This document shows positions 1 to 64,000 of a stretch of 64,000 bases of DNA, piece after piece (positions within the stretch are counted from its first letter, which is position 1; each line of letters begins with the position of its first letter). The notes below the pieces were generated by a model, which saw only the letters and a list, made by a program, of their open reading frames with translations, made no database searches and was not told the origin of the DNA. Source of the DNA: Sphingomonas sp. BT-65 (lineage in GTDB: Bacteria; Pseudomonadota; Alphaproteobacteria; Sphingomonadales; Sphingomonadaceae); NCBI RefSeq assembly GCF_026107375.2, contig NZ_JAPCIA010000001.1, positions 1,736,001 through 1,800,000 of the forward strand, read 5' to 3'. Both the position numbers and the translations under genes were made by a program.

Positions 1-2
1 GC

Positions 3-1829
<1,827 letters not shown>

Positions 1830-1870
1830 GCCGTTTGACAAGGGCAGCGGCAGCGGGCAGCCATCGCGCG

Positions 1871-2611
1871 ATGGCTGCCCTTGCCGATCCCGACTTCGCG
1901 CTGCATCCCGGCATCGACGCCGCCGCGCTGACGATCGCCTATCGCGCGACCGGGCGCATCTCGATCGAACCGTTCCTGACCGAGACAGCAGCAGCCGCGC
2001 TGCGCGATCACCTCGTGGCCCGCAAGGACTGGATGCTGGTGATGAATGCCGGCGAGAAGGTCTATGAGATGCCGCGCACCGCCGCCGCGGCGCTCACCGC
2101 CGACCAGCGCGCCACGCTCGACCGCAAGATCGGCGAATCCGCGCTGCACGACTTCCAGTATCGCTACGAGAGCATCCGCGTCGCGGACGATCCCGGCGTG
2201 CGCGGCGCGACTCTGCTCGAACGGTTCGCGGCCTTCCTGTCCTCGCCGCAAGTGATCGAGCTGCTGCGCGGAGTCACCGGCGCGCCGGTCGAGTTTGCCG
2301 ACGCCCAGGCCACCGCTTACGGCCCCGGCCATTTCCTCACCCGCCACGACGACGATGTCGAAGGCAAGGGGCGCCACGCCGCCTATGTGCTGGGCCTGAC
2401 GCCGGGCTGGCGCGCCGAATGGGGCGGGCTGCTGCTGTTCCACCGGGGCGAGCGCGATATCGATCACGGCTTCGCCCCCGCCTTCAACGCGCTGCGCCTG
2501 TTCGCCGTCCCGGCGGTGCACAGTGTCAGCCATGTCTGGCCCTATGTGCCGGAGCCGCGCCTGTCGGTGACCGGCTGGCTGCGCTCGCACGCGGCGACCG
2601 CACGCCCTTGA
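1871..2611 (+). CDS. 2OG-Fe(II) oxygenase, prolyl 4-hydroxylase-like
   Basis: A predicted cytoplasmic non-haem iron dioxygenase of the 2-oxoglutarate/Fe(II) superfamily, about 246 aa. The jelly-roll signature is visible: an HxD motif in FLTRHDDD (His159, Asp161), a distal His in VPAVHSVSH (about His217) and an Arg about 13 residues later that would bind 2-oxoglutarate. A TTG at 1835 would add 12 residues; I chose the ATG because the protein reads naturally from there, although neither start has a strong ribosome-binding site. It opens a four-gene forward run (gaps of 30, 10 and 12 bp) with two beta-hydroxylase-like proteins and a sulfotransferase. The substrate is unknown; a protein or peptide residue or a small molecule are both possible. 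Confidence 0.82.
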   Translation: MAALADPDFALHPGIDAAALTIAYRATGRISIEPFLTETAAAALRDHLVARKDWMLVMNAGEKVYEMPRTAAAALTADQRATLDRKIGESALHDFQYRYESIRVADDPGVRGATLLERFAAFLSSPQVIELLRGVTGAPVEFADAQATAYGPGHFLTRHDDDVEGKGRHAAYVLGLTPGWRAEWGGLLLFHRGERDIDHGFAPAFNALRLFAVPAVHSVSHVWPYVPEPRLSVTGWLRSHAATARP

Positions 2612-2641
2612 TTCGCGCGTCCGCATGGCGGAAAATGCGCC

Positions 2642-3580
2642 ATGCGCCTCAACCAGCCGCTGCTGAAGCTTCCCAAGGCCTTCGATGCCGACCGGCTCGC
2701 CGCCGAAGTGCGCGCGCTGCCCGCGACCGCGTGGCTGCCGCATCCCGGCAACTATCCCGGCAACGATGCGGTGCTGCTGGTGACCCCCGAGGGCCAGATG
2801 ACCAACGGCTTCACCGGCCAGATGGCGGCGACCGATCATCTGCACGCCTGCCCCTATGTCATGGAAGTGATGGGCGAGATCGGCGCTGTATGGGGCCGCA
2901 GCCGGCTGATGGGCCTCGGCCCCGGCGCGGTGGTGCCGCCGCATGTCGACGTCAACTATCACTGGCGCACGCATACGCGCATCCATGTGCCCATCATCAC
3001 CAACCCGCAGGTGCGCTTCACCGTCGGTGAGCAAAGCGTGCACATGGCACCGGGCGAATGCTGGGTGTTCGATTCCTTCCAGATGCACAATGTGCGCAAC
3101 GGCGGCACCGAGAAGCGCGTCCACCTCGTGCTCGACACGGTCGAGGGCGAGGAAATATGGGACCTGATTGACGCAGCCAACAACGGTACCGCGCCGCCCC
3201 CGACCCGCCCGCCGCGGCCGCTACGGTTCGAGACCGTCGACATGCACAAGATCATGTCGCCCTGGGAAGTGCGCTGCCACATCGCCTTCCTCATCGACTA
3301 TGTGCTGCCCAATCCCCGGCTGGAGGCCGTGCTCAACCGCCTCGACCGCTTCGCCGCGGCGTGGAGCTCGGCCTGGTCGGAATATGAGGGCTCGCCTGCC
3401 GGCCTCCCCGAATATCGCCGCCTGATCGCGGCCTTGCGGCAGGACCTGATGGCGAGCGGCGGCGGCAACCTGCCGCTGCAGAACCAGGTGCCGCTGGCGC
3501 GCGCGCTCGGCGAGCTGATCCTCGACGTCGCCGCGCCCGATCCCGCACCGGGCGGCACCGCCGTCCGCCTTGCTTCCTGA
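2642..3580 (+). CDS. Aspartyl/asparaginyl beta-hydroxylase-domain protein (first copy)
   Basis: A 312-aa Fe(II)/2-oxoglutarate enzyme of the aspartyl/asparaginyl beta-hydroxylase family. The N-terminal ~170 residues carry the fold: an HxD at His101/Asp103 (PPHVDVNYHW), the distal His149 in QMHNVRN and Arg159 as the likely 2OG anchor. The last ~120 residues are an alpha-helical extension beginning around MHKIMSPWEV that the second copy at 4227 lacks, so the two may differ in partner or substrate. No signal peptide is seen. It sits between an oxygenase and a sulfotransferase with short gaps, suggesting one transcript and successive modification of the same substrate. The target residue cannot be named from sequence. 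Confidence 0.85.
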   Translation: MRLNQPLLKLPKAFDADRLAAEVRALPATAWLPHPGNYPGNDAVLLVTPEGQMTNGFTGQMAATDHLHACPYVMEVMGEIGAVWGRSRLMGLGPGAVVPPHVDVNYHWRTHTRIHVPIITNPQVRFTVGEQSVHMAPGECWVFDSFQMHNVRNGGTEKRVHLVLDTVEGEEIWDLIDAANNGTAPPPTRPPRPLRFETVDMHKIMSPWEVRCHIAFLIDYVLPNPRLEAVLNRLDRFAAAWSSAWSEYEGSPAGLPEYRRLIAALRQDLMASGGGNLPLQNQVPLARALGELILDVAAPDPAPGGTAVRLAS

Positions 3581-3590
3581 AGCTCACCGC

Positions 3591-4214
3591 ATGATCATCT
3601 CGCATCGCCACCGCTTCGTCTTCACCGCGATTCCCAAGACGGGCACGCATTCGGTCCGCCAGGCGCTGCGCGAGCATCTCGGCCCCGACGATCTCGAGCA
3701 GGTCCGCCTGTTCGTGGAGAAGCGCTTGCCCTGGCCCGAGCTCGCCCGGCTCGGCCACGGCCATATCAGCCTGGCGGAGCTGCGCCCGGTGCTGGGCGAA
3801 GAGATGTTCGGCGGCTATTTCAAGTTCGCCTTCGTCCGCAATCCGTTCGAGCGCTTCGTCTCCTATTGCGCCTTCGCGACCAGCCAGCAGGGGACGTTCG
3901 ACCACGATCCCCAGGGCGTGATGCGCCACTTCCTGTTCGTGGCGCCGCCGCACCACCATATCGTCTTCCGCCCGCAGCACAGCTTCGTCTGCGCGCCCGA
4001 TGGCACCCTGCTCGCCGACCAGCTCGGCCGGGTCGAGGAGATGCAGGCGGGCTATGATGCGATCGGCGAGCGGATCGGCATCCCGTCGGCGCCGCTCGGC
4101 CGCGCCAACAGCTCGAAGCACGCCGACTACCGCAGCTATTACGACCAGCAGCTCAAGGACGGTGTCGCCCGGCTCTACGCCCGCGACCTCGAGCTGTTCG
4201 GCTACGAGTTCTGA
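3591..4214 (+). CDS. Sulfotransferase family protein (carbohydrate-type)
   Basis: A predicted PAPS-dependent sulfotransferase, 207 aa, of the single-domain Sulfotransfer_2-like type. The N-terminus holds the 5'-phosphosulfate loop (AIPKTGTHSVRQAL, about residues 13-26), and FVRNPFERFVSY is the 3'-phosphate-binding motif with the expected Arg and Ser. The ATG at 3591 begins right before the beta strand leading into the PAPS loop; an in-frame TTG at 3570 overlaps the previous stop and is less likely. It lies 10 bp after one beta-hydroxylase-like gene and 12 bp before another, so hydroxylation followed by O-sulfation is a reasonable inference. No membrane segment is seen, so it should act in the cytoplasm. 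Confidence 0.85.
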   Translation: MIISHRHRFVFTAIPKTGTHSVRQALREHLGPDDLEQVRLFVEKRLPWPELARLGHGHISLAELRPVLGEEMFGGYFKFAFVRNPFERFVSYCAFATSQQGTFDHDPQGVMRHFLFVAPPHHHIVFRPQHSFVCAPDGTLLADQLGRVEEMQAGYDAIGERIGIPSAPLGRANSSKHADYRSYYDQQLKDGVARLYARDLELFGYEF

Positions 4215-4226
4215 GCGAGGCCGCCC

Positions 4227-4850
4227 ATGTACCCCAACCCGTATCCCAACCCGCGCAAGACCCAGTCCATCCGCCGCCTCGGCCCGGTCGAGATCGGCGC
4301 GCTCCGCGCCGCGGTCGCCGCGGTTCCCGAGGCGCTGTGGGATGCCGAGAATGCCGGCAAGCCCAACAAGTTCGAAGCGCTCGATTCCACCCGCCACATC
4401 GTCTTCCGCTTCGTCTCCAACCTGCGCGACTGGCGCGAGAGCTATGACCGGCCGCTCTGGGCGGAATGGCGGCCGCTGCTGGAACCGGTGCTTGCCGCCG
4501 CAACCGCGCCCTATGGCTATGCCCGCGGCGCCTTTCCGCGCGTGATGCTCGCGCGCATGCGCCCCGGCGGCGTGATCCAGCCGCACCGCGACGCCAATCC
4601 GGCGGCGAAATGGCCGCACAAGATCCATGTGCCGCTCGAGACCAATGATGCGGTGACCTTCTTCGTCGACGGCGTCGGCCATCATTTGCCCGTCGGGGAA
4701 GCGGTGGAGGTCAACAATATGGGCGTGCACGCCGTCACCAACGCCGGCGCGACCGACCGCATCCACCTGATCTTCGAATATTACGATCTCGACCAGTCCG
4801 AGCCCGAATGGCTCGCGGCGGTCACCGCCGCGGCGCAGGGCGCGGCCTGA
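4227..4850 (+). CDS. Aspartyl/asparaginyl beta-hydroxylase-domain protein (second copy)
   Basis: A second, shorter (207 aa) member of the aspartyl/asparaginyl beta-hydroxylase family. His120 and Asp122 form the HxD motif (IQPHRDAN), with distal His168 (GVHAVTN) and Arg178. It is not a recent duplicate of the 2642 gene: outside the metal and 2OG motifs the sequences differ and the C-terminal helical extension is missing. The N-terminus is rich in Pro and Asn (MYPNPYPNPRK). It ends the forward run and converges on a small exported protein at 4857 with only 6 bp between stops. Likely cytoplasmic; the substrate is unknown. Confidence 0.87.
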   Translation: MYPNPYPNPRKTQSIRRLGPVEIGALRAAVAAVPEALWDAENAGKPNKFEALDSTRHIVFRFVSNLRDWRESYDRPLWAEWRPLLEPVLAAATAPYGYARGAFPRVMLARMRPGGVIQPHRDANPAAKWPHKIHVPLETNDAVTFFVDGVGHHLPVGEAVEVNNMGVHAVTNAGATDRIHLIFEYYDLDQSEPEWLAAVTAAAQGAA

Positions 4851-4856
4851 CCGGGC

Positions 4857-5099
4857 TCAGTTGCCCTTTTCGATGCTGATCGTCGGCTTGTTGAAGTCCT
4901 GCTGCGCCTGCCGCTTCGCATTCTCGCTCATCTCTTCCCACACCGCGCGGGTGTGGCAGATCTTCTTCTTGAAGCGGGTGGCGGTGCGCGACTGATATTT
5001 GCAGACCATTTCCTCTTCGGCATCCGAAGCGGACGTGGCGGGCTGAACGGCCTGCGCCGGCGCGGCAGCCAGCACGGCAAGGGCGATTAGGAGGGACAT
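4857..5099 (-). CDS. Small exported protein with a conserved Cys pair
   Basis: An 80-aa protein with a Sec signal peptide (MSLLIALAVLAAAPAQA, cleavage likely after AQA) and a mature part of about 63 residues. The mature part contains MVCKYQS, a basic stretch (RFKKKIC) and HTRAVWEEM, and ends in a charged tail. Two Cys about 16 residues apart could form a disulfide in the periplasm. Similar small Cys proteins with a TGSR/KKxC core occur widely in sphingomonads without an assigned role. The start at 5099 was chosen because it gives a clean signal peptide; an ATG at 5135 would add 12 residues. It lies 59 bp downstream of the TPR-sulfotransferase on the same strand and may share its transcript. 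Confidence 0.7.
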   Translation of the reverse strand: MSLLIALAVLAAAPAQAVQPATSASDAEEEMVCKYQSRTATRFKKKICHTRAVWEEMSENAKRQAQQDFNKPTISIEKGN

Positions 5100-5158
5100 C
5101 GTCGACGGCCTCGTTGTGATATCGGCCACAATCATACCTGAAACGCAACGCGCTTCAA

Positions 5159-7180
5159 TCACGCCGTGCCGGCACTCTCCGCGGTGGCCGGCAGCTCGTA
5201 GCCGAAGCGGCGCACCCACGGCTCGAGCACCGGGAGCGTCCACCACATCTTGTCGGCATAGCGCTCCCACCGCCCGCTGGCGCGGCGATAGACCTTCTCG
5301 GTCACCTGCGCATAGCTCGGCGTGCGGATATAGCCGCGCGCGGTGGCGGTGCGCTGATGGTCGAGCAGTTCGCCCTCCCAGGGGAGGCCGAGGAAGGCGA
5401 TCACCGGACGCAGCGCGGCCTCGGCATCGGCGACCATGTCCTCGTAGCGGATTTCCTGGACCTCGACCGGCAGCAGTGCGCGGCACTGCTCCCAATAGGC
5501 GAAGATGCGGTCATAGGTACGGCTGGCATTGTCGAGGTCGAGGAAGCTCGACATCGCCTCGGTCGGCTTGAAATTCTGCATGTAACAGCTCAGCACGACG
5601 TCGCACGGGTGGCGCAGCGCCAGGATGATCTTCGCGTCCGGGAATAGGCGGTGGATCAGCGGCAGCCGGATCATCGACAGCGGGTTCTTGTCGATGATCA
5701 GCGTGTCGCGGGTCGGCGGCGGCGACGCCTTGTCGACCTCGGCGAAGTAGAGCGCGCGCAAGTCGCGAATCGCGGCGGCGTCGAGCTCGGCGATGCGCTC
5801 GAACGGGCCGACCTCCTCGGCGATCTTCTCCAGGATCGGCACTTCCTCCAGCACATGCGTGCCGCTGTGGCCCATCAGCAGCGTGTCGAGCAGCGTCGTG
5901 CCCGAGCGCGGGAAGCCGACCAGGAACACCGGCGAAGGACGATCGCCCGGCTCCGGGCCCTGCTTCCACCGCGCGAGCCACTCTGCATTGGTCTGCTCGG
6001 CGAGCCCATCGATGCCGCGGCGATAGGCGCCACGGTCGGCGCCTGCCGCCAACGGCGTTTCGCCCATGATGCGGTTCATTTCCTGAAAGGCCAGGAACGC
6101 CTCGTCGATCAGCCCGAGCCGGTCGGCGAGCTGCCCGCGGAACTGCGCGACGGCGGCGGGATGGATCGCGCGCGACTGGGTCAGCCGCACCAGCTCGAGC
6201 GCCTTTTCGGTCTCGCCCCGGCGGTTGGCCGACAGCGCCCGCAGATAGTCGAGCTCGGGTCCCGTCGCGCCTGCGCGCTCGGCTTGTGCGATCAGCGCAT
6301 CGAGTTCCTCGACCCGGTTGGCCTTCTCGAGCAGGATGCCGAGATCGAGATAGCTGGCCGCGCTCGCCGGGCCGGCGCGCAGCGCGAAGCGGAACGCCTG
6401 CTCGGCCTTTTGCGGGTCGGACAGGTCGCTGAACGCCAACCCCATTGCGGTAAAGATGCGCGGATCGCGTGAATCGAGCTTCGCGGCGGCGCCCAGCGCC
6501 ATCAGCGCGCGCGTCGGGTGGTCGATCGCGGTGAGCATCCGCCCCAGCTCGAGCAGCGGCGCGGGATCCTTGGGCGCGAGCAGCGCCGCGCGCTCCATCG
6601 TCACGCAGGCTTCCTCGTGCCGCTCCGCTGCGGCCAGCACGCGGGCGATGTTGACGTGAACTTCGGACGACTGCGAATTCAACTCGCGCGCGCGCTGAAG
6701 CGCGCTCAGCGCACCATTCATGTCGCCGAGCTCGAAGCGCGCATTGCCGAGATTGTTCCACGCTTCGAAATCATCGGGCCGTTCGACCGTCAGCGCTTCG
6801 TAGAGCCACAGCGCCTCGGGACCGCGTCCCTGGGTGCGCAGAATGTCCGCTTTCATGCGCTGGAGGTCGGGCGAGTTCGCCGCCACGGGGCCGTCACAGA
6901 GCGCCATGGCCTCGTCGATCTGGCCTAGCGCCATCAGCGTCTTGGCCAGGTTGATCCGGTTGTCGGCGGTATCGCCGCCGCTGGCGATCGCGCGGCGGAA
7001 ATAGGCTGCGCCACTCTTGAGATCCCCCGCCTGGCTGCTCGCCACGCCCAGAAACTGGAGGATCGCGGCGTTGTTCTGCTGCGCGCGCAACGCCCCTTCG
7101 CCCAGCGCCCGCGCCGCCGGATAGTCGCCGCGCGTAAATGCCGCCATCGCAGCGTTCATCTGCTCAGCAATCGTCTTCAT
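5159..7180 (-). CDS. TPR-repeat sulfotransferase
   Basis: A 673-aa protein with two parts. Residues ~1-400 are a series of tetratricopeptide-like helical hairpins (for example AWNNLGNARFELGDMNGAL). From residue ~417 there is a sulfotransferase domain with the PAPS 5'-phosphosulfate loop PVFLVGFPRSGTTLLDTLL and a 3'-phosphate motif near residue 523 (LRHPCDVVLS). The architecture resembles bacterial TPR-sulfotransferases in which the repeats recognise a protein substrate, distantly like tyrosylprotein sulfotransferases. No signal peptide is seen. It lies directly downstream of a TonB-dependent receptor with a terminator between them and faces the hydroxylase/sulfotransferase run. Function in modifying a peptide, receptor or ligand is inference. 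Confidence 0.9.
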   Translation of the reverse strand: MKTIAEQMNAAMAAFTRGDYPAARALGEGALRAQQNNAAILQFLGVASSQAGDLKSGAAYFRRAIASGGDTADNRINLAKTLMALGQIDEAMALCDGPVAANSPDLQRMKADILRTQGRGPEALWLYEALTVERPDDFEAWNNLGNARFELGDMNGALSALQRARELNSQSSEVHVNIARVLAAAERHEEACVTMERAALLAPKDPAPLLELGRMLTAIDHPTRALMALGAAAKLDSRDPRIFTAMGLAFSDLSDPQKAEQAFRFALRAGPASAASYLDLGILLEKANRVEELDALIAQAERAGATGPELDYLRALSANRRGETEKALELVRLTQSRAIHPAAVAQFRGQLADRLGLIDEAFLAFQEMNRIMGETPLAAGADRGAYRRGIDGLAEQTNAEWLARWKQGPEPGDRPSPVFLVGFPRSGTTLLDTLLMGHSGTHVLEEVPILEKIAEEVGPFERIAELDAAAIRDLRALYFAEVDKASPPPTRDTLIIDKNPLSMIRLPLIHRLFPDAKIILALRHPCDVVLSCYMQNFKPTEAMSSFLDLDNASRTYDRIFAYWEQCRALLPVEVQEIRYEDMVADAEAALRPVIAFLGLPWEGELLDHQRTATARGYIRTPSYAQVTEKVYRRASGRWERYADKMWWTLPVLEPWVRRFGYELPATAESAGTA

Positions 7181-7194
7181 CGCTGCCGCCTAAA

Positions 7195-7238
7195 GCATTT
7201 TCCAGTCAGATGAAATCGTCTGACGACACGGAAAATGC
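7195..7238. repeat. Two-stem inverted repeat in the TPR-sulfotransferase leader
   Basis: A compact nested palindrome. Outer arms GCATTTTCC (7195-7203) and GGAAAATGC (7230-7238) pair perfectly, and inner arms GTCAGA (7205-7210) and TCTGAC (7219-7224) pair around an 8-nt loop. It starts 15 bp upstream of the sulfotransferase ATG, so on that transcript it would fold close to the ribosome-binding site. It resembles dispersed intergenic palindromes of alphaproteobacteria. Whether it is a repeat copy or a regulatory hairpin cannot be decided from one copy. Confidence 0.6.
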
Positions 7239-7249
7239 GGAACAGAAAA

Positions 7250-7284
7250 ACACAAAAAGAGGGCGGGAAACCAGTCCCGCCCTC
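7250..7284 (-). terminator. Rho-independent terminator of the TonB-dependent receptor
   Basis: Read on the minus strand, a perfect 10-bp stem (arms at 7275-7284 and 7259-7268, GAGGGCGGGA and its complement) with a 6-nt loop is followed by CTTTTTGTG. It lies 21 bp after the receptor stop codon and separates the receptor from the TPR-sulfotransferase. Confidence 0.85.
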
Positions 7285-7305
7285 CTTCAAGTCGCTGTGT
7301 CGCCG

Positions 7306-10300
7306 TCAGAACTTCAGGCGTGCCGACACATAGGCGCGGCGCCCGATCACGTCGTAGGTCGACGGGTCGGTGCCCGACTGAACGTTCGGCGCGTAGGTCG
7401 GCGGCTGGCGGTCGAAGGCGTTGTTGACACCCAGACGCAGCGTCATGTTCTCGACCTCGCCCTGCACCGCGAAGTCGAAATACCACACCGATTCCGGCCC
7501 GGTGAACGTCTCGCCGATATACTGGCGCGCCGCGCGGTTCTCCATATCGGCGATGTAGCGCACGCGGGTGTGGAACGAGAGCTCCTCGTTGAAGTTCCAG
7601 CCCATGTTCAGCGTCCCCTTCCACTCGGGGAAGCTGGTGCCGAGACCAGCGCCGAAATAGGAAGCGGTGCCGGCATAGTCCGTCTTCAGGCCGCCGAGAC
7701 CGGTGACCTTGAAGTCGAACAGATAGTTGAGCAGCAGGTTGAAGTTGATCGCCGACGCCGGGCCGACGAACTCGGTCGGCAGGCGATAGCCGAGCTGGAA
7801 GTCGATGCCCGAAGTCTTGACCGATCCCTGGTTGACGAACTGGAAGTAACCGGTCGCGGGATCGCCGCCCAGGCTCGGCGGCAGATAGATGCCGCTGATG
7901 TTGTTGCCCGAACGCGCGATACCCTGACAATAGGGGCTCGTCGCGCTGAGGCTCGAGTTGAGGTCGTTATAGCCATAGCACGACGCGATGATCTCGTTCA
8001 CGTCAGGTGCGAAGATCGTGTCGTTGATCTTGATGTTGTAATAGTCGATCGAGCCCGTGAAACCGGCGAAGTTGAACACCGCGCCGACGGTGAAGGCGTC
8101 CGATTTCTCCGGCTTCAGGTTCGGATTGCCCGTGGCGGTGATGAACGCCTGCGCACCCGGAGTCGCGACGAAGCTGTTGAGCGTCGCCGCGCCCACGCCG
8201 CCGATACCCGCATTCTGGCAGATGCTCGCCGCAGCCGCGCCGCCGGTCGTACGGAAGTTGGTGTTGAACGAGCACGGATCGAAGATCTGCGGGAAGCTGC
8301 CGCCGCCCGAGAACAGCTCGCCGAAGTTCGGCGCGCGGACCGAGTGCTGATAGCTGCCGCGCAGACGGACTTCCGGGATCGGCGCCCAGGTGAGCGTGCC
8401 GCCATAAGCCCAATCGCTCGACGACTCGCCGTCGATGCCGTTCTGGATGTCGTTGAAGTCGCTCTTCGAATGACGCGCGGTGAGCGAGAGCTCGAGCGTC
8501 TCAGCCCAAGGTGCGTTCTTGGCGAGCGGAATCAGCGCCTCGCCGAAGAAGTCGAGGAAGCTGTTGGTGCCGAGGTCCGGCGTGCTGGTGTTGAAGCCAG
8601 CAATCGGACCGAACAGCGAGCCCGGATCGAACTCGTAGCGGAAATCGCGCTTCTCGACGCCGAACGCCACCGACAGCGGACCCGCCGGAAGCTCGACCAG
8701 TTCGCCGGTGACATAGGCCTGGGCGATCTTCTGGGTGAAGGTCGTCTTGGTCACGCCGGTTTCATTGACGAAGTCGACGCAGTCCTGCGAGAGCGGCTGG
8801 ATGCCGAACGGGTTGAAGCCACCGTCGCAGAGGCTGGCACCGCCATCGCTAACCCCGCCAGGGGCGGATTCGAGCAGCTCCTGCACGCGCTGCACGTTGA
8901 CGTTGCCGCGCGCCTCCTGGTCGATGACCGTCTTGCCCCACGAGTAATAGGCCTCGTAGCGCCAGCCGTCCGCGATCTCGCCGCGCAGACCGGCAAGGCC
9001 CTGGATTACCTCGTTCTCGAACGCCTGCTCGCGCAGGCCGGTGCCGAGGAAGCGATAGCCGATGCGGATGCCCTCGGTAGCGCCGCTACCCGCCAGATTG
9101 GGGTCGTTGCCAACGCGCGTATTGAGCAGCGTCCGCAAATCGTTCGAAACGAACCTGTTGTTCACCGGCACGACGAAGCCGGTGATACGTCCCGGCGTCA
9201 CGCCCGCACCCGCGCCGCTGTCGTGAACGAGGTTCACGAGCGAGGAGCGTGCGTTGAGAACCGACGCGTTGCTGCCCACGCCGACGATGCCGGTGCTGAC
9301 CGGGGTCGGCGCGAGCGCGGTGGACGACTTGTAGTTGGTGTACGCCCCCTGGACGAACACTTCGAACGACGGGTTGATCTCGTAGTTCGCACGCGTGAAC
9401 GCCGAATAACGCTCCAGCGGGAGCACGAGGATGTTCACGATGTCGAAGTTGTAGCTGTAGAAATCGGGGAAATAGTTGAGGTTCGGGTTCGCCGGCGAAT
9501 CGAGTGCGTAGCGGAAGTTCGTGACATCGCGCGGGTCGTTGAAGGTACCGCGCCCGAACAGCGTGCCGTCGGAATTGAAGCCGAGCAACGTGGTCGTGGG
9601 GATGTCCTTTGCCGCCGAGCCATAGCCCTGGAACAGTGCAGTAACCGCCGCCTGGCTGATCGGGTTGGCCGCGCTGTCGGTGAACGAGCCGGTCGGGAAC
9701 GAACCCGTGGTCGAGGTCGCCTGCGCCGCGAACGCGCGCTGCGCCTTGATCAGGCCCTGGCGATCCGCATATTCGACCGACAGCGCGAAGTTGCCGCGAT
9801 TGTCGGCGAAATTGCCGCCGATCGTGCCGCTGATCTGGAGCTCGCGCGCGTCGGTCTGCGGGATCGAGTTCGAGTAGGTGGCGCGAAGGTCGATGCCCTC
9901 GAAATCGTCCTTGAGGATGACGTTGACCACGCCCGCGATCGCGTCCGCACCATAGGCCGCGCCGGCGCCGCCGGTGGTGACTTCGATGCGCTCGATCAGG
10001 CCCTGCGGAATGGTGTTGAGGTCGACCGCCATGGTCGTCGCCGACACCATCGGACGGCGGCCGTCGATCAGCACCAGGTTGCGGTTCGAGCCGAGGCCGC
10101 GAAGGTCGATGTTCGACTGGCCGTTGTTGCCCGGGTTGTTCGAGGTGGTCGTGCCGGCCGGGTTCACCTGCGGCAGCGTGTTGAGGAAGGTATCGAGCGT
10201 GACGTCCGCGTTCTGGGTCGTCTCTTCACCCGAGACCACCGCCACCGGGCTGTTCGAATCGAGGTTGGGACGGACGATGCGCGAACCGGTGACGACGACG

Positions 10301-10416
10301 GTGTCCTCTTCGGTCGGTGTCGCAGTCTCGGTTTGCGCGAAAGCGGGCACTGCGAACATCGTGCCGCTGATCAGCAGCGTCGAAGTCAACAGGCGCGTAC
10401 GTGCCATCGATACCAT
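7306..10416 (-). CDS. TonB-dependent outer-membrane receptor
   Basis: A 1036-aa ligand-gated outer-membrane transporter powered by TonB-ExbBD. A Sec signal peptide ends at VPAFA-Q near residue 27. A Ton-box-like EEDTVVVTGSRI and a plug domain follow (DLRGLGSNRNLVLIDGRR, and IERIEVTTGGAGAAYGADAI near residue 150), then a long Tyr/Asn-rich barrel ending in a C-terminal Phe (VSARLKF) as BAM substrates do. At over 1000 residues it belongs to the large oligosaccharide/peptide-type receptors common in sphingomonads rather than to small siderophore receptors. The start at 10416 places the signal peptide at the N-terminus; ATG 10407 is also possible. Its neighbours are sulfotransferases and hydroxylase-like enzymes. 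The ligand is unknown. Confidence 0.95.
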   Translation of the reverse strand: MVSMARTRLLTSTLLISGTMFAVPAFAQTETATPTEEDTVVVTGSRIVRPNLDSNSPVAVVSGEETTQNADVTLDTFLNTLPQVNPAGTTTSNNPGNNGQSNIDLRGLGSNRNLVLIDGRRPMVSATTMAVDLNTIPQGLIERIEVTTGGAGAAYGADAIAGVVNVILKDDFEGIDLRATYSNSIPQTDARELQISGTIGGNFADNRGNFALSVEYADRQGLIKAQRAFAAQATSTTGSFPTGSFTDSAANPISQAAVTALFQGYGSAAKDIPTTTLLGFNSDGTLFGRGTFNDPRDVTNFRYALDSPANPNLNYFPDFYSYNFDIVNILVLPLERYSAFTRANYEINPSFEVFVQGAYTNYKSSTALAPTPVSTGIVGVGSNASVLNARSSLVNLVHDSGAGAGVTPGRITGFVVPVNNRFVSNDLRTLLNTRVGNDPNLAGSGATEGIRIGYRFLGTGLREQAFENEVIQGLAGLRGEIADGWRYEAYYSWGKTVIDQEARGNVNVQRVQELLESAPGGVSDGGASLCDGGFNPFGIQPLSQDCVDFVNETGVTKTTFTQKIAQAYVTGELVELPAGPLSVAFGVEKRDFRYEFDPGSLFGPIAGFNTSTPDLGTNSFLDFFGEALIPLAKNAPWAETLELSLTARHSKSDFNDIQNGIDGESSSDWAYGGTLTWAPIPEVRLRGSYQHSVRAPNFGELFSGGGSFPQIFDPCSFNTNFRTTGGAAAASICQNAGIGGVGAATLNSFVATPGAQAFITATGNPNLKPEKSDAFTVGAVFNFAGFTGSIDYYNIKINDTIFAPDVNEIIASCYGYNDLNSSLSATSPYCQGIARSGNNISGIYLPPSLGGDPATGYFQFVNQGSVKTSGIDFQLGYRLPTEFVGPASAINFNLLLNYLFDFKVTGLGGLKTDYAGTASYFGAGLGTSFPEWKGTLNMGWNFNEELSFHTRVRYIADMENRAARQYIGETFTGPESVWYFDFAVQGEVENMTLRLGVNNAFDRQPPTYAPNVQSGTDPSTYDVIGRRAYVSARLKF

Positions 10417-10559
10417 AATAGTAGCACCCCTTTGTGCGGGCGTTTTCCGCCCTTGTTGATTGCGCAGGAGGGACCTCACGCAAGATTATGACACCATAAG
10501 TCTGGGTCTGGCGCGCGCACAATGGCGTTCGAGGGGGCAGCGTCATTTGTAATCGCGAC

Positions 10560-10575
10560 GTGACAAAAACGTCAC
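10560..10575. promoter_or_regulatory. Small dyad GTGAC-N6-GTCAC upstream of the TonB-dependent receptor
   Basis: In the 178-bp space between the M23 peptidase stop and the receptor start there is a perfect 5-bp dyad, GTGAC at 10560-10564 and GTCAC at 10571-10575, with an A-rich 6-nt spacer. It could be an operator for a helix-turn-helix regulator of the receptor. I found no convincing -35/-10 pair nearby; CATAAT, close to a -10 hexamer, reads on the minus strand near 10486-10491. No Fur-box-like sequence is apparent. Confidence 0.25.
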
Positions 10576-10594
10576 ACTCGCAACCATCCTGCGT

Positions 10595-11482
10595 TCAGTC
10601 GGCCGTCACCGGCATCGATCCGGCGAGCAGTAGCGGGTCGATCCGCGCGCCGTTCCACTTCATTCCCCAGTGGAGATGCGGCCCGGTGGCGCGCCCGGTC
10701 GCGCCCACCGCGCCCACGGTCTGACCCCGCCGTACCACCTCGCCGACCTTCACGTCGATGCGCGAGAGGTGGAGGAAGGCGCTGTTGAGGCCCATGCCAT
10801 GGTCGAGCATCAGCAGCCTGCCCTCGAGCGTGAACGGCGCCTGCGCCGCCAGGATCACCACCCCGTCCGCCGGCGCGAGCACGGGCGTGCCGCTCGGCCG
10901 CGCGACATCGACGCCCGAATGGTAGGCGCCGGGCTCGCCCTTGTAGATGCGCTGCGAGCCGAACAGGCCCGAGATGCGCCCGGTCACCGGCCACATGAAA
11001 CGTTGCCGCCAGCCCTGCGAGGGCGAGCGGATCGCGCGCGCCGTGCTCATCTGGGCGAGCTCGCCCGGACGACGGCGCTGAAACTCCGCGGTCGGCTGCG
11101 AATAGCGCGGCAGCGTATTGAGCCGCTCGATCCGCCAGGCGCGCGGCTGTACCGTAAGCGTGCGCCGCATTGCGCTGCCATCGACCCGCGTCGCGACGAT
11201 CGCAGCCGCAGGCCCCGCGTCGCGGTCGAACGCGATGAGGAAACGGCCGTCCGCCGCGACCGGCACATCCTGGCCATTGAAGCTCAGCCGGCTGGTCAGC
11301 GCGGGCGCGGTGCCGAGCACGGTGCCGCCCTGGATCATCGGCCCGTCGAACGCGAAGTCGTTGCGCGCGGCGGAAGCGCGAGCCTGCCCCGCCGCAGCGT
11401 CCGCGGGTGCCAGCGCGGCGGGAATGGCGGCCGTCAGGCCAAGGGCGGCGCTCGCGATGACAAGCCCCCCCGTTGCCTTCAT
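10595..11482 (-). CDS. M23-family (LytM/NlpD-type) metallopeptidase
   Basis: A 295-aa exported protein with a signal peptide-like N-terminus (MKATGGLVIASAALGLTAAI), a beta-rich middle and a C-terminal peptidase_M23 (lysostaphin-like) domain. The zinc-site signatures are intact: HSGVDVA (H-x3-D) and GPHLHWG (HxH), plus LDHGMGLNSAFLHLS. An active enzyme would cut peptidoglycan cross-links in the periplasm, but many relatives are activators. Its ATG at 11482 overlaps the DUF2093 stop by four bases (ATGA), so it is the last gene of xseA-DUF2093-M23. The intact metal ligands suggest an endopeptidase rather than a degenerate factor. Confidence 0.9.
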   Translation of the reverse strand: MKATGGLVIASAALGLTAAIPAALAPADAAAGQARASAARNDFAFDGPMIQGGTVLGTAPALTSRLSFNGQDVPVAADGRFLIAFDRDAGPAAAIVATRVDGSAMRRTLTVQPRAWRIERLNTLPRYSQPTAEFQRRRPGELAQMSTARAIRSPSQGWRQRFMWPVTGRISGLFGSQRIYKGEPGAYHSGVDVARPSGTPVLAPADGVVILAAQAPFTLEGRLLMLDHGMGLNSAFLHLSRIDVKVGEVVRRGQTVGAVGATGRATGPHLHWGMKWNGARIDPLLLAGSMPVTAD

Positions 11483-11682
11483 GGCGTCATCATCGCCCGC
11501 GTCGCGATTTCGGCCGTGGCATAGGGCTCCTGCTTCTCGACGCTCCAGTAGCGCAGCGCCTCGAGCGGGATCTTCTCGCCGCTCACCGCGCACACGACAT
11601 GGTCGCCGGGCGCGAGCACGCGAAAGCCGTTCGCCATATAGTGGAGCCGCGCCGGGCGGGCGGTGTTGGACGACATCAGCAT
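11479..11682 (-). CDS. DUF2093 domain protein
   Basis: A 67-aa protein matching the short alphaproteobacterial DUF2093 family: ARLHYMANGFRVLAPGDHVVCAVSGEKIP, then ALRYWSVEKQEPYA. The core has a single Cys and an SGEKIPLEALRYWS stretch typical of the family. Its function is not known. It lies 27 bp after xseA and overlaps the M23 gene, a gene order that helps identify it. The start could be 11682 (MLMSS) or 11676 (MSS). Confidence 0.88.
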   Translation of the reverse strand: MLMSSNTARPARLHYMANGFRVLAPGDHVVCAVSGEKIPLEALRYWSVEKQEPYATAEIATRAMMTP

Positions 11683-11709
11683 AAGCGCACTCGTTTCGCT
11701 ACGGACAAT

Positions 11710-13089
11710 TCAGAACAGATCGGGCTGTTCGGGCTTGGATGGAGCATAGGGTTTGCCGCCTGCGCGCTCAACCCGCGCATCCACCACGCCGTCGCGGAAA
11801 TGGAGCGTCACCGCGCCCGCCGCGCGCGCGTCCGCCGCGCTCGCCACCACCTTGCCGCTCGCCTTGGCGCCGACGCGGACATAACCGCGCTGGAGCAGAT
11901 TGTCGGGATTGACCGCGTCGAGCAGCTTGCCCGCCCCCTCCAGCCGGTGACGCAGTGTGTCGAGCTTGCGCTCGAGCACCGCCGGCCGCAGCGCGCCCGC
12001 CGCGCGGTCGAGCACGCCGCGCGCCACCGTCACGCGCCGCTCCAGCGCCCGGTCGAGCCGCGCGCCCATGTCGTCGGCCTTTTGCCGCTGCGGCCCGAGC
12101 AATGCGTCGCGCCGGGGCAGCACGCGCACCAAGGCCGCCAATCGCTCTCCGCCGCGCTCGTGATAGCGCCGCGCGCAGCGCTCGGCGCGCAGGCCGAGCG
12201 TGGCGATGCCGTTGGCGAGCTCGGCGCGCACGGGTACGGCCATCTCCGCCGCCGCGGTCGGGGTCGGCGCGCGCATGTCGGCGGCAAAGTCGCACAGGCT
12301 GGTGTCGGTCTCGTGCCCCACCGCCGAGATGACCGGGATCGAGCATGCCGCCACCGCGCGCACCACGACTTCCTCGTTGAACGCCCACAGATCCTCGATC
12401 GAGCCGCCGCCGCGCGCGACGATCACCAGGTCCGGCCGCCGCACCGACCCATCCTCCACCATCGCATCGAACCCGCGCACCGCCGCCGCCACTTCCTCGG
12501 CCGCGCCCTGGCCTTGCACCTTGACCGGCCAGACCAGCACGTGGGTCGGAAAGCGGTCCTCGAGCCGATGGAGGATATCGCGGATCACCGCCCCGGTAGG
12601 CGACGTCACCACGCCGATCGTCTGCGGCGCAAACGGCAGCGGCTTCTTGCGCGCCGGGTCGAACAGCCCCTCCCCGGCGAGCTGTGCCTTCAATTTCTCG
12701 AACAGCGCCATCAACGCGCCTTCGCCGGCCAGCTCCATCCGCTCGATCACGATCTGGTATTTGGAGCGGCCGGGGTAGGTGGTGAGCTTGCCGGTGGCGA
12801 TCACCTCGATCCCGTCCTGCGGGCTGAACGGCACCAAAGCCGCCTGCCCACGCCACATCACCGCGTCGATCACCGCGTCAGCGTCCTTGAGCGCGAGATA
12901 GACATGCCCCGACGCCGCACGCTTGAACCCCGAAATCTCGCCGCGCAGCCGGACATGGCCGAACTCGCCCTCGACCATGCGCTTCAGTTTCAGCGACAAT
13001 TCGCCGACCGAAAGCGGAGCGGCGTTGTCCCCCTCCCGCCCCTCGGCTACGAGCCGCGGCGGAACGTTATCGTCGAAGGGGTCTGACAT
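11710..13089 (-). CDS. xseA: Exodeoxyribonuclease VII large subunit
   Basis: A 459-aa large subunit of exonuclease VII, which degrades single-stranded DNA to oligonucleotides. An N-terminal OB-fold ([20 protein letters not shown]... [11 protein letters not shown]) leads into the catalytic region ([60 protein letters not shown]), a long Arg/Leu coiled coil and a C-terminal segment (LLQRGYVRV). The small subunit xseB is not adjacent. The ATG at 13089 has an AGGA Shine-Dalgarno and overlaps the purD start codon on the other strand. A longer frame upstream reads through purD and is not credible. Confidence 0.95.
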
Positions 13090-14356
13090 GAATGTCCTGT
13101 TGCTTGGGTCCGGTGGCCGCGAACATGCGCTCGCCTGGAAGCTCGCGCAATCGCCCCGGCTCGATAGCCTGCACGCGATCCCCGGCAACCCCGGAATCGC
13201 CCAATACGCGACTTGCCACGAGGTGAAGCTCACCGATCACCCCGCAGTGATCGAGTTCTGCCGCGCGCACGACATCGGCTTCGTCGTGGTCGGCCCTGAA
13301 GCGCCTTTGGTCGATGGCCTCAGCGACAGCCTGCGCGCCGCCGGCCTCCCCGTGTTCGGCCCCTCGCAGGCGGCCGCCCAGCTCGAAGGGTCGAAGGGCT
13401 TCACCAAGGACCTGTGCGCGCGCGAGAACATCCCCACCGCCGGCTATGTCCGCGTCACCGATCTCGCCACCGCCCGTGCCGCGCTCGCCCGCGATTTCCC
13501 GCGGCCGGTGGTGATCAAGGCCGATGGTCTCGCCGCGGGCAAGGGCGTGACCATCGCCTTCACCGACGAGGAGGCCGAGGCCGCGATCGCCGCGATCTTC
13601 GACAAGCCCGGCGGCGAGGCGGTGATCGAGGAATTCCTCGAAGGCGAGGAAGCCAGCCTGTTCATCCTCACCGACGGCAAGGCGATCATGCCGATGGGCT
13701 CGGCGCAGGACCACAAGCGCGTCGGCGACGGCGACACCGGCCCCAATACCGGCGGGATGGGCGCCTACAGCCCTGCCCGCGTGCTCACCCCCGAGTTGGA
13801 AGCCGCGGCGATCGACACGATCATCCGCCCCACCGTCGTGGCGATGGCCAGGGACGGCATTCCCTATTCAGGCGTGCTCTATGCCGGCCTCATGCTCACC
13901 CGCGCCGGCCCCAAGCTGATCGAGTACAACGCCCGCTTCGGCGACCCCGAATGCCAGGTGTTGATGCTGCGGCTCGAGGATGATCTGCTCGACCTCATGC
14001 TCGCGGCCGAGACCGGCGAGCTGGCCAGCCGTCCCGCCCCGCGCTTCGGCGCCGAGACCGCGCTCACCGTGGTGATGGCGGCGAAGGGCTATCCCGGCAC
14101 GCCCGAGACCGGCGGCGCGATCCGCGGGCTCGACGCCGCCGAGGAAACCGGCGCGCAGGTCTTCCAGGCCGGCACGCGCATGGATGGCGACACGCTCGTC
14201 GCCGCGGGCGGCCGCGTTCTCACGGTCACCGCCACCGGCGCCAGCGTCACCGAAGCGCAGGCGGCCGCCTATCGCGCGGTCGACGCGATCGACTTCCCCA
14301 CCGGCTTCGCCCGCCGCGACATCGGCTGGCGCGAAGTGGCGCGCGAGCGGGGCTAG
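13088..14356 (+). CDS. purD: Phosphoribosylamine--glycine ligase
   Basis: A 422-aa GAR synthetase, which joins phosphoribosylamine and glycine with ATP in step two of purine synthesis. Visible are the N-terminal [19 protein letters not shown], the ATP-grasp segment GSKGFTKDL... [25 protein letters not shown] and [12 protein letters not shown]. Length matches the family (~425-430). The start at 13088 follows an AAGGGG Shine-Dalgarno and overlaps the divergent xseA start by two bases. Its stop shares a CTAG palindrome with the convergent ankyrin gene. Glycine as substrate links it loosely to the glycine cleavage operon later in the window. Confidence 0.97.
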
Positions 14357-15036
14357 TCCGGCTCCGCAATCGCCTGGTCGGCGTCCCCGATCAGATATTG
14401 CGCCATCGAGGTGCGCGCCGGATTGATCCGGTGCGGCGGGAACAGCAGCAGGCACAGCACCGCGGTATCGCGCCGCGCCCAGCTCCCCCAGCTGAGCGGC
14501 GAATCCCCATGCGCGTCGCGCTGGTCGAGCACCGCGCCCGCCGCGATCAGCCGCTCGATCGTCCCCTGCGTGGCATAAGCCGCCGCGCGGTGCAGCGCGC
14601 CCTCGCCGCGGTTGCGCACATCGCGCATGAAGCAACCAGTCTCAGTCCCGGGAATCGTCGCCTTGTTGGGATCGGCGCCAGCCGCCAACAGCACTGCGAC
14701 AACCGCCTCCTGTCCCGGACTGTCGCGGCTCACCGCGTTGTGCAACGGCGTCTCGCCGCTCTCCGGATCGGCGCCATCGGCGTCCGCGCCTTGCTCGATC
14801 AGCCAGGCGCACAGCCGCCAATGCCCGTGGAACGCCGCGCCGCCGAGGCCGAGGTTGCGGCCGAGCCGCTCGAGCGGCACGCCTGCCTCCACCAGCCGCC
14901 GGATCGCGCTCACATCGCCATAATAGGCGCACCAGCCGATCAGGTCGGCGCCCTCGACGCGCGCCTGCGGATCGCCGCCGCCGGCGAGCCAGTCGAAGAT
15001 CAGGTCGGTGCGGCCCGCCGCGATGCGTTCCAGCAT
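14353..15036 (-). CDS. Ankyrin-repeat protein
   Basis: A 227-aa protein built of about five ankyrin repeats, seen as [74 protein letters not shown] and [14 protein letters not shown]. It has no signal peptide or membrane segment, so it is probably a cytoplasmic protein-binding scaffold. It has no operon partner. Its stop codon is inside the CTAG shared with purD. The partner is unknown. Confidence 0.88.
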
Positions 15037-15143
15037 GTCGCGCCCTCCGGAATGTGGCGCGTCGTCATATCACGGAGCACCGTCCCGGCGAACTCTTGCC
15101 GCGGCGAAGCGTTGACGTTGTTCAACCCTATCCGAGGCCCCCG

Positions 15144-15350
15144 ATGGACAGCACCACCGAATCCCTGTCCCCCGCAGGCGCCGCATCGATGTTCGGCTGG
15201 GTAACGGTGACGCATCTGATCGTCGTTGCGCTGTGCGCGGTCGGCGCCATCGCGATCCTTGTCTGGGGCCGCCGGCTGCGCCGCAAGCGCCTGGAGGCCG
15301 AGCGCACACGCGAGGAAGACGCCGGCCGCGACCAGCCGCCACCCGCATAG
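15144..15350 (+). CDS. Small single-pass membrane protein
   Basis: A 68-aa protein with one transmembrane helix (FGWVTVTHLIVVALCAVGAI and following, residues ~17-42), then a strongly basic juxtamembrane stretch (GRRLRRKRLEAERTRE), which by the positive-inside rule faces the cytoplasm. A GAGG Shine-Dalgarno lies 6 bp before the ATG. It ends 8 bp before the convergent CorC-like gene. I do not recognise a family; supported by the ribosome-binding site, codon use and the clear helix. Confidence 0.6.
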   Translation: MDSTTESLSPAGAASMFGWVTVTHLIVVALCAVGAIAILVWGRRLRRKRLEAERTREEDAGRDQPPPA

Positions 15351-15358
15351 CACGCAGG

Positions 15359-16663
15359 CTATCCGGTCTCGCTCACCAGCAGCTTGTCGATCTTGTGCCC
15401 GTCCATGTCGACGATCTCGAACCGCCAGCCCTGCTCGGTAAAGCTCTCGCCCTCCTGCGGCAGCCGCTTGAGCACCGCGAGCGCGAGGCCGGCGACCGTC
15501 GCATAGTCGCGATCCTCGGGCAGCTCGATCCTGATCCGCTCGGCCAGCGCGTCGGCGGCGAGCTGGCCCGAGACGAGCAGCGATCCGTCATCGCGCACCA
15601 CGATCGCGGGTTCGTCGCCGAAATCGGCGTCCGACACGAACTCGCCCGCGATCGCCGCAAGCAGATCGGCCGGGGTCACGATCCCCTCGAAATGCCCATA
15701 TTCGTCATGGACGAAGCCCATCGGCACGGCGGCACGGCGCAGCGCGCCCAGCGCATCCATCGCGTCGACCTGGTCGGGGAGCACCGGCGCGGCGTGCATC
15801 AGCGCGCGCAGGTCGAGCGGCTGCCCAAGGATCAGCGCCGTGACCACGTCGCGTGCCTGCACCACGCCGACCACCGCGTCGACCGAACCCTCGGCAACCG
15901 GCAGGCGGGTATGCGGCGTCTCGGCCAGCGCCTTGCGGATTCCGGCCTCGTCGAGATTGGCGTCGATCCAGTCGACCTCGGTGCGCGGCGTCATCACCTC
16001 GCGCACCGGCCGGTCGGCGAGCCGCACCACCCCCGAGATGATCGAGCGCTCATGCTCCTCGATCACTCCCGAATGCGTCGCCTCGGCCACCAGCATGTGC
16101 AGCTCCTCGGCGGTGACGCGGTTCTCCGATTCGCGGTTCATGCCGAGCAGGCGGAACACCAAAGCGCTGCTCCGGTCGAGCACCCACACCACCGGTGCGG
16201 TAGCCTTCGACAGCCACAGCATCGGCGTCGCCATCACCACCGCGATCGGCTCAGGCGAGCGCAGCGCGAACTGCTTGGGTACCAGCTCGCCGACGATCAG
16301 CGAGGCATAGGTGGTGAGCGCGATGACGATCGCGAAACCGATCGTCTGCGCGGTCTCCTTCTCCGCCCCCAGCAGCTCGATCCGCGCCGCGGTGGGCATA
16401 CCCAGGCTCGCGCCCGAATAGGCGCCGGCGAGGATGCCGATCAGGGTGATGCCGATCTGCACGGTCGAGAGGAACTTGCCGGGATCGGCGGCGAGGTCGA
16501 GCGCGGTCTGCGCGCCGCGCTTACCGGTGCGCACCATCGCCTCCAGCCGCGCCTTGCGCGCGGAGACGATCGCGAGCTCGGACATCGCGAACACACCGTT
16601 GAGCGCGACCAGCGCCAGGATGATCGCGACGTCGATCCAGGGAAATGGGGGGAGCGGGTCCAT
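15359..16663 (-). CDS. CNNM/CorC-type transmembrane protein (DUF21, CBS pair, CorC_HlyC)
   Basis: A 434-aa integral membrane protein of the hemolysin C/CorC/CNNM family. An N-terminal DUF21 domain has about four hydrophobic helices (first: DVAIILALVALNGVFAMSEL). A CBS-domain pair follows (VREVMTPRTEVDWIDAN onwards), then a C-terminal CorC_HlyC domain (DGSLLVSGQLAADALAE... ALAVLKRLPQEGESF). Relatives export or regulate Mg2+/Co2+; the hemolysin name is historical. The family member with DUF21 is distinct from cytosolic CorC beside ybeY. There is no operon partner. The ATG at 16663 fits the first helix. Confidence 0.92.
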   Translation of the reverse strand: MDPLPPFPWIDVAIILALVALNGVFAMSELAIVSARKARLEAMVRTGKRGAQTALDLAADPGKFLSTVQIGITLIGILAGAYSGASLGMPTAARIELLGAEKETAQTIGFAIVIALTTYASLIVGELVPKQFALRSPEPIAVVMATPMLWLSKATAPVVWVLDRSSALVFRLLGMNRESENRVTAEELHMLVAEATHSGVIEEHERSIISGVVRLADRPVREVMTPRTEVDWIDANLDEAGIRKALAETPHTRLPVAEGSVDAVVGVVQARDVVTALILGQPLDLRALMHAAPVLPDQVDAMDALGALRRAAVPMGFVHDEYGHFEGIVTPADLLAAIAGEFVSDADFGDEPAIVVRDDGSLLVSGQLAADALAERIRIELPEDRDYATVAGLALAVLKRLPQEGESFTEQGWRFEIVDMDGHKIDKLLVSETG

Positions 16664-16791
16664 TGGCCTGCCGAACCCATAGTCGCATTCAGCTGAGTTT
16701 CACAACGCCCGTCTACATCGCGGGTCGATGCGAGGGCGGAACAACGCCGCCGCTCGCGCGATTCTGGTCACGAAATCAAAGGAGGAAGTTC

Positions 16792-17469
16792 ATGCGTAAT
16801 CTCGGCAACTGGCCGCTCGTCCCCGCCATCGCGGCGCTCGCGCTGACAAGCGCCTGCGTCACCGATCCGGTGACTGGCGAGCAGCGCATGTCCAAGGCCG
16901 GCATCGGCGCGATCGGCGGCGCGCTGGGCGGCTATATCCTTGGCGACATCGTCGGCGGGCGGCGCGACCGGTCTGAAAAGATCATCGGCGCGGGCATCGG
17001 CGCGATCGGCGGCGCCGCCATCGGCAGCTACATGGACCGGCAGGAGCGCGAGATCCGCGAGCGTACCGCGGGCACCGATGTCGAGGTGATCCGCCGGGGC
17101 GACGACCTCATCCTGTCGATGCCGTCGGGCATCACCTTCGCCACCGACAGCTCGACGATCGAGCCGCAGTTCCGCCCCACGCTCGACAAGGTCGCCGACG
17201 TGCTCGACCGCTACAACCAGACCTATGTCGACGTGTACGGCCACACCGATTCGACCGGGTCGGACGCCTACAACCAGTCGCTGTCGGAGCGCCGCGCTGA
17301 CGCGGTCGCCAGCTATCTCTCGATGCGCGGCGTCGAATCGGCGCGGCTCGAGGCGCTCGGCTATGGCGAGACCCAGCCCGTCGCCGACAACGCCACGATC
17401 GAAGGCCGCGCCCAGAACCGCCGCGTCGAGATCAAGATCGTGCCGGTGCGCGACAGCGACATGCGGTAA
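16792..17469 (+). CDS. OmpA-family lipoprotein with glycine zipper
   Basis: A 225-aa lipoprotein. The lipobox LTSAC places the lipidated Cys near residue 20. A glycine-zipper hairpin follows (GIGAIGGALGGYILGDIVGG and GAGIGAIGGAAIGSYMD), then a C-terminal OmpA-like peptidoglycan-binding domain with YGHTDSTGSDAYNQSLSERR and NRRVEIKI. It would sit in the outer membrane and bind peptidoglycan non-covalently, resembling YiaD. The ATG follows a near-perfect Shine-Dalgarno (GGAGGAAG), suggesting strong translation. The Asp and Arg of the OmpA ligand site (TDS, SERRAD) are intact. Confidence 0.93.
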   Translation: MRNLGNWPLVPAIAALALTSACVTDPVTGEQRMSKAGIGAIGGALGGYILGDIVGGRRDRSEKIIGAGIGAIGGAAIGSYMDRQEREIRERTAGTDVEVIRRGDDLILSMPSGITFATDSSTIEPQFRPTLDKVADVLDRYNQTYVDVYGHTDSTGSDAYNQSLSERRADAVASYLSMRGVESARLEALGYGETQPVADNATIEGRAQNRRVEIKIVPVRDSDMR

Positions 17470-17470
17470 G

Positions 17471-17622
17471 AAATCCTCCCCTTCAGGGGAGGTGGCATCG
17501 CGCAGCGATGACGGAGGGACCGCCGCGCAGACGGCGGAAACGGCGCAACCGGGTACCGCCCTCTTCGGGGCGGCCCCTCCACCGCCTTCGGCGGTCCCCC
17601 TCCCCCGGTGGGGGGAGGAGTT
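17471..17622. repeat. Twin-unit inverted GC-rich element A (REPIN-like)
   Basis: Fills the space between the OmpA lipoprotein and tadA exactly. The left unit begins AATCCTCCCCTTCAGGGGAG and continues to GACGGAGGG; the right unit, facing it, ends GGTGGGGGGAGGAGTTT. The middle holds further short hairpins (for example ACCGCC TTC GGCGGT). The left unit closely resembles the left unit of element B at 58486. Probable non-autonomous dispersed repeat; it may also act as a bidirectional terminator. Confidence 0.8.
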
Positions 17623-18072
17623 TCACCGCCGCGCCGCGAAGAACTCCCGCAGCAACTCGCCTGCCTCGCCTTCCCCGATCCCGGAATACACTTCCGGCCG
17701 GTGATGGCAGGTGGGTTGCGCGAAGAAGCGCGGGCCGTGCTCGACCGCCCCACCTTTGGGATCGGGTGCGCCGTAATAGACGCGCGCGATCCGGGCATGC
17801 GCGATCGCCCCGGCGCACATCGCGCAGGGCTCCAGCGTCACCCACAGGTCGCAATCCTCCAGCCGCTCGCGGCCGAGCTTCGCCGCGGCCTCGCGAATCA
17901 CCCGCATCTCGGCATGCGCGGTGGGGTCGCACAGGGCACGCGGCGCGTTGGCCGCGACCGCCACCTGCCGGTCGCCCTGCATCACCACCGCGCCGACCGG
18001 CACCTCGCCCGCCTGTGCGGCGGCGCGGGCGGCATCGAGCGCGGCGCGCATCGGTTCGGGCAGCGGGAACAT
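17623..18072 (-). CDS. tadA: tRNA-specific adenosine deaminase
   Basis: A 149-aa cytidine/deoxycytidylate-deaminase-fold enzyme that converts A34 to inosine in the anticodon of tRNA-Arg(ACG). The zinc and catalytic residues are His53 and Glu55 (TAHAE) and Cys83/Cys86 (EPCAMC). Length is normal for the family. ATG 18072 is chosen; ATG 18108 would add 12 residues, and neither has a strong Shine-Dalgarno. The stop codon abuts a GC-rich inverted element that may end transcription. Confidence 0.95.
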   Translation of the reverse strand: MFPLPEPMRAALDAARAAAQAGEVPVGAVVMQGDRQVAVAANAPRALCDPTAHAEMRVIREAAAKLGRERLEDCDLWVTLEPCAMCAGAIAHARIARVYYGAPDPKGGAVEHGPRFFAQPTCHHRPEVYSGIGEGEAGELLREFFAARR

Positions 18073-18131
18073 CACCCCGCTATGCCCGCGCACGCCGCCC
18101 TTGGCCATGCCGCCCGCGAATCGGTGTCCGC

Positions 18132-18413
18132 CTACTGCGTCTTGGCGGCAGGCGCAGGCTGCGCCTTCTCGACCTCGACCGTCGGCACCTGGATGGTCTT
18201 GTTCTCCATCACCACGGTCGGCACCTGGATCGTCTCGTTGGTATAGCCCATGCCGACCTTGCCGACATCGGCCTTCACCTCGGGCGCCTTGCCGCCTTCC
18301 AGCTTGACCTGCGGCAGCGAGCCGGACTGCATGTTGACGCTCAGCATGCCGACCGAGATCATCACCACGATCACCACGGCGGCGAGGCCCAGTATCGCCA
18401 GGATTGCACGCAT
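18132..18413 (-). CDS. Membrane-anchored hypothetical protein with a TIQVPTV repeat
   Basis: A 93-aa protein with an N-terminal hydrophobic helix (AILAILGLAAVVIVVMISVG) and no clear cleavage site, so probably anchored in the inner membrane with its C-terminus in the periplasm. The soluble part carries a near-exact tandem heptad-scale repeat, ETIQVPTVVMEN and KTIQVPTVEVEK, and a Pro/Ala-rich tail. It resembles small uncharacterised sphingomonad proteins. It shares a 161-bp divergent promoter region with rpmB. Confidence 0.65.
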   Translation of the reverse strand: MRAILAILGLAAVVIVVMISVGMLSVNMQSGSLPQVKLEGGKAPEVKADVGKVGMGYTNETIQVPTVVMENKTIQVPTVEVEKAQPAPAAKTQ

Positions 18414-18574
18414 CGTTCAGTCTCCCCAAAATTGAATCGTTTGCGTAATAACGCCGCATGACGGATCGAAGTTGCACGCGATCGGTCGAACGAGGTTGAC
18501 GAAAAGCCCCTGTCCCGGTATCGGGCCGCTCTTTCCGGGACGACCGGAACAGGCATAAACCTAGGAATCAAGCG

Positions 18575-18865
18575 ATGTCGCGCATTTGCGAGCTGACCGG
18601 CAAGGGCCGGCAGGTGGGACACAATGTTTCCCACGCCAACAACAAGACCAAGCGCACCTTTCTGCCCAACCTGCAGAATGTGACGCTGCTGTCGGAAGCG
18701 CTGGAGCGTTCGGTTCGCCTGCGCGTCTCGACGCACGGCCTGCGCTCGGTCGAGCACAATGGCGGTCTCGACAACTGGCTGCTCAAGACCAGCGACGAGA
18801 AGCTCTCGCTCAAGGCGCGCCGCCTGAAGCGCGAGATCGCCAAGAAGGCGACCGCCGCGGCCTGA
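18575..18865 (+). CDS. rpmB: 50S ribosomal protein L28
   Basis: A 96-aa ribosomal protein L28 with the family start [20 protein letters not shown] and the [13 protein letters not shown] core; L28 lies near the E site of the large subunit. Length matches alphaproteobacterial L28 (about 97 aa, longer than the E. coli form by its C-terminal basic tail). No zinc-binding CxxC pair is present, so this is the zinc-independent form. It stands alone, not next to rpmG, with a hairpin terminator after it. Confidence 0.97.
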
Positions 18866-18892
18866 ACCCGTTTGGGGCTCGCAATTTCGACC

Positions 18893-18919
18893 GGCCCGCT
18901 CCCGCAAGGGACGCGGGCC
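18893..18919 (+). terminator. Hairpin terminator after rpmB
   Basis: A GC-rich stem GGCCCGC (18893-18899) with GCGGGCC (18913-18919), extended inside by TCCC/GGGA around a GCAA loop. The following T content is low (GTTCGG), so termination efficiency is uncertain. The same CCC-GCAA-GGG tip occurs in the terminator at 20716. Confidence 0.6.
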
Positions 18920-18939
18920 GTTCGGCGTTCTGGCGCCGG

Positions 18940-19914
18940 CTATACGTCCAACCTGAACTTGAGCAGCAGCGAACGCTGCAACCGCCACTGATTGTCATCC
19001 GAGGCGATCCACAGGATCGTATCGCGCCCTTCGCGAGTCACCGCCACCGCCTCGAAATTATCGTGCACCACCGGTGCGGCGAAGCGCGCGATCTCCCGGC
19101 CCGTGGCGATTCGGCCTGCACCCACCGCGCCGCGATCCACGATCGCCACCACCGCGGTGAACATCTCGCGCAGCGAAGCCTTGCGGTTGAGCACCACCAG
19201 CCTTCCGTCGGGCAGCTCGGCGATGTCGGTCGGCTTGAACCCCTTGGGCGGACGATAGCTGAACGCGAAGCCGCGCCGCGGCGCGCGCACCGGATCGCCC
19301 GCGAACCACAGCCCGCGCCGCGTGCCCTTGGCGTCACCGTCCTCGCTTTCCGACAGCACGATGAAGCTGCCGTCGCGCAGCCGCGCCATCGCTTCGGCGC
19401 CGCCATTGTCGGGCCACTCCGCCATCGCCGGCGGCGCCGCATGTGCCTCGGCGCGTGCGAAGCCGGGAGCATAGCGCCAGATCTGGTTCGCCCGCTCGAA
19501 CCCCACCCATAGCTGCCCCGTCGCCGGATCGCGCGTGAGCGATTCGCTGTCGCGCTCGGACTTGTGCCAGCCGCGCCCCGGTCCGTCGGGCAGCTCGGCG
19601 AAGCGCGGGGCGCGCGCCTGCCAGTCGCGCCCCATCCGGAAGCTGACGATATTCCCGCCGTCGCTCAGCAGCGTGAAGCGGTCGCCCTCCACGGTCATCG
19701 CGGAGAAGCCCCCGAACGCCGGCTTAGGGCCGGTCAGGTACACCCCGCCCAGAAAGGTCAGCCCGCCAAGCTTCACCCGCGCGGGATCGCGCCAGTCAAG
19801 CGCCATCGGATGCGCCGCCATCTCGGCCTTCGCGGGCAGCAGCGCCAGCCGCTCGTCCCCCGACCAGCTCGGCACGAACAACAACAGCAGGAGCACGGAG
19901 AGCAGGATACGCAT
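18940..19914 (-). CDS. Exported phytase-like/esterase-like protein
   Basis: A 324-aa secreted protein of the esterase-like activity of phytase family (phytase-like domain). A signal peptide (MRILLSVLLLLLFVPSWSG) is followed by a beta-propeller-like sequence: LGGLTFLGGVYLTGPKPAFG, GGFSAMTVEGDRFTLLSDGG, WHKSERDSESL, NGGAEAMARL and DNFEAVAV. These S/E-A/E-G patterns recur in the family and may be metal or phosphate contacts. The true substrate is not established for the family. Start 19914 has a GAGGGG Shine-Dalgarno 5 bp upstream; ATG 19926 has none. Confidence 0.8.
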   Translation of the reverse strand: MRILLSVLLLLLFVPSWSGDERLALLPAKAEMAAHPMALDWRDPARVKLGGLTFLGGVYLTGPKPAFGGFSAMTVEGDRFTLLSDGGNIVSFRMGRDWQARAPRFAELPDGPGRGWHKSERDSESLTRDPATGQLWVGFERANQIWRYAPGFARAEAHAAPPAMAEWPDNGGAEAMARLRDGSFIVLSESEDGDAKGTRRGLWFAGDPVRAPRRGFAFSYRPPKGFKPTDIAELPDGRLVVLNRKASLREMFTAVVAIVDRGAVGAGRIATGREIARFAAPVVHDNFEAVAVTREGRDTILWIASDDNQWRLQRSLLLKFRLDV

Positions 19915-19926
19915 CGCGCCCCTCAT

Positions 19927-20302
19927 AGCGGCCCGATTCCCGCCGCAAAGCTGAACCTTGGATAACGGCGGTGTTCAGCCAGTGCTCAACCCTGTTCATC
20001 TAGTAGCAAGCGCAACGGGCCGTGCCGCGCGTATCGCGCACGCCCGCCAAACAGCCGGTGCGCGTCCTTGAGGACGCCCCTGCCCGTGTTTCCCCGCGTT
20101 GCGTATCGGGGATGGGCGCTTTCCCCCTCGGGCCCCTCTCACCGCACCGGCCAATTCCCGCTCCGCACGCGCCGCTCTTTTCGCTGAACGGGAGATAACC
20201 GGCACATTCAGGCATCGCTCAATGCGGATGTGCGAATCCCTTGTTCAACGATGACGGCGCAGGGCCGACATCGCACGAAACGGCAGAACAAGGAGAAAAC
20301 CG
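19927..20302. other. Non-coding, hairpin-rich region
   Basis: About 375 bp with no convincing gene. It holds several stem-loops: 20022-20041 (GTGC..GCAC with one bulge), 20062-20077 (GCGTCC-TTGA-GGACGC), and CCCCG/CGGGG near 20093. It also has G-rich and C-rich blocks up to about 20210. Frames through it (such as 20000-20215 on the minus strand) have no ribosome-binding site and no family resemblance. It could contain a structured RNA. The end of the region holds the AAGGAGAAAACC ribosome-binding site of the next gene. Confidence 0.4.
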
Positions 20303-20692
20303 ATGTTCAAGAAGCTTTCCCTGATCGGCGCCGCGCTGGCGATGACCGGTACCGCGCTGATCTCCGCGACGCCCGCCGCTGCGCAGCGCTACGAGTATCG
20401 CGACGACCGCGGCTATTATGGCGACCGCGGTTACCGCAACGATCGCGGCTACCGCAGCTATCGTGGCTATGACCGCCGCTACAACAACCGCTACAACCGT
20501 TACCGGGCGCGCGAGAAGTGCCGCGACGGTGACGGCGGCACGATCGTCGGCGCGATCGCCGGCGGCCTCGCCGGCAACGCGATCGCCGGCCGCGGCGACC
20601 GCACGCTCGGCACGATCCTCGGCGGCGCGGTGGGCGCCATCGCCGGCCGCGAGATCGACCGGTCGGACCGTCCGGGCTATTGCCGCCGCTAA
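20303..20692 (+). CDS. Exported glycine-zipper 2TM protein, Tyr/Arg-rich
   Basis: A 129-aa envelope protein: signal peptide (cleavage after ATPAAA-Q, near residue 27), a low-complexity segment of repeated DRGYR/NDRGYRSYRGYD units (residues ~30-65), then a glycine-zipper hairpin (GTIVGAIAGGLAGNAIAG and GTILGGAVGAIAGREID). Its Cys residues flank the zipper (EKCRDGD and PGYCRR), so a disulfide could staple it. The zipper resembles 17-kDa surface antigen/YMGG-type proteins that insert in the outer membrane. The strong AAGGAG site suggests abundant product. Function unknown. Confidence 0.85.
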   Translation: MFKKLSLIGAALAMTGTALISATPAAAQRYEYRDDRGYYGDRGYRNDRGYRSYRGYDRRYNNRYNRYRAREKCRDGDGGTIVGAIAGGLAGNAIAGRGDRTLGTILGGAVGAIAGREIDRSDRPGYCRR

Positions 20693-20715
20693 GTCAGTAG
20701 TGGTCTGAAACAAGG

Positions 20716-20744
20716 AGGCCGGCTCCCGCAAGGGGGTCGGCCTT
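20716..20744 (+). terminator. Terminator after the glycine-zipper gene
   Basis: A 12-bp stem (arms 20716-20727 and 20732-20743, with two G-T pairs) closed by a GCAA tetraloop, 23 bp after the stop codon, followed by TTACTT. Likely intrinsic terminator, although the T-tract is short. Confidence 0.7.
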
Positions 20745-20767
20745 ACTTGCATCCGATAGTGTCTGTT

Positions 20768-20900
20768 TGGAAATGCGCGGAAGAGCGCATTTCGAGGCGG
20801 CACCGGCCCGCTCCCCACCCGGCCACCCAACGGTAGTATCATATGGGTGGCCGGGTGGGGGAGCGGGCCGGTGCCGTAATGCGCCGTCAGGCGCATTCTC
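20768..20900. repeat. Composite inverted element with a 31-bp near-perfect palindrome
   Basis: Left arm 20799-20829 and right arm 20844-20875 are complementary over 31 positions with one extra G in the right arm; the loop is 14 nt and AT-rich (20830-20843). Outside each arm sits a small hairpin: GAAATGCGC/GCGCATTTC at 20770-20793 and AATGCGCC/GGCGCATT at 20878-20897. The two small hairpins are inverted, diverged versions of each other, so the whole element is two facing units. It separates two envelope genes and could extrude as a cruciform. Confidence 0.9.
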
Positions 20901-21052
20901 AAACGAAGTGTATCAGTTGAGCAACACTCTCCGGTCAATCGCGTGATTCGAACGCCTTGGCGCTTGTTTCTGCCACATTCGACACCCAGATGCGCCCTCC
21001 CCGAGGCGGAGGAGACATCCGCCCAGGGCTGTAAAAAGGAATGTAGAATACC

Positions 21053-21589
21053 ATGAAGAAGATTGCTCTGGCGCTCGTCGCCCTGACCGCCGCCGCAACG
21101 CCGGCTTTCGCGCAGGACGAAGCCGCCCCCTTCAACGGCGCGCATGTTTCGGCCGTTGTCGGCTACGACATTCTCGACCTCAACACCGCGGGTCTCGATA
21201 ACCCCGATGGCCTCGCCTATGGCGTGAACCTCGGCTATGATCTCCAGCGCGGCAACGTCCTGTTCGGCATCGAGGGCGAGGTCACCGAATCCACTGCCGA
21301 GGTCAAGGCGGGCAACACCGTCGTCGCTTCGGCGGGCCGCGACCTCTATGTCGGCGGCCGTCTCGGCTATGTGCTGGGCAAGACCGCGATCTACGGCAAG
21401 GCCGGCTACACCAATGCGCGCGTCGAGAGCGTCGCGGGCGACGACAATGGCGACGGCTTCCGTGTCGGCGGCGGCGTCGAGCGCAAATTCGGCCAGAACC
21501 TCTTCGGCAAGGTCGAGTATCGCTATTCGAACTACGAAGCGGACGTCGAGCGCCACCAGGTGGTCGCCGGCGTCGGCATGCGCTTCTGA
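21053..21589 (+). CDS. Opacity-type outer-membrane beta-barrel protein
   Basis: A 178-aa small porin-like protein. A signal peptide (MKKIALALVALTAAATPAFA-Q) is followed by alternating amphipathic strands of an 8-stranded barrel (GAHVSAVVGYDILDL, GLAYGVNLGYDLQRG, VLFGIEGEVTES, LYVGGRLGYVLG, AIYGKAGYTNARV, LFGKVEYRYSNY) and a C-terminal Phe (VVAGVGMRF) for BAM recognition. It matches the OmpX/Opa-like superfamily that is widespread in alphaproteobacteria. The start follows AAAAGGAATG about 10 bp upstream. Exact role (adhesion, structure) unknown. Confidence 0.9.
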   Translation: MKKIALALVALTAAATPAFAQDEAAPFNGAHVSAVVGYDILDLNTAGLDNPDGLAYGVNLGYDLQRGNVLFGIEGEVTESTAEVKAGNTVVASAGRDLYVGGRLGYVLGKTAIYGKAGYTNARVESVAGDDNGDGFRVGGGVERKFGQNLFGKVEYRYSNYEADVERHQVVAGVGMRF

Positions 21590-21636
21590 TGCACTGACGC
21601 CGCGGTTTGGACAGCGCCGCGGCGTGAGACGAAGGG

Positions 21637-21668
21637 AGGCCGGCTTCCGCGAGGAGGCCGGCCTTTTT
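21637..21668 (+). terminator. Rho-independent terminator after the barrel-protein gene
   Basis: Stem AGGCCGGC (21637-21644) with GCCGGCCT (21657-21664), a 12-nt loop and a T5 run at 21664-21668, 48 bp after the stop codon. Its sequence resembles the terminator at 20716, which supports both. Confidence 0.88.
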
Positions 21669-21740
21669 CTATGGCTGCTGTTTGGTGGCTAGCGGCCGTT
21701 TGCGATCGCGTCGTCCTACCGGCGGCGCTTCGCCTGGTTC

Positions 21741-22079
21741 CTAGCTCGCCGGGTGGTACATGAACTCGCGGAGTTCCTGCGCGCAGCGGCAGGCGACCGC
21801 GATCTTCCGCGCCCATTCGACCGCCTCCTCGCGCGTCGGCACCTCGAGCACCGTGAAGCCGCCCTTGAGATGGCTGCCAGGATAGATGTCCGGGGACACC
21901 GACCCGTCGCCGGAAACCAGCACGGGATCCACCTGCTCATGGATTCCACCGCCGAACACGTAGACGCCGGCCGCCTTGGCTTCCTCGATCACCGCAAGCG
22001 CGTCGGCGGAGACGGCCGGCATATCCTCGTCCGCGACGACCATGGCTTCGCTGGGGAAGGAGATGAGGTATTTGGTCAT
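21741..22079 (-). CDS. YciI/DGPF-family protein
   Basis: A 112-aa ferredoxin-like alpha+beta barrel protein of the YCII-related (DGPF) family: MTKYLISFPSEAM, then EEAKAAGVYVFGGGIHEQVD, GGFTVLEVPTREEAVEWA and a C-terminal helix. Such proteins often sit beside ECF sigma factors; none is present here. Homologues are sometimes proposed as small enzymes or dimer modules but lack a firm function. ATG 22079 begins the first beta strand; ATG 22094 would add an unlikely MHHRG. Confidence 0.83.
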   Translation of the reverse strand: MTKYLISFPSEAMVVADEDMPAVSADALAVIEEAKAAGVYVFGGGIHEQVDPVLVSGDGSVSPDIYPGSHLKGGFTVLEVPTREEAVEWARKIAVACRCAQELREFMYHPAS

Positions 22080-22138
22080 GCCTCGATGATGCATCGCGGA
22101 TCAGGCGGCGGCAAGTCGAGATGCTAGTTGTAGGCCTG

Positions 22139-22240
22139 CTCCAGCACGGGCAAAGCCCGCGCTGGCGTCGGACGGGTTCCGGCAAGCCGGACCGGCCGGC
22201 CGTGCCGGGCGCTGCGCGGCTTAGCCGCGCAGCGGGGCCG
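22139..22240. other. Hairpin-rich segment downstream of phaB
   Basis: Several stems in a row lie between the YciI and phaB genes: CAGCACGGGC/GCCCGCGCTG around 22141-22164, GGTTCCGGC/GCCGGACC around 22175-22192, and a perfect 10-bp stem GCTGCGCGGC-TTA-GCCGCGCAGC at 22211-22233. The last is probably the phaB terminator on the minus strand, without a clear T-tract. The chain resembles other composite palindromic elements of the window. Confidence 0.55.
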
Positions 22241-22266
22241 TGGCTTCGCCCACGCCCTTGCGCCCG

Positions 22267-22989
22267 TCAGTACATATGCTGCCCGCCATTGATGCTCAGC
22301 GTTGATCCGGTGACGAACCCGCCCTCTTCGGAGCACAGGAACGCCACGCCGCGCGCGATCTCGTTGGCCTGGCCTAGCCGCCCGACCGGGATCTTCGCCA
22401 CGATCTTCTCGAGCACCTCGGCCGGCACCGCGGCCACCATGTCGGTGTCGATATAGCCAGGCGCGATCGCGTTCACCGTCACCCCGGCGCGCGCGCCTTC
22501 CTGCGCCAGCGCCTTGGTGAAGCCGTGGATGCCGCTCTTCGCCGCGGCATAATTGACCTGGCCGTACTGTCCCGCCTGGCCGTTGATCGAACCGATGTTG
22601 ACGATCCGCCCCCATTTGCGCTCGCGCATCCCGGGGAAGGTGCCCTTGGCCATGTTGAAACAGCCGCCCAGATTGGTGTCCATGACCTCCTTCCACATCT
22701 GGTAGGTCATCTTGAGGATCGTGCCGTCGCGGGTGATGCCGGCATTGTTGACCAGCACATCGACCGGCCCGAGCGTCTCCTCGACCTGCGCGATCCCCGC
22801 CTGGCACGCGTCATAGTCGGCGACGTCCCATTTGAACGCCTTGATCCCGGTCCGCTCGGTGAACTCGGCGGCGCGCTGGTCGTTGCCGGCATAGTTGGCG
22901 GCGACCTGCATCCCCATGTCGTTGAGCGCAACGCTGATCGCCTCGCCGATGCCGCGCGTGCCGCCGGTTACGATCGCTACCCGTGCCAT
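22267..22989 (-). CDS. phaB: Acetoacetyl-CoA reductase
   Basis: A 240-aa short-chain dehydrogenase that reduces acetoacetyl-CoA to (R)-3-hydroxybutyryl-CoA with NADPH for polyhydroxybutyrate synthesis. The TGGTRGIG nucleotide motif, NNAG (residues ~81-84), Ser134, Tyr147 and Lys151 (NYAAAKSG) are intact. The NIGSINGQAGQYGQVNYAAAK segment is characteristic of PhaB rather than of FabG. Length is normal (~240-246). phaA and phaC are not adjacent; the depolymerase phaZ is 8 kb downstream. Confidence 0.93.
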   Translation of the reverse strand: MARVAIVTGGTRGIGEAISVALNDMGMQVAANYAGNDQRAAEFTERTGIKAFKWDVADYDACQAGIAQVEETLGPVDVLVNNAGITRDGTILKMTYQMWKEVMDTNLGGCFNMAKGTFPGMRERKWGRIVNIGSINGQAGQYGQVNYAAAKSGIHGFTKALAQEGARAGVTVNAIAPGYIDTDMVAAVPAEVLEKIVAKIPVGRLGQANEIARGVAFLCSEEGGFVTGSTLSINGGQHMY

Positions 22990-23019
22990 GAACCTCTCCC
23001 AGATTGGTTGGCGGAAAGG

Positions 23020-24021
23020 CTAGGCAAGCTCCGTCCAGCCCGCAAGCTCCCTTGCGAGAATGTTGCGCAACATGAGTAGGCCGGGCGCGCCGTCGTTGAG
23101 GCATGCGAGATAGGCGAAGCGCTCGCCCCCCGCCGCCGCGAACGTCGCGCGCCCGCGGATCGCGAGTTCCTCCAGGGTTTCGAGGCAGTCCGCAGCAAAA
23201 CCCGGCGCGACCACCGCGACGCGCCTGACGCCCTTGCCCGGCAAGCCCGCCAGCGTCGCATCGGTCGCCGGCTCCAGCCACTTCGCCCGCCCGAAGCGCG
23301 ACTGGAATGCCACCACCAATTCCCGCCCGAGCGCAGCCTCCAGCAGCCGCGCGGTCTTCACGCAATGGCAGTGATATGGATCGCCCAGCTCAAGCGTCCG
23401 CTGCGGCATCCCGTGAAAGCTCGCGACGATCGCCTCCGGCTCGAAATCGAGCGCAGCAAGCTGCGCCTCGACCGACTCCTTGAGCGCAGCAATATAGGCC
23501 GGATCGTCATGATAGGGCGGCAGCGTCCTTAGCGCCGGCTGCCACCGCATCCCCGCCAGCGCCGCGAACGCCGCGTCGTTCGCGGTCGCGGTCGTTGCTG
23601 CGCAATATTGCGGATAGAGCGGCGCGATCAGGATGCGCTCGCACCCCGCTTCCTTCATTGCCGCGAGCCGCTCGCCAATCGCCGGATTGCCGTAGCGCAT
23701 CGCCCAGTCGACCCGCACCTCCGGCCACGCCGCCTGCAGCGCCCTGGCCTGCCGCGCGGTGATCGCCGCCAGCGGCGAACCCTCCTCGGTCCACACCAGC
23801 CCATAGGCATGCGCCGACTTTCTCGGCCGCGTGCGCAACACCACGCCGCGCAGGATCGGCTGCCACACCAATTGCGGGATCTCGACCACCCGCCGGTCCG
23901 AGAGGAACTCGGAGAGATAGCGCCGCACCGCCGGCGCATCAGGCGCGTCGGGCGTGCCGAGATTGACCAGCAGCACCCCGATCTTGCGCTCGGGGATCGC
24001 CGGATGCCGCTCCGGCGCCAT
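23020..24021 (-). CDS. hemH: Ferrochelatase
   Basis: A 333-aa ferrochelatase, which inserts Fe2+ into protoporphyrin IX as the last step of haem synthesis. Signatures are [15 protein letters not shown] at the N-terminus, [21 protein letters not shown], and the catalytic His in [22 protein letters not shown] and [14 protein letters not shown] follow. The start ATG 24021 overlaps by one base (TGATG) the stop of the upstream oxidoreductase gene, so the two are probably translationally coupled, which is an unusual partner for hemH. Confidence 0.96.
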
Positions 24022-26240
24022 CACTCGCCGCCCGGGATCAGCGGAAGCTGGCGCAGCCGCACCCCGGTCGCCGCGTGCAACGCATTGGCGATCGCCGGCG
24101 CCACCGGCGGCACCGCCAGCTCGCTCACGCCACCCGGATCGGCATCGCTCGCGATCAGCTCGACCATGATCTGGGGACAATCGGCCAGCCGCGGCAGCTC
24201 GAGGTCGCGGAGGGACCGCGCGTCGGGCCGGTTGCCGGTGAAGCCAGTCGTCGCGCCCAGCGCCGCGGCCATGCCGAAGATCAGCCCGCCCTCGATCTGC
24301 TGCTCGACCACGCTCGGATTGACCACCCGGCCGCAATCGACCGCCGCGACCAGCCGGTCGACCTTGACGCGTTGGTCGCCGCCGATCGAGGCTTCGGCCA
24401 TCACCGCGATATAGCTGCCGCGAAAGGCGTGGCACGCCAGCCCCTGCCCGCTCCCCGGCAGCCCGCCCTGCCAGCCGCCGAGCGAGGTGACGGTCGACAG
24501 GCACCGCGCCAGCCGCGGCTCGGCGGCGAGCATCGCGATGCGGAACGAAAAGGCCTCGACATCCGCGACATGCGCCAGCTCGTCGATGAAGCTCTCGGTG
24601 AAGAAGGCGGTGTAGCTGTGCGCCCCCGACCGCCAATACCCGGTCGGCACGCCGATCTCGGCCGGATGGTGGTCGATCGCCAGTGCCGGGATGCGATAGG
24701 GCGGCCGCGCCCCCGCCACCGCCGATGCGTCGCCGATCCCGCCCGCCGCCAGGCTCGCGCCGATCGCCCCGCCGCCGCCGGTCAGCCGCCGCGCCAACTC
24801 ATGGCCGGTGCTCGGCGCGGCGATCTTGGCCAGCCATCCCGAAATGCTCCCGTTCGTCCCCAGCCGCGCCGTCATCCGCGCCGCCGCCGGAGGACGGAAC
24901 CGGTCCTGCGCGCTGGTCTCGCCGCGCGACCAGGTGAGCTGCACCGGCTTCCTGACCTCGCGCGCGATCAACGCCGCCTGCTCGGCGACCTGATGTTCCA
25001 GATTCTGCCCGAACGATCCGCCCGCGAGCACTGGATGCACCACCACGTCGCCCGTGCCGATTCCCAGCACCCGCGCCACCGCGTCGCGCGCGAGGCCTGG
25101 CGCCTGGGTCGGCAGCCACAACCGCACGCGGCCATCCTCCCACACCGCTGTCGCGGTCATCGGCTCGATCGCGGCGTGCAACGCGAGCCCGGCGCGATAC
25201 TCCGCCGTCACCACGCGCGCGCCCGCGAACGCCGCGGCAAGATCGCCCGCCGAGGCCATCCGTTCGCCCTCGCCGTCGAGCGCGGCGTCGAGCGCAGCCT
25301 GGATGGTCTCGCTCTCCACTCGGCCCGCTACCTCGAACCGCGGATTGAGCGCCTCGAGCGCCCGGTTCGCCGCCCACCAGTTGTTGGCGACCGCGGCGAC
25401 CCACATCTCGTTCTTCACGATATGCAGCGTGCCCGGCACATTCCGCGCCGCCGCCTCGTCGATCGCCGCGAGCTTGACCGTTCCCACCGGCCCTTGGCGC
25501 AGCGCCGCGAACACCATGTTCGGCAAGCGGATGTCCCCGGCGAAATTGGCGCTGCCGTCGACCTTGCCCGGCCCGTCGAGCCGCGGCAGCGGCTCGCCGC
25601 TCAGCCGTCCCGTCTCGCCCTCACGTAGCACGAGATCGTCAGGCGCCTCCTCGCCCGCCGCCTCGGCCGCGAGCTCGCCGAAGCGCAACCGCTGCTGGCC
25701 ATGCACGACATGCCCGCCGGTGGTGTCGCATTCCTGCCAGTCGACTCCCCAGCGCCGCGCCGCCGCCTTGCACAGCATCGCCCGCGCCGCGGCGCCCGCG
25801 GCGCGCAACGGCGCCTCGAAGCTGCGCATCGAGGTCGATCCGCCGGTCAGCGTCAGCGCGTTGCGCACGGCCCAGGTCCGCTCCAGCCGCTCGGGCAGCA
25901 CGCCCGGGAACAGCTCGCCCAGCGCCAGCGAATTGGCATAGATCGGGTTGAGCGGCGCCTGCTCCACCCCCACCATCCGCCAGTCCGCGCCCAACTCGTC
26001 GGCGAGCGCCTGCGGCAGCGTGGTGAATATGCCCTGGCCATATTCGCATTGCGGGATCGCGACGGTGACCTGGCCGTTGGTCGCGATCTTGAGCCAAGCA
26101 CCGAACGCGGTCTCGTTGTCGCGCGCGCTCAAATTGGGGAGATAGGCGCGCGGCCATACCGCCCAGGCGACCACCAGCCCGATTCCAGCGCCGCCGCCGA
26201 TCAGCAGCGTGCGCCGATCGATGCCCTTCCTTCGCTCCAT
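24021..26240 (-). CDS. Molybdopterin-binding subunit of a xanthine-dehydrogenase-family oxidoreductase (IorB-like)
   Basis: A 739-aa large subunit resembling isoquinoline 1-oxidoreductase beta subunits and membrane-bound aldehyde dehydrogenases. The N-terminus carries [21 protein letters not shown], a twin-Arg-type signal/anchor, so it should be exported folded. Substrate-side motifs include [38 protein letters not shown] (split in my reading) and a C-terminal [16 protein letters not shown], where the Glu corresponds to the catalytic Glu of the family (usually GVGEPG). The partner [2Fe-2S] small subunit that hands electrons out is not adjacent. Substrate unknown. Confidence 0.88.
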
Positions 26241-26343
26241 CGCCCACGCTCTACCCGCGCTTCAATCGCCGCGCCAGTCATCCAGACTTGGGTTTGCCGT
26301 GATATGCGGATAGGACAGCGCCGAACCCCCGGGAGGCACTCAC

Positions 26344-27234
26344 TTGATCCTGTCCATCGCCGCCAGCGCCGCCGCGAACCATATCCAGTTCAGCCAGCTT
26401 GGCCTCGATCCGGTCGCGCTGCCGATCTGGATCGGCGACCGGCATATTTTCGATCTGAAATGGTATTCGCTCGCCTATATCGCGGGCATCCTGATCGGCT
26501 GGTGGTACCTGCTCAAGCTGCTCGCCCAGCCCGGTGCGCCGATGGCCCGCCGTCACGCCGACGACATGGTGTTCTACGCCACGATCGGCATCATCGTCGG
26601 CGGCCGCCTCGGCTATGCCGTCTTCTACCAGCCGCAGCTGCTGATCGAGCCGCTCAAGCTGCTGCAATTGTGGGAGGGCGGCATGTCCTTCCATGGCGGC
26701 GTGATCGGCGTCACGCTCGGCATCCTGTGGTTGTGCCGCCGCGAGAAGCTCTCCTGGCTGCGCGTCCACGACTACGTCGCCTGCTGCGTCCCCTTCGGCC
26801 TGTTCTTCGGCCGGCTCGCCAATTTCGTGAATGGCGAACTGTGGGGGCATCAGACCAATGTCGCCTGGGCGATCGTGTTCGAGCGCACCGGCGGCAACAT
26901 CCCCCGCCACCCGAGCCAGCTCTACGAGGCGGGGCTCGAGGGCCTGCTGCTGTTCGCCGTGCTGTGGTTCCTGTTCTGGAGGACCGACGCGCGCTACCAG
27001 CCGGGCAAGCTCGTCGGCACCTTCCTGCTCGGCTATGGCCTGTCGCGCTGGTTCGTCGAGTTCTTCCGCGAGCATGACTCGCAGTTCGACGGCACGATCT
27101 TCGCGACCCCGGGGCTGCACATGGGCCAGTTGCTCACCGTGCCGATGATCCTCGGCGGCATCTACCTGATCGCGACCGCCAAGAAGCGCCGCGAGCGGGT
27201 CGAGCCGATCGCGGGCGGCCCCAGCGTAGCCTGA
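26344..27234 (+). CDS. lgt: Prolipoprotein diacylglyceryl transferase
   Basis: A 296-aa polytopic inner-membrane enzyme that moves diacylglyceryl from phosphatidylglycerol to the lipobox Cys of prolipoproteins. About seven membrane helices are visible with the conserved [23 protein letters not shown], and the signature [17 protein letters not shown], then [13 protein letters not shown] and [13 protein letters not shown]. The start is TTG at 26344, with GGGAGG 7 bp upstream; no earlier ATG fits. It leads an operon with midA-like, GNAT and pgeF genes. Confidence 0.96.
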
Positions 27235-27238
27235 CACG

Positions 27239-28288
27239 ATGTCCGAAGAAGGCCCGCTCCCCGAACGGATCGCCCGCGCGATCACGCTCGCGGGGCCGAT
27301 CCCGCTGTCGCAGTTCATGGGTGCGGCGAACACGCATTATTACGCGACGCGCGATCCGCTCGGCACGCGCGGCGACTTCACCACCGCGCCCGAGATCAGC
27401 CAGATGTTCGGCGAGCTGGTCGGCCTCGCGCTTGCCGACCTCTGGGATCGCGCTGGGCGCCCGCACGCACACTATGTCGAGCTCGGCCCCGGCCGCGGCA
27501 CGCTCGCCGCCGATGCCCTGCGCGCGATGGCCAGCGCCGGCCTCGCCCTGCCGGTCCATTTCGTAGAGAACAGCCCGGCGCTCCGCGCCGAGCAGGCGAA
27601 GGCGGTCCCCCATGCCGAATGGGCGATCGACCTGGTCGGCCTGCCCGACGACGCGCCCCTGCTGGTCGTCGCCAACGAATTCTTCGACGCGCTCCCGATC
27701 CGTCAGTTGGTCAAGACACAAGAGGGTTGGCGCGAACGCCTCGTCGCCTGCCAGGACACGCTGTTCCTGCCCGTAGTCGGCAACACCGTGTTCGATCCGA
27801 TCATCCCGCCCGAATTCCGCGACGCGCCCGCGGGCTCGATTCTCGAGACCTCGCCGCCCAGCGTCGCGATCCTGCGCGCGCTCGCCGCGCGCTTGCTCGC
27901 CCAGGGCGGCGCGGCGCTGATCATCGACTATGGCTATGCCGGCCCCGCGATCGGCGACACGCTCCAGGCCGTCCGCGGCCACGCCTATGCCAACCCGTTC
28001 GAGGATCCGGGCGAAGCCGACCTCACCGCGCATGTCGATTTCGGCACCCTGGTCGAGGCCGCGCGCGTCGAGGGCCTCGTCGCGCACGGCCCGGTTACCC
28101 AGGGCGCTTTCCTCAACGCCCTCGGCATCGCACCCCGCGCCGATGCGCTCGCCAGGGCCGCGCCCGACCGCGCCGAAGAGATCGCCGTCGCCCGCGACCG
28201 CCTCACCGGCGACGAGGCGATGGGCGAGCTGTTCAAGGTCATCGCCCTCACCGCCCCTGGCTGGCCCATTCCCGCAGGCTTCGCATGA
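27239..28288 (+). CDS. MidA/NDUFAF7-family SAM-dependent methyltransferase
   Basis: A 349-aa class I methyltransferase of the DUF185/MidA family (mitochondrial orthologue NDUFAF7 dimethylates an Arg of complex I subunit NDUFS2). Seen are GDFTTAPEISQMFGELVG, the SAM motif VELGPGRGTLAADALRA, ANEFFDALPIRQLV and IIDYGYAGPAIGDTLQAVRGH. It follows lgt by 4 bp and its stop overlaps the GNAT start (ATGA). The complex I role is inference from the eukaryotic orthologue. Confidence 0.9.
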   Translation: MSEEGPLPERIARAITLAGPIPLSQFMGAANTHYYATRDPLGTRGDFTTAPEISQMFGELVGLALADLWDRAGRPHAHYVELGPGRGTLAADALRAMASAGLALPVHFVENSPALRAEQAKAVPHAEWAIDLVGLPDDAPLLVVANEFFDALPIRQLVKTQEGWRERLVACQDTLFLPVVGNTVFDPIIPPEFRDAPAGSILETSPPSVAILRALAARLLAQGGAALIIDYGYAGPAIGDTLQAVRGHAYANPFEDPGEADLTAHVDFGTLVEAARVEGLVAHGPVTQGAFLNALGIAPRADALARAAPDRAEEIAVARDRLTGDEAMGELFKVIALTAPGWPIPAGFA

Positions 28289-28794
28289 TCACCTACGACA
28301 CCCCCGCCGCGCACGACGCCGACGCGCTCGACACGATGGCGCGCGCGACCTGGGTCAAGACCTTCGGCCATGGCTATGCCCCCGCCGATCTCGACGCCTA
28401 TCTCACCCACGCCTATGGCCCGACCGGGCAGCTCCGCGCGCACCTCGCCGACCCCGCCGTGATCTGGCGCGTCGCCCGTGCCGAGGGGCAGATCATCGGC
28501 TATGCCAAGCTCGTCCCGCCCTGGCTCGACGAAGCCGGGCCGGACGACGTCCAGCTCGGCCAGCTCTATGTCGCCTATGGCTGGCACGGAAAGGGCATCG
28601 CGCAGGAACTGATGGAATGGAGCATCGCCACCGCCCGCGCCCGTAACGCCCCCGCGCTGCTGCTCACGGTGTTCGAGGAGAACCACCGCGCCATCGCCTT
28701 CTACGCCAAATACGGCTTCGTCCATATCGGCGACTATGCCTTCCCGGTCGGCGCGAAGATCGACCGCGACCTGATCATGAAGCTCGACCTGTGA
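28285..28794 (+). CDS. GNAT-family N-acetyltransferase
   Basis: A 169-aa acetyl-CoA-dependent acetyltransferase. The acetyl-CoA loop is VQLGQLYVAYGWHGKGIAQE (R/Q-x-x-G-x-G/A form with GWHGKGIA), followed by ALLLTVFEENHRAIAFYAKYGF typical of motif B. It belongs to the group of GNATs in which LYV precedes the loop (PaiA/SSAT-like). Translationally coupled at both ends (ATGA with midA-like, GTGA with pgeF). Substrate unknown. Confidence 0.9.
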   Translation: MITYDTPAAHDADALDTMARATWVKTFGHGYAPADLDAYLTHAYGPTGQLRAHLADPAVIWRVARAEGQIIGYAKLVPPWLDEAGPDDVQLGQLYVAYGWHGKGIAQELMEWSIATARARNAPALLLTVFEENHRAIAFYAKYGFVHIGDYAFPVGAKIDRDLIMKLDL

Positions 28795-29561
28795 CCGAGC
28801 CCGTCGAGGCTCTCCGCGCCAACGCCCTCACCGGCATCGCCCACGGCTTTCTCGGGCGCACCGGCGGCGTCTCGACCGGCCCCACCGCGAGCCTCGACCT
28901 CGGCCGCCGCGGCCAGCCGCCCACGCCCGAGCTGATCGAGAACCAGCGCCGCGCGCTCGCCGCCGTCGCCCCCGGCACGAAGCTCGTCTCGGTCTACCAG
29001 GTTCATTCCGCCGACGCTGTCACCGTGCTCGAGCCCTGGGACGACGAACTCCGCCCGCATGCCGACGCGCTCGTCACCAACCGCCCCGGCCCCACCCTCG
29101 GCATCCTCACCGCCGATTGCGCACCCGTGCTGCTCGCCGACCGCGAGGCCGGGGTGATCGGCGCCGCGCATGCCGGGTGGAAGGGCGCGATCGGCGGCGT
29201 CACCGACTCGACCATCGCCGCGATGGAAGCGCTCGGCGCCAGGCGCGAGAACATCGCCGCCGCCGTCGGCCCGTGCATCGCCCGCGCCAGCTACGAGGTC
29301 GACGAGGGCTTCCGCAACCGCTTCGCCGAGTTCGATCCGGAGAACGACCGCTTCTTCACCCCCGGCCGCGAGGGTCACCACCAGTTCGACCTCGAAGCCT
29401 ATGTCGTCCACCGCCTCGCCGCCGCCGGCCTGCGCACCGTCGAGGCGCTCGGCGAGGACACCTATTCGCAGCCCGAGCGCTTCTACAGCTTCCGCCGCGC
29501 CACCCATCGCGGCGAACCCGATTACGGCCGCCAGATTTCGCTGATCTCATTGACGGGTTGA
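28791..29561 (+). CDS. pgeF: Multicopper-like purine nucleosidase/peptidoglycan editing factor (YfiH family)
   Basis: A 256-aa member of the YfiH/LACC1 family, described as peptidoglycan editing factor and, for LACC1-like members, as an adenosine/inosine phosphorylase and deaminase. Zinc-site residues are present in VYQVHSADAV, ILTADCAPVLLAD and AAHAGWKGAIGG, along with VGPCIARASYEVD and RFYSFRRATH. The start is GTG at 28791 inside GTGA overlapping the GNAT stop. The operon with lgt, an envelope gene, fits the peptidoglycan role. Confidence 0.92.
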   Translation: MTEPVEALRANALTGIAHGFLGRTGGVSTGPTASLDLGRRGQPPTPELIENQRRALAAVAPGTKLVSVYQVHSADAVTVLEPWDDELRPHADALVTNRPGPTLGILTADCAPVLLADREAGVIGAAHAGWKGAIGGVTDSTIAAMEALGARRENIAAAVGPCIARASYEVDEGFRNRFAEFDPENDRFFTPGREGHHQFDLEAYVVHRLAAAGLRTVEALGEDTYSQPERFYSFRRATHRGEPDYGRQISLISLTG

Positions 29562-29626
29562 AGCGTTGGTGCGAGTGCAGCTTCAAAGACGTTTCAGCTG
29601 ATACGATCCTGTGAGAGGCACCTCAA

Positions 29627-30949
29627 ATGACCGACAAGCCCGTCAAGCCTGACGAAGCCGCCCTCACCGGCACCACCCCGCGCCGCCGCCCCAAGCCGCC
29701 GGTGGAGAAGGTCGGCAACCGCCAGCTCAGCCCCGCCACGCTGATGATGGGCCATGGCTATGATCCGATGCTGTCGGAAGGCGCATTGAAGCCCCCGATC
29801 TTCGCCACCTCGACCTTCGTCTTCCCCAACGCCGCCGCGGGCAAGCGCCATTTCGAGGGCGTCACCGGCAAGCGCCCGGGCGGCGCCGAGGGCCTGGTCT
29901 ATTCCCGCTTCAACGGGCCAAACCAGGAGATCCTCGAGGACCGCCTCGGCGTGTGGGAGGAGGCGGAGGACGCGCTCGCCTTCTCCAGCGGCATGTCCGC
30001 CATCGCCACGCTGTTCCTCGCCATGGTCAAGCCCGGCGACACGATCGTCCACTCCGGCCCGCTCTACGCCGCGACCGAGACGCTGATCGCGCGCATCCTC
30101 GGCAAGTTCGGCGTCCACTGGCTCGACTTCCCCGCCGGCGCCACGCGCGAGGAGATCGACGCGGTCCTGTCCAAGGCATCTTCCGGCAATGTCGCGCTGA
30201 TCTATCTCGAAAGCCCCGCCAACCCGACCAACATCCTGGTCGATGTCGAGGCCGTCGCCGCCAGCCGCGATGCGATCTTCAACGGGTCGAACAAGCCGCC
30301 GATCGCGATCGACAACACCTTCCTCGGGCCGCTCTGGGCCAAGCCGCTCCAGCAGGGCGCCGACCTTGTCGTCTATTCGCTCACCAAATATGCGGGCGGC
30401 CATAGCGACCTCGTCGCGGGCAGCGTGCTCGGCAGCAAAGAGCACATCAACACCATCCGCCTGATGCGCAACACGATCGGCACGATCTGCGACCCCAACA
30501 CCGCCTGGATGCTGCTCCGATCACTCGAAACGCTGGAACTCCGCATGTCCCGCGCCGGCGAGAACGCCGCGAAAGTCTGCGAGTATCTCCGCACCCATCC
30601 CAAGGTCGAGAAGGTCGGCTATCTCGGCTTCCTCGAACAGGGGTCGCGTCAGGCCGATATCTACGCCCGCCACTGCACCGGCGCGGGCTCGACCTTCTCG
30701 CTCTACCTGAAGGGCGGCGAGAAGGAGGCCTTCGCCTTCCTCGACAGCCTCAGGATCGCCAAGCTCGCTGTCTCGCTCGGCGGCACCGAGACGCTCGCCT
30801 CCGCCCCCGCCGCGATGACCCACCTCTCGGTCCCCGACGCGCGCAAGAAAGCGCTCGGCATCACCGACAATCTCGTCCGCATCTCGATCGGCGTCGAGGA
30901 CGCCGACGACCTCATCGCCGATTTTGAAGAGGCACTGAAAGCGGTCTAA
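29627..30949 (+). CDS. Cystathionine gamma-synthase family PLP enzyme
   Basis: A 440-aa Cys/Met-metabolism PLP-dependent enzyme. The PLP Lys is Lys254 in SLTKYAGGHSD; ALAFSSGMSAIATLFLAMVKPGD binds the cofactor phosphate, and SGPLYAATET carries the stacking Tyr. It has a ~50-residue N-terminal extension and RPGGAEGLVYSRFNGPNQ as the substrate loop. Cystathionine gamma-synthase, O-acetylhomoserine sulfhydrylase and methionine gamma-lyase cannot be told apart from sequence alone. It stands alone, with AGAGGCACCTCAAATG as the start context. Confidence 0.88.
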   Translation: MTDKPVKPDEAALTGTTPRRRPKPPVEKVGNRQLSPATLMMGHGYDPMLSEGALKPPIFATSTFVFPNAAAGKRHFEGVTGKRPGGAEGLVYSRFNGPNQEILEDRLGVWEEAEDALAFSSGMSAIATLFLAMVKPGDTIVHSGPLYAATETLIARILGKFGVHWLDFPAGATREEIDAVLSKASSGNVALIYLESPANPTNILVDVEAVAASRDAIFNGSNKPPIAIDNTFLGPLWAKPLQQGADLVVYSLTKYAGGHSDLVAGSVLGSKEHINTIRLMRNTIGTICDPNTAWMLLRSLETLELRMSRAGENAAKVCEYLRTHPKVEKVGYLGFLEQGSRQADIYARHCTGAGSTFSLYLKGGEKEAFAFLDSLRIAKLAVSLGGTETLASAPAAMTHLSVPDARKKALGITDNLVRISIGVEDADDLIADFEEALKAV

Positions 30950-30966
30950 TTCACGGCGGCAGCACG

Positions 30967-32196
30967 TCAGGCGTGCGCCGCGATCCACGCTTCCAGCACC
31001 GGCGCGATCTTCGTGCGCCACTTGCTGCCGTTGAAGATGCCGTAATGGCCCACGTCCGGCGCCATATGGTATTTCTTCATCTTCGCCGGCAGCTTGGTCG
31101 CGATGGTCAGCGCCGCCTTGGTCTGGCCCAGGCCCGAAATGTCGTCGCGCTCGCCCTCGATCGCGAGCAGCGCGGTGTCAGTGATCGCCGCCGGATCGAC
31201 GCGGCGGTCGCGGTGCATCATCTCGCCCTTGGGCAGCGCATGCGCCTGGAACACCACGTCGATCGTCTGGAGGTAGAATTCGGCGGTCATGTCGCACACC
31301 GCGCGATACTCGTCATAGAAGCGCATCGTCGATTCCGCGCCCTCGTCGTCGCCCTTCACCAGGTGCTTGAACATCTCCCAGTGCGAAATCATGTGGCTGC
31401 CGAGGTTCATCGTCATGAACCCGGCGAGCTGCAGGAAGCCCGGATAGACTCGCCGCCCCGCGCCAGGATAGGTCGCCGGCACGGTCGCGATGACGTTCTG
31501 CGCGAACCAGGCATGCGGCCGCTCGGTCGCCAGCGTGTTGACCGCGGTCGGCGCCTCGCGCGTGTCGATCGGGCCGCCCATCAGGGTCAGCGTGCGCGGC
31601 CGGTTGGGGTGCTTGTCCGCGTTCATCAGCGCGACCGCGGCATACACCGGCACCGAGGGCTGGCACACCGCGAGCACATGCGGCCGCTTGTCGCCCTCCG
31701 CGCCGATCTTCTCGATGAACTCGACCACATAGTCGACATAGTCGTCGAGGTCGAAGCGCCCGTCGCTGAGCGGCACCTGCCGCGCGTCGCGCCAGTCGGT
31801 GATGTAGACGTCCGCTGCCGGCAGCATCCGCTCGACCGTGCCGCGCAGCAGCGTCGCATAGTGTCCGCTCATCGGCGCGACGATCAGCAGCTTGGGGCCG
31901 CCTTCGACGCCTTCGCGAACGAATCGCTTGAGCTGGCCGAACGGCTTGCGCAGCACGATCTCCTCGCGGACCGCGACCTGCTTGCCGTCGATGGTGGTCG
32001 ATTCGAGCCCGAATTCGGGCTTGCCGCGCGGCGCCGCGGCATGCGCGAACACCTCCAGCGCCGAAGCCAGGATCGGGCCGCCGCCGAAATAAGCGAAGGG
32101 ATTTGCCGGATTATTCAGCAGCCCCGCGCCGAAATTGGCGAGTGCGCTCGCGCCGGCCAGCATCGAGCGCTGCATCTCATAAGCATCATACAACAT
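30967..32196 (-). CDS. phaZ: Intracellular polyhydroxyalkanoate depolymerase
   Basis: A 409-aa PHB depolymerase of the intracellular, amorphous-granule type, which releases 3-hydroxybutyrate from stored polymer. MLYDAYEMQRSMLAGASALA is the usual N-terminus; the alpha/beta-hydrolase nucleophile is a Cys in LAVCQPSVPVYAA, as in PhaZ1 of Cupriavidus; MGGPIDTREAPTAVN and the terminal HYGIFNGSKWRTKIAP (catalytic His) follow. It is not linked to phaC or a phasin. It converges on the PLP enzyme 18 bp away. Confidence 0.94.
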   Translation of the reverse strand: MLYDAYEMQRSMLAGASALANFGAGLLNNPANPFAYFGGGPILASALEVFAHAAAPRGKPEFGLESTTIDGKQVAVREEIVLRKPFGQLKRFVREGVEGGPKLLIVAPMSGHYATLLRGTVERMLPAADVYITDWRDARQVPLSDGRFDLDDYVDYVVEFIEKIGAEGDKRPHVLAVCQPSVPVYAAVALMNADKHPNRPRTLTLMGGPIDTREAPTAVNTLATERPHAWFAQNVIATVPATYPGAGRRVYPGFLQLAGFMTMNLGSHMISHWEMFKHLVKGDDEGAESTMRFYDEYRAVCDMTAEFYLQTIDVVFQAHALPKGEMMHRDRRVDPAAITDTALLAIEGERDDISGLGQTKAALTIATKLPAKMKKYHMAPDVGHYGIFNGSKWRTKIAPVLEAWIAAHA

Positions 32197-32421
32197 CGGT
32201 TGTTACTGTCCCCGCCCCACGCGCGCCGTCTGACAACGGTGGCAGCGGGTTATAGCGGCCGGGTGCTGCGGTGCAATGTCCATCCATACCCAATGTTCGA
32301 TCACATTGGTCAGTTCCCAAAAATCGGTTTCCGATTCCCCCCGGAGGGGCGTGGAAGGAATTAATGCCTCCCTCCACATGCACCCGTTGCGCAACCCGCC
32401 CCTACGCCCTAGGCGGCGCGC

Positions 32422-34209
32422 ATGGCCGAGCCCGAAACGAAGCCCGCGAGTCCCGCCGCGCCCCGCAAGCTGTCGAGCCTCCGCATCGTGTGGCGCTACA
32501 CCAGCCGCTACCCGCTCCAGCTCGGCCTCGCGATCGTCGCGCTGCTGCTCGCCGCGGGCGCCACCTTGTGGATCCCGCGCACCTTCAAGCAAGTGGTGGA
32601 CAAGGGCTTTGCCGAGGGCGCCGACCCGTCGCAGATCGGCGCCTATTTCCAGGGGCTGCTGCTGATCGTCGTGGTGCTCGCCTTCGCCACCGCGATGCGC
32701 TTCTACTTCGTCTCCTGGCTCGGCGAGCGCACCGTCGCCGACATGCGCGCCGCAGTGCACCGCAACCTGCTGCGCCTGCCCCCCAAATGGTTCGAGGAGA
32801 ACCGCCCGTCGGAGATCGCCAGCCGCCTCACCGCCGATACCGCGGTGGTCGAGCAGATCGTCGGCACCACCGTCTCGGTCGCGCTGCGCAACCTGCTGAT
32901 CGCGATCGGCGGCACCGTCTATCTCTTCGTCCTCGCGCCCAAGATCGCGGCCTATCTGATCGTCGGCCTGCCCATCATCGTCCTGCCCATCATGTGGCTC
33001 GGCGGCCGCGTGCGCCGCTTCTCGCGCACCAGCCAGGATCGCGTGGCGGACATCGGCGCGATCGCCTCGGAGACGCTCGGCGCGATGCGCATCGTCCAAG
33101 CCTTCGGGCAGGAACGGCGCGAGGGCGAGCGCTTCCAGACCGCGGTCGATGCCGGCTTCGCCACGGCGCGCAAGCGCTTCGCCACCCGCGCGCTGATGAC
33201 CGCGCTCGTCATCTTCGCGCTGTTCACCGCGATCACGCTGATCATGTGGGACGCGGTCTATGGCGTCGCCGAGGGCCGCATCTCGGGCGGCTCGATCACC
33301 GCTTTCGTGATCACCGCGGGCCTCGTCACCGGCGCGTTCGGCGCCTTGACCGAGGTCTATGGCGACCTGCTGCGCGCCTCGGGCGCCGCCAGCCGCCTCG
33401 CCGAGCTGCTCGCGCAGGAGCCCGACATCGCCGCCCCGGCCGACCCGGTCCCGCTCCCCATCCCGCCGCAGGGCGGACTCGACTTCGCCAACGTCACCTT
33501 CCGCTATCCGACGCGGCCCGAGGTGTCGGCGCTCAACCAGTTCACTTTGTCGGTCGCGCCGGGCGAGACGGTGGCGGTGGTCGGTCCGTCGGGTGCGGGC
33601 AAGTCCACGCTCTTCCAGCTCGTCCAGCGCTTCTACGATCCCGAGGGCGGCGAAGTGCGCGTCGACGGCGTCCCCGTCCGCCGCGCCGATCCGGGCGAGG
33701 TCCGCGCGCGCATGGCGATGGTGCCGCAGGAGACGGTGATCTTCGCCGCCACCGCGCGCGACAATCTCCGCTACGGCGCCTGGGACGCGACCGAGGAGGC
33801 GATCTGGCAGGCCGCCGAGGCCGCCAACGCCGCCGAATTCCTACGCGAACTCCCCGACGGTCTCGACACCTTTCTCGGCGAGGACGGCGCGCGCCTCTCG
33901 GGCGGGCAGCGCCAGCGCCTCGCCATCGCCCGCGCGCTGCTGCGCGACGCGCCGATCCTGCTGCTCGACGAAGCGACCAGCGCGCTCGACGCCGAGAGCG
34001 AACGCCTCGTCCAGGACGCGCTCGAGCATCTCATGCAGGGCCGCACCACGCTTGTCATCGCCCACCGCCTCGCCACCGTCCGCGCCGCCAAGCGCATCAT
34101 CGTGATGGACGAGGGGCGGATCGTCGAGACCGGCACGCATGCCGAGCTGGTGGCGCAGGGCGGCCTCTATGCGCGACTGGCGAGCCTGCAGTTCAGCGAG
34201 ACTGCCTAG
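32422..34209 (+). CDS. ABC exporter, fused permease-ATPase (MsbA/LmrA-like)
   Basis: A 595-aa half-transporter. Six membrane helices occupy residues ~30-310 (first: LGLAIVALLLAAGATLWI), then the ATPase: Walker A GPSGAGKST near 390, Q-loop VPQETVIF, signature LSGGQRQR near 492, Walker B ILLLDEATSALD near 512 and the His switch in VIAHRL. It should work as a homodimer in the inner membrane. MsbA-type lipid A flipping, drug export or another lipid are all possible. A 225-bp spacer separates it from divergent phaZ. Confidence 0.93.
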   Translation: MAEPETKPASPAAPRKLSSLRIVWRYTSRYPLQLGLAIVALLLAAGATLWIPRTFKQVVDKGFAEGADPSQIGAYFQGLLLIVVVLAFATAMRFYFVSWLGERTVADMRAAVHRNLLRLPPKWFEENRPSEIASRLTADTAVVEQIVGTTVSVALRNLLIAIGGTVYLFVLAPKIAAYLIVGLPIIVLPIMWLGGRVRRFSRTSQDRVADIGAIASETLGAMRIVQAFGQERREGERFQTAVDAGFATARKRFATRALMTALVIFALFTAITLIMWDAVYGVAEGRISGGSITAFVITAGLVTGAFGALTEVYGDLLRASGAASRLAELLAQEPDIAAPADPVPLPIPPQGGLDFANVTFRYPTRPEVSALNQFTLSVAPGETVAVVGPSGAGKSTLFQLVQRFYDPEGGEVRVDGVPVRRADPGEVRARMAMVPQETVIFAATARDNLRYGAWDATEEAIWQAAEAANAAEFLRELPDGLDTFLGEDGARLSGGQRQRLAIARALLRDAPILLLDEATSALDAESERLVQDALEHLMQGRTTLVIAHRLATVRAAKRIIVMDEGRIVETGTHAELVAQGGLYARLASLQFSETA

Positions 34210-34298
34210 AACCTCAAGCTATACCGCCAAAACCTCTGGTGCGTTGTCCCGCTCCCACACGTCCTGCATATCTGCCGCAGGGTCAGGCGGGGATATCC

Positions 34299-35840
34299 AT
34301 GAACCAGCATCTGTCACGCCGGCAGCTCATCGGTGGCGCCTTGGCCACCGGCCTCGCAAGCCGCGCGGCGGCCGCCGCAACGCCCGCCACCCTGTTTCAC
34401 GAGGTCATGCTGGTCGACGGCACCGGCGCGCCGCCACGCCTCGCCGATGTGCTCGTCACCGGCGACCGGATCGCGCGGATCACCTCCCCCGCCGAACGCA
34501 CGCGCGTCGCCGGCGCGCGGGTCATCGCCGGCGAGGGCCGCGTCCTCGCGCCCGGCTTCATCGACACCCACACGCACGGCGATCCGCTCAAGGAATCCTA
34601 TGACGGCTTCCTCGCCATGGGCGTCACCACGATCACGCTCGGCGTCGACGGCAGCGGCCCGCGGCTCAAGGGCGACCTCGATCTGCGCGGCTGGATGCGC
34701 GCCGCCGACCGCGCCCCGCTCGACCTCAACGTGGCCACGCTCGCCAGCCACGGCACGCTGCGCCGCGCGGCGAAGATCCCGGATTCGGTGCGCCGCCCCG
34801 ACGCTGCCGCAATGGCCCGGCTCGAAGCCCAGCTCGACGCCGAGCTGCGCGCCGGTGCCTTCGGCCTCTCCTTCGGCCTCGAATATGTGCCCGGCATCTA
34901 CTCCGAGACCGCCGAGCTCGCCGCGCTCGGCCGCGTCGTCGCGCGCCATGGCGGCGTCGCGATGAGCCATATGCGCTCGGAGAATGACGGCGAGATCGAG
35001 GCCTCGATCGACGAGCTGATCGCCTCCGCCGGCCCCGCGCGTCCGCACATCTCGCACTTGAAGGTCGTGTTCGGCAAAGGCGAAGCCCGCGCCCGCGCGC
35101 TGCTCGACTTCCTCGCCGCCAAGCGCCGCGCCGGGATCGACCTCACCGCCGACGCCTATCCCTATAATGCCGGCTTCACCGGGATCGCGATCCTGTTCCC
35201 GCAATGGGCGCTCCCGCCGACCGACTATGCGAGCGTCCTCGCCACCCGCCGCGCCGAGCTGCGCGACTATCTCGAAAAGCGCATGATCCGCCGCGGCGGG
35301 CCCGAGATGCTGCTGCTCGGCACCGGCCGCCACGCGGGCAAGACCGTGGCGCAGGCATCGCAGGAGGCCGGCCTCGCCTTCCCCGATTTCCTCATCCAGC
35401 TCGGCCCCGACGGCGGATCGGGCGCGCATTTCACGATGGATCAGGCGCTGCAGGACGTGCTGCTGCTCGATCCGCTGGTGGCGATCTCGACCGATGGCGG
35501 CCCGACCATGCGGCACCCGCGCTCGACCGGCACCTATGCCAAGCTGATCGAGGACTATGTCGCCAAGGGCAAGCGCTTGGCCGTCGAGCAGGCGGTGCGC
35601 AAGGCGACGTCGCTGCCCGCGCGCATCCTGCGTATCGCCGATCGCGGTACGATCCGCCCGGGCGCCAAGGCCGACCTCATCCTGTTTGATCCCGGCAAGG
35701 TCCACGCCCGCTCGACCTATCTCGACCCCTTCGCCCGCGCCGAGGGGTTCGACCTGGTGATGGTCAACGGCCAGCCCGCGTTCGAGCGCGGCCAGCGCGT
35801 CGGCCGCCCCGGCCGGCTGCTGCGCGCGGACCGCGCCTAG
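34299..35840 (+). CDS. Exported amidohydrolase, N-acyl-D-amino-acid deacylase-like
   Basis: A 513-aa metal-dependent amidohydrolase. The N-terminus has a Tat-type signal (LSRRQLIGGALATGLASRAAAA, RR plus alanine-rich h-region), so the folded enzyme is exported. Metal ligands are GFIDTHTHGD (HxH), SHMRSENDGE, HISHLKVVFGKG and the late Asp in ISTDGGPTMRHP. The overall pattern matches D-aminoacylase/N-acyl-D-glutamate deacylase. A role in recycling D-amino-acid-containing peptides in the periplasm is inference. Its TAG stop lies in the CTAG shared with the convergent gene. Confidence 0.88.
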   Translation: MNQHLSRRQLIGGALATGLASRAAAAATPATLFHEVMLVDGTGAPPRLADVLVTGDRIARITSPAERTRVAGARVIAGEGRVLAPGFIDTHTHGDPLKESYDGFLAMGVTTITLGVDGSGPRLKGDLDLRGWMRAADRAPLDLNVATLASHGTLRRAAKIPDSVRRPDAAAMARLEAQLDAELRAGAFGLSFGLEYVPGIYSETAELAALGRVVARHGGVAMSHMRSENDGEIEASIDELIASAGPARPHISHLKVVFGKGEARARALLDFLAAKRRAGIDLTADAYPYNAGFTGIAILFPQWALPPTDYASVLATRRAELRDYLEKRMIRRGGPEMLLLGTGRHAGKTVAQASQEAGLAFPDFLIQLGPDGGSGAHFTMDQALQDVLLLDPLVAISTDGGPTMRHPRSTGTYAKLIEDYVAKGKRLAVEQAVRKATSLPARILRIADRGTIRPGAKADLILFDPGKVHARSTYLDPFARAEGFDLVMVNGQPAFERGQRVGRPGRLLRADRA

Positions 35841-36136
35841 CCGCGGTAGAGCATGTAGGCGAGGCAGGCGACGACCACGGCCAGCGCGATCGCGACATAG
35901 GTCTTGGGATCGCGCTTGCGCCGATCGTGCCGGCCCATGCGGTCGAGATCGAACCAGTAATAGGCCGGCTGCGCCTCGCGGATCACGCCCGAGGCGCGCA
36001 ACTGCTCGAACGCCCTGCGCTCCACGGGTCCCGATGGCGCATATTCGATCGCGTCGCGCGGCGTGACCGCGCGATGGTCGGCGAAATGCCGCTGGACGCG
36101 AAACTGCGCCAGATCCGAGGATCCACCGACCGGCAT
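35837..36136 (-). CDS. Tail-anchored small protein, paralogue 1
   Basis: A 99-aa protein with a soluble N-terminal part (QRHFADHRAVTPRDAIEYAP, AFEQLRASGVIREAQPAYYW) and a C-terminal membrane helix (TYVAIALAVVVACLAYMLYRG). It is clearly related to the protein at 38306: both share HF..HxAVTPxD.I.Y.P, a helix with AF..L, an IR..YYW.DL motif, a basic linker and a C-terminal helix ending YxG. The HxAVTP...YYW part could be a winged-helix fold. Unknown function; not a named family that I recognise. Confidence 0.75.
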   Translation of the reverse strand: MPVGGSSDLAQFRVQRHFADHRAVTPRDAIEYAPSGPVERRAFEQLRASGVIREAQPAYYWFDLDRMGRHDRRKRDPKTYVAIALAVVVACLAYMLYRG

Positions 36137-36285
36137 TCATGCACTCCCACTGACAAGCCGCCGATAGTCGGAGCCGGACCCGGCCGTTTCAAGAGCAAGG
36201 CTGTGCAGTGGCCGATCACCCAGCTTCACCCCGCCCAAAGAATCTCCTTTCCCGGCACCTGCCCCGCGCGGCTAAGGCGGCCGCC

Positions 36286-36963
36286 ATGCCCTTCCGCTTC
36301 TTCCGTCCGATTCTCGCCGGTGCACGGCCGCTCGATCGCCTCGTCGCCTGTATCGGCGCGGCGATCTGCCTCGCGCTCACCATGTTCGTCTGCGCCCAGC
36401 TCGAGCTCGCCGCATCCGACCTGCCGCTGATCGTCGCGCCGATGGGCGCCTCCGCGGTCCTCATCTTCGCGGTGCCGGCGAGCCCGCTCGCCCAGCCCTG
36501 GCCGGTGGTCGGCGGCAACACTATCTCGGCGCTGGTCGGCGTCGCGGTGTTCCAGTACGTCGCCGACCCGATGCTCGCCGCGGGCCTCTCGGTCGGGCTC
36601 GCGATCCTCGCCATGTCGGCATGCCGCTGCCTCCACCCGCCGGGCGGCGCGGCGGCGCTCACCGCGGTGATCGGCAGCCAGGGCGTTCATGCCGCGGGCT
36701 ACGCCTTCGCCTTCGCGCCGGTCGCGATCAATTCGATCGCCTTGGTCGCGCTGGCGATGTTCTTCCACCGCATGTCGGGCCACAGCTACCCGCACCAGCC
36801 GGTTCCGCTGCCGATGCCACCCGAGGCGGTCGGCCTGCATCTCGAGGATATCGACAAGGCGCTCGCCGAACTGCCCGACAGCTTCGACATCAGCCGCGAG
36901 GATCTCGACGTGCTGCTCTCCCGCGCCGAGGCGCACGCGCTCGCCCGCCGCCGGACGCGCTGA
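36286..36963 (+). CDS. HPP-family integral membrane protein
   Basis: A 225-aa HPP protein with four to five membrane helices and the name-giving motif CRCLHPPGGAAALTAVIG (His117-Pro-Pro). Helix 1 is VACIGAAICLALTMFVCA; a cytoplasmic tail of ~55 residues (GLHLEDIDKALAELPDSFDIS onward) follows. HPP proteins have been linked to nitrite transport in cyanobacteria and plastids; in proteobacteria the role is unproved. ATG 36286 with AAGGCGG upstream is chosen; GTG 36208 would add 26 residues. Confidence 0.9.
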   Translation: MPFRFFRPILAGARPLDRLVACIGAAICLALTMFVCAQLELAASDLPLIVAPMGASAVLIFAVPASPLAQPWPVVGGNTISALVGVAVFQYVADPMLAAGLSVGLAILAMSACRCLHPPGGAAALTAVIGSQGVHAAGYAFAFAPVAINSIALVALAMFFHRMSGHSYPHQPVPLPMPPEAVGLHLEDIDKALAELPDSFDISREDLDVLLSRAEAHALARRRTR

Positions 36964-37139
36964 CCGCGCTGACCGCGCTTGCAATGTTGGATTTCGTCTG
37001 CTCGGATCGGAAGCATGGCGACTTACAGCGTCCATCCCTTGATCCGTTCGAACTTACAATATCGGGTATGGAGAATTCAGGGTGGGTGTGCCATGAACTT
37101 CGTAAACTTTGAAAAACGAAGTATGCCGCACGGGAGAGA

Positions 37140-38309
37140 ATGATGGCACGCGAGTTCGATCTGATCGTCTATGGCGCCACCGGTTTCACCGGCCGCCTGG
37201 TCGCTGAATATCTCGCCCAGCGCTACGGCGACGGCAGCGTCAAATGGGCGATGGCAGGCCGCTCGCTGACCAAGCTGGAACAGGTGCGCGACGAGATCGG
37301 CGCCCCCGCCTCGACCTCACTGCTCACCGCCAATGCCGACGATCCCGCTGCGCTCCGCGCGATGACCGCGAAGGCCCGCGTCGTCATCTCCACCGTCGGG
37401 CCCTACCAGCTCTACGGCTCCGACCTCGTCGCCGCCTGTGTCGAAACCGGCACAGGCTATGTCGATCTGTGCGGCGAGCCCAACTGGATGCACGACATGA
37501 TCGCGCAGCACGACGCCGCGGCCAAGGCGAGCGGCGCGTGCATCGTCTTCTCCGGCGGGTTCGATTCGATCCCGTTCGACTTCGGCGTGTGGACCGTTCA
37601 GCAGGCCGCGATCGCGAAGTTCGGCCGCCCCGCCCCGCGCATCAAAGGCCGCGTGCGCAAGATGCAGGGCACCTTTTCGGGCGGCACCTTCGCCAGCGGC
37701 AAGGCGACCGCAGCGGCAGCGGCGAAGAACCCCGCGGTGTTCAAGGTGCTGCTCGATCCCTTCGCGCTCACCCCCGGCTTCGAGGGGCCGAGCCAGCCCA
37801 AGGGCATGATCCCCGAATATGACGAGGCGGTCGGCGGCTGGGTCGCGCCGTTCATGATGGCGGTGATCAACACCAAGAACATCCATCGCACCAATTTCCT
37901 CGCCGGCCATCCCTACGGCACCGACTTCCGCTACGACGAGATGATGGTCGCCCCCGGCCTCGGCGACCTCGGCAAGGCCGCGGCGGAGGCGATCGCCAAG
38001 ATGAATCCGATGAGCTCGGACAAGGGTCCCGCCCCCGGCGAAGGCCCGTCGAAGGAGGCGCGCGAGGCGGGCTTCTACGAGATCGACTTCATCGCCGAGA
38101 TGCCCTCGGGCGAGCGCCTGACGGCCACCGTCACCGGCGATCGCGACCCGGGCTACGGCTCGACCTGCAAGATCATCACCGAGGCTGCGCTGTGCCTGCT
38201 CCGCGATGTCGAGCCGAAGGGCGGCATCTGGACCCCCTGTGCGCTGATGGCGGAGCCATTGAAGGCCCGGCTCGAGGCCAATGCCGGCCTCACCTTCCGC
38301 GTCGCCTAG
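37140..38309 (+). CDS. Saccharopine dehydrogenase-like NAD(P)-binding reductase
   Basis: A 389-aa protein with a Rossmann N-terminus (DLIVYGATGFTGRLVAEYLA), then AMAGRSLTKLEQVRDEIG, VVISTVGPYQLYGSDLVAACVETG and YVDLCGEPNWM. This matches SCCPDH and the mycobacterial trans-acting enoyl reductase group rather than lysine-pathway saccharopine dehydrogenases; the role is likely in lipid metabolism. The protein could start at 37140 or at the adjacent ATG 37143; GGGAGAG precedes both. The stop is in CTAG shared with the convergent paralogue. Confidence 0.87.
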   Translation: MMAREFDLIVYGATGFTGRLVAEYLAQRYGDGSVKWAMAGRSLTKLEQVRDEIGAPASTSLLTANADDPAALRAMTAKARVVISTVGPYQLYGSDLVAACVETGTGYVDLCGEPNWMHDMIAQHDAAAKASGACIVFSGGFDSIPFDFGVWTVQQAAIAKFGRPAPRIKGRVRKMQGTFSGGTFASGKATAAAAAKNPAVFKVLLDPFALTPGFEGPSQPKGMIPEYDEAVGGWVAPFMMAVINTKNIHRTNFLAGHPYGTDFRYDEMMVAPGLGDLGKAAAEAIAKMNPMSSDKGPAPGEGPSKEAREAGFYEIDFIAEMPSGERLTATVTGDRDPGYGSTCKIITEAALCLLRDVEPKGGIWTPCALMAEPLKARLEANAGLTFRVA

Positions 38310-38614
38310 CCGGCGTAGAAAAAGGTCACCACCACCGCGAGGAGCACCGCCACGGCGATCGCCACCGGCACCAGCTTGCGCCGCCGCAGCTCGACCGCCG
38401 CCTCATAGGCGCGCAGGTCGAGCCAGTAATAGGCGTGCCCTTCCTTGCGGATCAGCCGCTCGGCAAGCAGCGCATCGAACGCCGGCTTGAGCTCGACCGG
38501 CGGCGTGTAGAGGATCGTGTCGTAAGGCGTCACCGCATGCGCCGCGCAGAAATGGTCCACCACCTTCCGCCGCGCCCGGCCCGTCGGGGTAATCGCGACC
38601 GACTCAACCGCCAT
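38306..38614 (-). CDS. Tail-anchored small protein, paralogue 2
   Basis: A 102-aa protein, paralogue of the 35837 protein: HFCAAHAVTPYDTILYTPPV, AFDALLAERLIRKEGHAYYW, LDLRAYEAAVELRRRK, then a C-terminal helix (VPVAIAVAVLLAVVVTFFYAG). Its start overlaps the rnr stop by one base (TGATG), so it is translated with RNase R. Both paralogues lie in the same convergent arrangement with a CTAG stop. The conserved YYW next to a helix and the tail anchor suggest a membrane-tethered DNA- or protein-binding module; this is inference. Confidence 0.75.
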   Translation of the reverse strand: MAVESVAITPTGRARRKVVDHFCAAHAVTPYDTILYTPPVELKPAFDALLAERLIRKEGHAYYWLDLRAYEAAVELRRRKLVPVAIAVAVLLAVVVTFFYAG

Positions 38615-40923
38615 CAGCGCTTCTTGCCCTGGTGCTTGATGTTCCCCGGCCGCCCGCGCCGCTTGAGCACCCGCGGCGGCCCCGGCTTGCGCGGCCGTCC
38701 ACCTTCAGGTCTCGGCCCCGATCCGCTGCCCTTGCCGTCGGGCAGCTCGAAGCGCAGCGCGCCCGAAATCGGGTTCGCCTCGACCAGCTTGAGCTTGAGC
38801 CGCTGCCCCAGCGCGAATTCCGCACCGGTCTCCTCGCCGACCAGCTTCTGCGCCGCCTCGTCATAGCGGAAATATTCCCGCCCCAGGTCGCGCGCCGGCA
38901 CGAGGCCATCGCCGCCGACGCCGTCGACCGTCGCAAAAAAGCCGAAATTCTGCACCCCGGTGATCCGCGCCTCCATCACCTCGCCGACATGCGCCGAGAG
39001 ATAGGCGGCGACATAGCGGTCGATCGTCTCGCGCTCGGCCTCCATCGCGCGCCGCTCGAGCTGGCTGATGACCTCGCCGGTCTTCTCCATCTCGGGATCG
39101 GACGGCAGCTCGCCGCCCGGCCCGAGCTTGTTCGATTCGACCAGCGCGCGATGCACGACGAGGTCGGCATAGCGCCGGATCGGCGAGGTGAAGTGCGCGT
39201 AGCTGCCCAGCGCCAGCCCGAAATGCCCGGCATTCTGCGACCCGTAATAGGCCTGGGTCTGGGTGCGCAGCACCTGGGTCATCACCTCCGCGCGGAACTC
39301 GGCCTCGCCCACCCGTTCGAGCACATGGTTGAAGGTCGACGGCCGGATCACCTGCCCCAGCGCGAACTCGACATCGAGCGTCTTCAGATACTCCTTGAGC
39401 GCGACCAGCTTCTCGCGGCTCGGCGGCTCGTGCACGCGGTACATCACCGGCGCCTTGCGGCCCTCCAGTGCCTTTGCCGCGGCGACGTTGGCGGCGATCA
39501 TGTAATCCTCGATCAGCTTGTGCGCATCGAGCCGCTCGCGCGGCGCGACCGAGAGGATGCGCCCCTTCTCATCGAGCACGATCCGCCGCTCGGGCAAGTC
39601 GAGGTCGAGCGGCTCGCGCTTGTCGCGCGCTTTGTTGAGCGCGCGCCAGCACGCCCAGAGCGGCCGCAGCGTCGAGTCGACCAGCGCCGGATCGACCCCA
39701 GCCAACTCCTCCGCCGGCATCGCGCACGGCGATGAGGCGACATCGACCTTCTCCCCCGCCGCGTCGATCGCCGCCTGCGCATCCTCATAGGCGATGTTCG
39801 CCGCGAGCCGCACCACGGCGCGCGTGAACCGCCACGACTTGATCTCGCCCCTGGCCGAGATCTGCAGGTGGCACGCCATCGCCGCGCGATCGACGCCCTC
39901 CTTCAGCGAACACACGTCCGCCGACAGTATCTCGGGCAGCATCGGCACCACCCGGTCGGGGAAGTACACGCTGTTGCCGCGCTTCCGCGCCTCGCGGTCG
40001 AGCAGGCTCCCCGGCCGCACATAGAAGCTCACATCGGCAATCGCGACGATCGCTTTCCACCCGCCCTCGTTCTTGGGGTCATCGTCGGGCGCCGCCCACA
40101 CCGCATCGTCATGGTCGCGCGCATCGGACGGATCGATCGCGACGATCGGGATGTCGCGCAGGTCTTCCCTACCCTTGCCCAGATCCTGCTTGGCGACCCG
40201 CTCGGCCTCGTCGAGCAGCTCATCCGAAAACACGTTGGGGATGCTGTGCCGATGGATCGCGATCAGCGAGAAGCTGCGCGGGGCGAAGGGATCGCCCAGC
40301 ACCTCGATCACCTTGGCGAAGATGCGCGGGCCGCGCCCGCTCTTCTCCGCCAGCACCAGGTCGCCCGGCTCGGCGCCGTTGCGCTCGGAGATGACGTAGC
40401 TGTTGCGCTCCTTCTTCTCGACGCCCTGCAGGTAGAGCCGTCCGCCCTCCTCCTTGACCACGCCGAGCATCGCTTCCTCGCCCTTGGCGAGCTTCTTCAT
40501 CGGATGCGCGATCCAGCCATTGCCGGCCTCCTCGGTGCGCGCGAGGATGCGGTCGCCGACGCCGAGCGCGCCGCTGCGGCTCCGCTCGCGCACGCGGAGC
40601 CGCGGGACGGGGACGCCCTCGGCCTCCCAGCGCTCGGGCACGGCCCACACCGTATCGCCATCGGCATCGGTCACGCGCAGCACGGTCACCTTGGGCACGC
40701 CGCCCATCTTGTGGAAGGCGCGGCCGGGTGCGCTGTCGATCAGCCCTTCATCGGCCATGTCGCGCAGCAACGCCTTGAGCGCGATCTTCTCCTGCCCGGC
40801 CAAGCCGAATGCGCGCGCGATCTCGCGCTTGCCCGCTGGCTGGTCCGAAGATGTGATGAAATCGAGAATCTGTTGCCGCGTCGGCATGCCGGGCGCGGGC
40901 TTTGCTTTGTTCTGTTTTGCCAT
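38614..40923 (-). CDS. rnr: Ribonuclease R
   Basis: A 769-aa RNB-family 3'-5' exoribonuclease, which degrades structured RNA. Visible are an N-terminal helix-turn-helix (RQQILDFITSSDQPAGKREIARAF), cold-shock domains, the RNB catalytic IDPSDARDHDDAV (Mg2+-binding Asp cluster), HFTSPIRRYADLVVHRAL, a C-terminal S1 domain (VGEVMEARITGVQNFGFF) and a basic Gly/Pro/Arg-rich tail. Length is normal. Its start at 40923 has no strong Shine-Dalgarno in view. It is followed by the small tail-anchored protein. Confidence 0.96.
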   Translation of the reverse strand: MAKQNKAKPAPGMPTRQQILDFITSSDQPAGKREIARAFGLAGQEKIALKALLRDMADEGLIDSAPGRAFHKMGGVPKVTVLRVTDADGDTVWAVPERWEAEGVPVPRLRVRERSRSGALGVGDRILARTEEAGNGWIAHPMKKLAKGEEAMLGVVKEEGGRLYLQGVEKKERNSYVISERNGAEPGDLVLAEKSGRGPRIFAKVIEVLGDPFAPRSFSLIAIHRHSIPNVFSDELLDEAERVAKQDLGKGREDLRDIPIVAIDPSDARDHDDAVWAAPDDDPKNEGGWKAIVAIADVSFYVRPGSLLDREARKRGNSVYFPDRVVPMLPEILSADVCSLKEGVDRAAMACHLQISARGEIKSWRFTRAVVRLAANIAYEDAQAAIDAAGEKVDVASSPCAMPAEELAGVDPALVDSTLRPLWACWRALNKARDKREPLDLDLPERRIVLDEKGRILSVAPRERLDAHKLIEDYMIAANVAAAKALEGRKAPVMYRVHEPPSREKLVALKEYLKTLDVEFALGQVIRPSTFNHVLERVGEAEFRAEVMTQVLRTQTQAYYGSQNAGHFGLALGSYAHFTSPIRRYADLVVHRALVESNKLGPGGELPSDPEMEKTGEVISQLERRAMEAERETIDRYVAAYLSAHVGEVMEARITGVQNFGFFATVDGVGGDGLVPARDLGREYFRYDEAAQKLVGEETGAEFALGQRLKLKLVEANPISGALRFELPDGKGSGSGPRPEGGRPRKPGPPRVLKRRGRPGNIKHQGKKR

Positions 40924-40977
40924 TGGCCCTGAATATAGGGGTTGTTGGGCCAATTCCCAACCGAATAGGCTGGCCGC

Positions 40978-42426
40978 GTGACCTACGACCTCCTCATCGC
41001 CGGCGGCGGCATCAACGGCTGCGCGATCGCGCGCGAGGCTTCGCTGCTCGGCCTCAAGGTGCTGCTGGTCGAGCGCGACGACCTCGCCGCGCACACCTCC
41101 TCAGCCTCGAGCAAGCTCATCCATGGCGGTCTGCGCTATCTCGAAAGCTATGATTTCCGGCTGGTGCGCGAGGGCTTGCACGAGCGCGAGCACCTCCTCG
41201 CCGCCGCCCCGCACCTGATCCGGCCGATGGCGTTCGTCCTGCCCCACGCGCACAGCGTCCGCCCGTGGTGGATGGTCCGCGCCGGGCTCTACCTCTACGA
41301 TCTGCTCGCGGGCCGGACAAAACTGGCGAAGTCACGCGGCCTCGCCGCCAGGGACACCGCTTACACCGCGCCGCTCAAGGGCGCGCATCGCGGCTTCGTC
41401 TACACCGACGCCTTCGTCGACGATTCGCGCCTGACCCTCGCCAATGCGCAGGACGCCGCGATGAACGGCGCCGAGATCGTCACCCGCACCGCGCTCACCG
41501 CCGCGCGCCGCGAGGACGGCATCTGGCACTGCACGCTCTCCGACGGTCGCAGCGTCACCGCCCGCGCGCTGGTCAACGCCGCCGGTCCCTGGGTGCGCGA
41601 GCTGCTCGGCGATCTCGGCATCGCCACGCGCTCGGGCGTCCGCCTGGTCAAGGGCAGCCATATCGTGGTTCCCGCGCTGCACGACGGCGACCATGCCTAC
41701 ATCCTCCAGCAGCCCGACCGCCGCATCGTCTTCGCGATCCCGTGGCAGGGCCATACCGCGATCGGTACCACGGACGTCCCGGTCGACCGCCCCGACGCGG
41801 CCGGCATCGACGATGCCGAGACCGGCTATCTCCTCGCCGCCGCCAACCGTTACTTCACCCGCCAGCTGACCCGCGCCGATATCGTCGCCAGCTGGTCCGG
41901 CATCCGTGCGCTCTATGATGACGGCGAAACCGCCGCGCAGGCGGTGACGCGCGACTACCACCTCGATCTCGACCTCTCGGGCCCGCCGCTCCTGTCGGTG
42001 TTCGGCGGCAAGATCACCACCGCCCGTGCCCTCGCCGAGGAAGCGATGAAGAAGCTCGCACACCCGCTCGGCTTCCCGTGGCGCACGATCACCCCCGCCC
42101 GCGTCCTCCCCGGTGGCATGATCGATGATTTCGACAAGTTCCTCACCGAGGTACGCCAGCGCTGGCCCTTCCTCGGCGACTTGCGCTCGGCCCGCATGGC
42201 GCACGCCTATGGCACGCTGCTGCTCGACATGCTGGCGGAGGTGCCGGACGAAGCCGCGCTGGGCGGCGATCTCGGCACCGGCCTCACCGAAATGGAGCTG
42301 TCGTGGATGCGCGACCGCGAATGGGCGCGCACGGCCGACGACGTGCTGTGGCGCCGCAGCAAGCTCGGACTCCGGCAGAGCGCCGGCATGCGCGACCGGA
42401 TCGCCGCGTTTCTCGGCGCGCGCTGA
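40978..42426 (+). CDS. glpD: FAD-dependent glycerol-3-phosphate dehydrogenase
   Basis: A 482-aa aerobic GlpD, which oxidises glycerol 3-phosphate to dihydroxyacetone phosphate and passes electrons to ubiquinone at the inner membrane. FAD-binding IAGGGINGCAIAREASLLGL, TSSASSKLIHGGLRYLESYDF and the C-terminal GPPLLSVFGGKITTARALAEEA are family signatures. It starts at GTG 40978 (no ATG fits the FAD motif), 54 bp from divergent rnr, with a weak ribosome-binding site. glpK and glpF are not nearby. Confidence 0.95.
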   Translation: MTYDLLIAGGGINGCAIAREASLLGLKVLLVERDDLAAHTSSASSKLIHGGLRYLESYDFRLVREGLHEREHLLAAAPHLIRPMAFVLPHAHSVRPWWMVRAGLYLYDLLAGRTKLAKSRGLAARDTAYTAPLKGAHRGFVYTDAFVDDSRLTLANAQDAAMNGAEIVTRTALTAARREDGIWHCTLSDGRSVTARALVNAAGPWVRELLGDLGIATRSGVRLVKGSHIVVPALHDGDHAYILQQPDRRIVFAIPWQGHTAIGTTDVPVDRPDAAGIDDAETGYLLAAANRYFTRQLTRADIVASWSGIRALYDDGETAAQAVTRDYHLDLDLSGPPLLSVFGGKITTARALAEEAMKKLAHPLGFPWRTITPARVLPGGMIDDFDKFLTEVRQRWPFLGDLRSARMAHAYGTLLLDMLAEVPDEAALGGDLGTGLTEMELSWMRDREWARTADDVLWRRSKLGLRQSAGMRDRIAAFLGAR

Positions 42427-42588
42427 CGCCCGGCCTCACCGTTTCGGAGCCTGTTCCGATTGCGTGGTGCCGGCCCTGAGCCGAGCATCCGACCTGCCGG
42501 GGCGTAGATTTGGCGGTAGCAGGACGCGATACCGCCATCCTCGCCGCCTGTTTGCTGCCCCTGCTCAACAGAGGGAAGGAAACAGGCA

Positions 42589-42918
42589 ATGCAAACGATC
42601 GGCGCATTCTATCTGCGGAACAATGGCGGCTTCGTCTGCGCTCCGGCGGCGAACTTCATCGACCCGGACGGCAACTTCAGCACGACCAGCAATGGGGGAC
42701 ACATCGCGCTCGGCCAGGGCGTCAAATTCTCACCGGGCGACCATGGCGTCCCCGACGGTTGCCCCATTCAGCTCTATATCTGGATCGAAGCCGGCCATGA
42801 TCGCACCGGCTCGCCCTTCTTTCTCTATGATTCGACCTCGAACCTCTACGCCGAATACGACATCACCGGCACGACGCTGCAAAGCACCGTCCATTTCGAC
42901 GGCGTCAAGAGCGACTAG
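42589..42918 (+). CDS. Unrecognised 109-aa beta-rich protein
   Basis: A 109-aa protein without signal peptide, membrane segment or repeat. It reads MQTIGAFYLRNNGGFVCAP, then NFIDPDGNFSTTSNGGHIAL, GQGVKFSPGDHGVPDGCPIQ and LYIWIEAGHDRTGSPFFLYD. The alternating aromatic/polar pattern and Gly turns suggest a beta-sandwich. Two Cys (residues ~18 and ~58) are present. AGGGAAGGAAACAGGCA before the ATG is a good ribosome-binding site. It has no neighbours on its strand after glpD and ends in a perfect terminator. I do not recognise the family. Confidence 0.6.
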   Translation: MQTIGAFYLRNNGGFVCAPAANFIDPDGNFSTTSNGGHIALGQGVKFSPGDHGVPDGCPIQLYIWIEAGHDRTGSPFFLYDSTSNLYAEYDITGTTLQSTVHFDGVKSD

Positions 42919-42926
42919 CGCCTGTG

Positions 42927-42956
42927 GCCGCACCGCCGTCGCGCCGGCGGTGCGGC
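42927..42956. terminator. Bidirectional terminator between convergent genes
   Basis: A perfect 12-bp stem, arms 42927-42938 and 42945-42956 (GCCGCACCGCCG and its complement), loop of about 6 nt, between the stop of the 109-aa protein and the stop of the DUF6644-like gene. No long T-tract on either side. Confidence 0.7.
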
Positions 42957-42957
42957 A

Positions 42958-43443
42958 TCAGCCATAGGCGATCCAGCGCCCCAGCGTACCCACCGCCAGC
43001 CACAATCCGATCGACGCCAGCGCCATGACCCGCGCTGCGCCCGGCACACGGTTACGCCACCCGCCGATGCGGTCACCCCAGCGCCACCGGAACGCCACCG
43101 CATTGGCGAGCGCGAGCGCGATCAGCACCAGCTTGACGTGGAAGATGCCCGAGCCCGCCAGCGATCGGCCGTCTGCGGCGAACAATATCGTCCCGCTCGG
43201 CACCATGATCAGCAACCCGACAATCGCCACCGGCGTCAGCGCGCGCGACAACGGCTCGATCGGAATCTTCCGCCACAATCCCGCGATGCGCAGGTCGACC
43301 ACGCCGATCCCGCCCACCAGCATCACCAACCCGAGCAGGTGGAAACTGTTGGCGACCGGATAGACCAGGCCCGAGCCGCGCGCCCACGGCCCCACGCCGA
43401 CCGCGTCGAGCCATTGCGCCGCGGCGAGAAGAAATCCCTCCAA
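42958..43443 (-). CDS. DUF6644-like polytopic membrane protein
   Basis: A ~161-aa membrane protein with about four hydrophobic helices: SFHLLGLVMLVGGIGVVDLR, ALTPVAIVGLLIMVPSGTIL, FHVKLVLIALALANAVAFRW and a terminal one. It lies 8 bp after the DUF6152 gene and resembles the DUF6644 partner of that family. The start is set at TTG 43443 since it keeps the hydrophobic segment and no ATG precedes it in frame outside the DUF6152 gene; GTG starts are alternatives. Conserved His residues could bind metal or haem. Function unknown. Confidence 0.7.
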   Translation of the reverse strand: MEGFLLAAAQWLDAVGVGPWARGSGLVYPVANSFHLLGLVMLVGGIGVVDLRIAGLWRKIPIEPLSRALTPVAIVGLLIMVPSGTILFAADGRSLAGSGIFHVKLVLIALALANAVAFRWRWGDRIGGWRNRVPGAARVMALASIGLWLAVGTLGRWIAYG

Positions 43444-43451
43444 GCCGGCGC

Positions 43452-43799
43452 TCAGCGCAGCTCGACGGTCTTGCCGTTCACCGTGATCCGCTCGATCCGC
43501 ATCTCCGCGGTGCCGTCGCGGCGGGCATAGCCGGTGAGGCCGACCTTCTTGCCTGGCGCGACCTCGGCCTGGGTCAGCCCGCGCGCCTCCATCCGGCCAG
43601 TCGGCGCCAGGATGATGTCCCAGATCTTGCCCTGCCAGCGCATCTTCGCGGTGCCGTGGGGATTGCCCCAATTGAGCTCGGTGAACGTGCCATTGAGCGT
43701 GATCGGCTTGGTCTCGTCATAGGACGACCAGCCATGATGCGCGGCCGCCGGCAGCGCGATGGCAGCGGCCGCGGCGGCGAACAGCGTGAGCGAACGCAT
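43452..43799 (-). CDS. DUF6152 family exported protein
   Basis: A 115-aa protein: signal peptide (LFAAAAAAIALPAAA-H), then a mature beta-rich domain with HHGWSSYDETKPITLNGT, NWGNPHGTAKMRWQGKIWDI and LTGYARRDGTAEMRIERITV. The HHGW N-terminus of the mature protein puts two His at the very end, a possible metal site. The pattern fits DUF6152. It pairs with the membrane protein downstream, as is usual in this family. Metal- or haem-related function is a guess. Confidence 0.8.
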   Translation of the reverse strand: MRSLTLFAAAAAAIALPAAAHHGWSSYDETKPITLNGTFTELNWGNPHGTAKMRWQGKIWDIILAPTGRMEARGLTQAEVAPGKKVGLTGYARRDGTAEMRIERITVNGKTVELR

Positions 43800-43857
43800 G
43801 TTTCATCTCCCGGGTGAGAACGAAAGACGATACGCGCGAACCCGCCCGTGGTTCAAA

Positions 43858-45393
43858 TCAATAGGCGCGCGCGACAAAAATCCGCTCGACCGCTGGCCGG
43901 CCGGTGAACAGGCACGTCCCGTCCGCCGGCGCCGCGTCGAGTGGCACGTTGCGGAAGGTGAGCTTCAATGCCTTGATCCGCTCCACCACCGCGTCGAGCT
44001 CGGCGCCGGTCGGCCGCGCCCACTGCACCTCGACCCAGCCCGGATATTTGCCCGGCGCCTCGAAATGCGCCTGCAGCGCCTCGAAGCTCTCCACCCCGCG
44101 CACGATGTTCGCGTCCATCCGCGCGCGCGCCTCGCTGTGCAGCGCCGCCTGGATTTCCTGCAGCAGCCCCGCCGCCTGCACCACGAACTCGCCCTTGGCG
44201 AGGATCGCGCTGTCGAGCTTGCCGTCCTCACGATACAGCCGGTCGCGGCGGATCACCGAGACGTTGCCGCCGGCCACGTCGCGCCCGCCCACCTCGATCA
44301 CCAAGGGCGCGCCCTTCTTGACCCAGCCCCAGCGCTTGGTCGCCGCCTTCGACGCGCGCGTGTCGAGCAGCGCACGCACCGGCTCGCCGAACGCCGACAG
44401 CGCGGCGAGCTGCGCCTGCAGCGCCTTGCAGTAATCGAGCACCGCCGCGTCCTCGTCATTGTCGCGCAGCATCGGCACGATCACCACCTGCCACGGCGCC
44501 AGCCGCGGCGGCACGCGCAGGCCATCATCGTCGCCATGCGTCATGATCAGCCCGCCGATCATCCGCGTCGACATGCCCCAGCTGATCGTGTTGGCGAGCT
44601 CGAACTCGCCGCTCGCATTCTGGAAGCGGATGTTCTGGGCGTGCGCGAAATTGGTGCCGAGGAAGTGGCTGGTGCCGGCCTGCAGCGCCTTGCCGTCCTG
44701 CATCATCGCCTCGATCGAATAGGTCGCGTCCGCGCCCGGGAAGCGCTCATTCTCCGGCTTCTCGCCCGCGATCACCGGGATCGCCGCGACATCCTCGGCA
44801 AAGGCGCGGTACATCTCGAGCGCCTTCAGCGTCTCCTCGCGCGCCTGCTCCGGGCTGGCATAGGCCGCATGGCCCTCCTGCCACAGGAACTCGGCGGTGC
44901 GCAGGAACATGCGCGTGCGCATTTCCCAGCGCACCACGTTGGCCCATTGGTTGACCTGAACCGGCAGGTCGCGCCACGACTGGATCCAGCGCGAGAAGGC
45001 GGTGCCGATCACCGTCTCCGAGGTCGGCCGCACCACCAGCGGCTCCTCCAGCTTCGCCTCGGGATCGGGCATCAGCCCGCCCTTGCCGTCGCCGATCAGC
45101 CGGTGGTGCGTGACCACCGCCATCTCCTTGGCGAAGCCCTCGACATGCTCCGCTTCCTTCTCGAAATAGGACAGCGGGATGAACAGCGGAAAATAGGCGT
45201 TGTCGTATCCCGCCGCCTTGATCCGGTCGTCGAGCAGGCGCTGGATGCGCTCCCAGATGCCATAGCCCCATGGCCGCATGATCATGCAGCCGCGCACCCC
45301 CGATTCCTCGGCCATGTCGGCTTCCGAGATGACGGCCTGATACCAGGCGGCGAAATCCGCTTCGCGGGTGAGGTTGAGCGCGTGCTTGATCAT
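43858..45393 (-). CDS. proS: Prolyl-tRNA synthetase, archaeal/eukaryotic type
   Basis: A 511-aa class II synthetase that charges tRNA-Pro. Motif 1/2 regions are visible (GVRGCMIMRPWGYGIWERIQ, LVVRPTSETVIGTAFSRWI, QVNQWANVVRWEMRTRMFLR) and motif 3 near MSTRMIGGLIMTHGD. It has no ~180-residue editing insertion between motifs 2 and 3 and ends in CLFTGRPAVERIFVARAY. The terminal Tyr marks the archaeal/eukaryotic (type 3) form, unlike E. coli ProS (572 aa). The ATG at 45393 begins MIKHALNLTREADF. It is divergent from the DMT transporter. Confidence 0.94.
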   Translation of the reverse strand: MIKHALNLTREADFAAWYQAVISEADMAEESGVRGCMIMRPWGYGIWERIQRLLDDRIKAAGYDNAYFPLFIPLSYFEKEAEHVEGFAKEMAVVTHHRLIGDGKGGLMPDPEAKLEEPLVVRPTSETVIGTAFSRWIQSWRDLPVQVNQWANVVRWEMRTRMFLRTAEFLWQEGHAAYASPEQAREETLKALEMYRAFAEDVAAIPVIAGEKPENERFPGADATYSIEAMMQDGKALQAGTSHFLGTNFAHAQNIRFQNASGEFELANTISWGMSTRMIGGLIMTHGDDDGLRVPPRLAPWQVVIVPMLRDNDEDAAVLDYCKALQAQLAALSAFGEPVRALLDTRASKAATKRWGWVKKGAPLVIEVGGRDVAGGNVSVIRRDRLYREDGKLDSAILAKGEFVVQAAGLLQEIQAALHSEARARMDANIVRGVESFEALQAHFEAPGKYPGWVEVQWARPTGAELDAVVERIKALKLTFRNVPLDAAPADGTCLFTGRPAVERIFVARAY

Positions 45394-45477
45394 GGCGCGG
45401 CGGATAGCGTGTCGCGTGGCCTCCGTCACCCCGCTTCGCCGCTTGCCGCAACGAGGCACGGGCCTTAGGCGAAACGC

Positions 45478-46395
45478 ATGCCCACCGACCGCATCATGCT
45501 CGGCCTCGGCCTGCGCCTGCTTGCGATCCTGATGCTCTCGACGATGGGCGCGCTGATCAAGCTGGTCGAGACGCATGGCGCGCACCTGATCGAGATCATG
45601 CTGTTCCGGCAGCTCTTCGCGATCCCCTTCATCCTCGTCTGGGTCGCGGCCGGCGCCGGCCTCGCCTCGCTGCGCACCCGGCATTTCGGGATGCACATCA
45701 CCCGCTCGGCGGTCGGGCTCACCGGCATGGTGTTCAATTTCGGCGCGGTGCTCCTCCTGCCCCTCGCCGAGGCGACAACCTTCGGCTTCACCGTGCCGAT
45801 CTTCGCCACGCTGCTCGGCGCGCTGGTGCTCAAGGAACCGACCGGCTGGCATCGCTGGGGCGCGGTGCTCGCGGGGTTCATCGGCGTGCTGATCGTTGCC
45901 CAGCCGGGGGGCAGCCACATCCCGCTCGGCGGCGCGCTGGTCGGGCTCACCGCGGCGCTGTTCGTCGCGCTGGTCGCGATCCAGCTGCGCCAGATGGGCC
46001 GTACCGAAAGCCCGGCGACCACCGTCTTCTGGTTCTCCACCCTATCGGTCCCGCCGCTCGCGATCGGCTATCTCTTCGTCGCCGCGCCGCACGATGCGAC
46101 CACCTTCGCGCTGCTGATCGCGATCGGCCTCGTCGGCGGCGCTGCGCAGCTCGCGCTCACCGCGGCATTGCGCTTCGCCCCGGTCTCGGTGGTGGTGCCG
46201 ATGGACTATTCGAGCCTGATCTGGGCGACGCTCTACGGCTATCTGCTGTTCGGCGCGCTGCCGGGCCCCTGGACCTGGGTCGGCGCGCCGATCATCATCG
46301 CGAGCGGCCTCTACATCGTCTGGCGCGAGCGGCAGCGCGGCCTCACGCGCAGCTCGCCCGTCGCGGCGGCCGACGAACCGCCGACCAGCACCTAG
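45478..46395 (+). CDS. DMT-superfamily transporter (EamA-type)
   Basis: A 305-aa protein with ten predicted transmembrane helices in two EamA repeats (helix 1 LRLLAILMLSTMGALIKLVE; repeat 2 begins PLGGALVGLTAALFVALVAI). It is likely an inner-membrane exporter or permease for small metabolites; the substrate cannot be read from sequence. Its terminal TAG lies in the CTAG palindrome shared with the convergent DUF938 gene. The AGGCG before its ATG is a moderate ribosome-binding site. Confidence 0.9.
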   Translation: MPTDRIMLGLGLRLLAILMLSTMGALIKLVETHGAHLIEIMLFRQLFAIPFILVWVAAGAGLASLRTRHFGMHITRSAVGLTGMVFNFGAVLLLPLAEATTFGFTVPIFATLLGALVLKEPTGWHRWGAVLAGFIGVLIVAQPGGSHIPLGGALVGLTAALFVALVAIQLRQMGRTESPATTVFWFSTLSVPPLAIGYLFVAAPHDATTFALLIAIGLVGGAAQLALTAALRFAPVSVVVPMDYSSLIWATLYGYLLFGALPGPWTWVGAPIIIASGLYIVWRERQRGLTRSSPVAAADEPPTST

Positions 46396-47000
46396 CGCCG
46401 GTAGACGAGGATGAGGTTGTTGGCGGGCATCTCGACCAGCCGCTCGAACCGCAGCCCCCGCGCCGCCGCGGCGTCCGTCACCTCGGCCACGTCGCGCAGC
46501 CCCCAGCGCGGATCGCGCGCCTTGAGCGAAGCGTCGAACGCCTCGTTCGACGGCGCCGTTTCCACCTCCGCCCGCCGATAGGGGCCATAGAGGATCAACG
46601 GCGCGCCCGGCGGCAGCACCCGCGCGGCGCCGTCGAGCAGCCCCAATGTCGCCTCCCATGGGCTGATATGCACCATGTTGACGCACAGCAGCGCATCGGC
46701 GCGCTCCACCGGCCAGTCGGCCGCTGCCGCATCGATCGCCAGCGGCGGCGCGACATTCGCCAGTCCCACGCACCAGGCCGCGATCGACGCCAATGCGGAG
46801 GGCTCGGGATCGCTCGGCTGCCAGCTGAGGCCGGGGAAGCGCGCCGCGAAGAACGCGCAATGCTCCCCGCTCCCGCTGGCGATCTCGAGCACCGTGCCGG
46901 ACGGCGGCAGCACCTCGTCCAGCACCTGCGCGATGGGTTCACGGTTGCGTTGCGTGGCAGGCGCATGCCTGCGCGCCGCACCGGCATCTTCAGCGGCCAT
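46392..47000 (-). CDS. DUF938-family SAM-dependent methyltransferase-like protein
   Basis: A 202-aa protein with the DUF938 signature: ATQRNREPIAQVLDEVLPPSG, then VLEIASGSGEHCAFFAARFP (SAM motif I), QPSDPEPSALASIAAWC, NMVHISPWEATLGLLDGA and LILYGPYRR. Eukaryotic METTL26 belongs here. The methyl acceptor is unknown. It overlaps the DMT gene at CTAG. Confidence 0.9.
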   Translation of the reverse strand: MAAEDAGAARRHAPATQRNREPIAQVLDEVLPPSGTVLEIASGSGEHCAFFAARFPGLSWQPSDPEPSALASIAAWCVGLANVAPPLAIDAAAADWPVERADALLCVNMVHISPWEATLGLLDGAARVLPPGAPLILYGPYRRAEVETAPSNEAFDASLKARDPRWGLRDVAEVTDAAAARGLRFERLVEMPANNLILVYRR

Positions 47001-47009
47001 GACGCTACC

Positions 47010-48575
47010 TCACCGCGGTGAGACGATGCAATTACCTCCGGTCCCGAAGCTCACAAAGGCGGCGTTGCACGTCCAGCCCTGGAAGCGCGTATCCGACGCA
47101 TTCTGGATCGCCCCGACATAGGTCACCGCGACCAGCCGGTTGGGCGCGGAGGTATTGGGCTGGCCGCTCCCGGCGAAGGTGTCGGCGTTGAACGCGGTCG
47201 GATTGGTCGCCGCCACCCCATTTTCGGTCGAGCCGTTCACGATCCCGCTCAGCGAGGGCGTATAGGCCGAATTGTTGCTGTTCGTGCCCGATCCGAAGAT
47301 CGCGCCGATCGCCGCGGCTCCGACGTTGCCGTCGTCCCGGAACGCAGTGGTGCAGCCGAACAATACCGCCCGGAAAACCGGCGGTCCCAAATCCTGCAGC
47401 GCATTGTCGGCCCCACGCGTGGTCGTGCCCGCGGTCTCATCGATGTCGAGGCAGGCCTGCGGCCCGACCACGATCGAGTTCAGCAGCGCGAAATCGGTGC
47501 CGCCGCGCAGCAGGAGCGTGTTGCCGCCCGCACCCGTGCTCCGCGCGACGAAAGTCGCGTTGGAGATACGGGCAAATTGCCGGGGCAGTGCGTCTTCATT
47601 GCCGTTGCTGTCGACCTCGGCCAGCGTATCGCCATTGGCGGTGCCGGACTGGATCCCGACCACGAACTGGATCGTGCCGCGATAGCCGAAGTCGCTGTCG
47701 ATCGCATCGTCGGCAACGCCGGTCAGCGCGATGCTGCCGAGGTTGACGCGGCCGCCCAGCACGCTCACCCCGTCGCCGCCGCTGTTCATCACCTGGATAT
47801 GGTCGACCGCCGTGGCGCTGCCGACGCCGGCCAGGCGCAGCGCGGCGGCCTCGCCGCTCGACGTGCCGCCGGCAAAGCGGATCTGCACGAAGCTCAGCGT
47901 GCCGCTATTGTCGTTCGGAGCGTTGCCGCCATAGCTGACGGTGAAATCGGGCGCGGATTGCTGGCAGCCGGCCGAGCCGCCCGGCACCGCCGCATTGCAA
48001 TCGCTGATCGGCCCGCGGCCCAGCAAGGTGACGCCGCCCCATTGCCCCTGGTCGGCTTCCGTCGCCGTGCCGAGCAGGTTCTGGCGCGAGGTGAAAATGA
48101 TCGGCTGGGTCGCGGAGCCGACCGCGTTGATCTGCGAGCCGCGGTTGACGAACAACCGATCGGCGGCCACCGATCCGAACACCACCGTGCCGGCTTCGAT
48201 CGTGAGCGTCACCTGGGTGCCCCCCGCCGCGCCGTCGCCGCCGATATCGCTGCCGATCTCGACGGGGCCGGAGAGCGAATACACCACGCCGCTACGGTTG
48301 CTGAGCGTCGTGTTCGCGGTGATCCGCCCGGAAAGCTGGCAGACCCGCAGCGGCGCGCCGGTCGCGCTCGTCAGCGTGCCGCCATCCACGGTGCCGCTGG
48401 GACAGCTCGACGCGGGCGGCGCGGTCGGTGTCGGGCTGGGGGTAGGAGTCGGCGAAGGAGTCGGCGATGGCGTTGGCGTTGGAGAGGGTCCGCCGGAGAC
48501 CAGAATATATTTCGTATCGCACCCCGCCGCGAGAAGGGCAGCACTCATGAACAGCAGCGTGCGTGACTTGAGCAT
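47010..48575 (-). CDS. Surface lipoprotein with Pro-Thr linker and beta-helix-like body
   Basis: A 521-aa lipoprotein. Lipobox LLAAGC (Cys ~19) is followed by a linker of repeated PTP/SPTP units (residues ~30-52), a classic flexible spacer. The remaining ~460 residues are Gly/Asn/Thr-rich strands (LTIEAGTVVFGSVAADRLFV, IIFTSRQNLLGTATE, FVQIRFAGGTSSGEAAALRL, DHIQVMNSGGDGVSVLGG) resembling right-handed beta-helix repeats. Several Cys pairs (residues ~57 and 78) may form disulfides. Probably outer-membrane anchored, exposed to surface or periplasm. Ligand or enzyme role unknown. Confidence 0.8.
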   Translation of the reverse strand: MLKSRTLLFMSAALLAAGCDTKYILVSGGPSPTPTPSPTPSPTPTPSPTPTAPPASSCPSGTVDGGTLTSATGAPLRVCQLSGRITANTTLSNRSGVVYSLSGPVEIGSDIGGDGAAGGTQVTLTIEAGTVVFGSVAADRLFVNRGSQINAVGSATQPIIFTSRQNLLGTATEADQGQWGGVTLLGRGPISDCNAAVPGGSAGCQQSAPDFTVSYGGNAPNDNSGTLSFVQIRFAGGTSSGEAAALRLAGVGSATAVDHIQVMNSGGDGVSVLGGRVNLGSIALTGVADDAIDSDFGYRGTIQFVVGIQSGTANGDTLAEVDSNGNEDALPRQFARISNATFVARSTGAGGNTLLLRGGTDFALLNSIVVGPQACLDIDETAGTTTRGADNALQDLGPPVFRAVLFGCTTAFRDDGNVGAAAIGAIFGSGTNSNNSAYTPSLSGIVNGSTENGVAATNPTAFNADTFAGSGQPNTSAPNRLVAVTYVGAIQNASDTRFQGWTCNAAFVSFGTGGNCIVSPR

Positions 48576-48670
48576 GATGCTCTCCCCCGTTTTGCCGGCA
48601 CTTGCTTGACGCTGTCTTATCGTAGAATCGCCTGCCGCTCCACAAACATTCGTCGTTCAACGCGGACAAG

Positions 48671-48694
48671 CGCCCGCCGGTGCTCCGGCGGGCG
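48671..48694 (-). terminator. Hairpin after gcvPB
   Basis: A perfect 10-bp stem CGCCCGCCGG (48671-48680) and CCGGCGGGCG (48685-48694) with a TGCT loop, 26 bp downstream of the gcvPB stop on the minus strand. It lacks a T-tract, so it may be a rho-independent-like hairpin or an mRNA 3' stabiliser. Confidence 0.55.
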
Positions 48695-48719
48695 GCAAGT
48701 ACAGCGCAAGACGGGGGTT

Positions 48720-50288
48720 CTATTCGGCCGCTTGCGCTCCGAGAGGCTCGCGATAGGCCAGCACCGGCTTGCGCGCGGCCTGGGTCTCGTCGAGCCGGCG
48801 GCGCGGCGCGAAGTGCGGCGCGGACTTGAGCGCGGCGTCGCCCGCCTTCGCCCGCTCGGCGACCGAGCGGAACGCGCCGATGAACTGGTCCAGCGCCGCC
48901 TTGCTCTCGGTCTCGGTCGGCTCGACCAGCATCGCGCCGTGCACCACCAGCGGGAAATAGACCGTCATCGGGTGGAAGCCCTCGTCGATCAGCCCCTTGG
49001 CGATGTCGAGCGTCGAGAAGCCCTCGGGCAGTCCCTTGTCGCTGAAGATCGCCTCATGCATGCACGGTCCGCTCTTTGCGAAGGGCGCGTCGAGCACATC
49101 CTCCAGCGCGCGCAGCACATAATTGGCGTTGAGCACCGAATCCTCGGCGACCTGGCGCAGGCCATCCGCACCGTGGCTGAGGATATAGGTCAGCGCGCGC
49201 GTGAACATGCCCATCTGGCCATGGAACGACACCATCCGGCCAAAGGTCGACGCATGATGCTCGCCCGCCGTCTCTTCCTCGATCAACTCGAACCGGTCGC
49301 CCTGCTTCTCGACGAAGGGCAGCGGCGCATAGGGCGCCAGCGCCTCGGACAGCACCACTGGCCCCGAGCCCGGCCCGCCGCCGCCATGCGGGGTCGAGAA
49401 GGTCTTGTGCAGGTTGATGTGCATCGCATCGATGCCGAGGTCGCCGGGGCGCACGCGCCCGACGATCGCGTTGAAGTTGGCGCCGTCGCAATAGACATAG
49501 CCGCCCGCTGCATGGACCGCGTCGCTGATCGCCTTCATGTTGGGCTCGAACAGGCCGCAGGTGTTGGGGTTGGTGATCATCACCCCGGCCACGTCCGGCC
49601 CGAGACGCGCCTCAAGCGCCTTCAGATCGACGCGACCGGCCTCGGTCGCCGGGATATCCTCGACGGTGAAGCCCGCGAACGCCGCGGTCGCGGGGTTGGT
49701 GCCGTGCGCGCTCTCGGGCACCAGCAGCACTTTCCGCGCCTGCTCACCCTTCGCATCCAGCGCCGCGCGGATCGCCAGCACGCCGCACAGCTCGCCATGC
49801 GCGCCGGCCTTGGGTGACATCGCCACCGAATGCATGCCGGTGAGCGTCACCAGCCAGTGGGCGAGCTGGTGGATCACCTCGAACGCGCCCTGCACCGTGT
49901 CGACCGGCTGCAGCGGGTGGATGTCGGCGAAACCGGGCAGCCGCGCCATCCGCTCGTTGAGGCGCGGATTGTGCTTCATCGTGCAGCTGCCGAGCGGGAA
50001 CAGGCCGAGATCGATCGCGTAATTCTGGCGGCTGAGGCGCGTGTAGTGGCGCACCGCCTCCGGCTCGGACAGGCCGGGAAGCCCGATGTCGCGGTTGCGT
50101 TCAAGCCCGCCCAGTCGCGACGCCGCCTTGGGCGCCGCGGCGAAGTCGACGCCGGTGGTGTCGAGCGAGCCGATCTCGAAGATCAGCGCCTCGTCGAGCA
50201 TCAGCGCGCGGTTGCCGGTATAGGTCGCGTCGCCGCTGCGGCGCTCGGGCGTCATCTCGGGGCGCCAGCCGGACTGGTTGATGCTCAT
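48720..50288 (-). CDS. gcvPB: Glycine dehydrogenase (decarboxylating) subunit 2
   Basis: A 522-aa P-protein beta subunit of the glycine cleavage system. The PLP Schiff-base Lys is Lys295 in [40 protein letters not shown] and [13 protein letters not shown] are characteristic. With GcvPA it decarboxylates glycine and passes the aminomethyl group to the lipoamide of GcvH. Its ATG overlaps the gcvPA stop (ATGA). Last gene of the operon. Confidence 0.96.
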
Positions 50289-51643
50289 GCCAGCAGCTCC
50301 TCAAGCGCGGCGGCAAGCGTCTCGACGTCCTCCGCGGTGGTGGTTTCGGTGACCGCGACGACGAGGCCGTTCTCCAGCGCGGCCTCGCCCGGATAGAGCC
50401 GCCCGAGCGACACGCCCGCGAGGATACCCTTGTCCGCCAGGTCACGGACGATGGGCCGAGCTTCCTTCGACAGCTTGAGCGTGAACTCGTTGAAGAAGAC
50501 CGGCGTCACCAGCTCAACCCCCGGCACTTGCGTCAGCCGCTCTGCCGCGGCGCTCGCCCCTGCGTGGTTGAGCGAAGCGAGCTGCCGCAGCCCCTTCTCG
50601 CCCAGCAGCGTCATGTGGATCGACCAGGCCAGCGCGCACAGCACCGAGCTGGTGCAGATGTTGGACGTCGCCTTCTCACGCCGGATATGCTGCTCGCGCG
50701 TCGAGAGCGTCAGCACGAAACCGCGCTTGCCCTCGGCGTCCACCGTCTCGCCGGTGAGGCGGCCCGGCATCTGGCGGACATATTTCTCCTTGCAGCCGAA
50801 CAGGCCGACATAGGGCCCGCCGAACTGCAGGCCCACGCCGATCGACTGGCCTTCGCCGACGACGATGTCCGCGCCCATCTCGCCCGGCGACTTGATCGCG
50901 CCCAGCGCCACCGGCTCGGTCACCACCGCGACCAGCAGCGCCTTCTTCGCCTGGCACGCGGCGGCGAGGTCGGACAGGTCCGAAATCCGCCCGAGGATGT
51001 CGGGATACTGCACCACGACGCACGAGGTCTCGTCGTCGATCATGCCGATCAGCTTGTCCGTATCCGGCTCGGCGGTCAGCTCGGGCAGCGCGGTGACCAG
51101 CTGGTCGCCGGTGTATTTCGCCATCGTGTTGGCGACGGAGACATAGTGCGGATGCAGCCCGCCCGACAGGATCGCCTTGGCGCGCTTGGTGATGCGCCGC
51201 GCCATGCCGATCGCCTCCCAGCACGCGGTCGAGCCGTCATACATCGACGCATTGGCGACATCGGTGCCCAGCAGGCGCGCGACCTGGGTCTGGAACTCGA
51301 ACATCACCTGCAGCGTGCCCTGCGCGATCTCGGGCTGGTAGGGCGTATAGGCGGTCAGGAACTCGCCGCGCTGGATGATGTGGTCGACGCTCGCCGGCAC
51401 ATGGTGGCGGTACGCCCCGCAGCCGATGAAGAAGGGCGCCTCCCCCGCCGACAGGTTCTTGCGCGCGAGCGCGGTCATGTGCCGCTCGACCGCCAGCTCG
51501 CTGGCATGCGGCGGCAACCCCGCGATCGGGCCGGAGAGCCGCGCGGCTTGCGGCACATCGACGAACAGATCGTCGATCGCTGCCGCGCCGACCGCGGCGA
51601 GCATCGCCTGCCGGTCGCTGGGAGTCAGGGGTAGGTAGCGCAA
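50285..51643 (-). CDS. gcvPA: Glycine dehydrogenase (decarboxylating) subunit 1
   Basis: A 452-aa P-protein alpha subunit, the N-terminal half of what is a single polypeptide in E. coli. It begins [65 protein letters not shown] and [18 protein letters not shown] are family signatures. The start is TTG 51643 with GGAG 7 bp upstream; the longer reading to 51667 has an unlikely N-terminus. Split GcvP is normal for many alphaproteobacteria. Confidence 0.95.
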
Positions 51644-51677
51644 TTGAGTTCTCCGGCCGCTGGCCAATTACCAAAAA

Positions 51678-51787
51678 CCGTCACCCCGGCCTCGTGCCGG
51701 GGTCCACCGTGCCGCGCGGAATGCCTTCGAGCCTCTTGCCCATCGCCCGCCGCACCGTGGATGCCGGCACGAGGCCGGCATGACGGC
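51678..51787. repeat. Twin-unit inverted element C inside the gcv operon
   Basis: Left unit CCGTCACCCCGGCCTCGTGC and onward to ACCGTGC (51679-51712); right unit is the facing copy, ending GCCGGCACGAGGCCGGCATG ACGG (to 51786). Each contains its own short palindrome around GCCTCGTGCCGG/CCGGCACGAGGC; about 36 bp lies between. It fills most of the 149-bp gap between gcvPA and gcvH. It probably forms stable RNA stems within the operon transcript. Confidence 0.85.
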
Positions 51788-51792
51788 GAAAA

Positions 51793-52164
51793 TCAAAGCT
51801 TCGACACGAAATCCGCGTACTTGGCCTCGTCCATCAGGCCGTCGAGCTCGCTCGTATCGCTCAGCGACATCTTGAAGAACCAGCCCTCGCCCTCGGGGTC
51901 CTCGTTGACCAGCGCGGGGTTCTCCTCCAGCGCCGGGTTGCCCTCGATCACCGTGCCCGAGACCGGCGCATAGACGTCGCTCGCCGCCTTGACGCTCTCG
52001 ACCACCGCGGCGTCGTCGCCCTTGCCGACCTGCTTGCCCTCTTCGGGCACCTCGACGAACACGATGTCGCCGAGCTGGCCCTGCGCATAATCGGTGATGC
52101 CGACGGTGGCGACGTCGCCGTCCAGCTCGATCCACTCATGGTCTTCGGTGAAGTAACGGCTCAT
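51793..52164 (-). CDS. gcvH: Glycine cleavage system H protein
   Basis: A 123-aa lipoyl carrier that shuttles the aminomethyl group between P, T and L proteins. The lipoylation site is Lys59 in [32 protein letters not shown] and [10 protein letters not shown] are typical. ATG 52164 is chosen because AGGGAG lies at proper spacing; the ATG at 52170 would overlap the gcvT stop as ATGA and add MK. 2 bp or an overlap separates it from gcvT. Confidence 0.97.
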
Positions 52165-52166
52165 TT

Positions 52167-53309
52167 TCATGCTCCCTGACGAACATAACGATGCGGGACG
52201 AAGGGCATCGCGACCACTTCGCCATGATGAACTTTGCCGCGCTGGCTCAGCGTCACGCGGGTGCCGGGCTCGGCCATCGCGGTCGGGACATAGGCCATCG
52301 CGATCGGCTTCTGCACGGTCGGCGCGAAGCCGCCGCTGGTGACGCGGCCGACCTCGTTGCCTTCCTCGTCCAGCACCAAAGCGCCCTCGCGCACCGGCTG
52401 GCGGCCTTCGACGATCAGGCCCACGCGGCGCTGGATCGGGCCGTTCTCGCGCTCGATCAGGATGCGCGCGGCGCCCGGGAAATTCGCTTCCTCGCGCCGC
52501 CGCTTGCTCGCCACCGCGAAGTTCAGCGCCGCCATGATCGGCGTCGTCTCAGTGTCGAGGTCATGGCCATAGAGCGGCAGGTCCGCCTCCAGCCGCAGCG
52601 AATCGCGCGCGCCGAGCCCGATCGGCTTGACCTCGGGTTGCGCGGTCAGCGCGTCGGCCAGCGCCGCGGCCTGGTCCGCCGGCACTGAAATCTCGAACCC
52701 GTCCTCGCCGGTATAGCCCGAGCGGCTGATCCACAGGCCGGTGCCGTTCCAGTCGAACCGCCCGCCGCGCATGAACACCAGCGCATCCACTCCAGGCACG
52801 ACCCGGCCCAACGCCTCGACCGCCTTCGGCCCCTGCAGCGCGAGCAGCGCATGCTCGTCCATATGGTTGATGTCGATCTCGTCGGGCAGATGCTCGCGCA
52901 GATGGGCGATGTCGTCCCATTTGCAGGCGCCGTTGACGACCATGTAGAGGCCGTCCTGCCAGCGGGTGAACATGAGGTCGTCGAGGATTCCGCCATTCTC
53001 GGCGAGCAGCAGCGAATATTTCTGCCCGTCGAGCTTCACGCCCGCTACGTCCGCGGGGATCAGCGCCTCCAGCGCCGCGTCGAGCCCCTCGCCCGACAGG
53101 AACAGCTGCCCCATGTGGCTGACGTCGAACAGGCCGGCATTCTCGCGCACCCACAGATGCTCGGCCATGATGCCTTCATACTGGACCGGCATCGCATAGC
53201 CCGCGAACGGCACCATCCGCCCGCCGCGCGCGCGGTGCCACGCGTCGAGCGGGAGCAGCGCCAGTTCCTCGGTGATCTCGGCTTCGGGGGCTTCGGTGGC
53301 GTCGCTCAT
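52167..53309 (-). CDS. gcvT: Glycine cleavage system aminomethyltransferase (T protein)
   Basis: A 380-aa folate-dependent T protein that releases ammonia and makes 5,10-methylene-THF from the H-protein-bound intermediate. Signatures are [68 protein letters not shown] and the C-terminal [20 protein letters not shown]. The Asp of [11 protein letters not shown] is the catalytic acid. ATG 53309 has GGAG 8 bp upstream. First gene behind the glycine riboswitch. Confidence 0.97.
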
Positions 53310-53365
53310 GTCCGTATCTCCAAGGGAATCGACGGAATCGCCGCAAACCGCGGCCATTCACCGTC

Positions 53366-53605
53366 GCCCCCTCTGTCACGGAACCTGAGAGCTTTCACCC
53401 GCCAAACCCATACGGGTCGTCCGGGCTTACCCCTTCGGTGGCCCCGGACCTGATCCGGGGCGCTTTCCAGAGTGTCGTGGCCCCGCGCGGTCCTTGGTGC
53501 CTGAGAGATTCCGGGGCGGTTGCTCCTTCGGCGGAGGTGTTTGTTGCCCAAATCGGATCGCTGGCGGCCAGCTACGATCTGGGTGCGCTCACCCCAACTC
53601 TCCCG
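53366..53605 (-). ncRNA. Tandem glycine riboswitch upstream of gcvT
   Basis: On the minus strand two glycine aptamers follow each other. Aptamer 1 (about 53463-53605) has GGGAGAG, CCGAAGGAGCAA, AATCTCTCAGGCA and GACACTCTGGAAAG; aptamer 2 (about 53366-53440) has CCGAAGGGGTAAGC, GCTCTCAGG and GACAGAGGGGG. These are the conserved glycine-aptamer elements. Glycine binding normally switches such operons on, giving glycine cleavage when glycine is in excess. The linker holds a hairpin described separately as a finding. The distance to gcvT is about 56 nt. Confidence 0.93.
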
Positions 53606-53710
53606 CGCGTGCCTTCAACGGTTGCCCGCTACCGACCCATCTCGTCTGATGCGGCGGCGTAGTCGAGTCAATCGCGAAATTGATTCGTTATGCTACTGAA
53701 ACGGCGCGAA

Positions 53711-54349
53711 CTAGCGCGTCGCGTTATATTTCAGCTGATCATCGGTAAGCTGAAAGCCGACCAGCGCCTCGAACGAGGCGCGGAGCACCGCCTGGCGAAT
53801 TTCAGGGCGCGCCAGCGGATCCATCGCCGCGGTCTCGTCCCCCGCCTTGCGCTTGGCGAGGATCTGGCGGCGGATATCCTCGGGCAGCGTCGCCGCCGCG
53901 CGGTTGACATAGGCCTGGCCAGCGCCCGTCGCCGACGCGCGCGTCTGCCCGGGCTCGAAGCGCAACGTCACCTGCCCCAGCCGCTTCGACACGACCGAGC
54001 TGCCGCCCTGCACCACCGCGACATAATAAGGCAGCGTCACCTCGCGCGCGCCCTCGCCCGAGCGGCGGCTGCCCAGCACCTCGAAATTGATCGCGGTGTA
54101 GATCGTCTCGCTCGCATCGTTGCAGGTCGAGGTGACGTTGGTCAGCACCGCGGTCACGTCGATCGCGTTCGCGTCGCGGCTCGTCGCGGGGTTGAACAGC
54201 GTGATGTCGCCGGTGTGCGCGGCCACGCCGACTCGCGGGCAGGCCGACCGGATCTGCGTGATGCCCCCCTCGGCGATGTCGCCCGTTTTCGAGCAGCCTG
54301 CGAGCGCCAGAATCGTCGTCGCGGCAAGACCAAGTTTGCGGATACTCAA
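53711..54349 (-). CDS. Exported lipoprotein of unknown function
   Basis: A ~212-aa lipoprotein: [15 protein letters not shown] gives a lipobox with Cys near residue 19. The mature part ([78 protein letters not shown]) is beta-rich with a Cys pair and a C-terminal helical segment. Start is TTG 54349 with GGAAAGG 8 bp upstream; GTG 54358 is possible. It is divergent from ispH across 115 bp. I know no family. Confidence 0.7.
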
Positions 54350-54464
54350 GAGGGGCACCTTTCCCGAACTGACATTTGGCCGCGCCGCAGGGCAGGCGCC
54401 GGCCCGCCACGTCATAGGAACCGCCTTTCGCCCGCGCAAGCAATCGCGTAGAGCCTCGCGCAAC

Positions 54465-55430
54465 ATGAGCACTCCGTCGAACCTTGGCGACAAGCCCGTC
54501 CTGGAACTCCTCATCGCCGCGCCGCGCGGCTTTTGCGCGGGGGTCGACCGCGCCATCCAGATCGTCGAGCGGGCGATCGAGAAGCACGGCGCGCCGGTCT
54601 ATGTCCGGCACGAGATCGTCCACAACAAGTTCGTGGTGGATTCATTGAAGGCCAAGGGCGCGGTGTTCGTCGACGAGCTCGACCAGGTGCCCGATGGCGT
54701 GCCGGTGGTCTTCTCCGCGCACGGCGTGCCCAAGGCGGTGCCGGCCGAGGCGCAGGACCGCGGCCTCTCCTATCTCGACGCGACCTGCCCGCTCGTCTCG
54801 AAGGTCCATCGCCAGGCCGAGCGGCTGGTCGCCGCGGGCCGCCACATCCTGTTCATCGGCCATGCCGGACACCCCGAGGTGATCGGCACCTTCGGCCAGG
54901 TGCCCGAGGGCAGCATGACGCTGATCGAGACCGAGGCGGACGCCGACGCGGTCGCGCCGGCCGATCCCGCCAACCTCGCCTTCCTCACGCAAACCACGCT
55001 GTCGGTGGACGATACCGCGGCGATCCTCACCATCCTCCAGCGCCGTTTCCCTGGCATCGTCGCGCCCCGGGCCGACGACATCTGCTATGCGACCTCGAAC
55101 CGCCAGGCCGCGGTGCGGGCGATCGCCGAGAAGTGCGACCTGGTGCTGGTGATCGGCGCCCCCAATTCGTCCAACTCGCTGCGGCTGGTCGAAGTGGCGG
55201 AGCGCGAGGGCACCGGCGCTAAGCTGATCCAGCGCGCCGACGATCTCGATTTCGACTGGCTGCGCGGCGTCGCCACGCTCGGCATCACCGCGGGCGCCTC
55301 GGCGCCGGAGGTGCTGGTGCGCGAGCTGGTCGACAAGCTCGCCACGCGCTTCGAAGTCAATGAGCGCCAGGTCGAGACGGCGCAGGAAACCATCGCCTTC
55401 AAGCTGCCCCGCGGCCTCGAAGCCGCCTGA
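54465..55430 (+). CDS. ispH: 4-hydroxy-3-methylbut-2-enyl diphosphate reductase
   Basis: A 321-aa [4Fe-4S] enzyme (LytB) that makes IPP and DMAPP in the last step of the MEP pathway. The three cluster Cys are at 24 ([12 protein letters not shown]), 108 ([11 protein letters not shown]) and 207 ([11 protein letters not shown]); VRHEIVHN and FSAHGVPK carry conserved His. The start ATG 54465 was chosen for family fit; the longer frame upstream is not coding. It precedes thrB by 3 bp and heads ispH-thrB-rnhA. Confidence 0.97.
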
Positions 55431-55433
55431 GCC

Positions 55434-56393
55434 ATGGCGGTCTACACGCAGGTCTCGGCGGAAGCGCTCGCCGCCTTTCTCGCACGCTATGACGCCGGCG
55501 AGCTGGTCTCGGCCAAGGGCATCGCCGAGGGGGTCGAGAACTCCAACTATCTGGTCGAGACGACGCGCGACCGCTTCATCCTGACGCTCTACGAGAAGCG
55601 CGTCGCAGCGGGCGACCTGCCCTATTTCATGGGGCTGCTCGAGCATCTGGCGGACAAGGGGCTGCCGGTCCCCCCGGCGATCAAGGACCGGGGCGGCGTC
55701 GAGATCCAGGAGCTCGAGGGCCGTCCGGCGTGCCTGATCAAGTTCCTCCCCGGCGTCTCGCTGTCGCATCCTACCCCGGCGCAGGCCGAGGCCGCGGGCC
55801 GGGCGATGGCGAAGATGCACGCCGCCGTCGCCGACTTCGCGCTCGACCGGCCCAACTCGATGGGAGCGGACACCTGGCGGCCGTTGCTGGAGCGCTGCGG
55901 CCACAGCCTCGACCAGATCGCGCCCAGTCTCTATGACGATCTTAGCTTTGCGATCGACGAGCTCACGCCGATCTGGGCCAGAGACGATCTCGATCGCTGC
56001 GCGATCCACGCCGATCTCTTCCCCGACAATGTGCTGATGCTCGGCGACGAGGTGACGGGCCTGATCGACTTCTACTTCGCCTGCACCGATATCCGCGTCT
56101 ACGACTTCGCGGTGATGCACAGCGCCTGGGCATTCGACGCGACTGGCAGCCGCTATGACGCCGCGGTCGGCGAAGCGCTGTTCGATGGGTACGAAGCTGG
56201 CTTCCCGCTCACCGAAACCGAGGCCACATTGTTTACGATGCTCGCAGCGGGCGCCTGCATCCGCTTCACGCTGTCGCGCGCCTGGGACTGGCTCAACACT
56301 CCCGCCGATGCGCTGGTGATGCGCAAGGATCCGCTCGCCTATGTCCGGCGGATCAACCACTACATTCCCGATCTGGTGACGCGCGTCGCATGA
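55434..56393 (+). CDS. thrB: Homoserine kinase (ThrB, choline-kinase-fold type)
   Basis: A 319-aa homoserine kinase of the APH/choline kinase fold, not the GHMP type of E. coli. Catalytic loop [14 protein letters not shown] and following [17 protein letters not shown] are visible. It phosphorylates homoserine toward threonine. The order ispH-thrB-rnhA is common in alphaproteobacteria. ATGA overlap with rnhA; start 3 bp after ispH. Confidence 0.95.
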
Positions 56394-56830
56394 CCGAGAT
56401 GCCGCTGGTCGAGATCGCCACCGACGGGGCGTGCAAGGGCAATCCCGGCCGCGGCGGCTGGGGCGTTGTGCTGCGCATGGGCGCGACCGAGAAGGAACTG
56501 TCGGGTGGCGAGGCGCATACCACCAACAACCGCATGGAGCTGATGGCCGCGATCGAGGGGCTGAAGGCGCTTAAGAAGCCGTGCCGGGTCAAGCTCTCGA
56601 CCGACAGCCGCTATGTCATGGACGGCCTCACCAAATGGATCTTCGGCTGGCAGAAGAACGGCTGGAAGACCGCCGACAAGAAGCCGGTCAAGAATGCCGA
56701 CCTGTGGCAGGAACTCCTCGCCGCCGCCAAGCCGCACCGCATCGAGTGGACCTGGGTCAAGGGCCATGCCGGCCACCCCGACAACGAACGCGCCGACAAG
56801 CTTGCCAGCGACGCCGCGCTGCGGGTTTGA
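56390..56830 (+). CDS. rnhA: Ribonuclease HI
   Basis: A 146-aa RNase H that cuts RNA in RNA-DNA hybrids. Acidic active-site residues lie in [15 protein letters not shown] (Asp), NNRMELMA (Glu), [10 protein letters not shown] (Asp) and a C-terminal [11 protein letters not shown] (Asp). The basic handle [16 protein letters not shown] is present. Typical length. It overlaps thrB (ATGA) and ends the operon. Confidence 0.97.
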
Positions 56831-57103
56831 GCACCCCGCTCAGGATGATCGAAATTGTCGTAGTTGGCAGTATCGGTTGACAGAATCGAGGGGGTGCGAC
56901 GGCCGTTGTCAATTACGTCAATAGAAACGTAAGTTTCTGAAATTCAATATTTTAAATGAATCACTGCGCGTGATTTGGCGCAGGTTCGCGGTTGACACTG
57001 TCAAAGAGCCCGCCGGTATCGCGGCGAGCCCTTGGCAGAGCAAATGAAATCCAACATTGCAAGACGGTACGGCGCCCGCCCTGAGGCGAGCGCCGCGTAG
57101 GCC
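56831..57103. other. Intergenic region with AT-rich stretch and terminator hairpin
   Basis: 273 bp between rnhA and the DUF1508 gene, with no gene seen. 56925-56975 is AT-rich (TTTCTGAAATTCAATATTTT), unlike the rest of the window. Near its end, CGGCGCCCGCC-CTGA-GGCGAGCGCCG (57070-57095, one mismatch) lies just beyond the stop of the minus-strand gene and may end it. Possible promoter of an unknown small transcript; not supported further. Confidence 0.4.
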
Positions 57104-57277
57104 TCAGTCCTCTTCGACCGGCGCGCCGGGACCGTTCTTCAGGATCGACTCGATCGCGTTCCTGGCCGAGGCCTTGCTGGTATAGCCTTCGGTCCAGAAG
57201 ATGATTTCGCTGTTATACTTGAACTTGGCGACATACTCGCCCGCCTTGTTCTGCTCGATCACGAACTTGTGCGCCAT
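57104..57277 (-). CDS. DUF1508 (YegP-like) small protein
   Basis: A 57-aa single-repeat DUF1508 protein: MAHKFVIEQNKAGEYVAKF and FWTEGYTSKASARNAIESIL. E. coli YegP has two such repeats of about 55 residues; a single unit is common in alphaproteobacteria. It folds as a small alpha/beta module. Function unknown. The start at 57277 lies inside a longer open frame; this is the family N-terminus. Confidence 0.88.
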   Translation of the reverse strand: MAHKFVIEQNKAGEYVAKFKYNSEIIFWTEGYTSKASARNAIESILKNGPGAPVEED

Positions 57278-57330
57278 ACTCGGCCTCCATCGTTGCGGCC
57301 TGCCAACGATAGCCGATCCGCGGGACAGGT

Positions 57331-58440
57331 CTAGCCGCGGAATCGCTCGATCGAGTAGGCGGCGGGATCGATGCGCGCGATCATCGGATCGGGCGCGGTG
57401 CCGAGCAGCAGCGACGCGGCGAGCTTCGATGCGGCGAGCGCGGTCTGGATGCCGAACCCGCCCTGCCCCGCGCACCAGAAGAAGCCGGGCGTCGCGGGAT
57501 CGAAGCCATAGACCGGCTTGCGGTCGGGTGCGAAGGTCCTGAGGCCCGCCCATTTGCGCTCGACCGCTTCGATCCGCCAGTCGACCGCGGTCTCGAACTT
57601 GTCGATCGCCATCGCGACATCGAGCTCCTCCGGCGCGGCGTCGCACGGGTCGCTCGGGATCTCGTCATGCGGCGAGAGCCAGATGCGCCCGCCCGCCTCG
57701 GGCTTGAAGTAGAAGCGGTCGCGCGCATCGCGCACCAGCGGCAGCACCGGTTGCGCGGGCGGATCGACTCGCAGCTGAACCATCGTGCGGCGCAGCGGCA
57801 TCATCCCGAGCGCGGGCGCGCCGGCGAGCACCGCCACCGGATCGGCCCAGGCGCCAGCCGCGTTCACCAGGACGTCCGCCACGAACACCCCGGCACGAGT
57901 CTCGATCCGCCAGCCCCCGCCCTCGCGGCGCGCCGCAGTTACCCCCGCCGAACAAACGAGCTCCGCCCCCGCGCGCCGCGCCGCGCCGAGATAGGCGGCA
58001 TGCAGCCGCGCGACATCGATGTCGGCGCAGGTCGGGTCCCACAGCGCTTCGGTCCATTCGGGCCGCAGCCCCGGACAGCGCGGCGCGGGGTCGACCGGCT
58101 CGAGCTTGACCCCCGCCGCGGCGAACTCGGCGACGAAGCGATCGAGCACATGCCGGTCCTCGCGCGTCGCGATGAACAGCTCGCCGCGCGGGGTCAGGAA
58201 GCTCTCTCCGCCCAGCTCGGCCGGCGGATTGCGCAGCGCCGGGCCCGACGCCTTGGACAAGGGCTGGATGTCCGCTCCGCCATAGGTCTCCGACCAGAAG
58301 GCGGCGGAGCGGCCGGTGGCGTGGTAGCCCGGCTGGTCCTCGGCCTCGAGCAGCAGCACGCGCGCGTGCGGCGCGATCTCCGCCGCGAGCCCTGCGCCGG
58401 CGATTCCGGCGCCGACGATCGCGACGTCGTAGCGGCTCAT
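57331..58440 (-). CDS. FAD-dependent oxidoreductase (DAO family)
   Basis: A 369-aa D-amino-acid-oxidase-fold enzyme. The FAD dinucleotide motif is DVAIVGAGIAGAGLAAEI; GYHATGRSAAFWSETYGG and FVADVLVNAAGAWADPVA follow, and FFWCAGQGGFGIQTALAASK is the second FAD contact. It could act on a secondary or D-amino acid, sarcosine or a related amine; the substrate cannot be fixed. It starts 9 bp after the hydrolase on the same strand, so they may be co-transcribed. Confidence 0.88.
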   Translation of the reverse strand: MSRYDVAIVGAGIAGAGLAAEIAPHARVLLLEAEDQPGYHATGRSAAFWSETYGGADIQPLSKASGPALRNPPAELGGESFLTPRGELFIATREDRHVLDRFVAEFAAAGVKLEPVDPAPRCPGLRPEWTEALWDPTCADIDVARLHAAYLGAARRAGAELVCSAGVTAARREGGGWRIETRAGVFVADVLVNAAGAWADPVAVLAGAPALGMMPLRRTMVQLRVDPPAQPVLPLVRDARDRFYFKPEAGGRIWLSPHDEIPSDPCDAAPEELDVAMAIDKFETAVDWRIEAVERKWAGLRTFAPDRKPVYGFDPATPGFFWCAGQGGFGIQTALAASKLAASLLLGTAPDPMIARIDPAAYSIERFRG

Positions 58441-58449
58441 CGGCGCGCT

Positions 58450-59568
58450 CTAGGATGCATCGACATTCTCACTGTCGTCCGGGTTCAATCCTCCCCCGCC
58501 AGGGGGAGGTGTCGGCCGCAGGCTGACGGAGGGGGAGGATTCCAGAACGGTCGTGGGAGAGTCCTCCCCCTCCGTCGCGCTTCGCGCGCCACCTCCCCCT
58601 GGCGGGGGAGGATTGGAACTCGCCCGCTCATCCAGGAATCGGTCGATCTCGCCGATCGCCCGCTCGCGCACCGCGTCGACCTCGCGCAGGATCTCGTGCG
58701 CGCTCTCCTTGCCGAAGCGTATGATGCGCGCATCCGGAAGCCGGGCGACCGTGGCCAGCGCCGCCTTGGCATCGACCAGCCCGTCATGCTCCGCGATCAG
58801 CGCGAGCAGCGGCACGTCCATCGCCGCGAGCGCCGGGCTGTCGCGCAGCTCGCGCGTCGAGCGGAACGCCTCGATCAGCCATTTCCAGCTCGGCGGGCCG
58901 GTGACATTGGCGGGGTTGGCCTGCTGCCACCACAGCTCGTCCTCGTATCGCGCCCGGTCGTGCGTCAGCAGCGCCTGGCGGGTCTCGGTGGTGTAGGGTT
59001 TCTCGTTGACCTTCCACGCCGCACGCGCGGGATCGCCGAGCCCGCCCATCAGCCGGGCGAAGCGCTCGCCGACCGATACCAGGCCGAGCGGCGCCTTGAG
59101 GCCCAGCATCGGCGCGACCAGCACCGCCGCATCGGGCCGGATCGCCTGCTCGACCAGCGCGCGCAGCACCAGATGCCCGCCCATCGAATGGCCCATCACG
59201 ACATGCGGCCTCGGGGTCGTCGCCTGCCACTCCTGCGCGAAGGGGCGGAAATCGGCGATGAAGTCCGCGAAATCCTCGATATGGCCGCTCTTCGCGCCGT
59301 TCACCCGGCCCGAGCCGCTCTGCCCGCGCCAGTCGAACCAGGCGATGTTCCAGCCCTGGCCACGCCAGTGCGCCAGCGTCTCGAGATATTTCTCGACCAC
59401 GTCGCCGCGCCCGCCCTGGAACAGGATCGATCCGCGCGGCGGGCCTTCCGCCGGCCAGTCGAAGCGGCGCAGCTGCCAGCCGTCGGGCGCCGCCCAGTTG
59501 GTGATGCGTGCGCCCGCGGGGATTGCCCGGCGGTCAAACGCGGTGGAGGCAAATGGTGAAGAGGCCAT
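58450..59568 (-). CDS. Alpha/beta hydrolase (lysophospholipase-like) with a repeat-derived C-terminus
   Basis: A 372-aa serine hydrolase. Nucleophile elbow GHSMGG (about residue 125) with FQGGRGDVVEKY as the oxyanion loop and ALIAEHDGLVD as the acid region; His likely in ESAHEIL. It resembles PldB/monoacylglycerol lipases. The conserved fold ends near residue 315 (IGEIDRFLDER). Residues ~318-361 are encoded by an inverted GC-rich element (58486-58615) and read NPPPPGGGGARSATEGEDSP then a similar block. The extension is low-complexity Pro/Gly/Ser. The enzyme substrate is unknown. Confidence 0.87.
   Translation of the reverse strand: MASSPFASTAFDRRAIPAGARITNWAAPDGWQLRRFDWPAEGPPRGSILFQGGRGDVVEKYLETLAHWRGQGWNIAWFDWRGQSGSGRVNGAKSGHIEDFADFIADFRPFAQEWQATTPRPHVVMGHSMGGHLVLRALVEQAIRPDAAVLVAPMLGLKAPLGLVSVGERFARLMGGLGDPARAAWKVNEKPYTTETRQALLTHDRARYEDELWWQQANPANVTGPPSWKWLIEAFRSTRELRDSPALAAMDVPLLALIAEHDGLVDAKAALATVARLPDARIIRFGKESAHEILREVDAVRERAIGEIDRFLDERASSNPPPPGGGGARSATEGEDSPTTVLESSPSVSLRPTPPPGGGGLNPDDSENVDAS
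58486..58615. repeat. Twin-unit inverted element B inside a coding region
   Basis: Left unit starts CAATCCTCCCCCGCCAGGGG and runs to GACGGAGGGGGAGGAT; the right unit, facing it, runs GTCCTCCCCCTCCGTCGCGC to GGCGGGGGAGGATTGG. Between is an 18-bp spacer near 58542-58560. Each unit holds an internal CCTCCCCC/GGGGGAGG palindrome. Both units share the family of element A at 17471. It lies in the 3' end of the hydrolase gene without breaking its frame. Confidence 0.88.
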
Positions 59569-59639
59569 TTGCGTTGGTTACGTTTTGGAAAGCCCCTGCG
59601 TCTAGGGTCCATGCTCAAAGGGGTGTGGGCATCATTGAA

Positions 59640-60110
59640 ATGGGAGCGGTAGCTTCGACGATTCTGCTGGTCGTGCTCGGCCTGATCCTGGTCTCCGCCG
59701 GGATCGAGGACGCGCGCACTCGCGAGATCGCGAACTGGAAGAACGCCGCGATCGCGCTGCTCGCAGTGCCGTGGTGGATCGCCGCCGGGCTGTCGCTGTG
59801 GCCCGATATCGCGCTCCAGATCGGCATCGCGCTCGCCGTGTTCGCGGTGTTCGCGGCCGCGTTCCACTTCGGGATGATGGGCGGGGGCGACGTCAAGATG
59901 ATCGGCGCGCTCGCCTTGTGGTTCCCGTTCCAGCCGCTGCTGACGATGCTGATCATCATGTCGCTGGCCGGGGGCGCGATCACGCTGCTGATGCTGCTCG
60001 ACAAATGGCTGCGCCGGCGGAGCGAGCAACCCGAGATCCCCTACGGGATCGCCATCGCCATCGCCGCGCTGCTGATGCTTCGCGAACCGATTCTTAACCA
60101 GTTCACGTAG
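59640..60110 (+). CDS. cpaA: A24-type prepilin peptidase (CpaA/TadV-like)
   Basis: A 156-aa polytopic inner-membrane protease. Asp residues of the aspartyl active site are visible in SAGIEDARTREIANWKN and FGMMGGGDVKMIGALALW (GGGD). Hydrophobic helices: TILLVVLGLILV, AIALLAVPWWIAAGL, IGIALAVFAVFAAAF and LTMLIIMSLAGGAIT. It lacks the methylase domain of PilD, as CpaA does. It cleaves Flp-type prepilins. First visible gene of a tad operon; start ATG 59640 chosen, GTG 59625 possible. Confidence 0.92.
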   Translation: MGAVASTILLVVLGLILVSAGIEDARTREIANWKNAAIALLAVPWWIAAGLSLWPDIALQIGIALAVFAVFAAAFHFGMMGGGDVKMIGALALWFPFQPLLTMLIIMSLAGGAITLLMLLDKWLRRRSEQPEIPYGIAIAIAALLMLREPILNQFT

Positions 60111-60162
60111 ATGCTTAACGCCGGGGAAACCCGGTCATGAAGACTGAAAGGCCTGAGACGTC

Positions 60163-61194
60163 ATGGACGGACGCAAGATCATTCTGCTGGTGGGCGCGCT
60201 GATCATCGCCGCGGTCACGGCATTCATGGCGCGGACCCTGATGGTCGGCACACCGGCCCCCGTCGCCGATGCGGCGCCGACCGCGAACGGTCCCGCGCCG
60301 ATCCAGGGCGTCGAGGTGCTCGTCGCGACCAAGGCGCTGCCCGTCGGCACGATCCTGGGGCCCGAAGCGATGAAATTCGTCCCCTGGCCGGAGGAACTGG
60401 TCGAGGGCGCCTATTACCGCAAGGCCGATACCGACCTCAAAGCCCTCCAGGGCACGGTGGTGCGCTTCGCCATTCCGGCGGGCCAGCCGATCGCCCAGGG
60501 CGCGGTGGTCAAGCCCGGCGACCGCGGCTTCCTGGCCGCCGCGCTCGGCGCCGGCATGCGCGCGGTGACGGTCCCCGTCTCCGCCCAGAGCGCGGTCGCG
60601 GGCTTCGTGTTCCCGGGCGATCGCGTCGACCTGCTGCTGACCCAGACCGTGTCGGGCGGCGGCGACGGGCCTCCGCTCAAGGCATCCGAGACGGTGCTGC
60701 GCAACCTGCGCGTGCTCGCCACCGACCAGAAGACCGACAAGCAGACCGACGAGAGTGGCAACACCGTCGTCACCACCTATTCGACCGTCACGGTCGAGGC
60801 GACGCCGCGCATCGCCGAGAAGATCGCGGTCGCGCAGACGCTCGGCTCGCTGTCGCTGTCGCTGCGCTCGATCGCCGACAATAATGGCGAGCTTGAGGAA
60901 GCGATCGCCGCGGGCGAGGTTTCGGTGCCCGAGGGCAACGATCCCAAGGCCGAGAAGGCGATGCTCGCCCGCGTCGCGGCGCGTCCGATGGAAGGCCGCT
61001 CGACCTTCTCGACCGGCGCCGACGTGTCGCGCTTCCAGCGCAGCACGGTGCCGGGCAAGCCGGCGGACCGCCGTCCGGCTGGAATGATGAGCGGGTCCTA
61101 TCCGGGGGGGACGGGCGCACAGTCCGAAGGCCCGGTCGTGAAAGTTGCACGGGGCAATGCCGTTACGATTGTCCCGGTTGGGGGGAAGAACTGA
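60163..61194 (+). CDS. cpaB: Flp pilus assembly protein CpaB/RcpC
   Basis: A 343-aa protein with an N-terminal membrane anchor (IILLVGALIIAAVTAFMART), a SAF-type domain (VEVLVATKALPVGTILGPEA) and RcpC/CpaB domain (GMRAVTVPVSAQSAVAGFVFPGDRVDLLL). It connects the inner-membrane machine with the secretin in Tad pilus assembly. 52 bp after cpaA and 1 bp before cpaC. Normal length. Confidence 0.94.
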   Translation: MDGRKIILLVGALIIAAVTAFMARTLMVGTPAPVADAAPTANGPAPIQGVEVLVATKALPVGTILGPEAMKFVPWPEELVEGAYYRKADTDLKALQGTVVRFAIPAGQPIAQGAVVKPGDRGFLAAALGAGMRAVTVPVSAQSAVAGFVFPGDRVDLLLTQTVSGGGDGPPLKASETVLRNLRVLATDQKTDKQTDESGNTVVTTYSTVTVEATPRIAEKIAVAQTLGSLSLSLRSIADNNGELEEAIAAGEVSVPEGNDPKAEKAMLARVAARPMEGRSTFSTGADVSRFQRSTVPGKPADRRPAGMMSGSYPGGTGAQSEGPVVKVARGNAVTIVPVGGKN

Positions 61195-61195
61195 C

Positions 61196-62776
61196 ATGCG
61201 TTTGAGGGGGAAGCTGGGGGCGCCGCTGGCGCTGGCCGCCGTGGCGGGAATGACCGCCACCGCGCCGATGCCGGCGATTGGCCAGACCGTTCACGCGGCG
61301 CCGCGCGACATGGTCCAGATCGCGACCGGCCGCGGGCGGATGATCACGCTCAACGCGCCGATGTCCGACATCTTCGTCGCCGATCCGGGGATCGCCGACG
61401 TCCAGGTCCGCTCGCCCACCCAGCTCTGGGTGTTCGGGCGCAAGGCCGGCGAGACCACGGTCTATGCGACGACCAAGGCCGGCAAGGTGATCTATTCGGC
61501 GACGGTGCGCATCGGCAACAATTTCGACAGCGTCCAGGGGATGCTGGCGACCGCCATGCCCGAATCCGACATCTCGGTGACGACGATGAACGGGGTGGTG
61601 ATGCTGCTCGGCACCGTCGCTGCGCCCGAGGATGCAGCCGAGGCCGAGCGGATCGCGCAGGCGATCGTCGGCAAGGAGGTGCAGATCATCTCGCGGCTCA
61701 AGACCGCGACGCCGCTGCAGGTCAACCTGCAGGTGCGCATCGCCGAGGTGAGCCGCAGCTTCGTCAAGAATATCGGCGTCAACCTCGCCACGTTCGACCC
61801 GACCGGCGGGTTCAAGTTCGGCATCGGCCAGGGCCGCAAGTTCTTCAACACATTTGCCCCTGGCGGACCGCTCGGCGTCGCCGAGGAAGCAGCCGACGGC
61901 ATCACCTCGGCGACCAAGGCGGCGACCGGCACCTCGCTGTTCGGCGCCGGCAAGCTGTTCGGCATGGACATCCTCGGCGGCCTCGACCTGGGCGAGCAGC
62001 TCGGCCAGGTGACCACGCTCGCCAACCCGAACCTGACCGCGCTGTCGGGCGAGACCGGCTCGTTCCTCGCGGGCGGCGAGATCCCGATCCCGGTCAGCCA
62101 GGGGCTGGGCGCGGTGTCGGTCGAGTACAAGCAATATGGCGTCAGCCTCGCCTATACGCCGACGGTGCTCTCCGACGGACGCATCTCGCTGCGCGTGCGC
62201 CCCGAAGTGTCCCAGCTTTCGGCAGCCGGCTCGGTGACGATCCAGGGAACGCAGATCCCGGCGCTCACCACGCGGCGCGCCGAGACCACGGTCGAGCTGG
62301 GTTCGGGGCAGAGCCTGATGATCGGCGGCCTGCTGCAGAACTCGCACGACAATTCGATCGACAAGGCGCCGGGCCTTGGCGACATCCCGATCCTCGGCGC
62401 GCTGTTCCGCTCCAACGGCTTCCGGCGCAGCGAGACCGAGCTGGTGATCGTCATCACCCCGTATCTGGTAAAGCCGGTCAACGCGAACGAGATCCGCCTG
62501 CCGACCGACGGTTACCGGGCGCCGACCGACGCCGAGCGCGTGTTCCTGGGTCAGCTCGAGACCAGCAAGAGCGGCGGCCAGCGTCCGATGCCGAGCATGG
62601 CGCCGCCCGCGACGGCCGCGCCCTCGCTGGGCGCGGCGAACCCCGGCGCGCCGGGCGAGCAGCCCCAGCCGCAGCAGCCCGTCGCCACGCCGGCGCAGCC
62701 CGGCATGGCGCCCGCCAGGAAGGGCAAAGGCAAGAAGGCCGCCGATACGCCCGCTCCCGGCTTCGGCTTCAATTGA
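61196..62776 (+). CDS. cpaC: Tad pilus secretin CpaC/RcpA
   Basis: A 526-aa outer-membrane secretin. Signal peptide to AIGQ, N domain (RGRMITLNAPMSDIFVADPGIADVQV), BON/KH-like part, then the secretin barrel with VTTLANPNLTALSGETGSFLAGGEIPIPV and LMIGGLLQNSHDNSIDKAPGLGDIPILGALFRS and TELVIVITPYLV. The Pro/Ala-rich C-terminal tail (~70 residues, GGQRPMPSMAPPATAA onward) is unusual for a secretin and basic at the end (RKGKGKK). The secretin would be the pilus exit pore. Confidence 0.95.
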   Translation: MRLRGKLGAPLALAAVAGMTATAPMPAIGQTVHAAPRDMVQIATGRGRMITLNAPMSDIFVADPGIADVQVRSPTQLWVFGRKAGETTVYATTKAGKVIYSATVRIGNNFDSVQGMLATAMPESDISVTTMNGVVMLLGTVAAPEDAAEAERIAQAIVGKEVQIISRLKTATPLQVNLQVRIAEVSRSFVKNIGVNLATFDPTGGFKFGIGQGRKFFNTFAPGGPLGVAEEAADGITSATKAATGTSLFGAGKLFGMDILGGLDLGEQLGQVTTLANPNLTALSGETGSFLAGGEIPIPVSQGLGAVSVEYKQYGVSLAYTPTVLSDGRISLRVRPEVSQLSAAGSVTIQGTQIPALTTRRAETTVELGSGQSLMIGGLLQNSHDNSIDKAPGLGDIPILGALFRSNGFRRSETELVIVITPYLVKPVNANEIRLPTDGYRAPTDAERVFLGQLETSKSGGQRPMPSMAPPATAAPSLGAANPGAPGEQPQPQQPVATPAQPGMAPARKGKGKKAADTPAPGFGFN

Positions 62777-62791
62777 TCGCAGGAGGAACGA

Positions 62792-63433
62792 ATGTCGAAG
62801 CGTAACACGATCCTGCTGCTGACCGGAGGCGCCGCCATGCTGACGGCCTGCGGTCCCACCAGCATGCCCAATCGCGGAGTCGAGTCGGTCAACCAGCCGG
62901 TGGTGGCGCGGACCGACTATGTGTTCGACGCCGCGACCGACGGCGCCGGCCTCGCCCCGGGCGAGCGCGAGCGCGTCGCCGGCTGGCTGGCGTCGCTGCG
63001 CCTCGCCTATGGCGACCGCGTCTATGTCGACGACCCGGCCGGCACCGGCGCGCGCGGCGAAGTCGCGGCCGAGGCCAACCGCTACGGCATCATTCTTTCG
63101 AATACCGCCCCGATCACCCCGGGCGCGATCGCGCCGGGAACGGTGCGCGTGATCGTCAGCCGCATGCAGGCGAGCGTGCCAGGCTGCCCCGACTGGTCGC
63201 GCGCGCAGCAGCCCGAGACCGACAACGCGACGACCTCCAACTTCGGGTGCGCGATCAACGGCAATCTCGCGGCGATGGTCGCCCGGCCCGAGGACCTGGT
63301 CCGCGGCCAGCCGGGCGCCGAGACCGCCGATCCGGTCACCAACTTCAAGGCGATCGACGCGCTGCGCAAGGCGGCGCCAAGCGGCGGCGGCGGCACGAAC
63401 GTGAAGGGCGAGAGCGCGGGAGGTGGCAAGTGA
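62792..63433 (+). CDS. cpaD: Tad pilus lipoprotein CpaD
   Basis: A 213-aa lipoprotein: MSKRNTILLLTGGAAMLTAC gives the lipobox (Cys20). VARTDYVFDAATDGAGLAPGERERVAGWL and CPDWSRAQQPETDNATTSNFGCAINGNLAAMVARPEDLV are the CpaD signature (conserved Cys pair NFGC, PDW). It is thought to aid secretin assembly or localisation. Strong AGGAGG site before the start; overlaps cpaE as GTGA. Confidence 0.95.
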   Translation: MSKRNTILLLTGGAAMLTACGPTSMPNRGVESVNQPVVARTDYVFDAATDGAGLAPGERERVAGWLASLRLAYGDRVYVDDPAGTGARGEVAAEANRYGIILSNTAPITPGAIAPGTVRVIVSRMQASVPGCPDWSRAQQPETDNATTSNFGCAINGNLAAMVARPEDLVRGQPGAETADPVTNFKAIDALRKAAPSGGGGTNVKGESAGGGK

Positions 63434-64000
63434 ACGCACCCTTTAGTCCCGCGCGCGCCGCGCACCGCGAGCCGTTCGTGGCCTTTGTCTGCGACGAGGC
63501 GACGGCCGAAGCGCTGCGCCCGATCGCGATCGAGCAGGGCTGGAACCCGGAGAAGGTCAACAAGGGCGGACTGCGCAACGCGGTGCAGACGCTCTCGGTC
63601 TCGGCCAGCCCCAACGTGCTGTTCGTCGATCTCAGCGAGAGCGGCGATCCGCTCAACGACATCAACGCGCTCGCCGAAGTGTGCGAGCCGGGCACGGTGG
63701 TGATCGCCGCGGGCCAGGTCAACGACGTCCGCCTGTATCGCGACCTCGTCGCCTCGGGCATCCAGGACTATCTGCTGAAGCCGCTCAATCCCGACATGCT
63801 GCGCGAGGCGTTCGTCCAGGCGCAGACGGTGCTCAACGCGCCCAAGTTCGCCGAGCCGGGAACGGACCGGCCGCATTGCGCGGTCGCCGTGATCGGCACA
63901 CGCGGCGGCGTCGGCGCATCGACGCTCGCCACCTCGCTGTCGTGGCTGCTGAGCGAGAAGGCGGGGCGGAACACCGCGCTGCTCGACCTCGACGTGCATT
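63430..64000 (+). CDS. cpaE: Pilus assembly ATPase CpaE/TadZ (3' truncated by window edge)
   Basis: The first ~190 residues of CpaE, a ParA/MinD-like protein that places the Tad machine at the cell pole. Start is GTG 63430 inside GTGA. An atypical receiver-like domain (FVAFVCDEATAEALRPIAIE to IQDYLLKPLNP) leads to an AAA/MinD domain with VIGTRGGVGASTLATSL. The deviant Walker A has Arg for the first Lys and Ala for the second, so catalytic ATP hydrolysis may be weak or absent, as in TadZ. Confidence 0.92.
   Translation, partial: MNAPFSPARAAHREPFVAFVCDEATAEALRPIAIEQGWNPEKVNKGGLRNAVQTLSVSASPNVLFVDLSESGDPLNDINALAEVCEPGTVVIAAGQVNDVRLYRDLVASGIQDYLLKPLNPDMLREAFVQAQTVLNAPKFAEPGTDRPHCAVAVIGTRGGVGASTLATSLSWLLSEKAGRNTALLDLDVH

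Follow-up and report, generated by a model that had tools for sequence, protein, structure and literature searches.

Several described systems resemble parts of the locus analysed here. Animal protein-tyrosine sulfotransferases (TPSTs) are located in the Golgi/ER, and human AspH has a TPR plus AspH architecture. Comparative genomics by Iyer and co-workers, from 2010, reportedly tied 2OG enzymes to secreted peptides and siderophores, and is said to have predicted TonB-receptor-linked dioxygenase/siderophore tailoring operons; we know of no mention in that work of sulfotransferase/AspH/CysP islands at clpB (CysP being the small exported protein described below). Methanobactin (mbn) operons combine a TonB-dependent transporter with modification enzymes, and some mbn groups include a sulfotransferase, MbnS, for which sulfonation of a threonine of the peptide has been proposed (accessible part of PMC3621798). 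CanE, a Fe/2OG enzyme of lasso-peptide clusters, beta-hydroxylates an Asp of the precursor peptide, and some lasso clusters carry putative sulfotransferase genes (accessible parts of PMC9266682 and PMC8498205). The available portion of a table in PMC10040529 gives close numbers to lasso B2, sulfotransferase, Asp beta-hydroxylase, sulfotransferase, PqqD and Asn-synthase clusters, without stating that the genes are adjacent. The literature searched contained no description of a TonB-receptor/hydroxylase/sulfotransferase set such as the one below, and the terms "hydroxyl" and "sulfat" are absent from the accessible part of a top-down study of the Novosphingobium periplasm (PMC3608174).

In the window, i.e., the whole stretch of 64,000 nucleotides analysed, seven genes lie as a block between clpB and M23/xseA (Table 1): three Fe/2OG oxygenases, two sulfotransferases, CysP and a TonB-dependent receptor. 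The forward set starts 41 bp behind clpB, and the ORFs reproduce the four-gene layout, the strands and the gaps of 30, 10 and 12 bp given in an earlier note on this DNA. The enzyme types named there were borne out by Pfam, and the surroundings are indeed housekeeping, with clpB, the M23 peptidase gene, xseA and purD flanking the block. An enrichment beyond chance had also been claimed, and the genome-wide counts agree: the block holds two of the three PF05118 matches and one of the three PF13469 matches. None of 14 control genomes had a PF05118 match. Signal peptides, judged by eye, were found within the block only in the receptor and CysP.

Table 1 Features of the seven-gene block and its flanks, with positions in the window.
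Feature	Position	Strand	Evidence or remark
clpB, 3' part in frame	42..1829	+	left edge of island; orthologues adjoin island in other genomes
OG, 2OG-Fe(II) oxygenase, 246 aa	1871..2611	+	PF13661 9e-22; OGFOD1 E=2e-6
BH1, Asp/Asn beta-hydroxylase-fold enzyme, 312 aa	2642..3580	+	PF05118 8.5e-19
ST2, Sulfotransfer_2 enzyme, 207 aa	3591..4214	+	PF03567 3.5e-14
BH2, short Asp/Asn beta-hydroxylase, 207 aa	4227..4850	+	PF05118 7e-10
CysP, small exported two-Cys protein, 80 aa	4857..5099	-	alignment of 24 members
TPRST, TPR array + protein-tyrosine-sulfotransferase-like domain, 673 aa	5159..7180	-	PF13469 1e-35 + TPRs
TonB-dependent receptor, 1033-1057 aa by choice of start	7306..10479	-	PF07715 + PF00593
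M23 peptidase gene	10595..11593	-	right edge of island; same order in L034, L035, L037
xseA	11710-13131		beyond M23 peptidase gene; then purD

The block shares with methanobactin operons the pairing of a TonB-type receptor with modification enzymes, which in some mbn groups include a sulfotransferase. Unlike them, it has Fe/2OG hydroxylases and TPST-like enzymes and no MATE exporter, and Pfam and NCBIfam gave no match to MbnB- or MbnC-type families or to an MbnA precursor among the seven proteins, although a tiny precursor could escape such models. As in lasso-peptide clusters, relatives of BH2, BH1 and ST2 stand in loci with PqqD plus an HPrK-like protein; unlike those clusters, the block is without a PqqD/RRE protein or an Asn-synthetase-like cyclase. 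Pfam revealed in the block neither a recognisable RiPP precursor nor an RRE or exporter.

The active-site residues that were scored agree with the earlier note, by which all look intact. BH1 (68.4 bits) and BH2 (39.3 bits) scored above the PF05118 cut-off of 22.6, and both have the HxD...H motif with the 2OG Arg: H101, D103, H149 and R159 of BH1 were invariant in an alignment of relatives (11 rows), as were H120, D122, H168 and R178 of BH2 (14 rows). In OG, whose nearest solved relative is OGFOD1, H217 and R230 were invariant in 11 rows, the HxD being left unscored because one row is a fragment. E445, E446, K498 and R523 of TPRST were invariant in 14 rows.

The catalytic domain of TPRST had a protein-tyrosine sulfotransferase as its best solved chain (8.9e-14, residues 12–264 of 274), and seven of its nine PDB matches were protein-tyrosine sulfotransferases. 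This similarity to animal TPSTs is remote but nearly whole-length and includes the PRSGTT loop, whose Arg aligns, and the EE; of the Arg/Glu/Lys/Ser catalytic set of TPST2, the Ser position was not located in the alignment. Its TPR part was nearest to O-GlcNAc transferase among the natural proteins listed. Unlike animal TPSTs, TPRST is predicted to be cytoplasmic, because no signal peptide was visible by eye. ST2 was matched in 11 of 149 genomes of the family, its own included.

Sister islands contain the TPR plus AspH architecture known from human AspH. They also contain an orphan family of ~340 aa, U340, which had no match in the window's own genome at E<=0.001. The U340 model (pLDDT 93.3) gave 17 PDB fold matches at E<=0.001, with TPSTs on top; 16 were titled sulfotransferases and the remaining one was Teg14, which we take to be a sulfotransferase as well. 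The matches had a probability of 1.00, yet the TM by query was merely 0.35–0.46. By its predicted model, U340 has a sulfotransferase fold, nearest to protein-tyrosine sulfotransferases. The assignment rests on the fold search, since the two alignments used to compare the profiles of U340 and TPR-ST both contained TPR-ST rows, which makes that comparison non-independent. U340 adds a sulfotransferase family hardly recognised by Pfam and NCBIfam.

All seven genes were syntenic in three Sphingomonas assemblies, and in a fourth up to its contig end. Receptor counterparts in L034–L038 were 72–85% identical to that of the window (PF07715 79.1 bits, PF00593 117.9 bits; plug and barrel above cut-off), with merely a fragment in L036. 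A search of named genomes gave only four close BH1 loci. In L040 and L041 a series ST2-BH2-TPRST-BH1 was found away from clpB, directly behind a different TonB receptor; these copies are distant from the window's (BH1 36–39%, TPRST about 30% identity). Independent scatter of the genes in relatives, named in the earlier note as what would refute its reading, was thus not found, because the block is syntenic in four assemblies and this series recurs in L040 and L041.

A census covered 77 clpB regions from across the family, the window's among them; 57 were not picked by AspH and 40 were picked by clpB alone. It was run on ORFs, since the gene caller misses genes of unusual codon use. Receptors were present in all 36 sulfotransferase-bearing regions and in 38 of the 39 bearing a hydroxylase. 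Both enzyme kinds were found together in 31 of the 77 regions, a sulfotransferase without a detected hydroxylase in five, and a hydroxylase without a sulfotransferase in eight. With shared vertical descent left in, the two kinds were associated among all 77 regions (P=3.4e-9), the 57 (P=1.7e-6) and the 40 (P=0.006). Receptor, CysP, hydroxylases and sulfotransferases are kept together in one Sphingomonadaceae niche, from clpB to M23/xseA. That the genes belong together, as first proposed from the window, is borne out by block synteny, by enzyme co-occurrence at clpB and by the receptor nearly always alongside.

The kind of hydroxylase or sulfotransferase goes with the kind of receptor. In a tree of 93 receptors, BH, OG5, TPRST and U340 each formed clusters (none of 300 shuffles scored as low, vertical descent left in), the presence of any enzyme was weakly clustered (13 of 300 as low), and in one receptor clade an enzyme lay within 2.5 kb of 20/20 receptors. 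The clpB–xseA interval might be a mere permissive integration site, where unrelated genes pile up and co-location has no functional meaning. Its contents do differ much between genera, 15 of the 77 regions are without a receptor, and the clpB-site receptors of L039, L052 and L054 are just 25–34% identical to the window's. The strong hydroxylase–sulfotransferase association among the profiled classes and the recurrence of the enzyme series with a receptor in L040 and L041, away from clpB, make this highly improbable.

AspH genes in general are not tied to a receptor: among the 44 AspH ORFs located elsewhere than at clpB, just 16 had a receptor at 5 kb or less, and 17 lacked a receptor, a sulfotransferase and a PqqD locus alike. 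Such lone genes would suit a lipid pathway, with AspH-type enzymes hydroxylating acyl chains of envelope lipids (as LpxO and OlsC do), sulfotransferases sulfating the head groups of lipids or glycans, and the receptor a bystander. The TPR-AspH of a sister island in a same-genus genome had the lipid hydroxylase OlsC as its best NCBIfam match (5e-29) and also matched LpxO (1e-18), both below cut-off, and Sulfotransfer_2, the family of ST2, includes carbohydrate sulfotransferases. The window's own enzymes, however, matched LpxO at 0.007 (BH1) and 0.002 (BH2) only, and a lipid pathway leaves the near-constant receptor of the enzyme-bearing clpB islands unexplained; we consider it very unlikely.

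Other relatives of BH2, BH1 and ST2 are in the PqqD plus HPrK-like loci of Sphingomonadaceae, where the beta-hydroxylase relatives are short. PqqD was found by profiles in eight loci and not in L055, and the profiles detected no receptor in the eight. We call L048, L049 and L050 only lasso-like, because the best NCBIfam models stayed below cut-off: lasso PqqD reached 68.1 and 57.2 of the required 80 bits, and lasso cyclase 241.8 and 140.7 of 525. The earlier note had left the substrate as a peptide, a protein or a secreted molecule. Since beta-hydroxylase relatives lie in lasso-like clusters, a peptide or protein is favoured, and an arbitrary secreted molecule less so.

With slightly better than even confidence, we read the block as a receptor-cognate set that modifies a ribosomally made, exported polypeptide. 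The Asp/Asn-type BH1 and BH2 and the prolyl-hydroxylase-type OG would hydroxylate this polypeptide in the cytoplasm, where ST2 and TPRST would sulfonate it from PAPS, the TPR array of TPRST possibly holding the unfolded chain. The target would have a Sec signal, be exported once modified, and serve as the cognate receptor or act together with it. The enzymes might instead tailor a small, siderophore-like ligand made elsewhere that the receptor imports, which we regard as possible if rather unlikely. In its favour, ligand import is the usual role of TonB receptors, siderophores are known to contain beta-hydroxy-Asp, and BH1 is weakly similar to proline cis-4-hydroxylase and, at E=7e-5 and under the cut-off, to a model of nonproteinogenic amino acid hydroxylases. 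On the other hand, no NRPS, PKS or inner-membrane transporter was found with Pfam among the seven genes, the nearest solved relatives of TPRST and OG act on proteins, and relatives of BH2 and ST2 are located in peptide clusters.

The block puts bacterial enzymes related to protein-tyrosine sulfotransferases and to Asp beta-hydroxylases into a natural context, and the possible substrates form a short list. The receptor itself is a tentative candidate, CysP a somewhat more doubtful one, and an unlinked peptide ligand an improbable one. Covalent sulfation would add a new layer to outer-membrane biology if it is the receptor that is modified. A broader and rather speculative version is that sphingomonads hydroxylate and sulfate their outer-membrane TonB receptors in the cytoplasm, ahead of export, and that each receptor clade has a covalent decoration of its own, which sets ligand or phage specificity; the dedicated TPR-guided enzyme sets would then parallel, in bacteria, the tyrosine sulfation of the Golgi and the hydroxylation by AspH.

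A receptor was present in 33/33 clpB islands with CysP. CysP was without enzymes in six of these 33, and 17 of 44 enzyme-bearing islands lacked CysP; among the 40 regions that clpB alone had picked, the presence of CysP did not go with that of enzymes (P=0.21). CysP also has a fixed site free of enzymes. Outside the family it was matched in 6 of 188 class-level genomes (G000 and G091 left out), where AspH and PF13469 genes were absent from its neighbourhood. We compared the tails, from the first Cys on, of 41 members that have an enzyme no more than 4 kb away with those of 32 others. Their N, D, P, S, T and G content did not differ; near enzymes Tyr was rarer (P=0.044) and Trp commoner (P=0.043), both uncorrected for multiple tests. 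With a mean of 0.2 Tyr near enzymes, CysP is therefore hardly the acceptor of Tyr sulfation. As a dedicated sulfation substrate it was rejected, the modifiable residues not being enriched near enzymes and Tyr being if anything rarer. Because of this lack of enrichment, we keep CysP, from its sequence, as a weak candidate precursor or substrate. The window's CysP (scanned as 4857-5117) had no Pfam family, and its model had no PDB fold match at E<=0.001. The family pattern is C-x(14-15)-C-x-[TS]-x3-W in the alignment of 24, and the predicted fold is a beta-hairpin plus helix (pLDDT 91–95 over residues 31–70).

In the window, the seven genes of the block lie between clpB and the M23, xseA and purD genes, which stand beyond the TonB receptor gene. 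Re-measuring the intergenic gaps of the forward set gave the same values as in the earlier note (30, 10 and 12 bp). The active-site residues, which it had described as looking intact, are conserved among relatives, as far as scored. The genome (4.08 Mb) had three PF05118 (AspH) matches, two of them within the block, and three PF13469 (sulfotransferase) matches, one within the block. Its third AspH gene (L056) also had a receptor ≤2.5 kb away.

Genes of the block in the window
Gene	Coordinates	Strand	Position
OG	1871-2611	+	First gene 3' of clpB
BH1	2642-3580	+	Second of the four-gene forward set
ST2	3591-4214	+	Third of the forward set
BH2	4227-4850	+	Fourth of the forward set
CysP	4857-5099	-	Facing the forward set
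TPRST	5159-7180	-	Facing the forward set
TonB receptor	7306-10479	-	Facing the forward set

With the earliest start codon taken, the OG start and the clpB stop share 4 bp in four Sphingomonas loci (L034-L037; OG 9245-9970, clpB end 9248) and in another genus (L203; OG from 1793, clpB end 1796). The overlap suggests that OG may be translationally coupled to the heat-shock chaperone.

Compared with solved structures, the TPRST catalytic domain was nearest to protein-tyrosine sulfotransferases (7/9 matches at E ≤ 1e-6, best 8.9e-14), the remaining two matches being CurM and an olefin synthase domain. Its TPR array was nearest, among the natural proteins shown, to O-GlcNAc transferase. OG was nearest to OGFOD1 (2e-6), and BH1 matched weakly beta-hydroxylase-named entries and proline cis-4-hydroxylase. 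For ST2 and BH2, no meaningful relative was found among solved structures.

A BH1 search of named genomes gave four loci, all from Sphingomonas and three of them MAGs. The complete seven-gene order between clpB and M23-xseA was found in three, and in the fourth the contig stopped within the receptor gene. Identity to the window was 85-86% for ST2, 81-83% for BH2, 79-80% for BH1, about 80% for the receptor (85% across the fragment), 55-56% for OG, 51-52% for TPRST and 38-54% for CysP. Between the TPRST of the window and of L034, 185/397 positions were identical in the TPR half and 161/272 in the catalytic half. G114 (L038) had the same gene set in a rearranged order, with two CysP genes. Among 149 family genomes (own included), ST2 was matched in 11, TPRST in 31 (E ≤ 1e-30) and BH1 in 50 (E ≤ 0.001), close relatives of BH1 being present in few. 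In L035, a Sphingomonas MAG, the receptor gene was in two pieces (14627-17215 and 17218-17676), possibly through an assembly error.

Across the family, these genes gathered near clpB. Counted from listed coordinates, 51/150 CysP places (about 1.3 expected), 26/75 AspH places found with BH1 (0.7) and 18/37 places of TPRST-type enzymes (TPR-ST; 0.3) lay ≤15 kb from clpB. CysP was ≤3 kb from 14/37 TPR-ST (0.1) and 17/75 AspH places (0.2), all expectations assuming 3.3-Mb genomes and ignoring relatedness and phylogeny. An ORF-based census covered 77 clpB regions, including that of the window, out of 142 genomes with clpB; "receptor" here takes in OMP_b-brl_4 (Oar-like) proteins resembling one Pfam-scanned member. 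A receptor was found in 62/77 regions, a hydroxylase in 39 (38/39 with receptor, the exception being G057), a sulfotransferase in 36 (36/36 with receptor), and both enzymes in 31. Sulfotransferases occurred in 31/39 hydroxylase regions versus 5/38 others (P=3.4e-9). Since 20 of the 77 regions were chosen through AspH matches or were the window itself, the other 57 are the fairer test, and there the counts were 15/19 versus 5/38 (P=1.7e-6). The 40 regions picked by clpB only, which lean negative because they were drawn from genomes not already selected, gave 5/7 versus 5/33 (P=0.006).

Sister islands carry TPR-AspH, a TPR-PF13759 fusion, TPR-ST, a PF13640 oxygenase and a ~340-aa protein (U340). 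For example, the order in G091 (same genus, L204) was clpB, TPR-ST, OMP_b-brl_4 receptor, TPR-AspH, CysP, U340, receptor, an unlabelled gene, M23 and xseA. Searches of an open-access library turned up no published description of such a receptor/hydroxylase/sulfotransferase set. In the L173 island, a Peptidase_S9 (prolyl-oligopeptidase-family) gene (6731-8728) adjoins the TonB receptor, a pair reminiscent, by analogy, of lasso isopeptidase neighbourhoods.

Of the fetched loci, 26 held U340, and 22 of these were clpB regions included in the census; the genome of the window gave no U340 match at E ≤ 0.001. Five of six members scanned had no Pfam match, the sixth (L171) hit PF13469 under the cut-off (0.0017), and three members scanned with NCBIfam had no match. 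A profile comparison with TPR-ST does not count as independent evidence, which comes instead from the fold search of the structure model (pLDDT 93.3): there, the PDB matches at E ≤ 0.001 were sulfotransferases, with tyrosylprotein sulfotransferases ranked first and with modest TM by query (0.35-0.46). By its modelled fold, U340 is a new sulfotransferase family.

In a FastTree tree of 93 receptors, with some long branches, those of the window, R647 and G114 formed their own clade on a long stem. In one clade of 20, an enzyme lay ≤2.5 kb away in 20/20, chiefly TPR-AspH with U340. In the group around an OMP_b-brl_4/CarboxypepD_reg (Oar-like) receptor, a TPR-ST stood beside 5/5 receptors (L187, L204, L205, L209, L212); two of these TPR-STs were very long (974 and 996 aa) and one call was just 90 aa. 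Six labels were tested on the tree. Label changes numbered 12 for BH (shuffled mean 28.6), 7 for OG5 (17.4), 11 for TPRST (23.6), 10 for U340 (21.4) and 18 for CysP (24.3), each with 0/300 shuffles as low, and 20 for any enzyme (24.1), with 13/300 as low. Enzyme kind thus follows the receptor more clearly than bare enzyme presence, a pattern to which shared descent of linked genes, still included in these counts, contributes.

Near clpB, 33 of 38 AspH ORFs in fetched loci had a receptor ≤5 kb away and 32 a sulfotransferase. Away from clpB, the corresponding numbers were 16 and 19 of 44, with nine ORFs within PqqD loci. Beside 17 of the 44, neither receptor, sulfotransferase nor PqqD gene was recognised. 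The link therefore characterises the clpB island, together with some other loci, and does not extend to AspH enzymes generally. The 17 (L102-L104, L109, L113-L115, L117-L119, L121, L123, L124, L131, L134, L135, L051), most of which encode 300-420-aa proteins, are possibly a different, perhaps lipid-related, branch of the family.

Of the 19 short AspH genes called (<235 aa), eight shared a locus with a receptor and seven with PqqD plus an HPrK-like kinase (six of these also with an Asn-synthetase-like cyclase), no gene having both kinds of neighbour. The other four had neither; the contig of one of them, L036, ends in a receptor fragment. Altogether, eight loci (L042-L044, L047-L050, L053) had PqqD and HPrK-like genes, seven of them with the cyclase, and profiles found no receptor in any. 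The best NCBIfam matches (for L048-L050) were lasso models under the cut-off, and we therefore call the loci lasso-like. L050 additionally encoded a GT8 and a relative of ST2 (37%). In L042, two genes of sulfotransferase type accompanied BH2-like (39%) and BH1-like (33%) genes, a quartet resembling the two-hydroxylase/two-sulfotransferase set of the window. As precedents, CanE beta-hydroxylates Asp of a lasso precursor, and some lasso clusters have putative sulfotransferase genes (PMC9266682, PMC8498205). Judged by gene content, the eight Sphingomonadaceae clusters are candidates for sulfated, beta-hydroxylated lasso peptides.

Gene linkage, families, folds and conserved motifs are what the analysis shows; we infer that a chain would be hydroxylated and sulfonated in the cytoplasm and exported afterwards. 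Pfam detected no ligand-synthesis genes or inner-membrane transporter in the window's block (sister islands are partly annotated). With the genes found there, the cytoplasmic enzymes of the block would therefore have no access to an imported ligand. Signal-like N-termini, judged by eye, were found in the receptor and CysP. Together with the TPST-like domain, the TPR arrays and the RiPP relatives, these features favour a polypeptide substrate, the candidates being the receptor, CysP or an unlinked peptide.

CysP belongs to an exported two-Cys family, with C, C and W invariant in an alignment of 24 members and a predicted fold of a beta-hairpin plus helix. It was matched in 104/149 family genomes and in 6/188 class-level genomes other than G000 (the genome of the window) and G091. 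In the census, all 33 clpB regions with CysP had a receptor; any enzyme was present in 27/33 regions with CysP versus 17/44 without (P=0.0002), with no significant association in the 40 clpB-only-picked regions (2/3 versus 10/37, P=0.21). CysP tails near and away from enzymes did not differ in N, D, P, S, T or G. We take CysP to be a partner of the receptor; that it is a substrate is no more than possible. A second recurring, enzyme-free CysP site lies between SpoU-type methylase and S4-type ribosomal protein genes. Paralogues at this site, without receptor or modification enzymes, were found in L161, L163, L165, L167, L168, L169 and L172, the SpoU-type rRNA methylase and S4-type flanks being seen in L163.
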